Shown here: in pieces, positions 1 through 43,901 of the stretch
Layout of the letters: each line of letters begins with the position of its first letter
Numbering within the stretch: the first letter of the stretch is position 1
Assembly: GCA_025361465.1 (NCBI GenBank)
Contig: JANYAG010000048.1
Location: 1-43,901, forward strand
From: Gemmatimonadota bacterium
GTDB taxonomy: Bacteria > Gemmatimonadota > Gemmatimonadetes > Gemmatimonadales > GWC2-71-9
DNA length: 43,901 nucleotides
Direction: 5' to 3'
Made by a program: the position numbers and the translations under genes
Notes under the pieces: model-generated
What the model saw: the letters and a program-made list of their open reading frames with translations, nothing else
What the model was told of the DNA's origin: nothing
The model's database searches: none

Positions 1-1
1 G

Positions 2-112
2 GTGATCCTCTTCTCGAACAACCCGATCTACCGCTGGCTGAACCACGGCGAATTCAACATGGTCTTCAACGCGATCCTGAACTGGAACGACGTGCCAATA
101 GCAAAGAAATAG
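2..112 (+). CDS. C-terminal end of a probable M14-family zinc carboxypeptidase (partial)
   Basis: Open from the window edge and ending at TAG 110-112; only the last 36 residues are visible. They include NNPIYRWLNHGEFNMVFNAI followed by LNWND. From memory this resembles the extreme C-terminus of large secreted M14 metallocarboxypeptidases of Gemmatimonadota and Bacteroidota, where a Pxx-R-x-x-x-H-G...NA(I/L)LN block closes the protein. No catalytic residue lies in the visible part, so the call rests on this tail alone. A strong hairpin follows the stop at once. Confidence 0.45.
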   Translation: MILFSNNPIYRWLNHGEFNMVFNAILNWNDVPIAKK

Positions 113-135
113 GGGCGACGCGCAGGCGTCGCCCC
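112..135. terminator. Hairpin between convergent genes, likely bidirectional terminator
   Basis: A perfect 10-bp stem (GGGGCGACGC at 112-121 and GCGTCGCCCC at 126-135) closes a 4-nt loop. It begins at the stop codon of the upstream plus-strand gene and lies 22 bp beyond the end of osmC on the minus strand. There is no T-tract on either side, so termination strength is uncertain, but position and symmetry suit a shared terminator. Confidence 0.6.
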
Positions 136-157
136 CGTCCCGGCCAGGCCGACATGT

Positions 158-580
158 TCAGCCCAGCACCACCTTGAGCGTGATCGGCACGGCAGCCAGC
201 GCTTTCGACACCGGGCAGTTCGTCTTGGCATCGGCGCCGATGGTCGCCAGCGTCTCGGCCGTCAAGCCGGGCGCGGCGACCACGGTGTCGAGATGAATGC
301 CGGTGATCGCGAAGCCGGTGGCGCCCTTGTTGAGGTCCACGGTTGCCGTGGTGGCGACACTCGTCGGGACATGCCCGGCGCCGGAGAGTGCCGCAGAGAG
401 TGCCATCGAGAAGCAGCTCGCGTGGGCGGCTGCGATCATTTCTTCGGGGTTGGTCCCGGCGCCGTTCTCGAAGCGGGTGCCGAAGGAATACTGCCCCTCG
501 AACGCCCCCCCACCAAACCGAACGGTACCCTTCCCCGCCTTGAGATCCCCTGTCCAGCGTGCCGACCCGATCCGTTGCAT
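158..580 (-). CDS. osmC: OsmC-family organic hydroperoxide reductase
   Basis: Encodes 140 aa, the usual OsmC length. OsmC proteins are cytoplasmic thiol peroxidases that reduce organic hydroperoxides with two cysteines. The peroxidatic Cys56 lies in AAHASCFSMAL and the resolving Cys122 in TNCPVSKAL, both in the canonical context. The N-terminal GKGTVRFGGG strand and the NPEEMIAAAHA helix also match. The ATG at 580 follows a GGAGAA ribosome binding site at good spacing. The gene stands alone, with its own promoter and an overlapping palindrome upstream, which suggests stress-responsive repression. OsmC is favoured over Ohr because of the NPEE...HASCFS block. Confidence 0.93.
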   Translation of the reverse strand: MQRIGSARWTGDLKAGKGTVRFGGGAFEGQYSFGTRFENGAGTNPEEMIAAAHASCFSMALSAALSGAGHVPTSVATTATVDLNKGATGFAITGIHLDTVVAAPGLTAETLATIGADAKTNCPVSKALAAVPITLKVVLG

Positions 581-610
581 GGCGCAATTCTCCGAAATGG
601 TGTGAGGGTG

Positions 611-643
611 AGGTGAATTCTACTCACCTGGCGCTCGGCACAA
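611..643 (-). promoter_or_regulatory. osmC promoter with an operator-like palindrome over the -10
   Basis: On the minus strand a -10 like TAGAAT (622-617) lies 15-16 nt after a -35 like TTGTGC/TTTGTG (about 644-638). A perfect inverted repeat, AGGTGA (611-616) N7 TCACCT (624-629), flanks the -10, so a dimeric repressor bound there would block the promoter. It is 31 bp upstream of the osmC ATG. The regulator is not identified and not encoded nearby. Confidence 0.5.
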
Positions 644-688
644 ACGGTTCGATGCTGTGGGAGCACCGCGGCGGGCTCCGCCCCCTAC

Positions 689-716
689 TTGTGCGCCGGG
701 GACCGACCGCTATAAT
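689..716 (+). promoter_or_regulatory. Sigma-70-like promoter for the small membrane protein gene
   Basis: TTGTGC at 689-694 and a perfect TATAAT at 711-716 are separated by 16 nt. This is unusually AT-rich for such GC-rich DNA. The start codon at 789 would give a 5' leader of about 65 nt. The -35 hexamer is the same TTGTGC as in the neighbouring osmC promoter. Confidence 0.6.
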
Positions 717-788
717 GGATCAATACGGGCGGATTCGCTCCGACCGCTCTCTCACTCCAGACACATCACCGATTCTGCCGGAGGCCTT

Positions 789-1070
789 ATGGAGGCCACC
801 ACCCTGCCATGGCTCAACGCCGTGGTCGGCACCATCGCAAGCACCGCGGTGGGCCTGCTCATCGTGGTGAACGGGCTCTTCGCCATTGGCGTGGTTGTTG
901 GTCGTGACCGGAGTTTCGTGAATCGCTGGACCAAGCCGCTGGTGGTAACCGACGCGGCCCTGGTGCTGGCTGCCGTGGGGACCCCGGTGGTGGCGATCGC
1001 CATCAAGCTCGGCGCGAAGGGAGTGATGTTCCTGGCGACCATCCCTCCCAAGCTGATGCCGGGGAAGTAG
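789..1070 (+). CDS. Small membrane protein of unknown function (93 aa)
   Basis: Two hydrophobic segments (about residues 12-38 and 51-74) are separated by a charged loop, VGRDRSFVNRWTKP, so it is probably an inner-membrane hairpin; the C-terminus ends in PPKLMPGK. The ATG at 789 was chosen because GGAGG precedes it at 780-784 and the hydrophobic protein starts there. The reading frame is open further upstream, but that part is low-complexity and lies on top of the promoter. The gene is convergent with the zinc-ribbon gene, only 8 bp away. I do not recognise the family. Confidence 0.7.
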   Translation: MEATTLPWLNAVVGTIASTAVGLLIVVNGLFAIGVVVGRDRSFVNRWTKPLVVTDAALVLAAVGTPVVAIAIKLGAKGVMFLATIPPKLMPGK

Positions 1071-1078
1071 CCGGGCGG

Positions 1079-1432
1079 TTAGGCTTCCTCGAGGTGGTCG
1101 ACCACCCACCGGCCATTGCTGCCGCACACCGAGCACGCCGCCTTCCCTGACCCATAGAGGATCATCTCGGCCTCGCTGTCGCACGACGGGCAGCGGGCCT
1201 TCACCGTCTGCAGGGTATCGAGCGGGATCCCGTTACGGATGATCCGGCCCACCATGGCGCTCGGTTCGGCGGCGCCGAGCGGGCACATGTTGCCGGTACA
1301 GTGGGAGCCGATCTCGAGACAGACCAGTTCGGCATCGTGAACCGAGGCATGCCCCTCGATGGTGGGGGCCTCGGTGATGAGCACACGCACCGGCCGGTCG
1401 CACGCCCCACAGAACAACTGTTGATTCTTCAT
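1079..1432 (-). CDS. Multi-Cys zinc-ribbon protein of unknown function (117 aa)
   Basis: Contains ordered Cys pairs: C8-x2-C11 near the N-terminus, C38/C45/C50 (VCLEIGSHCTGNMC), C81-x2-C84 (CPSC) and C100-x2-C103 (CSVC). The first and last pairs look like zinc-ribbon knuckles; the middle cluster could bind zinc or an Fe-S centre. No membrane segment or enzymatic motif is visible. The ATG at 1432 gives MKNQQLFCGACDRP; a GTG four codons upstream is possible. It lies downstream of apbE on the same strand, separated by a weak hairpin, so it may be partly co-transcribed with the rnf operon. Confidence 0.65.
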   Translation of the reverse strand: MKNQQLFCGACDRPVRVLITEAPTIEGHASVHDAELVCLEIGSHCTGNMCPLGAAEPSAMVGRIIRNGIPLDTLQTVKARCPSCDSEAEMILYGSGKAACSVCGSNGRWVVDHLEEA

Positions 1433-1461
1433 GCTGCCCCCCACACGTCAAGAGTCGCGGT

Positions 1462-1479
1462 GGCGCCAACGGTGGCGCC
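1462..1479 (-). terminator. Weak hairpin downstream of apbE
   Basis: GGCGCC at 1462-1467 and again at 1474-1479 can pair (6 bp, 6-nt loop). The same stretch is also a direct repeat of GGTGGCGCC. It is the only structure in the short gap after the last rnf-operon gene. There is no T-tract, so it is a weak terminator candidate. Confidence 0.3.
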
Positions 1480-1491
1480 CCCCGCATCGGG

Positions 1492-2484
1492 TCAGGTCAG
1501 ACGGACAATCTCTGCATCGACCAGCACGCGGCGCGCGACCCGCCGCGCCTCATCGGTGCTCATCCCGAAGACGGCGGTGCCCGCCGCGTCGGCGTTCAGG
1601 CAATTGTCGCCGGTCACCGTCACGCTGTGGACCGGAGTCCGGCGCGGCGCGGCAGTGACGGGGTCGATCAGGTGGTGATACCGGGTGCCGTGCCAGGTGA
1701 AGAAGCGCTCATAATCGCCGGACGTCGTGACGGCCCGATCGGCCACGTCGAGTTCGCCGGCCAGCCGGTCGAGGTTGTGCGGGTCACGAATGCCGACCTT
1801 CCACGGCGCACCGTCGGGCGCGTGCCCGAGGGCGTAGAGATCGCCGCCCACCGTGACGATCGCGTGGGCGATCCCCTTGGCACGCAGGGCGCTGATCGAC
1901 CGATCGATGCCGTACCCCTTGGCAATGCCACCGAGGTCAAGTCGGACATCACGGTCGTGGAAGCGCACCACGGCGCCCTTGCCCCGCCGAGTGACGTCCA
2001 CCTTCCGCCACAGTCCGCGCGACGCCAGGCGTTTGACCGCGGGTTCGGGTGGCGGTTCATGACGATTGAGCACATCCCAGAGATCCGTGGCCGAGCAGAG
2101 CGCGGGATCGAAGGTGCCGTTGCTCACCAAGGACCAGTGCAACGCCGCCTCGATCACCAGGGCCGTCTCCGCCGACACGACAACACCATCGCGTCCGGCG
2201 CCCAGATTGACGCGGCCAATGTCGGACGTGGGCTGGAGGTGGGTCATGGTCCGATCGACCCACTGCAGCTCGGCGATCGCGGCATCGATGGCGTTCTCCG
2301 CCACCCGCGTGTCGGCATGCGCCACCTGGATGTTGGCGAGCGTTCCCATGACGGGGAACGAGCGCCTGACCAGCGGCATCCGGCGCCGCAGGGCCAGCGG
2401 CATCGACAGGGCGACGAACATCCCGGTGCCGATGGTGAGGAACTCCCGTCGCGTCGGGGGACGCCGGAAGAAATCAGCCGACAT
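1492..2484 (-). CDS. apbE: FAD:protein FMN transferase ApbE
   Basis: ApbE attaches FMN through a phosphoester bond to Thr residues of RnfD and RnfG outside the cytoplasmic membrane. The 330-aa protein has a Tat-like N-terminus (TRREFLTIG, then a hydrophobic stretch, residues 11-32), the PVMGT strand (45-48), the LDLGGIAKGYGID core (182-194), VGGDLYALG (212-220), LIDPVTAAP (272-280) and the metal-site NADAAGTAVF (297-306). The ATG at 2484 has GGAAGGAG just upstream; an upstream in-frame start would run into the preceding gene. It overlaps the Cys-rich small gene by 11 nt and closes the rnf operon, where its two substrates are encoded. Confidence 0.95.
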   Translation of the reverse strand: MSADFFRRPPTRREFLTIGTGMFVALSMPLALRRRMPLVRRSFPVMGTLANIQVAHADTRVAENAIDAAIAELQWVDRTMTHLQPTSDIGRVNLGAGRDGVVVSAETALVIEAALHWSLVSNGTFDPALCSATDLWDVLNRHEPPPEPAVKRLASRGLWRKVDVTRRGKGAVVRFHDRDVRLDLGGIAKGYGIDRSISALRAKGIAHAIVTVGGDLYALGHAPDGAPWKVGIRDPHNLDRLAGELDVADRAVTTSGDYERFFTWHGTRYHHLIDPVTAAPRRTPVHSVTVTGDNCLNADAAGTAVFGMSTDEARRVARRVLVDAEIVRLT

Positions 2485-2623
2485 GGTGCTCTCCTTCCTT
2501 TTCGTGACGTTCACACGAGTTGGTGCACCCAGCGCAATGGCCGGTGCATCCCCGGTGAGGGAACATGCCGTGGAGGACAAACAACGCCGCACACAACCCG
2601 ATGGCGATGACGGTTTGGCTCAC
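2474..2623 (-). CDS. 49-aa Cys-rich single-pass membrane protein, possible Rnf maturation factor
   Basis: A short gene with a GTG start at 2623 that overlaps the rnfA stop (GTGA) and ends 11 nt inside apbE. The product has one hydrophobic segment (residues about 3-20), then HRGCTGHCAGCTNSC with Cys26, 30, 33 and 37, and a charged His-rich tail (HEKEGEHH). It resembles the small FeoB-associated Cys-rich membrane proteins. In position and layout it also matches NqrM, the small Cys-containing membrane protein beside apbE that is needed to mature Na+-NQR. Inference: it may deliver iron or a cluster to the RnfA/RnfE site. Position, coupling and composition support a real gene; the function is a hypothesis. 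Confidence 0.75.
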   Translation of the reverse strand: MSQTVIAIGLCAALFVLHGMFPHRGCTGHCAGCTNSCERHEKEGEHHVG

Positions 2624-3198
2624 TGCGCGCTCCCCATGCCGGCGAAGCCCATGAACGCCATGGACAGGCACGACGCCACGACCAGCACCAGTCCCATGCG
2701 GCGCGCAATGACCGGCACGTCGGCCACTTCGATCCGTTCGCGGATCGAGGCCATCAGGGAGAGTGCCAGGGTCAGTCCGAGCCCGGCGCCGATGGCGAAC
2801 ACCAGCGATTCGATCAGGTTGTACCGGCGCGAGGTCTGGAACAGGGCCAGGCCGAGAATGGCGCAGTTGGTCGTGATCAGCGGGAGATAGATCCCCAGCT
2901 GCCGGAAGAGCACCGGGAAATGCTTCTTGACCGCCATCTCCACGATCTGCACGCCCGAGGCGACCACCACGATGAAGGCGATGGTGCGCAGGAACGGCGT
3001 CTGCATCAGCACGTAGGTGTTGAGCACCCAGGCGCCAACGGCGGTGAGCAGCAGCACGAAGGTATTCGCGAGGCCGAGGCGCCAGGCCGTCTCGATCTTC
3101 GCGGTGACGCCGAAGAAGGAGCACAGCCCCAGGAACATCACCAGGGTGAAGTTGTTGACCAGCAGGGTCGAGACGAAGATCCACGCCAGGTTGCTCAT
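2620..3198 (-). CDS. rnfA: Rnf electron transport complex subunit RnfA
   Basis: A 192-aa polytopic protein of the RnfA/NqrE family with about six membrane helices. It pairs with RnfE in the membrane, each contributing half of the ion path and cysteines for a shared [2Fe-2S] centre. The two expected cysteines are Cys26 (MFLGLCSFFG) and Cys112 (LITTNCAILG), at inverted-repeat positions. The ATG at 3198 overlaps the rnfE stop (ATGA); a longer start would extend into rnfE. Length is typical of the family. Confidence 0.96.
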   Translation of the reverse strand: MSNLAWIFVSTLLVNNFTLVMFLGLCSFFGVTAKIETAWRLGLANTFVLLLTAVGAWVLNTYVLMQTPFLRTIAFIVVVASGVQIVEMAVKKHFPVLFRQLGIYLPLITTNCAILGLALFQTSRRYNLIESLVFAIGAGLGLTLALSLMASIRERIEVADVPVIARRMGLVLVVASCLSMAFMGFAGMGSAQ

Positions 3199-3875
3199 GC
3201 GGCCCTCTCGGCGCGACGACGGCGGAACTCGATGATCCCCGCCAGGCCGAGGAGCGCGATTCCGAGGGTCAGGAAGCCGCCCGGAGGCATCACCATGAAG
3301 ACCCATGGCTCGAAGCGCGGCCCGAGAAGGTCGTAGCCCAGCAACGAACCGTTGCCGAGCAGTTCGCGGATGGCACTCAACAGGGACAGCGAGAAGGTGA
3401 AGCCCAATCCCATCCCGACCCCGTCGGCAACGGCGCGCACCGGCCCGACCTTGGCGGCAAACGCCTCCGCCCGGCCGAGCAGGAGGCAGTTGGCCACGAT
3501 CAGGGGCATGAACGGCCCCAGCGCCTTGCTGATGTCGGGGAAGGTGGCGGCGAGGATCATGTCGGCCAGCGTCACGAAGGTGGCGATGACCAGGATGTAG
3601 GTGGTGATCCGCACTTCATGGGCGATGTACTTGGCCACCAGCGAGACGATCAACCCGGAACCGACCAGCACGAAGAGCGTCGCCATGCCCATCGCGATGC
3701 CGTTGGCGAGCGTATTGGTGACCGCCATGGTGGGACACATCCCGAGAAACTGCACCATCACCGGATTTTCGCGCAGGATGCCGCGCCAGATATCGGCGAC
3801 GACCGTCGCGGGCGGCGGCGTCCCGGGAACGAACTCCGGCGTGCTGGTGGATTGGTCGGTTGTGATGGCGGTCAC
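3195..3875 (-). CDS. rnfE: Rnf electron transport complex subunit RnfE
   Basis: 226 aa, RnfE/NqrD family. After a variable 25-residue N-terminus comes WRGILRENPVMVQFLGMC, typical of RnfE, followed by about six membrane helices. Cys47 and Cys130 (LIVANCLLLGRAEAFA) are the partners of the RnfA cysteines at the membrane cluster. The GTG start at 3875 overlaps the rnfG stop (GTGA). No upstream start is plausible without intruding on rnfG. Confidence 0.95.
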   Translation of the reverse strand: MTAITTDQSTSTPEFVPGTPPPATVVADIWRGILRENPVMVQFLGMCPTMAVTNTLANGIAMGMATLFVLVGSGLIVSLVAKYIAHEVRITTYILVIATFVTLADMILAATFPDISKALGPFMPLIVANCLLLGRAEAFAAKVGPVRAVADGVGMGLGFTFSLSLLSAIRELLGNGSLLGYDLLGPRFEPWVFMVMPPGGFLTLGIALLGLAGIIEFRRRRAERAA

Positions 3876-4543
3876 TTGGCCCCTCCCCGGTCCCACGCGT
3901 CGAGCAGCGGGCGCCACTTGGCCACCGCATTGTTGATGATCCGGATCACGGCCCGCGAGGAGATGGTCGCCCCGGTGATGGTCTGGACCTCGCTGGGCGG
4001 CTTCCCTGCGCGGCCCTTGACCCCTTGGAGCGGCACGACGCGTCCGGTGAACTGGGCACCAAACAGGGAGTCCTTCTCGATCTTGTCGCCGAGCCCCGGC
4101 GTCTCCTTTTGGTCGAGCACCTTGTATCCGATCAACGCCCCGCTCGAGGGGTCGAACCCGATCATCAGCGTCAGCAGTTCCTGGAATCCCGGTTCGCTGG
4201 CCGTGATCGCGACACCCACCCGCTTGGCGGAGGCATCGAACCCGACGAACGCCTTGGGAAGGTCGATCGGATCTGCGCCGGACGGGACGGTGCGGGTGAG
4301 CGCGCCGTTCACGAGGTAGAGCGTGTCCCAGCGCGCGGGCGCCTTGAGCACCTCGCTCACGGCGGCGCGTTGCTGCTCGGCCGCGTGCTTCTGCACCGCG
4401 GGCAGGGTCACCTTGTAGACCGATACGACCAGCCAGCCCGACAGGGCGCCGGCAACGGCCAGGGTCAGCAGCAGGCGCCACGCCGGCGTGCTCTTGCCGG
4501 GCGTGAGCACGGCGGGAGTGCCGTGTTGATGCGTCGCGGTCAT
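3872..4543 (-). CDS. rnfG: Rnf complex FMN-binding subunit RnfG
   Basis: 223 aa: a Pro/Thr-rich leader, one membrane anchor (about residues 22-45) and an extracytoplasmic FMN-binding domain. The flavinylation motif TGATISS (190-196) places the covalent FMN on Thr193; ETPGLGDKIE (147-156) is the conserved loop near it. RnfG passes electrons between RnfD and the membrane cluster. ApbE, encoded at the end of the operon, should attach the FMN. The ATG at 4543 lies 4 bp after the permease gene. Confidence 0.95.
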   Translation of the reverse strand: MTATHQHGTPAVLTPGKSTPAWRLLLTLAVAGALSGWLVVSVYKVTLPAVQKHAAEQQRAAVSEVLKAPARWDTLYLVNGALTRTVPSGADPIDLPKAFVGFDASAKRVGVAITASEPGFQELLTLMIGFDPSSGALIGYKVLDQKETPGLGDKIEKDSLFGAQFTGRVVPLQGVKGRAGKPPSEVQTITGATISSRAVIRIINNAVAKWRPLLDAWDRGGAK

Positions 4544-4547
4544 GCCA

Positions 4548-5951
4548 TCACCTCTGGACCACCACCGGATGGGGTTGCGGTGCCATGAGAGTCACCGGAG
4601 TCGGCTCCACTGCGCCGCGCGGCCTGACGCCTGGGTGGAAGCCAAGCGTCAACATCAGGGCCGCGAAGCCGATGATGTAGGCCGCGGTGACAAACCACCC
4701 TTCCTTGAGCCACCTGGCCGCATTGCGCCCTTCGGGATACATGCTGACGAGTGCCACGCCGGCCGATGAGCCGAACCAGATCATCGAGCCGCCAAACCCG
4801 ACGGTGTAGGCCAGAACGCCCCAGTCATAGCCGCCTTGCTTGAGCGCCAGCGCCGTCAGCGGAATGTTGTCGAACACCGCCGAGACGAAGCCGAGCCCGA
4901 ACGCCGATTGCCAGCCCGCGGCCGGCAGGCGCTCGACCGGCATCATCGAGGCGCACAGCACCAGCGAGAGGAGGAAGGCCGCGCCCTTGAGCGCGGCGGG
5001 CATCAGGCTCCATTCCGGCTTGCGCAGCACGGTGGTCCCCAGGATGGCGACCCACACCGCGGCGCCCAGGAAGGGGAAGCGGTCCGACGATTCGGTGAAG
5101 CGGGTGTTGATCACCACATTGACGATGATCGCCGCCACCAGGATGGAAAGCACCACCGCGACCCGCACCCAGTCCACCCGCGCGTTGGCCGCATCGGCGC
5201 GGTGGATCGGGGAGTAGCTGTGCTGCTTCAGGGCGGCCGGAATGCCGCAGACGAACATCGCGATGAACGAACCGCCGTAGCCGTGGAGCACTTGCAGCGG
5301 GGGCACGCCGGCGATCCACATCATCGTGGTGGTGGTGTCGCCGACGACGCTGCCGGCGCCGCCGGCATTCGAGGCCGCCACGATCGCCGCCAGGTAGCCG
5401 ATATGGATCTTGCCGCGGAAGACGGTGTGCGCCACCGCACCACCGATCAGCGCCGCGGCGATGTTGTCGAGGAAGCTGGAAAGGATGCAGATCATCCACA
5501 GCAGTGCGAAGCCGCCGAGCCAGCCGTCGGGCAGGTACTTGGGCAGCGCGGCCGGCACCTCGCTGTTCTCGAAATGCCTGGCCAGCAGGGCGAAGCCGAC
5601 CAGCAGCAGCAGCAGGTTGGTCAGGATCACCCACTCACTCTGGAGATGCAGCCCGAAGCCCGTGAGGCCGGCACCGGTCCGGAATGGCGACGCGACGATC
5701 TTGTAGATCGCGATGCCGACCGCACCGATGATGGCGACCTTCATGGTCTGGTTGTGCAGGATCGCCACGCCCGCCAGCACCAGGCCGAACAGGATGAACT
5801 CGATCGGCACCGGGCCGAGCTGCGGACCCGAGAACCCGATCTCCGAGGCCGCGGCGAAGGCCCGGCCAGGCGATGCGAGGAGCAACAAGGCCGCGATACC
5901 GAGTGGGCGCATGGTCACCTTGCGAAACATCGAGGTTGAACTCGCACTCAC
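4548..5951 (-). CDS. NhaD/CitMHS-type ion-transporter-superfamily permease in the rnf operon
   Basis: 467 aa with about 11-12 hydrophobic segments. Two pseudo-symmetric DN motifs, SSFLDNIAAALIGG and SAVFDNIPLTALAL, mark the two re-entrant regions of the ArsB/NhaD/CitMHS ion-transporter superfamily; NAGGAGSVVGDTTTTMMWI is another family block. The likely substrate is Na+/H+ exchange or Na+-coupled organic acid uptake; sequence alone does not decide. The ATG at 5951 overlaps the rnfD stop (ATGA). A second ATG at 5912 would give a signal-peptide-like start (MRPLGIAALLLLASPGRAFA), so the mature N-terminus is open. It is not a standard Rnf subunit. Confidence 0.85.
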   Translation of the reverse strand: MSASSTSMFRKVTMRPLGIAALLLLASPGRAFAAASEIGFSGPQLGPVPIEFILFGLVLAGVAILHNQTMKVAIIGAVGIAIYKIVASPFRTGAGLTGFGLHLQSEWVILTNLLLLLVGFALLARHFENSEVPAALPKYLPDGWLGGFALLWMICILSSFLDNIAAALIGGAVAHTVFRGKIHIGYLAAIVAASNAGGAGSVVGDTTTTMMWIAGVPPLQVLHGYGGSFIAMFVCGIPAALKQHSYSPIHRADAANARVDWVRVAVVLSILVAAIIVNVVINTRFTESSDRFPFLGAAVWVAILGTTVLRKPEWSLMPAALKGAAFLLSLVLCASMMPVERLPAAGWQSAFGLGFVSAVFDNIPLTALALKQGGYDWGVLAYTVGFGGSMIWFGSSAGVALVSMYPEGRNAARWLKEGWFVTAAYIIGFAALMLTLGFHPGVRPRGAVEPTPVTLMAPQPHPVVVQR

Positions 5952-6952
5952 CGTGAGCTCCCCGGGTGGGTGCCGAAGACGCGCGGTTGGGTCGCCCGGT
6001 TGATGAAGGGCACCAGGGCATTCATGAACAGGATGGCGTACATCACGCCCTCGGGCAGCCCGCCCCAGATGCGAATCACCACCACCAGCGCACCGATCCC
6101 GCCCCCGAACACCCAGCGACCACGATTGGTGACCGGTGAGGTCACCATGTCAGTGGCCATATACACCGCGCCAAGCATCAGTCCGCCGGAAAAGAGCATG
6201 AACAGGGCGTCAGGCCGGCGCGGATCCACGAGGTGGATCACGGTACTGAGCACCGCCACCATCACCAGGATGCTGACCGGGATGCGCCAATTGAGGTACC
6301 GCTTCCACGCCAGGAAGGCACCGCAGGCGAGGATCAGCAAGGCCGCCGTCTCCCCCACCGATCCTCCGGTATTGCCGATGATCAGGTGCATCAGCCCGGT
6401 GGTCTTCCCCTCGAACTTCAGGAGACCGAGCGGGGTCGCCGAGGTGACGGCATCGAGCGACGGACGGGTGAACGGAAAGGCGAAGAGATCGCCCTTGAGT
6501 TGCAAGAACGGGCCACCAACCGTTGGCCAGGTGGTGATGGCGACCGGAAAGGCGGCCTGCAGGAAGGCCCGTCCGATCAGCGCGGGATTGAAGACATTCT
6601 GGCCCAGGCCACCCCAGACGACCTTCCCGAAACCGATCCCGAACGCGCCGCCAAGAAACGCCATCCAGAGCGGCATGCCCGAGGGCAGCGACAGGCCGAG
6701 GAGCAGGCCGGTGATGACCGCCGAGCCATCGGCCAGGGTACCCCCGCGGCCAATCGTGCGCTCCGTCAGCAACGCGCCGAGCGACGAGGCGGCGATCACC
6801 AGCAGGGCGCCAATGCCGAAGAACCACCCGGCGGCCACGATGATCGGGACCAGCGAGCCGACCACGTTCCACATGATCACCGGCGTGGAGTCCTGCGAGC
6901 GAACATGCGGTGAGGCGGTGACAACCAGCTTGGGCGTAATCGATTGGCTCAT
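5948..6952 (-). CDS. rnfD: Rnf complex subunit RnfD
   Basis: 334 aa, RnfD/NqrB family, with some ten membrane helices. The covalent FMN site is DAVTSATPLG (167-176), with Thr173 the expected acceptor. The usual Gly of the S/T-G-A-T motif is Ser here, a small deviation. GQNVFNPALIGRAF (117-130) is another family signature. The ATG at 6952 overlaps the rnfC stop (ATGA) and gives the usual N-terminus. The next gene is the permease rather than rnfG, which breaks the common C-D-G-E order. Confidence 0.95.
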   Translation of the reverse strand: MSQSITPKLVVTASPHVRSQDSTPVIMWNVVGSLVPIIVAAGWFFGIGALLVIAASSLGALLTERTIGRGGTLADGSAVITGLLLGLSLPSGMPLWMAFLGGAFGIGFGKVVWGGLGQNVFNPALIGRAFLQAAFPVAITTWPTVGGPFLQLKGDLFAFPFTRPSLDAVTSATPLGLLKFEGKTTGLMHLIIGNTGGSVGETAALLILACGAFLAWKRYLNWRIPVSILVMVAVLSTVIHLVDPRRPDALFMLFSGGLMLGAVYMATDMVTSPVTNRGRWVFGGGIGALVVVIRIWGGLPEGVMYAILFMNALVPFINRATQPRVFGTHPGSSR

Positions 6953-8277
6953 GTGGCACCAGCCTTGACGCGCCGCAGCGCGGCCTTGCTCGCCTGGAAG
7001 AGCTGGGCAAGCGGAATGTTCGACGGGCAGACATAGGCGCACGAACCGCAGAGCATGCAATCGGCCAGGTGCTCGTCAACCATGTCCTTGAAGCGGTGCA
7101 CCCGGGCGAAGTCACCCAGGAGCGACGGATTGAGGAACACCGGACAGGCCTCGAGGCAACGCCCACAGTGGATGCAGGGATAGACCTTGTCGAGCCGGGT
7201 CTCGTGTTTCTCGAGCACCACCACTCCGGTGGTGCCCTTGACGACCGGCGCGTCCAGATTGGCCTGCGCCTGCCCCATCATCGGGCCGCCGATGATCACC
7301 TCGGCCGCATCGGGGGTCACGCCATCACAGAAGGCCAGCAGGTCGCGGAGCTTGGTGCCGACCGGGACGATCAGGTTGGCGGGACGGCGAAGGCCGTGCC
7401 CCGAGACGGTGACGATCCGCTCGATCAGCGGCAACCCGGTCTCGAACACCTCGGCGATGGCCGCCACCGAGCCGACGTTCTGCACCACCACCCCGACGCT
7501 CACCGGCAACTTGCCCGAGGGAACTTCGATCCCGGTCACTGCCTGGATCAGCATCTTCTCAGCACCCTGCGGGTACTTCACCGTCAGCGGCAGGATGGTG
7601 ATGTCGAGATCGGTCGGCAACGCCTGTTGCAGCGCCGCGATCGCGTCAGGCTTGTTCCGTTCGACGCCCACGACGCACTTGGGGACCCCCATGGATTGCA
7701 TCATGACCCGGATCCCGAACAGCACCCGGTCGGGGTACTCTGCCATGGTGCGATGGTCCGACGTCAGGTAGGGCTCGCACTCGGCCCCGTTGATGATCAG
7801 CGTGTGCACCACGAAGTCCGCCGGTGGAGCCAGCTTCACATGGGTCGGGAACGCCGCGCCCCCCAGCCCGACGACGCCGGCGTCCTGCACCGCCTGCACC
7901 ACCTGGTCGACCGTGAGTCCCTCCCAGTGCGGCACCATCCGCGGCCGGGTCATCTGGGGCGCGTAGCGGTCCACCTTGATCCGCACCGCCATCGCCATCG
8001 TCCCGTCGGGATGCGGCCACCAGCCGATGTCCGTCACCGTGCCGGACGCCGAGGCGTGGATCGGGACCGAGATCCAGCCATCGGCCAGACCGACCGGATC
8101 GCCGCGTTCGACATGGTCCCCCACCTTGACGCACAGCGTGGCCGGGTTGCCGGCGTGCTGCCGCAGCGGCAGGACAATCTCGTCGGGATACGGCATCCGT
8201 CGGATCGGGAGTTGACTGGTCAACTCCTTCTCTTCACGAGGATGCACACCGTGACGGAACCCTGAGGAGAGTCTCAT
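6949..8277 (-). CDS. rnfC: Rnf complex NADH-binding Fe-S subunit RnfC
   Basis: 442 aa. It opens with the family hallmark F-x-H-G-V-H-P-x-E-x-K (residues 7-18). The nucleotide/flavin-binding region includes GLGGAAFPTHVK (137-148) and INGAECEPYLT (162-172). Two [4Fe-4S] motifs follow: Cys368/371/374/378 (CIHCGRCLEACP) and Cys407/410/413/417 (CMLCGSCAYVCP). It lacks the long Ala/Lys-rich tail of enterobacterial RnfC. RnfC exchanges electrons with NAD+/NADH at the cytoplasmic face. It begins 7 bp after the oxidoreductase gene, which separates it from rnfB. Confidence 0.96.
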   Translation of the reverse strand: MRLSSGFRHGVHPREEKELTSQLPIRRMPYPDEIVLPLRQHAGNPATLCVKVGDHVERGDPVGLADGWISVPIHASASGTVTDIGWWPHPDGTMAMAVRIKVDRYAPQMTRPRMVPHWEGLTVDQVVQAVQDAGVVGLGGAAFPTHVKLAPPADFVVHTLIINGAECEPYLTSDHRTMAEYPDRVLFGIRVMMQSMGVPKCVVGVERNKPDAIAALQQALPTDLDITILPLTVKYPQGAEKMLIQAVTGIEVPSGKLPVSVGVVVQNVGSVAAIAEVFETGLPLIERIVTVSGHGLRRPANLIVPVGTKLRDLLAFCDGVTPDAAEVIIGGPMMGQAQANLDAPVVKGTTGVVVLEKHETRLDKVYPCIHCGRCLEACPVFLNPSLLGDFARVHRFKDMVDEHLADCMLCGSCAYVCPSNIPLAQLFQASKAALRRVKAGAT

Positions 8278-8284
8278 CCGATGA

Positions 8285-11200
8285 TCAATTGAACTTCGCC
8301 GCGCGTGCGATCCACTTCTCGAGGTCCTTCTCCTTGGAATTCAGCGGGGTGCCGGGATGGATGATCGCCACCGGGCAGCGCTCCGCGGCCGTGACCAACT
8401 GGGCGAACGTGCCAGCCTTGGGGTCCTTGATGACCGCCTGCTTGGTGGCGTTGTACACGAACATCTTCTTGTTGGCGTTGATGCATTCGTTGCACGTGGT
8501 GCAGCGCGCCGAATCGATCCACGGCGCAATGACCATGGCGTCGTCGTCTTCGGCCGTGGGCGCCGCGGCCACTGCGGCGACCGGGGCCTTGGCCGGCGCT
8601 GCCGAGGCCGGGACGTTCGTCACTGGTGCGGCGACCGGGGCGGCCCCGGCGGGCCGCGGCCGTGTCAACGCCGGCAACTCGGCCAGGAACTCCGCCACCG
8701 CCGCCGAGCCGCCAGCCTTGGTGAGCAGCGCCGACGCCAGCCGGCGCGCCATCTGCGCCGGATAGGTCGCGCGGAGGTCGGCCAGTTTCGCTTCATAGTC
8801 GGCCCGCAGCGAGGCCGTCCGGGTTTCGAATTCCGCCTCGACCGAGCTCGCCACCTGGTCGCGAACGCTCGGGGCGATCTCCAACCCGGCGAGTTGGCGC
8901 AGCTGTGACCAGAATTGCTGCCGCTCTTCCGCCAGGTGCACGATCTCGCTCGACACGCTGAGCCGGCGCAGCGTGCGATCCTTCGCGAGCGCCAGGATGT
9001 AGGGGGCATGACCATCGCGCTCCGCGGGGGCAAGCGCGAGATACTCGTGGAACGGCATCATCGCGTCGTCCCACGTGGTCGACGGCACCTCGGCGAAGTG
9101 TTGCTTGAAGCGGCCCTCGGTGGCGGCCCAATCGGCGATGGTCACCGGCAGTTCGAGGGTTTGCTCCGCCCCCGCGCCGTCGAGGTACTTCAACGTGTAG
9201 GTGGGCCAGGCGTCCTCGACCGAGGGATTGCCCTCGAGCGACAACTGGTCGGCATAGGTCGGCCCGGCCTCGGGGTCGAACGTGAGGAACGGGAACGCCC
9301 GGCTTTCCAGCGCCAGGCGAGCCGAGTGCTGCGACGAGTCGTCGGCCAGCCCGTGCTCGACCGGGCAGGGTGTGTACACATTGATCAGCACCGGGCGGCG
9401 CTTGTGCAGGCCCCTCAGCACGCCGCCAATCAGGTGCGACGCCGAGGCTTGCGACGTCTGGTGGACATAGACGCCGCGATGCGCGATGGCGATCAACGCC
9501 AGTTCCTTGCGGACTTCGGTCTTGCCATGCTGCGCCTTGCCGAAGCCGGACATGTCGGCCACCTGTCCCGTGAAGCCCGAGGTGCAGGCCTGGCCACCAG
9601 TGTTGGAGTACACCTGCGTGTCGAGCACCACGACGCGGATCGGCTTGCCGCTCGCCAGCAGGCGCGAGAGGTTCTGGAAGCCGATGTCGAGCATCGCGCC
9701 GTCGCCGCCCATCGCGACGATCGGCGGGCAGAGGGCGAATTCGTCGTCGGTGAACTGCTGCCAGGTGAGCAGCGCCAGGGCCGGTTCATGGAGCGCCGCG
9801 TCGTAGCCGCCGTCGGTCAGCAGTTCGGCGCGACGGATGAGGGCGAAGTTGTCCGCCATCTTGCGCATGTGGGCCTCGAACAGCCCGATCGCGACCGACG
9901 TCGAATCCTGGAAGAGATGGCTCACCCACGGGAACGGATACGGATTGTAGGGATAGGTGCCGCCCCAGACCGAAGAGCAGCCGGTGCTGTTGGCCATCCC
10001 CATCGGGGCACGCCCGGTGCCGCTCGGCCCCGCTTCGTAGCGCCACTTGAGGTCCTTCAGCGCGGCGATGGTGCGGTTGAGCAGCATCAGCTGCTCCTGC
10101 TTGGCCGCATCGATCGGCACGGCCACCGAGCCACCGCCCTGGGCGGCCGCATCGAGGTCGGCGCCCGAGGCGATCAGCTCACGCGCTTCCCGGTCAAGGG
10201 CAGCGAGCAGTTCGTCGAGATGGGCGACGTACCGCTCGATGCGCGGCTGCATCGACGCGAAGATCGAGGAGACGATCAGGTGGACCGCGGTCTTCTCGCC
10301 ACAGCCCATGCAGGCGCCGTCGCCGCCAACCATGGAACGGTAGGTGGCCTTCTTGAGCAGCAGCGAGGACAGCACGCCGATGCCCTCGTCCACATCGCTC
10401 ACGTTGACGAAGCGATTGTCGGTGTCGGGCAGCCGCTGCCAGATGGCCCAATTGCGGCGCAGCTGCTCGAGCGAGGCGTCATCCTGCCGGACCGACACGA
10501 GCGCGCCGTCGGGACAGACCTCGACGCAGAGATTGCACCCCTTGCAGGCCTCGGGATTGACCGTGATCGAGAGCAGGCCGCCGGAGCCCTTCTCCTTCCC
10601 TTCGATCGCGTCAAAGAACGGCCGGGTCCGCGCCACCGGGAACTCGGCCAGCCGCGGCTGCACCACCGCGAACTCCTGGTCGGTCGCCGCGCGACGATCG
10701 GCGTCCCACTTCAGCTTGTCCGCGACGGTCGCATAGCCCTTGGCGAACGCCTCGGTCACCGCCAGCGACGGCTCCTTGGCCAGGAGACGCTGGACTTCCT
10801 TGCCCCAGGGCTTGGCGACCGGCCGCAGGCGATCGACCGTGTGACTGGTGGCCGCCGCTCCGATCGCCGCAGTGATGACCTCCTCGGGGCTGTTGACCAG
10901 CCCGGGGATGGCGGCATCGGGACACTGGGTCCAGCACTGCGCACAGCCGGTGCAGTTGGCGGCCACGAACGCCGGGATCTCCATCCGCACGCCGCTCATG
11001 TCGCGCACCGCGCCGGTGGCGGCCGGGATCGCGCTGATCGCCGCAAACGGATCGGCGATGCCGTCCTGCCCCATCACGCAGAGCGAACACACCTGCTCCC
11101 AGAACCGGCCCGGATTGCCGATGCCCTGCTGGGCGTCGATCACGTCGAGCGAGCCGGGAATGTGCGGGACGGTGCCGAGCGCCATGCTCGCCTCGACCGC

Positions 11201-13321
11201 CGTGGCATCCACCACCAGCACCTGGTCAAACCCGCGGCGAATGACGCGGAGGTTGTCTTCCACCACCGCCTCGCCGCGATGGCCGAACTTCTTCTTGAAC
11301 TGGGCACGGATGCCCTCGAACAGGCGGGCTTCGGTCGTCTCCTCGCGCTGCAGCAGCGGCGAGGTGTTGAAGAAGGCCCCGAGGAACGCCGCACCCTGCA
11401 TCCGGTAGCGCAACTCGACGTCGGACGCTTCTTCCCGCGCGATGGCGAAGGCGTCGAGCACATAGACCCGGATCTTCCGCTCGCGGATGGTCGCGCGCGC
11501 CTGGGCCGGAAGGGTGAGCCAGAACTCGGCCGGGCTCAGGTCGCTCTGGATCACGAAGACGCCACCCGCGGCGAGGCCGGCGAGCGGATCGCTGTGCCGG
11601 AAGACATTCGGGTCGGGCGAGAGGACGACATCGACGTGCCGGAGTTCGCAGTTGAGGCGCACCGGCTCGTGCGACAGCACGGCATAGAACGTCGTCGGCT
11701 GACCCTTCTTTTCCGAGCCGTACTTGGGATTGGCCTTGATCTGCATCCCGAAGAGCTCGAACGCCGTCATCGCGAGGTTCTTGCCCATCGTGATGGCGCC
11801 CCAGCCACCGACGGAGTGGATCCGCACCGCGGTCGAGCCTTCGGGCAGGAGGTTCAGGTCGCCGGCCGACGTGAGCGACAGCTCCCCGATCTCGGGATAG
11901 CTGTCGAGCATCCGTTCCTGCCAGATCTGCAACTTCGGGAGCTTGGTCTCGCGGCGGATGAAGTCGATGCCCAGGTAGAACTGGCGCTTCTGGGCGCCCT
12001 TGGGCAGCATGTTGTCGACGGCCGCGACGATATCGCCGGGCTGCAGGTCGCGGCTGCCGAGGCCGAAACAGCCGGAATGGAAGTTGGGCACCTGGCCTGC
12101 GCCGAGCGCGGCGAGCCCCGGGAATGCGACGGCGCCGCCGGTCGCGACGCGGCCGTTCTCGACCGCCTGCGAGATGGCCGAGCGGATTTCGCGCAGCAGC
12201 GGGGGATCAACAGCCAGCGGCTGGTCGGTACGCTCGAGGACGACGACAGCCTTCTTGCCGGCGAGGGCATGACTGATCAGGTCGGCCGGGAACGGCCGGA
12301 ACATCGTCAGGTTGAGGACACCAATTGCCAGGCCACGCGTGGCGCGCAGGTGATCGACCACCGCCTCGGCATTGGCGACGACCGAGCCCTGTCCGACGAT
12401 CACGTATTCCGCATCGTCGAGACGGTAGCCGGAGACCCGGGCGTACCGGCGACCGGTGAGGGCGGCGAACTCGGCGAACGCCTGGTCGGTCAGGCTGGTG
12501 ATGTGATCGAAATAGAAGGGCCGCTGGGCGGCGACACCTTGGGCGTAGCTGTCCTGGTTCTGCACCACGCCGAGCATCGCCGGGTAATCGAAGTCGAACA
12601 TCTCCGGAATCCGGCGGCGCATCTCCCCGAACACCAGGCGCTGTGACGGCGTCGGCGAGGGGATCATGTCGGCGGGATCGCCGAGATACGTCTTGATGAG
12701 TTCGCGCTCCGGGAGGAGGAGCGACTCGATCACATGGGAGGTGAGGAAGCCGTCCTGGGCGCAGATGCCCGGGTTGAGCGACAGCTCGGCGATCCGGTGG
12801 GCGACCAGGTTGAGGTCGGCCGCTTCCTGGACATCCTTGGCGAACAGCTGGAAGAAGCCGGTGTCGTCGACCGCGTGATAGTCATCGTGACCGGCGTGGA
12901 CATTGAGGGCGTGCTTGGTCATCGCGCGGGCGGCGATGTTGAGCACATACGTCAGCCGCTTGCCGACGGCCGCGTAGAGCGACTCGTGCATGTAGGCGAT
13001 GCCCTGCCCGCTCGAGAAGTTGGTCGCGCGCAGGCCGGACATCGCCATCCCGGCGGTGACCGCGGCGGCGGCATGCTCGCCTTCGGGTTCGAAGAAGAGG
13101 AGGCGCCGGCCGTTGACGTTCAGCTTCCCTTCGGCGACCGCCTGGGCCCACCCTTCACCCATCTGGGTGGAGGGAGTGATCGGATAGGCGCCGGCCGCCT
13201 CGCCGGCGGCAATCTCCATGGCCACGACCGCGGCGCTGCCGTCGAGCGCCTCCAGCGTGCCGGGATAGCGCGGCGTTTCGGGCGCCTTGGAACTGCGCGG
13301 ACTGCGAAGAATCGACGTCAT
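8285..13321 (-). CDS. nifJ: Pyruvate:ferredoxin (flavodoxin) oxidoreductase, single chain with extra C-terminal ferredoxin domain
   Basis: Oxidises pyruvate and CoA to acetyl-CoA and CO2, reducing ferredoxin. Order along 1678 aa: pyrimidine-binding domain with YPITPST (46-52); domain II; gamma-like domain with HSVGGWGAITMGKN (502-515); two-cluster ferredoxin domain (Cys790/793/796/800 and Cys926/929/932/936); TPP domain with GDGACMGCGEKT (Cys1004, Cys1007), STGCSS (Cys1115), GGDGAML (1205-1211), QVYSNTGGQ (1236-1244) and Cys1319, the four cysteines of the proximal cluster. Classical enzymes have about 1170-1200 aa. The additional 350 or so residues hold a coiled-coil-like stretch (about 1455-1545), an Ala/Pro linker (1550-1595) and a one-cluster ferredoxin-like end (Cys1607/1610/1613 and Cys1649-Pro). 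The ATG at 13321 overlaps the rnfB stop. Pyruvate is the likeliest substrate, not proven. Confidence 0.93.
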   Translation of the reverse strand: MTSILRSPRSSKAPETPRYPGTLEALDGSAAVVAMEIAAGEAAGAYPITPSTQMGEGWAQAVAEGKLNVNGRRLLFFEPEGEHAAAAVTAGMAMSGLRATNFSSGQGIAYMHESLYAAVGKRLTYVLNIAARAMTKHALNVHAGHDDYHAVDDTGFFQLFAKDVQEAADLNLVAHRIAELSLNPGICAQDGFLTSHVIESLLLPERELIKTYLGDPADMIPSPTPSQRLVFGEMRRRIPEMFDFDYPAMLGVVQNQDSYAQGVAAQRPFYFDHITSLTDQAFAEFAALTGRRYARVSGYRLDDAEYVIVGQGSVVANAEAVVDHLRATRGLAIGVLNLTMFRPFPADLISHALAGKKAVVVLERTDQPLAVDPPLLREIRSAISQAVENGRVATGGAVAFPGLAALGAGQVPNFHSGCFGLGSRDLQPGDIVAAVDNMLPKGAQKRQFYLGIDFIRRETKLPKLQIWQERMLDSYPEIGELSLTSAGDLNLLPEGSTAVRIHSVGGWGAITMGKNLAMTAFELFGMQIKANPKYGSEKKGQPTTFYAVLSHEPVRLNCELRHVDVVLSPDPNVFRHSDPLAGLAAGGVFVIQSDLSPAEFWLTLPAQARATIRERKIRVYVLDAFAIAREEASDVELRYRMQGAAFLGAFFNTSPLLQREETTEARLFEGIRAQFKKKFGHRGEAVVEDNLRVIRRGFDQVLVVDATAVEASMALGTVPHIPGSLDVIDAQQGIGNPGRFWEQVCSLCVMGQDGIADPFAAISAIPAATGAVRDMSGVRMEIPAFVAANCTGCAQCWTQCPDAAIPGLVNSPEEVITAAIGAAATSHTVDRLRPVAKPWGKEVQRLLAKEPSLAVTEAFAKGYATVADKLKWDADRRAATDQEFAVVQPRLAEFPVARTRPFFDAIEGKEKGSGGLLSITVNPEACKGCNLCVEVCPDGALVSVRQDDASLEQLRRNWAIWQRLPDTDNRFVNVSDVDEGIGVLSSLLLKKATYRSMVGGDGACMGCGEKTAVHLIVSSIFASMQPRIERYVAHLDELLAALDREARELIASGADLDAAAQGGGSVAVPIDAAKQEQLMLLNRTIAALKDLKWRYEAGPSGTGRAPMGMANSTGCSSVWGGTYPYNPYPFPWVSHLFQDSTSVAIGLFEAHMRKMADNFALIRRAELLTDGGYDAALHEPALALLTWQQFTDDEFALCPPIVAMGGDGAMLDIGFQNLSRLLASGKPIRVVVLDTQVYSNTGGQACTSGFTGQVADMSGFGKAQHGKTEVRKELALIAIAHRGVYVHQTSQASASHLIGGVLRGLHKRRPVLINVYTPCPVEHGLADDSSQHSARLALESRAFPFLTFDPEAGPTYADQLSLEGNPSVEDAWPTYTLKYLDGAGAEQTLELPVTIADWAATEGRFKQHFAEVPSTTWDDAMMPFHEYLALAPAERDGHAPYILALAKDRTLRRLSVSSEIVHLAEERQQFWSQLRQLAGLEIAPSVRDQVASSVEAEFETRTASLRADYEAKLADLRATYPAQMARRLASALLTKAGGSAAVAEFLAELPALTRPRPAGAAPVAAPVTNVPASAAPAKAPVAAVAAAPTAEDDDAMVIAPWIDSARCTTCNECINANKKMFVYNATKQAVIKDPKAGTFAQLVTAAERCPVAIIHPGTPLNSKEKDLEKWIARAAKFN

Positions 13322-14157
13322 GCTTCCGTGCTCCCAGCCAAAGACGGCATGCGGACGAATTGCGCTCCGTCCAGCCATACGATCGCGCCGGTCGGACAGC
13401 GGGTCACTGCCTGCCGATCGGCCTGTGCGTTGAGTTCATAGTTCACTGTCGCCACACCACTGCTGACACTGATCAGTCCCGGCGCGGCATCCTGCACGCA
13501 CTTGCCGCAGGTCGTGCACGCCACCTGACACTGGTCCAGCACCTCGTCGCCGGCGAGGAGGTTCTTGCACTGCACCAGGAGCCGTTGTTCCACGGGCTGG
13601 AGCACGAACAGTCCCTTCGGGCAGGCCTCGACGCAGTCACCACACGCAGTGCAGGTGACCGGGTCGACCACCGGGAGCCCGGTGTCGCTCATCGTGATCG
13701 CCTTGAAGGCGCACACCCGAGCGCAATCGGCGAGGGAGAGGCAGCCCCAGGCGCAGCCCTTCCCGCCTCCGGCCACGGCCGCGGCCGCGGCACACGTGGG
13801 GAGCCCGCGGTATTCGGCCTGCGACACCGCGACGTCGGTTCCGCCGGCACAGAGCAGTCGCGCGACGCGCCGCTGTGCGGTCCCCGCCGCGACGCCGAGG
13901 AAACCGGCAATCGCCTTGTGCACATCATCGCTGCCCACCGAACACTTCGTCGGCGCGATGATCCCCTCAACCGCCTGCTCGGCAAACGCCCGGCAGCCCG
14001 GCAGCCCGCACGCGCCACAGTTGGCGTTGGGCAGCATCGAGGCGACCGCGTCGATCCGGGGATCTTCCCAGACCCACAGCTTCCGGTTGGCCAGCGCGAT
14101 GAAGACCGCGAAGACCAGCCCCACTCCACCAACAATCAGGATCGCGAGCAGTGTCAT
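13318..14157 (-). CDS. rnfB: Rnf complex ferredoxin-accepting Fe-S subunit RnfB, extended form
   Basis: 279 aa: membrane anchor (residues 3-23), then the four-Cys domain LPNANCGACGLPGC (Cys47/50/55, with Cys72), then ferredoxin domains with Cys135/139/145/149 and Cys169/172/175/179. Beyond these lies a further Cys-rich segment with Cys210/214/217/220 and Cys254-Pro, which could hold one more cluster. Proteobacterial RnfB (about 190 aa) ends earlier; acetogen RnfB is similarly extended. RnfB is the entry point for electrons from reduced ferredoxin. The ATG at 14157 precedes the hydrophobic anchor, 22 bp after the 333-aa gene. It is separated from rnfC by the oxidoreductase gene. Confidence 0.95.
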   Translation of the reverse strand: MTLLAILIVGGVGLVFAVFIALANRKLWVWEDPRIDAVASMLPNANCGACGLPGCRAFAEQAVEGIIAPTKCSVGSDDVHKAIAGFLGVAAGTAQRRVARLLCAGGTDVAVSQAEYRGLPTCAAAAAVAGGGKGCAWGCLSLADCARVCAFKAITMSDTGLPVVDPVTCTACGDCVEACPKGLFVLQPVEQRLLVQCKNLLAGDEVLDQCQVACTTCGKCVQDAAPGLISVSSGVATVNYELNAQADRQAVTRCPTGAIVWLDGAQFVRMPSLAGSTEA

Positions 14158-14179
14158 CGTGACGATTTCCGCATCGGTA

Positions 14180-15181
14180 TCAGCTCTCCCCCAGCCCGGA
14201 TGCACCAAGCAGCCACGCCGCGATCTTCTCCACCGCATCGTCGCCGCTGCCTGCGCGCGGAGCCGATCCGGCACTCGCCGGCGCGGCGATCGGTGCGCGA
14301 GCCAGATCTTCCAGCATGGTTCGGTCTTCCGCCATCTGCCAGGCGCTCATGCCACTGATGGCACGCTTGGGCACCTCGCCCAGCGTCCCCACCGTCAACC
14401 GCTGCCACGGCTCGCGCCCGGCGGCCGGGTCGTGGCAGAAGACCGCGGCGCCGGCCGGCATCACCGCCCCGATCGCCGGCCCGTCAGACAGGGCGACCCG
14501 ATCGAGTCCGCTGCCGTCGATGGTCTGCAACACCAGCGTACCGGGGGTGATGCAGCGCGCGAGTGGCGCCGGCGCCGACGCGCCCCGCACCACCAGCACG
14601 ATCTTCTCGCGACCGTCGGCAAAATCACTCAGGGCCCCGACGTGCAGGTCGGCCCCGTCGAGCGAGACGATCAGGGGCGGGGCGTACCGCCGCTCGGTCT
14701 TGCCCCAGGCACGGAAGTCCAGCGGATCGAGCAACCGATCATGCTCGCTGGCCTGGTAGCGTCCCCCGCGCACCACATCGGTCAGGATCACCGCACCAAA
14801 TGCCCGCCCGAATTCCGCCAGCGCGTCGTTGACCGTGGCACCCAGTCGGCCGCCCGTGGGGAGAGCGATCAGGAAGGCATCCGTGCCGCGCTCGGCGATC
14901 GCGCGCAGCGTGGCGCTGGCACGAGTGAGCGCGGCCACCGCCGCGGGGGACACCGGCGGCACCGCGGGGAAGAGCGTGGCGAACCGCGCCGCGTCCACCC
15001 GGCCGGCTGCAAATTGTCCCAGTGCAATCCCGGCGCGACCGGCCTGCTGACTGCTGTCGGCGGCCTGCTCCGCGAGGAACGCTTCGGCGAGGGCGAGGGC
15101 GCGTTGAATGATCGCGCGAAATTCGGCGATCGGCCGCTCCATGGCCGCCGTGGCCAGGGCAAAGCGCGCGTCAGACGGCAT
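14180..15181 (-). CDS. 333-aa protein of unknown function between korB and rnfB
   Basis: A soluble-looking protein with no membrane segment, signal peptide or CxxC motif (only two Cys, in LARCITPG and VFCHDP). Residues about 1-60 are Ala-rich and helical; a central alpha/beta part includes FLIALPTGGRLGATVNDALAEF and SLDGADLHVGALSDF; the last 40 residues are Ala/Pro/Gly-rich and end in a short helix. The ATG at 15181 lies inside the korB end (11-nt overlap); an ATG at 15142 is an alternative. The tight position between a 2-oxoacid oxidoreductase and RnfB suggests an accessory or docking role, but I recognise no family. Confidence 0.8.
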   Translation of the reverse strand: MPSDARFALATAAMERPIAEFRAIIQRALALAEAFLAEQAADSSQQAGRAGIALGQFAAGRVDAARFATLFPAVPPVSPAAVAALTRASATLRAIAERGTDAFLIALPTGGRLGATVNDALAEFGRAFGAVILTDVVRGGRYQASEHDRLLDPLDFRAWGKTERRYAPPLIVSLDGADLHVGALSDFADGREKIVLVVRGASAPAPLARCITPGTLVLQTIDGSGLDRVALSDGPAIGAVMPAGAAVFCHDPAAGREPWQRLTVGTLGEVPKRAISGMSAWQMAEDRTMLEDLARAPIAAPASAGSAPRAGSGDDAVEKIAAWLLGASGLGES

Positions 15182-16127
15182 AGCGATCCAGCTCCGCTTC
15201 CATCAGGGTGATCCGCTCGTCGGCGGTGCGCGGCGCCACGCGCAGGAGGTCTTCGTAGCGCGGCCGCGACGGATCGCGGAACAGCACACCGAGGTGGATG
15301 TGGTCGGTGCTCTCGGCGATTCGGCGCGCCGCGTCGAGATCATGCGGATCGTGCGCGACCTGGGTCTTGTAGATCTTCTCGAGATCAGGCACCACCACGC
15401 CGTCGTCGTGGGTCAGCAACGCAATGCGGGCGGGGTCCTGCACCGCCGCCTGGTAGACGGCCGCGGAGTACACCGGACACCGCTGCAGGATGCGCACGAA
15501 GCTCAGGCCGCGATGGTGATAGGCCTCTCGCAGCGTGGCATAGAGGTGCGCCGGGGCCCACTCGGCGGTCTGGGCCACGAACGAGGCGTTGGTCACGCCC
15601 AGCGACACCGTGAGCGGATTGAGCGACGGAAGCCGACTCCCGTTCGGTTGCGTGTTGCTGGGAAATCCCTGCGGGGTGGTCGGTGAGGTCTGCTTCTTCG
15701 TCAGCGCGTAGATGCCGTTGTCGAGGAGGAGGACCGTCATGTTGATGTTGTAGCGCAGGGCGTGGATCCAGTGCGCCGCACCGATCGACGTGCAGTCGCC
15801 ATCGCCCATGACAACAAAGACCGTGAGGTCGGGACGGCTCAGCTTGACGCCGGTCGCCACCGGCAGCGCGCGGCCATGGATGCCGTGGAAGCCGTAGGTC
15901 TTGAGATAATGCGGAAACCGGCTTGAGCAGCCGATGCCCGAGACGAACACCGTCTGTTCCGGGGTGAGCTGCTCGGCGGTCAGCAGCCGCTGCACCGCGG
16001 TCAGGACCGAATGATCGCCGCAACCGGGGCACCAGCGCGCGCGCGCGCCCTCGTAGTCACTCAGCTCGTACTCGGCATCGTGCTCGTCCGGCTGCAGGAC
16101 CGGCAGGAGCCCGCAGGCGATTGTCAT
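15171..16127 (-). CDS. korB: 2-oxoacid:ferredoxin oxidoreductase subunit beta (TPP/Fe-S), KorB type
   Basis: 318 aa. Binds thiamine diphosphate and a [4Fe-4S] cluster: RWCPGCGDHSVL (Cys33, Cys36), GIGCSSRF (Cys67) and QRCPVY (Cys217). The TPP fold shows GDGDCTSIGAAHWIHALRYN (108-127) and DNGIYALTKKQTSPT (136-150), the latter typical of 2-oxoglutarate-type beta subunits. With KorA it should convert 2-oxoglutarate and CoA to succinyl-CoA, CO2 and reduced ferredoxin. The ATG at 16127 overlaps the korA stop (ATGA). Closely related enzymes accept other 2-oxoacids, so the substrate is an inference. Confidence 0.93.
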   Translation of the reverse strand: MTIACGLLPVLQPDEHDAEYELSDYEGARARWCPGCGDHSVLTAVQRLLTAEQLTPEQTVFVSGIGCSSRFPHYLKTYGFHGIHGRALPVATGVKLSRPDLTVFVVMGDGDCTSIGAAHWIHALRYNINMTVLLLDNGIYALTKKQTSPTTPQGFPSNTQPNGSRLPSLNPLTVSLGVTNASFVAQTAEWAPAHLYATLREAYHHRGLSFVRILQRCPVYSAAVYQAAVQDPARIALLTHDDGVVVPDLEKIYKTQVAHDPHDLDAARRIAESTDHIHLGVLFRDPSRPRYEDLLRVAPRTADERITLMEAELDRYAV

Positions 16128-18016
16128 GCTGCACCTCCCCGCGGCATCCGCTCGCGAATGGCATCCACAATGGATCCGGGACGCAACGGCTCGCCCGGGA
16201 CCCGGGTCCAGCAATCGACGTCCACGAGCGTGGTCGCGCGCAACAGCCAGCTCAGCTGCCCGCGGCGACGGTTCTCCTCCGTGATGAACGGGTCACCCAG
16301 TTCATCGCTGTAGTTGATCTCCACCGTGCAGACCTTCTTGAACTTCGCGAAGATCGCCTTCAGGCCCGGCTCAAGGGGCGAGAGGAAGCGCAGGTGCACC
16401 GATGAAACCCGCATCCCCTCGCGCTTCGCCCGATCCACCGCTTCCTCGATCGCGCCCTTGGTGCTCCCCCAGCCGACCAGCAGCAGGTCGCCCTGGTCGT
16501 CCCCGTACACCGGCGGTGGCGTCAGCATGTTCTGCAGCACGGCCAGCTTGCGGCTGCGCATCGCCGAGCTGTGCTGATGCACGCCCGAGCTGTAGGCCAC
16601 CTTGCTGCGGTTGTCGTGTGAGAGACCGGTGACGGTGTAGGCCCCGCCCGGCTGCCCAGGAATGATCCGCGGGGAAAGCCCGGTCTCCTCGTTCCAGTCG
16701 TAGGCGTGCTGTCCGGCGGCGACCGGCGGCAGGTCGAGCGGAGCCGCCTGCCAGCGGGCATCCAGCTTCGGCCGGGGAAACGGCGTCACACCGGTGGCGA
16801 GGTTGGCGTCGCTGAGCACCATCACCACGGTGCGGAATGCCTCGGCGATCCGGCGCGCGGTGATCATGACATGGAAGCACTCTTCGATCGTGGCAGGCGC
16901 CAGGACCACGTGCGGGGAGTCGCCGGGACTGGCGTACATCGCCGCGAGCAGGTCCGACTGCTCCACCTTGGTCGGCAGCCCCGTGCTGGGACCGCCGCGC
17001 TGCACATCGATGAGCACCAGCGGCATCTCGGTCATCACGGCCAGGCCGAGGAACTCCGTCTTGAGCGCAAGCCCCGGCCCCGACGTCACGGTGAGCGCCA
17101 CCTTGCCGGCGTAGGATGCGCCGATCGCCACGCCCACGGCGGCGATCTCATCCTCCGCCTGGTGCACCACGCCGCCGAAGCGTTCGAACACTTCGCTCAG
17201 GTAGTGCGACACCGAGGTCGCCGGGGTGATCGGATACATCGCGCAGAGCTCCATCCCGGCGGCGACCGCCCCGAGACCCAGCGCCTCGTTGCCGTTCATC
17301 ACGATCAGTGGCTCGGTGACCGGTGCTGGCGGCACCTCGATGCGGAAGTCGATGTGCGCTTCAGCCCAGGCGTAACCGAGCATGAGCAGGGCGACGTTCT
17401 GTTCGTAGACCTGTTCACTCTTCTTGCGGAAGGTCTCGGCGATCTGCTCCTTGATGCGCGCCATGTCGCTGGTGTAAATGCACGCCAGCATTCCGAGCGC
17501 GAACATGTTCTTCCCCTTGCGGGGATTGTCGACGAGGGTGAGGCACTCCACCTCCATCGGCACCGGGATGATGCGGTAGTGCTGGCCCGAGAGCTCGGCC
17601 ATCCCGGCTTCCCAGGCGGCGCGAATGTCCGCGTCCTCGTCGCTGGCCCACTTGTCCTCGACCAGCAGCACGGCGTCAGGCGCCAATGCCTCCAACCGAT
17701 GCCGGGCCAGCAAGACCTGCTCGTTGAAGGCGACGACGAGGTTGGTCGAATCGCCCCAATTGGTCACCGGTCGTTCGCCGATGCGAATCCGGAAGCCGCT
17801 GGCGCCTTCGGGAATCCGCGGCGGCGGCTGGATCTCGGCCGGAATGATCTCAACGGTCCAGACGCCGTTACCCATCTTGGCGCAGACCGCGCCGAAGATC
17901 TGGCCGCACTTCTGGGCGCCTTCCCCGGAGTCGGAGACGATCTCGAGGGTGTGCTCGGGCAGTCGCCGGACGCGCGGCTTGGTCGGGACAATGGTGGCGG
18001 ACGTGGTGGCAGTCAC
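16124..18016 (-). CDS. korA: 2-oxoacid:ferredoxin oxidoreductase subunit alpha (gamma-alpha fusion), KorA type
   Basis: 630 aa, the usual size of fused KorA. The gamma domain comes first (about residues 20-225, starting IVSDSGEGAQKCGQIF); the pyrimidine-binding alpha domain follows from 235, with NGNEALGLGAVAAGMELCAM then YPITPATSVSHYLSE, and a transketolase-like C-terminal part (DLLLVGWGSTKGAIEEAV). The GTG at 18016 is the only start that keeps the whole gamma domain without running far into the preceding gene; the next ATG (residue 48) would remove the first strand. It follows the antitoxin-like gene by 13 bp and overlaps korB by 4 nt. Confidence 0.93.
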   Translation of the reverse strand: MTATTSATIVPTKPRVRRLPEHTLEIVSDSGEGAQKCGQIFGAVCAKMGNGVWTVEIIPAEIQPPPRIPEGASGFRIRIGERPVTNWGDSTNLVVAFNEQVLLARHRLEALAPDAVLLVEDKWASDEDADIRAAWEAGMAELSGQHYRIIPVPMEVECLTLVDNPRKGKNMFALGMLACIYTSDMARIKEQIAETFRKKSEQVYEQNVALLMLGYAWAEAHIDFRIEVPPAPVTEPLIVMNGNEALGLGAVAAGMELCAMYPITPATSVSHYLSEVFERFGGVVHQAEDEIAAVGVAIGASYAGKVALTVTSGPGLALKTEFLGLAVMTEMPLVLIDVQRGGPSTGLPTKVEQSDLLAAMYASPGDSPHVVLAPATIEECFHVMITARRIAEAFRTVVMVLSDANLATGVTPFPRPKLDARWQAAPLDLPPVAAGQHAYDWNEETGLSPRIIPGQPGGAYTVTGLSHDNRSKVAYSSGVHQHSSAMRSRKLAVLQNMLTPPPVYGDDQGDLLLVGWGSTKGAIEEAVDRAKREGMRVSSVHLRFLSPLEPGLKAIFAKFKKVCTVEINYSDELGDPFITEENRRRGQLSWLLRATTLVDVDCWTRVPGEPLRPGSIVDAIRERMPRGGAA

Positions 18017-18029
18017 GGGGTGAGCATCC

Positions 18030-18332
18030 TCACTCGAGGAGGCGCGAGCTGGATGGCTCGGCCAGGCTCTTCGGGGGTTCGACAACGGGAACGATGGAGG
18101 GCACAGGCTGTTCGGTCGCCTGCATCTCGCGCAGATGCGCCAGTTCACTCAGGAGGTCCTCGTAGACCGCCGGATCAAGCAGCACCGCAGCACTGCGACC
18201 ATGCTGAGTGAGGATCACCGTGCACTTGGTGCTGCGGATCTGTTCGAGGAAAGCTGAGGCGTTCGCCCGGAATTCAGTGACCGGGCGGACATCCTGCGCG
18301 GGGCGGAGGCGGGACATGTTACGGTGCGTCAT
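18030..18332 (-). CDS. Orphan Phd/YefM-type antitoxin-like DNA-binding protein
   Basis: 100 aa (95 if the second ATG at 18317 is used). The block RPVTEFRANASAFLEQI, then TVILTQHGRSAAVLLDPAVYEDLL, is the Phd/YefM fold: a dimeric DNA-binding N-terminal domain that autoregulates its operon. The normal disordered toxin-binding tail is replaced by a Pro/Glu/Ser-rich end. No RelE-, YoeB- or Doc-like toxin gene lies on either side; the next gene, 13 bp away, is korA. It is therefore the first gene of the KGOR-PFOR-Rnf unit and may act as its local regulator (inference). Confidence 0.8.
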   Translation of the reverse strand: MTHRNMSRLRPAQDVRPVTEFRANASAFLEQIRSTKCTVILTQHGRSAAVLLDPAVYEDLLSELAHLREMQATEQPVPSIVPVVEPPKSLAEPSSSRLLE

Positions 18333-18370
18333 GACGTACGCTCACGAGTACACGTAAACGGACAGTGTAC
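18327..18370 (-). promoter_or_regulatory. Candidate operator/promoter of the korA-rnf operon
   Basis: Two symmetric elements lie at the head of the operon: a perfect 10-bp palindrome CGTCATGACG (18327-18336), which covers the first possible start codon, and GTACAC (18348-18353) N11 GTGTAC (18365-18370). On the minus strand TTCACA, 18 nt, TACACT would serve as a -35/-10 pair, with the -10 inside the inverted repeat. Phd/YefM proteins bind such short palindromes, so autoregulation by the adjacent gene is plausible. Confidence 0.4.
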
Positions 18371-18515
18371 GATCCTATCCCGCCAAATGTGAAGAAAAGA
18401 TGAAGTGATTATGAAGGAGTTTTCAGGCATCCGGGGGCAGGAAAATCGGGGTCTTTTGGGGTCGCCGGCGGCCGAAATCAGGGCGTCCGTCCCCAAGTCA
18501 AGAACCCTGCCGGAA

Positions 18516-18544
18516 TTGACCGTCGGGACACGCGGCGGATAGGT
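18516..18544 (+). promoter_or_regulatory. Possible tig promoter, very close to the start codon
   Basis: TTGACC (18516-18521), a 17-nt spacer and ATAGGT (18539-18544) form a plausible promoter. The -10 ends only 3 nt before the ATG at 18548, so a transcript from it would have almost no leader; translation might then start at the second ATG (18554). The rest of the 215-bp divergent gap shows no clear gene. Low confidence. Confidence 0.3.
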
Positions 18545-18547
18545 TTC

Positions 18548-19810
18548 ATGGCTATGACTGAAATTACCTACGAGACCACCGCCGAGGACGTTGCCTCCCG
18601 CTCCCTCCACGTGTCGGTGCCGGTGGAGAGCCTGGCAGCCGCGGAGCGCAAAGCGGTGCGGCAGTATGCCCGCCAGGCCCGCCTTCCCGGCTTCCGGAAG
18701 GGCCATGCCCCCGAGGCAGTGGTGCGCCGTCGCTTCGAATCGGAAATTCGCCAGTGGATCCTCGAGGAATCGCTGCGTGAGAGCTGGCAGAAGATCCTCG
18801 ACGAGTCCGGCCTCAAGCCGGTGGCCGAGCCGCAGATCCGCAACGTGGCCTTCGAGGCCGGCCAGCCGCTGACCTTCGACCTGATGATCCAGGTCCGGCC
18901 GCAGATCACCCTGAGCACCACCGGCGGCTTCACCGTCGAGCGGACCGTGCCCCGGGTGACCGAGGAGATGGTCCGCGAGCAGCTCGAGCACGTCAGGGAG
19001 CAGCGGGCCACCTGGAACCCGCTCGACGGCGTGCAGCCCAAGCCCGGCCACCTCGTCTCCGTAACCGTGGAGACACTCGAAGAGGGGAAGGAACCGGCCG
19101 CCGGAAAACCGCACTCACTGGTACTCGGCCAGGGATCGGCGATCCCGGAGCTGGAGGACCGGATCATGGCGCTGCGCCCCGGCGAAACCGTCGACGCCGA
19201 CGTCCGCTTCCCTGACGACCACGCCGAGGAGAGCCGCCGCGGGACGTCCCGCAAGGTGCGGATCACCCTGCATGAGGTGAAGGAGCAAGCCCTGCCCCTC
19301 CTCGATGACGCCCTGGCACGGGAGGTTGGCGAATTCGACTCGGTGGCGGCCCTCGAGGCTGCGGTCCGGACCGACCTGGCCGCCGAAGCCAACCGGACGG
19401 CGGAACAGGGGATGCGGGAACAGCTGATCAAGCAGCTGGCAGAGGCCAACAATGTCCCCGCCCCACAATCGCTGGTCCATCGGCTGGTCCACGCCTATGC
19501 CGAAGCCTACCGGATCGAGGAAGCTCAGTTTGAAACGTTCGCCACCTCGTTCCAGACGATAGCGGAATCTCAAGTTCGTCGGGAACTGGTGCTCGAAGCC
19601 GTTTCCACGGCCCAGAACCTGCAAGCAACAGAGTCGGATCTCGACGCCCGGATCGCCGAAATGGCGGCTGCCCGGGGGACCGAACCGGGGAAGCTCTATG
19701 CCTCGCTGGAGCAGGCCAAGCGGCTGGGCGAGCTGGAGCGTGCGTTGACCGAGGAAAAGACCTTCACCTGGCTCCTGAGCCAGTCCACCGTGCATGAGGT
19801 CACTGCGTGA
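18548..19810 (+). CDS. tig: Trigger factor, ribosome-associated chaperone and prolyl isomerase
   Basis: 420 aa. The N-terminal ribosome-binding domain carries the signature [18 protein letters not shown] (residues about 48-65). A PPIase-like FKBP domain follows ([16 protein letters not shown]... to about 245), then the long helical C-terminal chaperone arms. It binds nascent chains at the ribosome exit tunnel. It is the first gene of the tig-clpP-clpX set, a common bacterial arrangement; its TGA overlaps the clpP GTG. The ATG at 18548 was taken as start, but the ATG two codons later (18554) fits just as well. Confidence 0.96.
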
Positions 19811-20421
19811 CGTTCGCATCGATCTACCCGCCGACCATCATCGAGCGCTCGTCGCGCGGTGAGCGGCAGTACGACATCTTCTCGCGGTTGCTGATGGACC
19901 GGATCGTCTTTCTGGGCGCCGGCATCAACGACGACGTGGCGAACATCATCATCGCGCAGCTGCTCTTTCTCGAGGCCGACAATCCCGAGAAGGACATCTA
20001 CCTCTACCTGAATTCTCCCGGCGGACAGGTGTCCAGCGGCATGGCGATCTACGACACCATGCAGCACCTGCGGGCGCCGATCAACACCATCTGCATGGGG
20101 ATGGCCGCCTCGATGGGGTCGTTCCTGCTGGCCGCGGGGACCAAAGGGAAGCGCGCCGCGCTGCCGCACTCCCGCATCATGATGCACCAGCCGTCCGGCG
20201 GGGCTCAGGGGTCCGCCGCCGACATCGAGATCCAGGCGAAGGAGATCCTCTACCTTCGCGGCCGGATGAACGAGCTGTACGCGAAGCACACCGGACAACC
20301 GGTGGAACGGATCGAGCGCGACATGGAACGGGACCGCTTCATGAGTGCCGAGGAGGCGAAGGAATACGGGCTGGTGGACACCGTCTTCGCACCGCGGAAG
20401 GGCCTGGACTCACCAGGCTGA
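19807..20421 (+). CDS. clpP: ATP-dependent Clp protease proteolytic subunit ClpP
   Basis: 204 aa, typical length. The Ser14 peptidase triad is Ser102 ([11 protein letters not shown]), His127 ([10 protein letters not shown]) and Asp176 (ERDRFMS). The N-terminal [16 protein letters not shown] and the LYLNSPGG strand complete the family pattern. ClpP forms the barrel that degrades substrates fed by ClpX. The GTG start at 19807 overlaps the tig stop (GTGA), so it is translationally coupled. Confidence 0.97.
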
Positions 20422-20430
20422 TGCTTGACC

Positions 20431-20476
20431 AGTCCGGCCCCGGGGCACAGGTTCCCTGAACCTACCCGGCCGGACT
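20431..20476 (+). other. Long two-tier stem-loop between clpP and clpX
   Basis: AGTCCGGCC (20431-20439) pairs perfectly with GGCCGGACT (20468-20476). Inside it, AGGTTC (20449-20454) pairs with GAACCT (20458-20463) over a 3-nt loop, and GGG/CCC pairs can join the two stems. It fills most of the 74-bp gap and ends 19 nt before the clpX ATG. No T-tract follows, so an attenuator, an RNA-processing site or a stabiliser of the clpP transcript are all possible. Confidence 0.6.
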
Positions 20477-20495
20477 CCAGCAGCGGGAATCGGCA

Positions 20496-21746
20496 ATGTC
20501 GAACGACAAGCACCTGCGTTGCAGCTTTTGCGGCAAGAGCAAGGACTCGGTCCGGAAGTTCATCTCCGGCCCGTCGGTCTACATCTGCAACGAGTGCATC
20601 ACGCTCTGCAACGAGATTCTCGCCGAGGACGAAGAGCGCGAGACGACCGAGGCACAGCGCCCCGTCCCCGCGCCGCAGGAAATCAAGGACACCCTCGACC
20701 AGTATGTGGTCGGCCAGGAGCGCGCCAAGCGCGCCCTCGCCGTGGCGGTCTACAATCACTACAAGCGCATCAACGCCGGCCCGCGCGACAGCTCCGAAGT
20801 GGAGCTCGAGAAGTCGAACATCCTGCTCCTGGGACCGACCGGCACCGGCAAGACGCTGCTGGCCCAGACGCTCGCCCGGATCCTCGACGTGCCGTTCACG
20901 ATTGCCGACGCCACCACGCTCACCGAAGCGGGATATGTCGGCGAGGATGTCGAGAACATCCTGGTGCGGCTGCTGCAGGCCGGCGACTTCAACGTGTCGG
21001 AGTGCGAGCGCGGCATCGTCTACATCGACGAGATCGACAAGATCGCCCGCAAGTCGGAAAACCCGAGCATCACGCGCGACGTCTCCGGTGAAGGGGTGCA
21101 GCAGGCGCTGCTGAAGATCCTCGAGGGCACCATCGCCTCGGTGCCGCCGCAGGGCGGCCGCAAGCACCCGCAGCAGGAATACATCCAGATCAACACCCGC
21201 GACATCCTCTTCATCTGCGGCGGGGCGTTCGACGGCCTCGAGAAGATCGTGGAGTCGCGGCTGGGCCGGCAGCGGATCGGCTTCGCCAGCGAGCTCTCCA
21301 CCGAAGGCGCGGTGGCCTATGACGAGAAGCACCCCTACGCGCTGGCCGAGCCGGACGACCTCCTGCGGTTCGGCCTGATCCCCGAGCTGGTCGGGCGCCT
21401 GCCGGTGATGGTGCCGCTCGAGACGCTCGACGAGGACGCCCTGGTACGCATCCTGGTCGAGCCGCGCAACGCGCTCACCAAGCAGTACCAGCGCCTCTTT
21501 GCCCTCGAGGACGTCGGGCTCACCTTCAATCCGGAAGCGCTCCGCGCCATCGCCCGCAAGGCGATCACCCGCCAGACCGGGGCGCGCGGACTGCGAGCCA
21601 TCCTCGAGAGCATGATGACCGACATCATGTTCGACCTGCCGTCGCGTCACGACGTGCGCGAGGTCATCATCACGCCTGAAGCCGTCACCCAGGGAGTCTC
21701 ACCGATGATCGTGACCGAACGGGCGCGACAGAAGAAGGAAGCCTGA
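20496..21746 (+). CDS. clpX: ATP-dependent Clp protease ATP-binding subunit ClpX
   Basis: 416 aa. The N-terminal zinc-binding domain has Cys9/12 (CSFC) and Cys31/34 (CNEC). The AAA+ module carries Walker A GPTGTGKT (113-120), Walker [10 protein letters not shown] (DE at 178-179) and the [15 protein letters not shown]-terminal region. The pore loop [10 protein letters not shown] (146-155) is present. It unfolds tagged substrates for ClpP. The gene lies downstream of clpP after a hairpin and overlaps the next gene at its stop. Confidence 0.97.
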
Positions 21747-22363
21747 TCGTCACTCCCGAGGCTGCAGCGGCATCACCGCTCGCCACCGTCCCGATCGAAC
21801 TGGTCGGGAGCTTTCCTGACGTCCTGCGCGCCCTCGAGCCCGCCGCCCCGGAGTTCGCCTTCGTGGGACGGTCCAACGTGGGCAAGTCCTCGCTCCTCAA
21901 CGCCCTGGTCGGGCGCCCGCTGGCGCGCGTCAGCGCCACCCCGGGCAAGACGCAGCTGATGAATGCCTATCGGCTGCCGACCTTCTGGTTGCTCGACCTG
22001 CCGGGCTATGGCTTCGCCAAGGCCGACCGCAGCAGCCGTGCCGCGTACCGCGTGATGCTCGAGAAACTGCTGCGCGAGCGCGAGTCGCTCAGCGGCGTGG
22101 TCTGGCTGCTCGACATCCGGCACCCGCCCTCGGCCGACGACGCGGAGTTCCAGGGATTCCTGACCCAGGCCGGCCGCTCGGTGCTGGTGGTGCTGACCAA
22201 GGCCGACAAGCTCCCCTACGCCCAGCGGGGCAAGGCCGCCGCCGAGCGGGCCCGGGAGCTTGGCGTCGACCTCGAACAGATCCAGATTGTCAGCACCCGC
22301 GACAAGCTCGGCATCAACGAGCTGGCCGAATCCCTGCTCTCCGCGGCCGGAGGGATGACATGA
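21743..22363 (+). CDS. engB: Ribosome-biogenesis GTPase EngB (YsxC/YihA), apparent CTG start
   Basis: TRAFAC-class GTPase that helps assemble the large ribosomal subunit. G1 is GRSNVGKSS, then TPGKTQ, G3 DLPGYG, G4 TKAD and a final ST motif. The first ATG/GTG/TTG in frame is the GTG at 21863, directly at the P-loop; starting there would delete strand beta-1 (PEFAFVG) and about 40 conserved residues. The frame is open upstream to about 21682 with no ATG, GTG or TTG. The CTG at 21743 forms CTGA with the clpX stop, like the ATGA/GTGA junctions elsewhere here, has AAGGA just upstream and gives 206 aa, the family length. The ATC at 21746 is the alternative. Confidence 0.88.
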
Positions 22364-22989
22364 CGCATCGGCTCGCCCTGCTGGCGCTCGCGCTCCTCGC
22401 CATCATGGCCGGACCGACCGTGGCCCAGCAGCGCGACACGGTGGCCGCCGATGGTTTGCCGCTCGATCGCGGCCGCCTCCGCCAGGACGACCTCGCCCTG
22501 TCGTGGAGCCGGGGCACCCTGGCGATCCGCTTCGTGCCGCTGGATGAACGAGTGGTGCGGCTCCTCGCCCCCGACGCGGCCCAGTCGCTCCACGCCCTGC
22601 GGCAGTCCGAAGCCGCGCGGATCGATTCGGTGGCCGCCCTGCGAGGCCTGCGCGCCCCGGGCATCGCCCTGGTGACCTTCCACGCCCTCGCGCCGGGAAC
22701 ACGCTTCGACCCGCAGTTGTTGACTATCTCAGTGCGCGGCCAGTTGTGGCGGTCCATTGGGGTGGTACCGCTCTCCGCGGCGTTCGGGAACGACCAACTC
22801 GACGTCCGCTCGGCCGCCATCGGGCTGGTGCTCTTCGATCATGAACTGCCGGTGCGGGAGTCCTTTGTCGCCAGCTACGCCGAGGCGAACAGCACCGACT
22901 GGGGGCAGCGCTTGGCGCGCCTCGACACCGAACGCTCACGCATCCTGGCCTCAACCCGCCCCGCCGTCGACAGCATAAAGCAGGACTGA
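22360..22989 (+). CDS. Secreted protein of unknown function (209 aa)
   Basis: Begins with a clear signal peptide (hydrophobic residues 5-20, cleavage near AxxTVAQ-Q). The mature part is a soluble alpha/beta-looking domain with no recognised motif, including LSWSRGTLAIRFVPLDERV and a Ser/Thr-poor C-terminal helix. The ATG overlaps the engB stop (ATGA), and the next gene follows after 2 bp, so it belongs to the tig-clp-engB unit. Probably periplasmic. Confidence 0.75.
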   Translation: MTHRLALLALALLAIMAGPTVAQQRDTVAADGLPLDRGRLRQDDLALSWSRGTLAIRFVPLDERVVRLLAPDAAQSLHALRQSEAARIDSVAALRGLRAPGIALVTFHALAPGTRFDPQLLTISVRGQLWRSIGVVPLSAAFGNDQLDVRSAAIGLVLFDHELPVRESFVASYAEANSTDWGQRLARLDTERSRILASTRPAVDSIKQD

Positions 22990-22991
22990 CC

Positions 22992-23834
22992 ATGCCGTTC
23001 TATCCGCTTCGCCAACTCGACCTCCCGGCCGGGGCGCGCCAGCTTCGTGACAGCTGGCTGGCTGATCTCGCCGCCCGCCTCGCCGCGCCGGGCGCCGACT
23101 GGAATGTCCTCACCCGCGAGACGCTGTTCGAGCTGGCCTATCCCGGCCAGGGGCTCTGGGTGGAACGCCACCAGGACGCTTCGCTCCCGATGGCGAGCCG
23201 ACTCGCGCTGGACGCCCTCGATCCGCGCCACATCACGCTCGAACCCGAGTACTACCACGAAGTCGACGTGGCGCGTTTCGCCCGCGTCAAGCCGCTGCTC
23301 TGGCTCTGGTACTCGTTCGACCGGCTGCCGATCGGCGGGCAGAACGTCGACCTGGGGGTGGAGTTCCGGCGGGTGCTGGCGCCGCACATTCTCGGGCGCG
23401 TGGGCAAGAATTTCAAGTGCTTCCAGCACGTCGAATTTTCCTACGGCTACCAGCTCGAAGCCGGCGATGACGTCGTGGTGCACCGCCATGTGCTCCTCGA
23501 CGATCGCGGCGGGATCACGCTCGGGGACCGGGTGTCCATCTCGGACTACGCCAACATCTACTCGCACACCCACAGCATCGTCGAGCAGAAGGACGTGACC
23601 CTGCTCCCCACCGTGCTCGAGGACGACGTGCGCGTCACCTATCACGCCACCGTGCTGGCGGGCGTACGGGTGGGACGCAACAGTATGGTGGGCGCCAGTG
23701 CCCTCGCGACCAAGGACGTGCGGCCCTACCACGTCCATGTCGGGATCCCGGCGAGGTCGGTCCGGGTCAAGCCGAATGCACCGCCCGACGCCACCAGCAC
23801 CTACCGCGTGCCGGACCACCGCGCGAGCGACTGA
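22992..23834 (+). CDS. Hexapeptide-repeat (left-handed beta-helix) acyltransferase
   Basis: 280 aa. From about residue 150 onward it shows the imperfect [LIV]-G-x4 repeats of the LbH superfamily: VLLDDRGGITLGDRVSISDY, then VLEDDVRVTYHATVLAGVRV and GRNSMVGASALATKDV, closing with HVGIPARSVRVKP. YSHTHSI contains the His expected for acetyl transfer. The N-terminal 140 residues are a helical extension not typical of CysE or LacA. Likely an O- or N-acetyltransferase for a sugar or surface polymer; acceptor unknown. It converges on ctaA, 13 bp away. Confidence 0.82.
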   Translation: MPFYPLRQLDLPAGARQLRDSWLADLAARLAAPGADWNVLTRETLFELAYPGQGLWVERHQDASLPMASRLALDALDPRHITLEPEYYHEVDVARFARVKPLLWLWYSFDRLPIGGQNVDLGVEFRRVLAPHILGRVGKNFKCFQHVEFSYGYQLEAGDDVVVHRHVLLDDRGGITLGDRVSISDYANIYSHTHSIVEQKDVTLLPTVLEDDVRVTYHATVLAGVRVGRNSMVGASALATKDVRPYHVHVGIPARSVRVKPNAPPDATSTYRVPDHRASD

Positions 23835-23847
23835 CGGTCCGTCTCGG

Positions 23848-24894
23848 TCAGCGGCCTGGCTCGTCCTCGGGCCGCCGCAGGGCGTGCAGCAGCAGCAAGG
23901 CACTGGTGAAGAGCAGGACGGCCATGCCCTGGTGCACCACCCCCAGAACCACCGGCACCATGAGCAGCAGGGTCGCGATGCCGAGCGACAGCTGCAGCAG
24001 TCCCGCGACCGCCAGCCACCCCAGCAGGCGTCGCGTGAGAGGCGAGAGTGCCTGGTGGCGCGCCCGCCACCACAACCCCAGGATCGACAGCACCGTCACA
24101 ATGGCGAGCAGGCGGTGGTCGAACTGCACCGCGCCGGGATTCTCGAACAGGTTGCGCCACCACGGGGAGAAGGCGCCATATCCGGCTGGGACGACCTGGT
24201 CGCCCATCAGGGGAAAGGTGTTGAACACCCGCCCGGCCCGCAGGCCGGCGACGAAGGCGCCGGCGATGGCGGTCAGCACGGTCAGCACGGTGATTGCCCA
24301 CGCCCCGCGCCGCAGCACACGTTCATCCGGGGTCAGCCTGGCGCGCGGCCGCGCCAGGAAATCCGCCGCGGTCCAGACCGTGGCGCCATAGATCAGCAGC
24401 GCGGCCGCGAGGTGTGCCGCCAACCGGTACTGGCTCACCTCGGTGCGGGCGCTGAGCCCGCTCGAGACCATGAACCAGCCCAGCGCGCCCTGCGCCCCGA
24501 GCAGGATGAGCAGCAACCAGAGCCGGCGGCCCATTCCGCGTGGCACCATCCCGCGCACCAGGAAGACCACCAGCGGAATCGCGAACGCGAGGCCGACGAG
24601 GCGTGCCCAGAGACGGTGGGTGTATTCCCAGAGGAAGATCCGCTGGAACTGCGCCAGGGTCATTCCGGCGTGGATCGCGGCGTACTGCGGGATTTGGCGG
24701 TACTGGGTGAAGGCGTCGTTCCACTGCTCGGCACCGATCGGCGGAATAACCCCGGTGACCGGCTTCCACTCGGTGATAGACAGGCCGCTTTCGGTGAGGC
24801 GGGTGGCGCCGCCGATCACGATCAGGGTAAGGAGCATCGCGGCCCAGAGCGCAAGCCAGCGGCCGAGCGGACGGGCGGGCCCAGCCAGGGTCAT
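23848..24894 (-). CDS. ctaA: Heme A synthase CtaA/COX15
   Basis: 348 aa with eight predicted membrane helices. It converts haem O to haem A for aa3-type oxidases. Haem-ligand and conserved His positions are visible in IHAGMTLAQFQRIFLWEYTH, AAHLAAALL, VQFDHRLLAIV and GVVHQGMAVLL; the N-terminal GGATRLTESGLSITEWKPVTG is diagnostic of the COX15 (type 2) form. The ATG overlaps the stop of the ATPase-receiver gene (ATGA), an unusual partner. It shows that the organism makes a haem A oxidase. Confidence 0.94.
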   Translation of the reverse strand: MTLAGPARPLGRWLALWAAMLLTLIVIGGATRLTESGLSITEWKPVTGVIPPIGAEQWNDAFTQYRQIPQYAAIHAGMTLAQFQRIFLWEYTHRLWARLVGLAFAIPLVVFLVRGMVPRGMGRRLWLLLILLGAQGALGWFMVSSGLSARTEVSQYRLAAHLAAALLIYGATVWTAADFLARPRARLTPDERVLRRGAWAITVLTVLTAIAGAFVAGLRAGRVFNTFPLMGDQVVPAGYGAFSPWWRNLFENPGAVQFDHRLLAIVTVLSILGLWWRARHQALSPLTRRLLGWLAVAGLLQLSLGIATLLLMVPVVLGVVHQGMAVLLFTSALLLLHALRRPEDEPGR

Positions 24895-27146
24895 GGGCGA
24901 CGGCGCTGCAGCGCGATCTCGATGCGGGCGGCCAGGGCGCGCGGGCGGAACGGCTTGGAGATGAAGTCGGTCGCACCGAGGCGCAGCGAGCGCACCTCGT
25001 TGTCCTCATCCCCGCGCGCGGAGACGACGAGGATCGGCAGGTCGGCCGTCTGCGTGCGCGAGCGCAGCTGGGTCAGCACCGTGAAGCCGTCGACATTCGG
25101 CAGGTTCAGGTCGAGGAGCACGATATCGGGATTGTGGCGATCCATCTGCTCGAACGCCTCCGATCCGTCGCGCGCTTCAAAGATCAGGTAGCCCTCGGCC
25201 TCGAGCAGGTCGCGCATCACCCGCCGGAGCTGGTCCTCGTCTTCGACCAGCAACACGGTCGCCTTGGTGCCTTCCCCCGGCGCGTTCGTCTCGACGTGCC
25301 CTTCGTCGACCAGCTCGATGTCCTCAAGCAATTGATCGGTGGACTCCGCCAGCTCCACCACCGGCTCGACCGGCTCGCGCACGGCCGAGCGCCCCTTCCC
25401 CTTGGGCCGCGGACGGTTCTGCGGCAACGCCAGCCCGCGCGTGCGCGCCTGCCCCTCGAGGGGAATGTCCGTGACACGCAGGACTTCATCGACGGAGGTG
25501 TCGCCCTCGATCGCGTGGCGGATCGCGCAATCGAAGAGGGTGCGCATCCCCTCGGACTGGGCCGCCTCGGCCAGTTCGTTGGCCATCGCGTTGGCACCGA
25601 CGAGCCGCTCCAGCTCGACGCTCATCACCAGGATCTCGACGATCGAGAAGCGCCCGCGATAGCCGGTCTGGGTGCACTGGCCACAGCCCACGGGCTTCCA
25701 GAGCGTCGCCTTCTTGGGGATGAACGGCTGGATGCGCGCGGGCAGGTCGGCATGGGCCATCGGCGTGCGGCACACCGGACAGAGCCGCCGCATCAGGCGC
25801 TGCGCCACGACGCCCCGCAAGGAGGCGCCGAGCTTGAACGCCTCCAATCCCATGTCCACGAGGCGGGTCACCGTGCTCGGCGCGTCGTTGGTGTGCAGCG
25901 TCGACAGCACCAGGTGGCCGGTCAGCGACGCCTGAATGGCGATCTGCATCGTCTCGAGGTCGCGGATTTCGCCGACCAGGACGATATCGGGATCCTGCCG
26001 CAGGATGGAGCGGAGCGCGGTCGAAAAGGTGAGCCCCGCCTTTTCGTTGGTCTGCACCTGCACGATGTTCTTGCCAAGCCGGTATTCGACCGGATCTTCC
26101 ACCGTGACGATGTTGATCCCCTCGGCCTGGATCTGCTTGATGCAGGCGTAGAGGGTGGTGGTCTTGCCGGAACCGGTCGGCCCGGTGCAGAGAATCACCC
26201 CTTCCTTGTTCGTCAGCAGTTGCTTGATGACATCGCGGTCGTCCTCGTAGAGACCGAGGGAATCGAGTGACAGCATCGTCTGCTGGGTATTCAGGATGCG
26301 GATGACGACCTTTTCGCCGTGCTGCGCCGGGAGCGTGGAGATGCGCAGGTCGATCGGCGCTTCACCGACGGATACCCGTGCGCGGCCATCCTGCGGCCGC
26401 AGGCGGTCGGCGATGTCGAGCCCGGACATGATCTTGATGCGCGAGATTAGCGGAATGCCGGCCTTGCGCGGGATGGTCATCGCCTGCCGCAGCACGCCAT
26501 CGATGCGGTAGCGCACCAGGACGGCCGCCTCGGCCGATTCGATATGGATATCACTCGCCCGCGACGTGATGCCGTCGTGGAGCAGCACGTCGACCAGCTT
26601 GATGATCGGCCGAGAACTCGCCTCGACCTCAACCGCCGCGACGTCGAGATCCTCGACATCCTCTTCGATCGCCGTGAGATCGACATTCTCCATGCCCACG
26701 AGCAGCTCGGCCACGCTGCCGCGGCGCTCCTTGCCATACAGCTCGTCGAGTTTCGCGCGAATGCGGGGCGGCGAGGCCAGCGAGACCCTGACCTCCCGCC
26801 CGGTGGCAAACGCCAGTGACTGCTCGGCGCCGATATCGAACGGATTGGAGGTGGCCACCTCGAGCAGCGCGTCGCTCACCTGCAGCGGAATCAGCAGGTG
26901 TCGCCGCGCCAGCGATTCCGGCACTGCGTCAAGGGCTGCCTGGGTCGCGGCAGAAAGGTCGGCGACGGGCAGGCGGCATCGCGCCGAGAGGGCGGCGAGG
27001 ATCTCGGCCTCCGGCAGCAGGCGCATGTCGATCACCCGCTCCCAGAGCGAGCCCTTCATGTCGCCTTCAGCACGCAGCGGCTCGAGCGCCCCTTCCGACA
27101 GCAGGGGCGAGATGATCGCAGCAAGCCAGTCGTCGTTATACGTCAT
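24891..27146 (-). CDS. GspE/PilB-type secretion ATPase fused to a C-terminal response-regulator receiver
   Basis: 751 aa. N-terminal MshEN/GspE-N domain (about 1-140), then the ATPase: ASDIHIES (197-204), Walker A GPTGSGKT (322-329), Walker B DPDIVLVGEIRD (385-396), His box HLVLSTLHTN (411-420) and a zinc site Cys456/459 with Cys488/491. After an acidic linker (about 565-627) comes a complete receiver: acidic pocket EDED (635-638), phospho-acceptor Asp679 (VLLDLNLPN), Ser709 and Lys731 (KPFRP). The ATPase would power type IV pilus or type II secretion assembly; the receiver suggests direct control by phosphorylation. No pilin or secretin genes are nearby, so pilB and gspE cannot be separated. 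Confidence 0.93.
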   Translation of the reverse strand: MTYNDDWLAAIISPLLSEGALEPLRAEGDMKGSLWERVIDMRLLPEAEILAALSARCRLPVADLSAATQAALDAVPESLARRHLLIPLQVSDALLEVATSNPFDIGAEQSLAFATGREVRVSLASPPRIRAKLDELYGKERRGSVAELLVGMENVDLTAIEEDVEDLDVAAVEVEASSRPIIKLVDVLLHDGITSRASDIHIESAEAAVLVRYRIDGVLRQAMTIPRKAGIPLISRIKIMSGLDIADRLRPQDGRARVSVGEAPIDLRISTLPAQHGEKVVIRILNTQQTMLSLDSLGLYEDDRDVIKQLLTNKEGVILCTGPTGSGKTTTLYACIKQIQAEGINIVTVEDPVEYRLGKNIVQVQTNEKAGLTFSTALRSILRQDPDIVLVGEIRDLETMQIAIQASLTGHLVLSTLHTNDAPSTVTRLVDMGLEAFKLGASLRGVVAQRLMRRLCPVCRTPMAHADLPARIQPFIPKKATLWKPVGCGQCTQTGYRGRFSIVEILVMSVELERLVGANAMANELAEAAQSEGMRTLFDCAIRHAIEGDTSVDEVLRVTDIPLEGQARTRGLALPQNRPRPKGKGRSAVREPVEPVVELAESTDQLLEDIELVDEGHVETNAPGEGTKATVLLVEDEDQLRRVMRDLLEAEGYLIFEARDGSEAFEQMDRHNPDIVLLDLNLPNVDGFTVLTQLRSRTQTADLPILVVSARGDEDNEVRSLRLGATDFISKPFRPRALAARIEIALQRRRP

Positions 27147-27268
27147 GCATCACCAGCACCACCCAGGGGATCGGGAGCTGTCATCGCCCCATCGCGCCGC
27201 GAAAGGTAGACGGCGAGCGGAGCAGGGGCCAACCTGGTTGCGCGGAGCGGCGCTCGCGGGCACAGGCC

Positions 27269-29278
27269 TCAGAAATAGCGCCACCAGTCCGGGTGCAGGT
27301 CAACAGTGAACGCGACCCGACCAGTCCGGAGCGCGAAGCCGCTCTCCAGTCGGACCAAGCGGCCCCAGAGGTCGAGCCGCAACCCTGCCGCCGCCTCGAT
27401 TCGCCCGGACGCCTGCCAGGGCAGCCCGGGCATCGGTCCGCCCGCGATCGCAGCACCTGCCACCAGGGACAACGCGCTGGGCAGGCGGAGGCGCAGGGGG
27501 TTCGCCAGCGGCGGCATGCCGATCGATACCGGCATCGCCCACGCCAGCTCGGCGCGAGCGCTGCGCCGCCCGCCAATCGACCGATCCGGCACGCCAACCA
27601 GCGATCCCCAGCCACCAAGCACGAACGAGCGATATGCCGGGAGGTCGGCCGTGCCGGCACCAAGATCGGCCTGGAAGACCAGCGCGTCGTGGCCGATCGG
27701 CAGGGTTCCCTGCCCCCCGATGGTCGCGCGACCCCACGACGACCCCGCGCGCCCGCCGTCAACGCCGACCGCCCACCCGTCGCCGGCGGCGTTGCGATGC
27801 CAGAACGCGAGACGACCGACCGTCGCAGCACCGACACCCAGCGCGGGATTGGGCCGCATCGTCCCGTCGAGTGCGACGAACGCCGCGGCGACCGAGCGTG
27901 ACCACTCGCGTCCCGCCTCCAGCGTGAGATTGCCGCCCGACAGCGTGGTGGCCAGCCGCACCCCGGCGTGTTCGATGAGGGTGTAGTCGCCGTGATCGCG
28001 ACCAGCGAACACCGTGGCGAGCGAGTTGACCATGCTGCTGATCACCGGCACATCGCCCACGTCCTGGATCACCCGGCCCGCAGAGAGCGTGATCGTCCCC
28101 TGGCGGTAGGCGCGCGTGAGCTCGACCTGTCCCACCACGCGATGATCCGACAACCCGATGCCGGCCTGACCGCGCGCGGTCACGGCCGCGCCAAGCGCCA
28201 GTCGGAGGCCAAAGCCGGGGGTGACGCCCTCGACACGATTGATGCGGAGGAAGTCGCCGAGACCGCGACCGAAGAAGCGCAGCCCCGGCAATCCGTCGAG
28301 AGAGCGGCCGAGGGCAAGGCGAGCGTCGCGCTGTGCCCGCTCGATGTCGGCGTCGTTCGCCGGCATGGTGGTGAGCAACCCGGCAAGTGGCCCATCCCAG
28401 GTGGCGCCGGGCGCCGGGCGACGCAGGCCGTCGATGGGCGCCCCCGTGAAACGATCGAACGGCGGCAAGGCGTCCTGCGCGTAGTCGTCGATTTCCCAGT
28501 CGCCGCGAATGACGGTCTGCCACGGCAGCTCGAGCAGCGGGCTCCCGCGCCGGATGGCGATCGACTGTCGCCACGGCAGCCAGCGGGCGCCTTCGCGCAG
28601 CGAATTCTCGAGGGTGACGGTGAGGTCGGCGACGGTCGCGTCGCGATACGAGGCCGGCGTAAAGGTGAAGCGGAAGCGCACCAGCGCCGCGCGATCGACA
28701 TCGAGGTAGAGCGTGCCGACGACGCCCGCTGCGTTGGCGTCGGCCGGCCGCACCGACACGGCCACCACGCGCACGCGGTCCCGGGCCGTGGCGATCACGA
28801 TGGTGTCGCCAATCGCGAAGCGATAATGCTCCAGCCCGGGCACGGAAAGCGGGTGGATGAGATCACGCACCTCGTCGCCGTCGCCGATCCGGATGGTGCC
28901 GCCGAAGTCGTTGGCGACGATGCCGAGATGGTCGCGGTGATACCGCATGGTGTTGGGAAGGAACGAGGTGTCGCGCCAGGCGACGATCACCTGCTTGGTG
29001 CGGCCCGGCCAGGCGCCGAAGACGTCCACGCGCAGTTCGTCGGCGCGCAGGACGCGCTCGATCTGGTTGGGCGCATCGCCGGTGAGGGAGGTGAAGCGCA
29101 CGATGCCGTGCGCACGGGCATGCCAGTTGGTGAAGGCCGAGTCGGCATCGCGCGACGATCGCTGCGCAGCGGCCCGGCGCACCAGGTCGATGCTGGTCCC
29201 CGGTGCCCACTGCTGTGCCGCAACCGGCCGCGCCGCCACCAGCAGGGCGCCCAGCGTCATGCCTGCCACCCACCGCAT
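27269..29278 (-). CDS. Large outer-membrane beta-barrel protein, function unknown (669 aa)
   Basis: Signal peptide MRWVAGMTLGALLVAARP...AAQ (first 22 residues). The N-terminal half is a soluble, beta-rich domain resembling periplasmic modules of Bacteroidota/Gemmatimonadota surface proteins; the C-terminal 330 residues consist of alternating amphipathic strands and end in DWWRYF, an aromatic beta-signal for the BAM machinery. The ATG at 29278 was chosen because GGGGAGG precedes it; the longer open frame upstream overlaps the divergent lipoprotein and trpE genes. Lies 122 bp upstream of the ATPase-receiver gene on the same strand; that gap shows no clear feature. Confidence 0.8.
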   Translation of the reverse strand: MRWVAGMTLGALLVAARPVAAQQWAPGTSIDLVRRAAAQRSSRDADSAFTNWHARAHGIVRFTSLTGDAPNQIERVLRADELRVDVFGAWPGRTKQVIVAWRDTSFLPNTMRYHRDHLGIVANDFGGTIRIGDGDEVRDLIHPLSVPGLEHYRFAIGDTIVIATARDRVRVVAVSVRPADANAAGVVGTLYLDVDRAALVRFRFTFTPASYRDATVADLTVTLENSLREGARWLPWRQSIAIRRGSPLLELPWQTVIRGDWEIDDYAQDALPPFDRFTGAPIDGLRRPAPGATWDGPLAGLLTTMPANDADIERAQRDARLALGRSLDGLPGLRFFGRGLGDFLRINRVEGVTPGFGLRLALGAAVTARGQAGIGLSDHRVVGQVELTRAYRQGTITLSAGRVIQDVGDVPVISSMVNSLATVFAGRDHGDYTLIEHAGVRLATTLSGGNLTLEAGREWSRSVAAAFVALDGTMRPNPALGVGAATVGRLAFWHRNAAGDGWAVGVDGGRAGSSWGRATIGGQGTLPIGHDALVFQADLGAGTADLPAYRSFVLGGWGSLVGVPDRSIGGRRSARAELAWAMPVSIGMPPLANPLRLRLPSALSLVAGAAIAGGPMPGLPWQASGRIEAAAGLRLDLWGRLVRLESGFALRTGRVAFTVDLHPDWWRYF

Positions 29279-29401
29279 TCCAGACGCCTCCCCGAGCATG
29301 CCTGCAAGATGATCGGACGCCGCACGCAGCCGCCACACCCGGCACCGCACCATCCCCTTAGATTCGTCCCCTGAGCCCGGCATCACCGGTCCCCGATCAT
29401 T

Positions 29402-30010
29402 GTGAGCGTCGTGACCACTTTCCTGCGCCCGTTCGCCGCCCTGTCGCTCGCTCTCGTGACGACCACGGCGTGCCATCGCAACACCCTGATCGATCCGGGC
29501 GGGCCGCTGCCGGGGGCGACCCTGTATCGCAATCCGCCACTGGCGGTGGATCGCGTCTGGTTGGCCGAACTCGCCGGAACCACCCCGTCGGATACCACCG
29601 TCACCTTCGCGGCGAACTCCGGCCGGACCATCATCATGCGGCATGGCCCCCCCGACAACGCGATCTTCGCCATCATCGAGTTCGGACCCGGCGCCCTGAA
29701 GCCGCAGTCGGGTGCGATGGCGCAGGTGATCCTGCGCCCGGTGCCCGGCCGGGCCGGCGTCGAAGTGCTTACCCCCGACGTGTTCGGTGCCGGGGCCCGT
29801 GTCACGCTCTCCTATGCGGTCCACTTCCAGGCGCCCAGCAGTGCGCTGGCCAAGTTCGGCAGTGCCGGACGCTTTGAGGGGATGCTCGCGGCGGCGCGCA
29901 CACTGCCCGATGGCCGGCTCCAGTTCCTGAAGACCGATCGGCCCGCGGCCGACATGGTGCGGTTCGCCATCGATGCCTCGGCCATCTACCTCCTCGCCAC
30001 GCCCCGATGA
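29402..30010 (+). CDS. Putative lipoprotein of unknown function
   Basis: 202 aa starting with GTG at 29402 (a GTG at 29411 is an alternative). A hydrophobic leader (FLRPFAALSLALV) ends at TTTAC, a lipobox-like site with Cys24, although the -3 position is Thr rather than the preferred Leu. The mature domain is mainly beta with NSGRTIIMRHGPPDNAIFAI, then EFGPGAL. The stop overlaps the trpE ATG (ATGA). A TAGATTCG motif at 29359 might be its -10. No family recognised. Confidence 0.72.
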   Translation: MSVVTTFLRPFAALSLALVTTTACHRNTLIDPGGPLPGATLYRNPPLAVDRVWLAELAGTTPSDTTVTFAANSGRTIIMRHGPPDNAIFAIIEFGPGALKPQSGAMAQVILRPVPGRAGVEVLTPDVFGAGARVTLSYAVHFQAPSSALAKFGSAGRFEGMLAAARTLPDGRLQFLKTDRPAADMVRFAIDASAIYLLATPR

Positions 30011-31503
30011 GCGACACCTTCCAGCGGTGTCGCGACGCTGCCCGGCAGGGATGCACCCGGGTCCCGCTGACGCGCGAAGTCGTGCTCGACGGCGACACGC
30101 CGGTCTCCGCATTCGCCAAGCTGCATCGCGGCGCCTACGGCTTCCTGCTCGAATCGCTCGAGGGCGGCGAGCGCTGGGCCCGCTACTCGTTCCTCGCCAC
30201 CGAACCGGCCGCGGTGTATCGCTACCACGGCCGCCGGGTCCAGCGACTCCTGGACGATGGGTCGTGGATGGGGAAGGAACACCAGGAGGCGCCCCTCGCT
30301 CACTTGGCCGAGCTGCTGCGCACCGATCGCTCGCTGGAAGTCGCCGGCTTGCCCCCGTTCACCGGGGGCGCGGTCGGCTTCTGGGGGTACGATGTGGTGC
30401 GGACGATCGAATCGCTCCCCCATGCCCCCCGCGACGATCGCGCGCTACCCGATGCGGTGGTGATGGTGGTGGACACCCTGCTGGTGCTCGACAACCTCTT
30501 CCATCGTGCCACCGTCATCGCCAACGTCACGGTGTCACCCGACCTCACCGACGGCGAACTCGTTCGGCGGATCGCCGCGGCCGAAGCGCAGATGGCGAGC
30601 TGGCTCGCGCGGCTGGCTGCGCCGAACACCCTGACTCCGCTGGCGCTGAAGCCGGGCGTGCGCGTCGCGGCGGCCACCTCGCCGTACGCCGATGCGCGCT
30701 TCCGCGCCGATGTCGATCGCTGCAAGGCGTACATCGCCGCCGGCGATGCCTTCCAGATCGTGCTGTCGCGACGGCTCGACGTGCGACCCGCGCCGGATCC
30801 GTTCCTGACCTATCGCTGGCTGCGCGCCCTCAACCCGGCGCCGTACTGCTATTTCCTCCGGCTCGGCGACCTCACCATCGCCGGCGCCTCACCCGAGGTG
30901 CTGGTGCGGGTCGTCCACGACGAAATCACCCTGCGGCCGATCGCCGGAACCCGACCGCGCGGAATGACGCCCGAGGCGGATGCCGCACACGAGGCCTCGC
31001 TGCGCGCCGATCCCAAGGAAGTGGCCGAGCACCTGATGCTGGTGGACCTGGGCCGGAATGATGTCGGTCGCGTGGCGGAATACGGGTCGGTGCGCGTGGT
31101 GGAGCAGATGGTGGTGGAGCGCTACTCCCACGTGATGCACCTGGTGAGCGAAGTGCGCGGACAGTTGCGCGCCGGACTCGACGCCCTCGATGCCCTCGCC
31201 GCGGCCTTCCCGGCCGGGACGGTGAGCGGCGCCCCCAAGGTGCGCGCCATGCAGATCATCGATGAACTCGAGCCGACGCGGCGCGGTCCCTACGCCGGTG
31301 CGGTCGGATACGTCGGCTTCGGCGCGCGCACGCTCGACACCGCGATCGCGATCCGCACGGTGGTTTTTTCGGGCGACACGGCCAGCGTGCAGGCCGGCGC
31401 GGGACTGGTGACCGATTCGGTGCCCGACACGGAGTTCAAGGAAACGGCGGCGAAGGCGGGGGCGGTGCTGGCGGCGCTGGGGCGAGCTATCGCCCATCGA
31501 TGA
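30007..31503 (+). CDS. trpE: Anthranilate synthase component I TrpE
   Basis: 498 aa. Converts chorismate (with ammonia from TrpG) to anthranilate, the first step of tryptophan synthesis. The N-terminal LLESLEGGERWARYSF contains the LLES feedback site for tryptophan. The chorismate-binding core shows IAGTRPRG, LMLVDLGRNDVGRVA and FPAGTVSGAPKVRAMQII, then GPYAGAVGYVGF. Other trp genes are not in the window, so the amidotransferase partner must lie elsewhere. The ATG is coupled to the lipoprotein gene. PabB is the alternative, but the LLES motif and length favour TrpE. Confidence 0.95.
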   Translation: MSDTFQRCRDAARQGCTRVPLTREVVLDGDTPVSAFAKLHRGAYGFLLESLEGGERWARYSFLATEPAAVYRYHGRRVQRLLDDGSWMGKEHQEAPLAHLAELLRTDRSLEVAGLPPFTGGAVGFWGYDVVRTIESLPHAPRDDRALPDAVVMVVDTLLVLDNLFHRATVIANVTVSPDLTDGELVRRIAAAEAQMASWLARLAAPNTLTPLALKPGVRVAAATSPYADARFRADVDRCKAYIAAGDAFQIVLSRRLDVRPAPDPFLTYRWLRALNPAPYCYFLRLGDLTIAGASPEVLVRVVHDEITLRPIAGTRPRGMTPEADAAHEASLRADPKEVAEHLMLVDLGRNDVGRVAEYGSVRVVEQMVVERYSHVMHLVSEVRGQLRAGLDALDALAAAFPAGTVSGAPKVRAMQIIDELEPTRRGPYAGAVGYVGFGARTLDTAIAIRTVVFSGDTASVQAGAGLVTDSVPDTEFKETAAKAGAVLAALGRAIAHR

Positions 31504-31523
31504 TCGAGATTTCACGGAGTCGC

Positions 31524-31602
31524 CCTGAGCGAAGCGAAGGGTTTGCGTGGTCGAGCTTCACCGAAGACCCGCCACGCGAATCCTTCGCTTCGCTCAGGAT
31601 GA
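31524..31602. repeat. REP-like inverted repeat between trpE and maf
   Basis: Two 27-nt arms (31524-31550 and 31572-31598) are inverted copies differing at two positions, with a 21-nt centre. Each arm contains CCTGAGCGAAGCGAAGG or its complement. The right arm extends to a 22-nt block (31581-31602) identical to a copy at 40382-40403. Located between convergent genes, it could fold into a long hairpin and act as a terminator; its recurrence suggests a dispersed repeat family. Confidence 0.75.
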
Positions 31603-32196
31603 CCCTTGCCGAGGACTACTCAGCTCGCATCTCGCAAACCGATACGGAAACCCCGCCTCCTCCAGCAGCTGCAGCACCAGCCTCACCGGCAGCCCCATCA
31701 CCCCGAAGAAATCGCCGTCGATCCGTTCCACCAGCGCAGCGCCCCAGCCCTGGATGCCATACGCCCCCGCCTTGTCGAGCGGCTCGCCCGTGGCGATGTA
31801 GTCGCGCAGGAAGTCTTCGCTGCACGGACGGAACGTGACGCGGGTTTCGTCGATGGCGACCCGCTCGACCGCATCGGCGATCAGGCAGATGGCGGTGACC
31901 ACGGTGTGGGTGCGCCCCTGCAGCGCCGTCAGCATGCGGAGCGCGTCGGCGTCGTCCACCGGTTTCTCGAGCAGCTGGTCGTCGAGTACCACGGTGGTGT
32001 CGGCACCGAGCACCAGTCGCCCCGGCACCGCGCGCGCCTTGTCGCGTGCAAGCCGACGCGTGTAGGCCCGCGGGTCCTCGCCCGGCATGGGCGTCTCCAG
32101 CACGTCGGCGGCGCTCACCAGCAGCGGGATGCCGAGCATCTCGAGCAGTTGCCGCCGGCGCGGTGAGGCGGACGCAAGCACCAGGGCGGGCATCAT
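31594..32196 (-). CDS. maf: Maf-family nucleotide pyrophosphatase
   Basis: 200 aa. Maf proteins hydrolyse dTTP/UTP or modified nucleotides to monophosphates. Signature [18 protein letters not shown] at the N-terminus, with R-D-K-A-R-A and [18 protein letters not shown], and [27 protein letters not shown] at the C-terminal half. The first ATG (32196) overlaps the dtd stop (ATGA); the second (32193) is also possible. The last residues (SSPRQGSS) and the stop run into a REP-like repeat, which may have changed the original end. Confidence 0.92.
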
Positions 32197-32639
32197 GCCG
32201 CGTTCCGCTCGAGCTGGAGGGTGACCGGCCCGTCATTGGTGAGCGTCACCTGCATGTCGGCCCCGAACTCGCCGGAGGCGACCGTGGCGCCGCGAGCCGT
32301 GAGGGCGGCGAGGAAGGCTTCATAGAGGGGAATCGCAATTTCCGGCCGCGCCGCGTCGATGAACGAGGGCCGCCGCCCCTTGGCGGTGTCGCCGTAGAGG
32401 GTGAACTGCGAGATGACCAGGATCGCCCCGCCCACCGCCGCGAGATCGAGGTTCATCTTCCCCTCGGCATCGCTGAAGAGCCGCAGTCCGACAATCTTGT
32501 CGGCCAGCCACTGCACTTCGGCCTCGGTGTCCGCCGCCGTAAACCCCACCAGGACCATGACGCCACGACCGATCGCTCCCCGAGTCTCCCCGTGGATCGT
32601 GACCTTGGCTTCCGACACTCGCTGCAGGATGACGCGCAT
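32193..32639 (-). CDS. dtd: D-aminoacyl-tRNA deacylase Dtd
   Basis: 148 aa, family length. Dtd hydrolyses D-amino acids and glycine mischarged on tRNA. The two diagnostic motifs are [17 protein letters not shown] and the Gly-cis-Pro-type [11 protein letters not shown] near the C-terminus; the start [15 protein letters not shown] is classical. Coupled to maf by ATGA. The ATG at 32639 was chosen on the conserved N-terminus; the 120-bp gap to the divergent gene holds both promoters. Confidence 0.96.
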
Positions 32640-32759
32640 GGCCGAAGAAGGTAATCGCGGCAGGCGGGTGTGGCCGAGCGTCGCGCGGTCCCGAAGATGG
32701 TTGAGGGAGCGTTGATACCGCCCGGCGATCCTTCCGCCTCCCCCTGTCGGAGGCGGTGC

Positions 32760-33356
32760 ATGCGTACCCTGTGGATGTCCCTGCTGCTCCTTGTCCCCCT
32801 GCACCCCGCGGCTGCGCAATGGCGCCTCACGGTGCTCCACGGCACCGCCGCGGTGTCCGGTTACTCACGTGATGAGAGCAGCCCCGATCACCCGTCCTTT
32901 CTTCCCGACCGTCCGACCAGCGACATCGTCGCCATCGGTCGCGACCTCGGGCACGGTCGCCTCACCGTCGAGCTGCGGCGGACCAGCGCTGATCTCACCC
33001 TGCGGGGCCCGGGCACCGCGATCGTCACCCGCGGTGCGCTGCACGCCTGGGGCGCGGGCGTCGAAGGCGCACGACGCCTCGCCGGCGTGGCCGGCCGACC
33101 CACACTGCACGCCGGACTCGGCCTGCTGGTGGAGCGCTGGGACTTTGCCGTCGACGCCAACGGCGCCCGCTGGCGCGTGGCCGGGCGCGGCGCCCTCGAG
33201 GTGGGATTGCCGATTACCAGACGATGGCAGGGCGTCGTGCGTGGCGAGGTGACGGCCAGTCCGTCGGTCTTTGCGGCGGAGGAGCTGCCGGGAGGCTACG
33301 TCAGAAGACTGGGGTGGCGACGCGGGATGGAGATCGGCGTGGGGTGGAGATGGTAG
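32760..33356 (+). CDS. Small exported, probably outer-membrane protein (198 aa)
   Basis: Starts at ATG 32760 after GGAGG, with signal peptide [20 protein letters not shown]. The mature part is rich in alternating strands ([15 protein letters not shown], then [27 protein letters not shown]) and ends with an aromatic residue (GVGWRW), consistent with a small beta-barrel. No family recognised. The frame is open upstream, but that part lacks a ribosome site. Confidence 0.7.
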
Positions 33357-33360
33357 GATT

Positions 33361-33388
33361 GAGAAGGGAGAAGGGAGAAGGGAGAAGC
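33361..33388 (+). repeat. Tandem heptamer repeat, four copies
   Basis: Four copies of GAGAAGG (the last reads GAGAAGC) follow directly after the stop of the small exported gene. A GGAGAAG in the last unit (33381-33387) can pair with CTTCTCC at 33408-33414, beside the glmS stop, so the array may also form a hairpin between the convergent genes. A related array (GAGAAGC) lies at 40319. Confidence 0.8.
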
Positions 33389-33416
33389 GGGAGGTCCCAC
33401 ACTCTCTCTTCTCCTG

Positions 33417-35243
<1,827 letters not shown>

Positions 35244-35273
35244 TCCTGCCTCGTTCGTTGTGCCCGGCGGCGT

Positions 35274-36635
35274 TCAGCGCGCGGCGCGCGCCTTGGCGAC
35301 CAGGGCTTCTGCTGCTGCCGCCGTGGGCGCCTCGGCAATCAGCCGGACGATCGGCTCGGTGCCCGAGGGCCGCACATGCAGCCAGCGATCGGACCAGGCC
35401 AGCCGCAGGCCATCCCGCGTATCCGGCTCGGCGTCGGGAAAGATCTCCCGCAGCCTCTGGTAGAGCTGCCCCAGGTCACCGCCGCGGGGGGCCTTCGCCT
35501 TGACGATCACGTATCTCGGCGCCGAGGCCACCAGCTGCGACAGCCGTTTCCCCGAGGTGGCCAGATGTTGCAAGATGAGGGCCGCACCCAGGGGGGCATC
35601 CCGCCCGATGTGCAGGGCCGGCAGGATCACCCCGCCATTCCCCTCCCCGCCAATCAGGGCCCGCTCATCCTTGATGGTCCGGGCCACGTTGGCCTCTCCC
35701 ACCGGCGCCCGGACAAACCGCGCCCCGCCCTCCCGGGCGGCGTCTTCCACCACCAGGGACGTCGAGAGGTTGGCCACCACCACAGGCAGTTTGGCGGCCT
35801 TCCCCTGCCGGGCCAGGACGGCCCGGACGGCCAGGGCCAGGGTGTAGTCCTCGCCAATCGGCGTCCCGGTCTCGTCGACCAGGGCCAGGCGATCGACGTC
35901 CGGGTCCACCGCCATGCCGATGTCGGCACCGGTCCGGCGGACCAGGTCGCCCAAGGCACCGAGGTTCTCGGGGATCGGCTCCGGTTCGCGCGGGAAGCGC
36001 CCATCCGTCTCGAGGTTGATCCCGTCCACCTTCACCGCGAGGCGATCGAATAGCGCCATCATGGTCGGGCCACCTGCGCCGCGCACGCAGTCGAGCGCCA
36101 CGTGGAACTTCCGCTGGCGGATCGGTTCGGCGTCGATCATCGGCAGGGCGAAGATCGCATCGAGGTGTCGGGCGACCGCCTCGCCATCACTGCGCAGTTG
36201 CCCGATGGTGTCCCACCCGGCCCGCGGCGGGCCGACCTCAGCGAGCCGTCGCACTTCCGCACCGGTCGCCGCGTCGAGGAAGATCCCGTCGGGCCCGACG
36301 AACTTGAGTGCATTCCACTCGATCGGATTGTGACTGGCCGTGAGAATCAACCCGGCACCGGCGTGGTGGTACTCGACCGCCATCTGCACCGTGGGGGTGG
36401 GCGCGATGCCGACGTCGATCACGTCCACGCCCACGGACTGGAATCCGGCAGTGGCGGCGTGCGTGAACATCGCCCCCGAGGTCCGCGCATCGCGGCCGAG
36501 GACGACACAGGTGCCGCCGCTGGCGCGCACCCAGGCGCCGAGGGCGGCCGCGTGGCGCGCGACCAGTTCAGGGGTCAGGTCGGTGCCGACGTGCCCGCGA
36601 AGTCCGGACACGGAGATCATCAGCGTTTCTGACAT
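35274..36635 (-). CDS. glmM: Phosphoglucosamine mutase GlmM (phosphohexomutase family)
   Basis: 453 aa. Isomerises GlcN-6-P to GlcN-1-P. The phospho-Ser is Ser101 in ILTASHNP; the metal loop is VDPDVDR; the sugar loop is GGEGNGGVI; the C-terminal phosphate loop is RPSGTEP. The N-terminus MISVSGLRGHVG resembles archaeal-type or generalist phosphohexomutases rather than the bacterial LFGTDGIRG, so phosphomannomutase activity is possible. Pairing with glmS supports GlmM. The ATG at 36635 was taken; ATG 36620 and GTG 36647 are alternatives without strong ribosome sites. Confidence 0.9.
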   Translation of the reverse strand: MSETLMISVSGLRGHVGTDLTPELVARHAAALGAWVRASGGTCVVLGRDARTSGAMFTHAATAGFQSVGVDVIDVGIAPTPTVQMAVEYHHAGAGLILTASHNPIEWNALKFVGPDGIFLDAATGAEVRRLAEVGPPRAGWDTIGQLRSDGEAVARHLDAIFALPMIDAEPIRQRKFHVALDCVRGAGGPTMMALFDRLAVKVDGINLETDGRFPREPEPIPENLGALGDLVRRTGADIGMAVDPDVDRLALVDETGTPIGEDYTLALAVRAVLARQGKAAKLPVVVANLSTSLVVEDAAREGGARFVRAPVGEANVARTIKDERALIGGEGNGGVILPALHIGRDAPLGAALILQHLATSGKRLSQLVASAPRYVIVKAKAPRGGDLGQLYQRLREIFPDAEPDTRDGLRLAWSDRWLHVRPSGTEPIVRLIAEAPTAAAAEALVAKARAAR

Positions 36636-36697
36636 TCGGGCAGCCACCGTCGGGGGACAGGGTCAGTGCTCGGGCACAGCGATCCAGCGCGGAAGCT

Positions 36698-36729
36698 ATT
36701 GCCGCGGGCAGGGGGCGACAATGCCGCGG
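36698..36729. promoter_or_regulatory. Direct repeat in the glmM/PLP-enzyme divergent gap
   Basis: ATTGCCGCGG (36698-36707) and AATGCCGCGG (36720-36729) are spaced 22 bp apart, two helical turns, as expected for two dimers of a regulator on one DNA face. They lie between two divergent genes. I saw no recognisable SAM riboswitch in this 153-bp gap, where one might be expected for a methionine gene. Low confidence. Confidence 0.25.
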
Positions 36730-36788
36730 TGGCTTGCTCCAAGTTGCGGCGCTGCATAACCTTCCGCCTCCTCTCGCCCGGTTCGATC

Positions 36789-37958
36789 ATGACTCGAGTT
36801 GCCAACGCAGATTCCGCCCACCGCCTCGCCACCCTGGCCGTCCATGCCGGCATCGATCACGAGCCACTGGCCGGTGCGGTCATGCCGCCGATCTACCAGA
36901 CCTCGACCTACATGCAGGACCGGCTGGGCGCGCCACACGCCGGCTTCGAATACGCCCGCACGCGCAATCCGACCCGCGAGGTGCTGGAGCGCAACCTCGC
37001 CACGCTCGAGGGCGGGACGCACGGCTTCGCCTTCGGATCGGGACTCGCCGCCCTCGACACCGTGCTCAAGCTGCTCAACGCCGGCGATCATGTCGTGGTG
37101 GGCAACAACATCTACGGCGGCAGTCATCGGCTGATGGAGCGGGTCTACCAGCGCTTCGGCGTCGAGTTCTCGTTCGTGGACATGCGCGACATGAAGAAGG
37201 TCGAGGCGTCAATCCGCAAGACGACCAAGCTGCTCTACTGCGAGACGCCGACCAACCCGATGATGTTCCTTGCCGATCTCCGCGCCCTGGGCGACATCAC
37301 CCAGGCGCTCGGCATCCTCTTCGTCGTCGACAACACCTTTGCGACGCCGGTACTGCAGCGGCCGATCACGTTCGGCGCCGACATCGTGCTCCATTCCACC
37401 ACCAAGTATCTCAACGGCCACTCCGACATGGTTGGCGGCGCCCTCGTCACCAGTCGCGACGACCTCGCCGAGCGAATCGGCTTCCTGCAGAACGCCGCCG
37501 GCGGCGTGCCGGGCCCGTTCGATTGCTGGCTCGCGGTGCGCGGGATCAAGACGCTGCCGCTCCGGATGCGCGCCCACTGCGAGAGCGCGATGCACCTGGC
37601 CACCTGGCTGAGTGGACGGAAGGACGTCCAGAAGGTCTACTACCCGGGTCTCCCCGATCATCCGCAGTTCGAGCTGGCGCGCCGGCAGATGAACAACTTC
37701 GGCGGAATGATCTCGCTCGAGCTCGGCGACGTGGCGCGCGCCAAGCGGATGGTGGAAGCGACCAGGATCTTCGCACTGGCCGAATCGCTCGGCGGCGTCG
37801 AGAGCCTGATCGGCCACCCCGCCTCGATGACCCACGCCTCGGTGCCCAAGGCGATGCGCGACGAGATGGGGCTGACCGATTCGCTGGTGCGCCTCTCGGT
37901 CGGCATCGAGGATGTGGACGACCTGATGCGCGACCTGGACCAGGCGCTGGCGGCCTGA
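36789..37958 (+). CDS. Cys/Met-metabolism PLP enzyme (cystathionine gamma-synthase or -lyase)
   Basis: 389 aa, fold type I. PLP is bound by Lys206 in HSTTKYLNGHSDMVGG; the phosphate loop is FGSGLAALDTVLKLL and YARTRNPTREVLE, with Tyr109 (NNIYGG). The family covers cystathionine gamma-synthase, cystathionine gamma-lyase and O-acetylhomoserine sulfhydrylase; the sequence fits the first two but I cannot separate them. No other sulfur-amino-acid gene lies nearby. The ATG at 36789 is supported by the conserved start LATLAVHAGI; the longer frame upstream is low-complexity. Confidence 0.92.
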   Translation: MTRVANADSAHRLATLAVHAGIDHEPLAGAVMPPIYQTSTYMQDRLGAPHAGFEYARTRNPTREVLERNLATLEGGTHGFAFGSGLAALDTVLKLLNAGDHVVVGNNIYGGSHRLMERVYQRFGVEFSFVDMRDMKKVEASIRKTTKLLYCETPTNPMMFLADLRALGDITQALGILFVVDNTFATPVLQRPITFGADIVLHSTTKYLNGHSDMVGGALVTSRDDLAERIGFLQNAAGGVPGPFDCWLAVRGIKTLPLRMRAHCESAMHLATWLSGRKDVQKVYYPGLPDHPQFELARRQMNNFGGMISLELGDVARAKRMVEATRIFALAESLGGVESLIGHPASMTHASVPKAMRDEMGLTDSLVRLSVGIEDVDDLMRDLDQALAA

Positions 37959-38025
37959 CGATGCATGCTGAAACAGGACCGGGACTTTTCCGTAGGTTCG
38001 GATATCCCCTACTGGTGAGCCACCG

Positions 38026-39051
38026 ATGACCAACCTGCCCGCTGCCCGTCCCCGCGTCGCCCTGCCCGAGATTTCGGGCGTCTCGTGGGAACATCCGGCG
38101 GACCGTGCCGCCCTGCAGGCCCTCCGCGCCATCCCCGGGGTCGATGAAGTCATCCGGAAGATCCTCGGCTTCTTCGGTGGCGAGGAGGGGATCCGGCTCT
38201 TCTTCCAGGGCAACGCAGTGCGGGTGGGGCCGACGCAGTTCCCGCGGCTCTGGGGCCTGCACATCGAGAACTGCGCCACCTTCGGGTGGGAGAAGGTCCC
38301 TGAGCTCTACGTCACCCAGGAACCGATCTTCAACGCCGGCGCGTATGGCATCGAGAATCCGTTCATCGTCATTCACTCCTCGGCGTTCGAGCTGCTGGAT
38401 GACGACGAGATGCGGGTGCTGCTGTCGCACGAACTCGGGCACGTGATCAGCGGTCATTCGCTCTACACCACCATCGCGATGATCATGACGCTGGTATCGC
38501 TGGGCGCGTTGCCGATGCTCGCCGCGATGGTGCTGCTGCCGGTGCGGCTCGCCTTCCTCGAGTGGTCGCGCAAGTCGGAGCTGTCGGCCGATCGCGCCGG
38601 GCTGCTCGGCTCGCAGGACCTTGCAGCGACGATGCGGCTCTTCATGAAGATGGCCGGCGGCGGCAACACCGCGAACATCCGCCCGGGGGACCTCAACCTC
38701 GAGCCGTTCGTGCAGCAGGCCAACGAGTATGCGGTCAACGAGAAGCTCACCAACCTGATCTGGAAGATCCTCAATACGCTGAACCTGTCGCACCCGATGA
38801 ACGTGGTGCGCGCGGCCGAAGTACAGCGCTGGGTGCAGGCGGGCGGGTATGATCGGATCATCCGGGGCGAGTATGTCCGCCGCGGCACCGAGGAGCAGGA
38901 GCGTCCCTTCCGTGACGATCTCCGCGACGCGGCCAAGCATTACGGCGACGAGTTCAAGAGCGCAGCCGAGGACATCAGGAACGCCGCGAAGCGCGCCGCG
39001 AGTCGGGCCAAGGATGCCTACAACGAGGCGAAGGAGAAACACGGCACGTGA
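38026..39051 (+). CDS. M48-family zinc metallopeptidase
   Basis: 341 aa. The active site HELGH (135-139) and the downstream Glu ligand in SELSADRAG (184-192) define the M48 (HtpX/Ste24) clan. A hydrophobic hairpin lies between them (about 148-175), placing the protease in the inner membrane. The C-terminal 60 residues form a charged, Ala/Lys-rich amphipathic helix (AAEDIRNAAKRAASRAKDAY). It may act in membrane protein quality control. The TGA overlaps the purD GTG (GTGA). The long N-terminal 75 residues lack an HtpX-like transmembrane pair. Confidence 0.9.
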   Translation: MTNLPAARPRVALPEISGVSWEHPADRAALQALRAIPGVDEVIRKILGFFGGEEGIRLFFQGNAVRVGPTQFPRLWGLHIENCATFGWEKVPELYVTQEPIFNAGAYGIENPFIVIHSSAFELLDDDEMRVLLSHELGHVISGHSLYTTIAMIMTLVSLGALPMLAAMVLLPVRLAFLEWSRKSELSADRAGLLGSQDLAATMRLFMKMAGGGNTANIRPGDLNLEPFVQQANEYAVNEKLTNLIWKILNTLNLSHPMNVVRAAEVQRWVQAGGYDRIIRGEYVRRGTEEQERPFRDDLRDAAKHYGDEFKSAAEDIRNAAKRAASRAKDAYNEAKEKHGT

Positions 39052-40316
39052 GGATCCTCATCGTCGGCGGTGGTGGCCGTGAGCATGCCATCGCACTGGC
39101 GGTCGCCGCCGACGATCCGTCCCACCTGGTGTACGTCGCCCCTGGCAATCCCGGGACCGCGACCATCGCCACCAATGTGCCGGTGCCCGCTGACGACATC
39201 GACCGCCTGGCCGATGCCGTCGACATGTATGCCATCGACCTGACGATCATCGGGCCTGAGGTGCCACTGGCCCTTGGCCTGGCCGATCGGCTGCTCGCCG
39301 AGGGGCGGGTGGTGTTCGGGCCGATCGCTGCCGCGGCCGCGATCGAATCGTCGAAGGCGTTTGCCAAGGAGGTGATGGCCGCGGCCGGCGTTCCCACGGC
39401 GGCGAGTCGCACCTTCGACAACCTGCATGACGCGCTCGCCTTCATCGACCGCCATGACGAGCCGCTGGTGGTGAAGGCTTCGGGGCTCGCGGCCGGCAAG
39501 GGCGCCGTGGTCTGTGCCACGCGCTTGGAGGCGCGTGAGGCGGCGCGCGAGATGATTGGTGACCGGCGCTTCGGCAGTGCAGGCGACGTGATTGTCGTCG
39601 AGGATTTTCTTGTGGGCGAGGAGTTGTCGGTGATGGCGGTCACCAATGGCCGCGAGGTGCGGCTCCTCCCTGCAGCCCAGGACCACAAGCGATTGCTCGA
39701 GGGGGACCATGGTCCCAACACCGGCGGCATGGGGGCCTATGCGCCCGTGAAGATCGCCACGCCGGGGGTGCTGGCCCGCATCGTGAATGAGGTGTTGCTG
39801 CCAACGCTCCAGGAACTCGCGGTGCGTGACGCCCCGTTCCGCGGCGTGCTCTATGCCGGGCTGATGATGCATCCCGACGGGACGCCCAACGTGGTCGAGT
39901 TCAACTGCCGGCTGGGCGACCCCGAAACCGAAGCAATCCTTCCCCTGGTCAAGTCCGGGCTGGTGGCGCTCTTCGACGCCGCCGCGCGCGGCGCACCGCT
40001 GCCGCCACTCGAGCTCCATGACGGCGCCGCGGTCACCACCGTGCTCGCGAGCGAGGGGTATCCCGAATCCGCCCGCAAGGATGTGTCGATCACGATTCCC
40101 GGTGACCTTCCCGATGGCGTCACCGTCTATCATGCCGGTACGACCCATCGTGACGATGGGGTGCTGGTCACCAATGGCGGGCGAGTGCTCGCGGTGACGG
40201 CCGTGGCGCCCACCTTCGCCGAGGCGCAGGCGCTGAGTCGCGATGCGGCGGCGCGGATTCAGTTTCAGGGACGGCAGTTCCGGCGCGATATCGGGTGGCG
40301 GGAGAGCAACCGATAA
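39048..40316 (+). CDS. purD: Phosphoribosylamine-glycine ligase (GAR synthetase) PurD
   Basis: 422 aa. Second step of purine synthesis: joins glycine to phosphoribosylamine with ATP. N-domain GGGGREHAIA, ATP-grasp block LVVKASGLAAGKGAVV, GPNTGGMGAYAP and the metal site NVVEFNCRLGDPETEAILPL are all present. GTG start coupled to the M48 gene. The stop is followed within 3 bp by a heptamer repeat array. Confidence 0.97.
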   Translation: MRILIVGGGGREHAIALAVAADDPSHLVYVAPGNPGTATIATNVPVPADDIDRLADAVDMYAIDLTIIGPEVPLALGLADRLLAEGRVVFGPIAAAAAIESSKAFAKEVMAAAGVPTAASRTFDNLHDALAFIDRHDEPLVVKASGLAAGKGAVVCATRLEAREAAREMIGDRRFGSAGDVIVVEDFLVGEELSVMAVTNGREVRLLPAAQDHKRLLEGDHGPNTGGMGAYAPVKIATPGVLARIVNEVLLPTLQELAVRDAPFRGVLYAGLMMHPDGTPNVVEFNCRLGDPETEAILPLVKSGLVALFDAAARGAPLPPLELHDGAAVTTVLASEGYPESARKDVSITIPGDLPDGVTVYHAGTTHRDDGVLVTNGGRVLAVTAVAPTFAEAQALSRDAAARIQFQGRQFRRDIGWRESNR

Positions 40317-40318
40317 GC

Positions 40319-40367
40319 GAGAAGCGAGAAGCGAGGAGCGAGAAGCGAGAAGCGAGAAGCGAGAAGC
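40319..40367 (+). repeat. Tandem heptamer repeat, seven copies
   Basis: Seven units of GAGAAGC (third unit GAGGAGC) follow immediately after the purD stop. The same kind of array, with unit GAGAAGG, lies after another gene stop at 33361. Both begin within about 5 nt of a stop codon on the same strand. The unit is not a multiple of typical protein periods and no gene covers it. Confidence 0.88.
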
Positions 40368-40381
40368 GAAAGATGGTAACC

Positions 40382-40403
40382 TCATCCTGAGCGAAGCGAA
40401 GGA
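40382..40403 (+). repeat. Copy of the dispersed CTGAGCGAAGCGAAGG repeat
   Basis: A 22-nt block identical to the outer half of the right arm of the inverted repeat at 31581-31602 (opposite strand). Here only a single arm is seen. It follows the heptamer array in the 251-bp gap after purD; the rest of that gap (40404-40567) contains a TAGCTTGA motif at 40515 and the presumed promoter of the next gene. Confidence 0.75.
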
Positions 40404-40567
40404 CCTCGGCCATTGGGCGTCCGACCCGGGACAACGTGAGCGGCACTCCGGGCAAGCAGGCAGCCCCTGTGCACACCACCGCCCCGCCACTCGTCCTTCC
40501 GTTGCACCCCCGAGTAGCTTGAACACCTGACCGATCCCCCAGTCGGTCTCCCGCGAGGATGATCCAA

Positions 40568-41184
40568 ATGCCATTCCTCCGCCGGTGCCTGACGATCTGC
40601 TCGATCTTGTGTTTCGCCACCACACCGGCACGCGCCCAAGCCCCTGCCGACCGTCCATTTGTCGATTCGCTGCTCACCAAGCTCGCCACCGCCTCCACGG
40701 CCGCGGCCCTTCCTTCCGAATCGCTCTGCGGCAATCGCGGCGCCGACCTCGCGCCGACGAGCTGCTCATCCGCTCGGTGAACGATCATTCCGATTGGCCG
40801 ATCGCCTGGTTCGGACTCGGCATCAACCGGCTGTCGCTCGCGCGACTCAAGGTGTTCTCACACGAAGGACCGCTGCTCGGCACCGGCCTGAGCAATGAGG
40901 CCGGCGGGGCGAATGCCCTGGTGCAAGCGCTCAAGCTCGATCCGGGATTCTCGGCCGCGGCGAACGTGCTGGCATTCACGCCGATGCCGCGCGAACGCGA
41001 CGGCGTGCGGATCGACCTCGATACGCTGCGTCAGTTCGCCATGCCGACGCCGCTGACCGACAAGCAGTACCTCACCGGCATTGTCGAGCTCCCGGCACCG
41101 CCGGGCGCGTATGGCGTCTCACTGGTGGTGACCCAGGCCGATATCGCGTGCACGTCACCACGACTGGTGGTGGACGGTCCGTGA
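40568..41184 (+). pseudogene. Frameshifted exported TPR-like protein remnant
   Basis: Frame one starts at ATG 40568 with GAGG upstream: signal peptide (FLRRCLTICSILCFATTPARAQ), then PFVDSLLTKLATA, and ends at 40780. The protein-like sequence continues in another frame from about 40753 (ADELLIRSVNDHSDWPIAWF, then GLGINRLSLARLK) to 41184. One base shift near 40751-40755 joins LADL...ADELL smoothly, as if the two halves were one gene. It resembles the TPR start and beta-rich tail of GWxTD-type proteins with the middle missing. Either a decayed gene, a sequencing error or programmed frameshifting; no slippery site is obvious. Confidence 0.6.
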
Positions 41185-41225
41185 CGGCGACGGGGTGGAT
41201 GACGATCGTAAAGTGAGACGCAGGC

Positions 41226-43895
41226 TCAGTGCTTGCCAGCCGTCCTGTCGCGCAGCTCCTTGACCCAGTTTTGCACCACGATGAGCTGCCGATCATCATC
41301 CGCCGACTTGAGCATGATGAAGCTCTTGCCGTCGGGCGCGATGTCGTAGTTGGGATGGAAGGGATCGGCCTCATAGGGCGCCTCGAACATCACCCGCTGG
41401 CCGGTCACGGCGAGTGTCGGGGCGGTCACGATCGTCGCCGCCATCAGGTTCGCGCCACTGCGGTAGTAGATCGTCTTCCCGTCGAGCGACCAGAGCGGCT
41501 CGGTGCCGCCGCTGTTCGACACCGGAATCCGGCCCGCTCCGGCCGCCAAGGGCCGGACGTACACCTCGTATTTCCCCGATTCGTCCGAGACGTAGGCCAG
41601 CCACTTGCCATCGCGTGGTGACAGCCGCGGCATCAGCTCGTCGGCGTGCGTATTCAGCAACGGGACCGGAGTCCGGGGTTCTTCCAATGGCAGCAGGAAG
41701 ATGTCGCGGTTGCTGTCGGCGGTGTCCTCGCGATACAGCACGGCTTTTCCGTCGGGCGCCACAATGCCTTCGCGGATCTGGTTCGGAGCGACATACACCA
41801 GTTCGGCAGCCGCGCTCGCATCGGCCAGCTGCCACCAGAGTCCGTATTTCCCGTTCCGGTTCGAGGAATAGAGCACCTTCTTGCCATCCGGTGTCCACTC
41901 CGGGCGGTCGTTGATCCCCTCGGTCGTGAGCGGCTGGTGGGTGCGCGCCGCCACATCATAGATCCAGATGTTGGATCCCTCGGCGCGCTGCACGTCGAAC
42001 GCCAGCCGCCGGCCGTCGGGCGAGAAGCGCGGGTGCCCGTAGGCCTTCTTCTCCTCGATCAACGCGTGGGCTTTGCCGCCGAGATCGACGCTCATCATCT
42101 GTCGGATGCTGCCGCTGTGGATGTAGACGAGCGTGCCAGTCGCCGAGAGCGAGGCCCCCGCGAAGCCAATGGAGGCGGCGATGCTGTCGCCAACCTGCAC
42201 CGGCGTGCCGGCCTGCAGCGTGCGCGGGTTGAACGGTGCCGCCATCAGGGCGCCGTCGACGCGGACGTAGAGCAGCTGGCCGTTGACGAGTCCCAGCGGA
42301 TACCAGCCCGGCAGTCCCTTCAAGATCGTGGCCTTGCCGGTCGCCACCGTGATCACGCCGATGTGCGCATCGGCAATGGCGCCGAGCAGACCGGAGTAGA
42401 ACACCAGCTTGCCGTCGTCGGCCGAACGCGGCGTCCATTGCATCCGCTCGCCGTCGGCCGTATCGACCGACCAGGACTGTCCCGGTTTCCCGCCGTCAGC
42501 CGACACCTGCCACAGTCCGCGCGCCCGGCTGAAGCTTCGGCTACCGTAGACGATGACTTTGTTGGAGAGCCACGTCATCCCGTACGCCCCCAGCGCGGGA
42601 CAGATGGTGGTGATGGCACCACCGTCAACCGACAGCTTGCTGATGTTGTCGTCCTGGGAGAGAAAGGCAATCCACTTGCCATCGGGCGAGAACTCCGGAA
42701 ACCTGGCGTCGGTCGTGCCGGGAAGCGCCCGCGGGCGCAGCTCGTCAACCGACTGCAGGTACAACTGGCTCCCCGACGCCGCACCGGCGGAATACACCAC
42801 CTCGCGGCCATCGGGCGAAATCGCCACCGTAGCCGCGGTGCCGAGGATCGGCAGGGACAGGCGCGCGCCCGCCGCCGGTTGCACGGCGAAGCGTACCACC
42901 CCCGATTCGGTCGCCGACGAATGGCGCGTCCACCCCCAGGTGGCCGCGATGGCCGCCAGGCCAAAGGCGATGGCCCACGGCCACGGCGAGCGCACGCTCC
43001 AGATGGATGGCGATGCGGGGCGGCCGCCCGCGGCCGGACTCGCCCGATTGGTCGCGGCAGCATCTCTCCCGTCAAGCGCCTCACCGAAGGCCGCCGCGGT
43101 TGGCCAGCGATCCGCCGGCAGCTTCTGCAGCGCGGTGTGCAGGGCGTGCTCCAGCCCGGCAGGGACAGTGTCGCGCCGCATCAGGATCGAGACCGGCTTC
43201 TCGGTCATCACCTTGGCGACGACCGCCTGGGCGGTGGGCCCCGTGAAGGGCGGCTCACCGGCCAGCATCTCGTAGAGCACGCAGCCCAGACCGTACACAT
43301 CGGCGCGCGCGTCGAGGTCGCGCTCGCCCATTGCCTGCTCGGGACTCATGTACTGCGGCGTGCCGAGCGACATCCCGGTCTCGGTCATCCGGGAGCCGCC
43401 GGCCTTGCTGGCGGCGAGCGCAATTCCGAAGTCGGCCACCAGCGCACTGCCATCGTGCAGTAGGATATTCTCGGGCTTGATGTCGCGGTGAATCACGCCA
43501 TGACGGTGCGCGTAGTCGAGCGCACCGGCCACCTCGCGGGCGATCCGGACCGCGTCGGCGATCGGCAGCTGCTTCTCACGGACCAGTCGGTCGCGCAGCG
43601 TCTCGCCGTCGATGTACGGCATGACATAGAAGAGGAACGACCCCTCGGCGCCCGAATCAAAGAGCGCCAGAATGTGCGGATGCTGCAGGTTGGCCGTGGT
43701 CTTGATCTCGGCGAGGAACCGCTCGGCGCCGATCACCGCCGCGAGTTCGGGCCGCAGCACCTTGACGGCCACCTGGCGATCGTGGCGCAGGTCGCGGGCG
43801 AGATAGACGGTGGCCATCCCGCCGGCGCCGAGTTCGCGCTCGATGCGATAACGATCAGCAAGGGCCGACGCGAGGCGAGACTGGTCAGTCGACAC
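41226..43895 (-). CDS. Transmembrane Ser/Thr protein kinase with TolB-like beta-propeller sensor
   Basis: 889 aa. The Hanks-type kinase domain (about 17-275) has the Gly loop GAGGMATVYLA, Lys45 (VAVKVL), HRDIKPEN (136-143) and DFG (155-157), then GTPQYMSPEQ. One membrane helix (about 305-323) follows, then an extracytoplasmic propeller to the end with repeated (S/T)PDGK-type blades (FSPDGKWIAFLS, FSPDGRRLAFDV, WTPDGKKVLYSS). This layout is common in Gemmatimonadota and Acidobacteriota. The propeller probably senses a ligand or envelope state. A GTG start at 43895 gives MSTDQSRLASALADRY; the window ends 6 nt upstream, so an earlier start cannot be excluded. Confidence 0.93.
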   Translation of the reverse strand: MSTDQSRLASALADRYRIERELGAGGMATVYLARDLRHDRQVAVKVLRPELAAVIGAERFLAEIKTTANLQHPHILALFDSGAEGSFLFYVMPYIDGETLRDRLVREKQLPIADAVRIAREVAGALDYAHRHGVIHRDIKPENILLHDGSALVADFGIALAASKAGGSRMTETGMSLGTPQYMSPEQAMGERDLDARADVYGLGCVLYEMLAGEPPFTGPTAQAVVAKVMTEKPVSILMRRDTVPAGLEHALHTALQKLPADRWPTAAAFGEALDGRDAAATNRASPAAGGRPASPSIWSVRSPWPWAIAFGLAAIAATWGWTRHSSATESGVVRFAVQPAAGARLSLPILGTAATVAISPDGREVVYSAGAASGSQLYLQSVDELRPRALPGTTDARFPEFSPDGKWIAFLSQDDNISKLSVDGGAITTICPALGAYGMTWLSNKVIVYGSRSFSRARGLWQVSADGGKPGQSWSVDTADGERMQWTPRSADDGKLVFYSGLLGAIADAHIGVITVATGKATILKGLPGWYPLGLVNGQLLYVRVDGALMAAPFNPRTLQAGTPVQVGDSIAASIGFAGASLSATGTLVYIHSGSIRQMMSVDLGGKAHALIEEKKAYGHPRFSPDGRRLAFDVQRAEGSNIWIYDVAARTHQPLTTEGINDRPEWTPDGKKVLYSSNRNGKYGLWWQLADASAAAELVYVAPNQIREGIVAPDGKAVLYREDTADSNRDIFLLPLEEPRTPVPLLNTHADELMPRLSPRDGKWLAYVSDESGKYEVYVRPLAAGAGRIPVSNSGGTEPLWSLDGKTIYYRSGANLMAATIVTAPTLAVTGQRVMFEAPYEADPFHPNYDIAPDGKSFIMLKSADDDRQLIVVQNWVKELRDRTAGKH

Positions 43896-43901
43896 GCAGT
43901 T

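Follow-up and report, generated by a model that had tools for sequence, protein, structure and literature searches.

The usual view, to our knowledge, is that the only link between pyruvate:ferredoxin oxidoreductase (PFOR) and the Rnf complex is a common pool of soluble ferredoxin. In the pyruvate:NADP+ oxidoreductase of Euglena and Cryptosporidium, PFOR is fused at its C terminus to a flavoprotein reductase, and in the PFOR of D. africanus, a C-terminal extension has a protective role. On the receiving side, RnfB is the ferredoxin acceptor of Rnf and has a flexible ferredoxin domain of its own (PMC12174285). In synthetic ferredoxin fusions joined by flexible linkers, flux was raised in a manner that depended on linker length (PMC2847965). 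The window examined here, meaning the whole stretch of 43,901 nucleotides that was analyzed (contig C338 of G000, a Gemmatimonadota-type metagenome genome that is 87% complete), encodes a PFOR-type enzyme that ends in a ferredoxin-like tail and lies among rnf genes. Because tailed PFORs are found almost always within an rnf gene set, the arrangement points to a direct route for pyruvate electrons into the Rnf pump. We found no earlier description, in what was mainly the open-access literature, of an rnf operon whose PFOR bears a ferredoxin tail, and the placement of PFOR before rnfC is undescribed in PMC12174285 or PMC4014512.

Encoded on the minus strand, with its ATG at 13321 and its stop at 8285, the protein has 1678 residues (Table 1). 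The chain is 446 residues longer than D. africanus PFOR (1232 residues) and 507 longer than Moorella PFOR (1171 residues). An earlier note on this DNA, made from the sequence, had put the addition at about 350 residues; the extra length is there, but it comes to about 450–500. It falls in three places: a helical insert (801–925), a coiled coil (1008–1112), and some 200 residues at the C terminus. Pfam, alignment, and the predicted model all agree with the note's picture of an oversized PFOR with a coiled coil, an Ala/Pro linker, and an extra ferredoxin-like domain, and its numbering of the last cysteines, Cys1607/1610/1613 and Cys1649-Pro, is exact when the ATG at 13321 is taken as the start.

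Table 1. Features of the PFOR chain and its operon (positions in the window; aa, residues of the PFOR chain)
Feature	Position	Strand	Basis
korA	16124-18148	-	korAB matches: TIGR03710 538 bits (cut-off 483); TIGR02177 237 bits (cut-off 262, missed)
korB	15171-16214	-	korAB (15171..18148), two-subunit 2-oxoacid:acceptor oxidoreductase
u333	14180..15181	-	no Pfam or NCBIfam match; operon-conserved
rnfB (electron input subunit)	13318..14274	-	PF04060; best NCBIfam NF005504 203 bits; TIGR01944 58 (cut-off 68.7, missed)
Long PFOR-type 2-oxoacid:ferredoxin oxidoreductase with tethered ferredoxin	8285..13321	-	1678 aa
POR_N (pyrimidine-binding ThDP domain)	12659..13213	-	PF01855 155 bits (cut-off 27)
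PFOR_II domain	12164..12412	-	PF17147 62 bits (cut-off 27)
POR (gamma-type) domain	11225..11809	-	PF01558 105 bits (cut-off 27.4)
Internal two-cluster ferredoxin domain, Cys790/793/796/800 + Cys926/929/932/936	10514..10954	-	alignment to D. africanus/Moorella PFOR
Coiled-coil insert, aa 1008-1112	9986..10300	-	helices 249-293 and 313-337 of model; alignment
ThDP-binding (beta-type) domain, GGDGA...NTGGQ	9377..9724	-	PF02775 30 bits (cut-off 21.9); alignment to PFOR structures
C-terminal extension, aa 1346-1480, retained by untailed long PFORs	8882..9286	-	homologue comparison
Second coiled coil, aa 1481-1540	8702..8881	-	helix 725-775 of model
Ala/Pro-rich flexible linker, aa 1541-1597	8531..8701	-	model pLDDT <50
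Tail, single [4Fe-4S]-type ferredoxin domain (predicted), Cys1607/1610/1613/1649	8288..8530	-	PF13370 26.4 bits (cut-off 24.5)
rnfC	6949..8277	-	TIGR01945 521 bits (cut-off 246); start 8 nt past PFOR stop
rnfD	5948..7060	-	TIGR01946 320 bits (cut-off 207)
NhaD-like antiporter	4548..5951	-	NF038006 46.5 bits (below cut-off 80)
rnfG	3872..4543	-	TIGR01947 108 bits (cut-off 102)
rnfE (start approximate)	3195..3890	-	NF009070 217 bits (cut-off 184); TIGR01948 203 (cut-off 213, missed)
rnfA	2620..3306	-	TIGR01943 215 bits (just under cut-off 229)
apbE-like flavin transferase	1492..2592	-	NF007774 102 bits (cut-off 498, missed); ApbE family by similarity

The catalytic chain is complete, as had been claimed. 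The four catalytic domains (POR_N, PFOR_II, POR, and TPP_enzyme_C) follow in canonical order above their Pfam cut-offs, and alignment to the D. africanus and Moorella enzymes locates all 12 PFOR cluster cysteines (790/793/796/800, 926/929/932/936, and 1004/1007/1115/1319). These 12 are invariant in 21/21 long homologues; for the internal two-cluster ferredoxin domain, the cysteines also show no change in 17/17 tailed homologues. The helical insert of about 125 residues, which the model builds as helices, parts the two cysteine quartets of that domain, and the first coiled coil sits between the proximal-cluster ligands Cys1007 and Cys1115. The chain scores 401 bits against TIGR02176 (NifJ) and misses the equivalog cut-off of 911 bits, whereas canonical PFORs from this phylum, when complete, reach 1600–1860 bits; judged by these scores, the enzyme is of PFOR type but has diverged deeply and lies outside the equivalog. 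Its active-site motifs are kept in the alignment, and the substrate is most likely pyruvate.

Beyond the second coiled coil, the linker spans about 50–57 residues (26–70 in relatives), of which 53% are Ala or Pro. The earlier note was right about a flexible Ala/Pro linker but put its length at about 45. It is the least conserved segment of the chain and is disordered in the model. The tail that follows (residues 1598–1678) has a CxxCxxC motif with a remote cysteine, and its four cysteines are invariant in 45/45 tail sequences. The tail's overall conservation is close to that of the ThDP domain. Modeled with a pLDDT of 92.7, it finds its best fold match in the Protein Data Bank in D. africanus ferredoxin I (1fxr; root mean square deviation 1.1 Å, TM score 0.83 by target length), which is also its best match in sequence (E = 1.3e-9). 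In a 919-residue model, the tail region has a pLDDT of around 50 or less, and the tail is left unplaced. Four cysteines that never vary beside the least conserved segment of the chain represent more than chance. Conservation and modeling together support a single-[4Fe-4S]-type ferredoxin domain, with a predicted cluster, on a flexible tether, which bears out the single-cluster domain that the earlier note had proposed; the combination of linker and tail is the pattern expected for a tethered mobile carrier.

The operon reads korA, korB, u333, rnfB, PFOR, rnfC, rnfD, the gene for an NhaD-like protein, rnfG, rnfE, rnfA, and an apbE-like gene. All six Rnf core subunits are encoded; rnfC, rnfD, rnfE, and rnfG pass a curated cut-off, and rnfA and rnfB fall under their TIGR cut-offs, yet have Rnf families as their best matches. 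The PFOR start codon shares 4 nucleotides with the rnfB stop (ATGA), so that RnfB is indeed encoded by an overlapping upstream gene at this locus, as the earlier note had stated, but this does not hold as a general rule. RnfB had to be rejected as a fixed neighbor because the Bacteroidota loci have rnfB downstream of rnfA; the constant neighbor of the tailed PFOR is rnfC. The genes korA, korB, and u333 belong to the operon in Gemmatimonadota and Planctomycetota, and the Bacteroidota loci with a tailed PFOR and rnf have no korAB within the flanks examined. A Pfam scan found no ferredoxin domain in KorA or KorB. When u333 was compared with the PFOR beta domain, hhalign gave a score of 44.9, against at most 22.1 for 60 column shuffles and 23.4 for the reversed sequence, and by this measure u333 is a degenerate relative of that domain. 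The gene for an NhaD-like sodium/proton antiporter between rnfD and rnfG is particular to this locus, with no match in the other rnf loci; its product may close a sodium circuit with an Na+-pumping Rnf.

The association of tail and rnf is nearly one-to-one. Among 200 genomes of the Gemmatimonadota phylum, the tail (match at E < 1e-30) is present in 41 and rnfC (match at E <= 1e-20) in 46; 40 genomes have both, 1 has only the tail, 6 have only rnfC, and 153 have neither (Fisher p = 1.8e-34, a value that treats the genomes as independent and, because they are related, overstates the evidence). By match coordinates, the end of the tail lies no more than 190 nucleotides from rnfC in 39 of the 40 genomes with both. 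The other is G204, where the two are on different contigs and the tailed PFOR (L068, 9316–9957) has no rnfC after it. The six genomes with rnfC and no strong tail match belong to another family and have separate canonical PFORs. Seven genomes with a canonical PFOR of about 1200 residues (G026, G030, G109, G183, G197, G198, and G201) were checked and have no rnfC; among them, only G030 gives a strong tail match, on another protein. G070 carries a canonical PFOR plus a tailed PFOR with rnfC. Within the window's own genus, the distribution is patchy (G009 has tail and rnfC; G001, G003, G005, and G006 have neither), which suggests repeated joint gain or loss.

A pattern scan of GTDB genomes with one protein as query, which also served as the search for the tail outside the phylum, returned 17 loci, and rnfC comes next wherever the contig extends past PFOR. 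The same order is seen in Planctomycetota and Bacteroidota records, and a cultured isolate, Robertkochia sediminum (L020), has the arrangement. Most loci come from metagenome-assembled genomes, and the Planctomycetota and Gammaproteobacteria labels may reflect binning. Loci under these labels (L010, L009, and L016) carry the operon with sequences that nest among those of Gemmatimonadota, through either horizontal transfer or binning error.

The earlier note had accepted that its reading would fail if long PFORs proved common and unlinked to rnf. Length alone is in fact unlinked. Four long PFORs of 1500–1589 residues (L082, L083, L084, and L085) occur in genomes without rnfC: 1500 residues in G064, 1575 in G100, 1581 in G153, and 1589 in G077. 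All four lack linker and tail and keep 12/12 enzyme cluster cysteines. Because such chains exist, length was rejected as the rnf-linked trait; tailed chains, by contrast, are linked to rnf (40/41). In the tree, L082 (from G064) lies within the tailed clade (UFBoot 91/92/99), and the other three lie outside it. L082 has probably lost its tail secondarily, and from its nested position, tail and rnf apparently disappeared in concert. On these sequence comparisons, the trait that follows rnf is the tail, not length, and the link is a genuine one that pertains to the tail in particular.

The tail also appears on two proteins from genomes without rnf. In G030, a genome without rnfC, a 672-residue protein (L061, 588–2606, minus strand) consists of a degenerate second half of PFOR followed by a linker and ferredoxin tail. 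Its N-terminal part matches the PFOR second half (hhalign E = 6.7e-28) and has lost the enzyme cluster cysteines. Its gene adjoins korB/korA and NfnAB-like genes, and the KorA and KorB there are 57% and 51% identical to those of the operon. In G305, whose genome has no rnfC, a protein of 165 residues (L086, 7999–8496, minus strand) comprises the end of the C-terminal extension, the linker, and the tail. Such proteins imply that the module is able to work with partners or ferredoxin-dependent systems other than these. In two single-contig genomes, G144 (L065, L087) and G174 (L064, L088), the PFOR gene appears split between distant places. A true split was rejected for G144, where both halves terminate in runs of N (scaffold gaps); G174 shares the pattern of two distant halves.

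These observations fit a mechanism in which the PFOR-type enzyme would convert a 2-oxoacid (most likely pyruvate) into acyl-CoA and CO2, with the electrons running through its three built-in [4Fe-4S] clusters. At the distal cluster, the ferredoxin-I-like tail, if it assembles its predicted cluster, would collect these electrons; its Ala/Pro tether of about 50 residues would let it swing across and hand them to the same-operon Rnf complex on the side where electrons enter. Rnf would then reduce NAD+ with export of Na+ or H+, although in principle the flow could also run backward. The docking partner would presumably be RnfB, given its known role; as RnfB has a flexible ferredoxin domain, a tether on the PFOR side would add a second swinging carrier. 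We think it probable, though well short of assured, that the tail acts as a captive ferredoxin that feeds PFOR electrons into the same-operon Rnf, such that the whole would form an energy-conserving pyruvate:NAD+ oxidoreductase. A stronger version, which we advance only tentatively and rather doubt, is that PFOR and Rnf form a dedicated membrane supercomplex that pumps ions as a pyruvate:NAD+ oxidoreductase, with the tethered ferredoxin in place of a diffusible one. The earlier note had suggested shuttling "without free ferredoxin." The window's genome encodes an FdxA-type free ferredoxin, however, and the dispensability of a free carrier is thus unsupported. A role for PFOR as the sole route from pyruvate is likewise unsupported, as E1 dehydrogenase genes are present.

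Other roles for the tail would account for part of these data. It could be a local hub, a captive ferredoxin that serves its enzyme and several partners, among them KorAB or u333, free FdxA, and Rnf. KorA and KorB, which have no ferredoxin domain by Pfam, share the operon with u333 in two phyla, and G030, which lacks rnf, has the tail on a protein with a degenerate PFOR half, encoded next to KorAB and NfnAB, as such a hub would allow. But the tailed PFOR occurs with rnf in Bacteroidota with no korAB in the flanks examined, and the long PFORs of rnfC-less genomes have no tail, and we consider the hub unlikely, although it deserves serious attention. Less probable still is a mainly structural or protective tail, acting in oxygen shielding or membrane recruitment while electrons leave through free ferredoxin. 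The C-terminal extension of D. africanus PFOR offers a precedent and FdxA an exit, but protection alone needs neither four ligand cysteines nor a ferredoxin I fold, both of which are kept in 45/45 sequences, and long PFORs without rnf manage without the tail.

It is also conceivable that the tail was a neutral gain carried along in a horizontally inherited operon and that its association with rnf reflects linkage rather than function. The genomes are related, and the operon apparently moves as a block, with Planctomycetota and "Gammaproteobacteria" records nesting among Gemmatimonadota. Against this, the linker drifts but the tail is held at roughly the conservation level of the ThDP domain, which suggests purifying selection comparable to that on the enzyme body, and the loss in L082 took linker and tail and left the enzyme intact. 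We regard neutrality as very improbable. A captive ferredoxin that delivers electrons to Rnf remains our preferred reading.

If this reading is right, the tailed PFOR beside rnfC, found across phyla, would be a natural case of electron channeling into an ion pump. Under the more doubtful supercomplex version, the operon would go further and supply a functional equivalent of pyruvate dehydrogenase that conserves energy, in lineages that are not known for classical Rnf-based fermentation. Near relatives without tail and without rnf provide a ready comparison, and the arrangement in cultured R. sediminum makes the idea directly testable.

Set beside known systems, the tailed enzyme resembles homodimeric PFORs (D. 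africanus, 1b0p/7plm; Moorella, 6cin) in domain order, ThDP motif, and the 12 ligand cysteines, but it is about 450–500 residues longer, with helical and coiled-coil inserts, a linker, and a tail predicted to hold a fourth cluster. The tail shares with D. africanus ferredoxin I (1fxr/1dax) the CxxCxxC...C motif, the fold to within 1.1 Å, and sequence similarity at E 1.3e-9; unlike that protein, it is covalently joined to an oxidoreductase and has a conserved HPG...R C terminus. As in operons for Rnf (ferredoxin:NAD+ oxidoreductase), rnfA, B, C, D, E, and G are accompanied by an apbE-like gene, whereas here PFOR directly precedes rnfC, and korAB and u333 lie upstream. Engineered hydrogenase-ferredoxin fusions (PMC2847965) also channel electrons through a ferredoxin on a flexible linker, but they are synthetic, and the tether is on the acceptor rather than on PFOR. 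Our system and pyruvate:NADP+ oxidoreductase both have an electron-transfer module joined downstream of the PFOR C terminus; here, however, that module is a putatively mobile ferredoxin, and the NAD-reducing machinery is a separate membrane pump.
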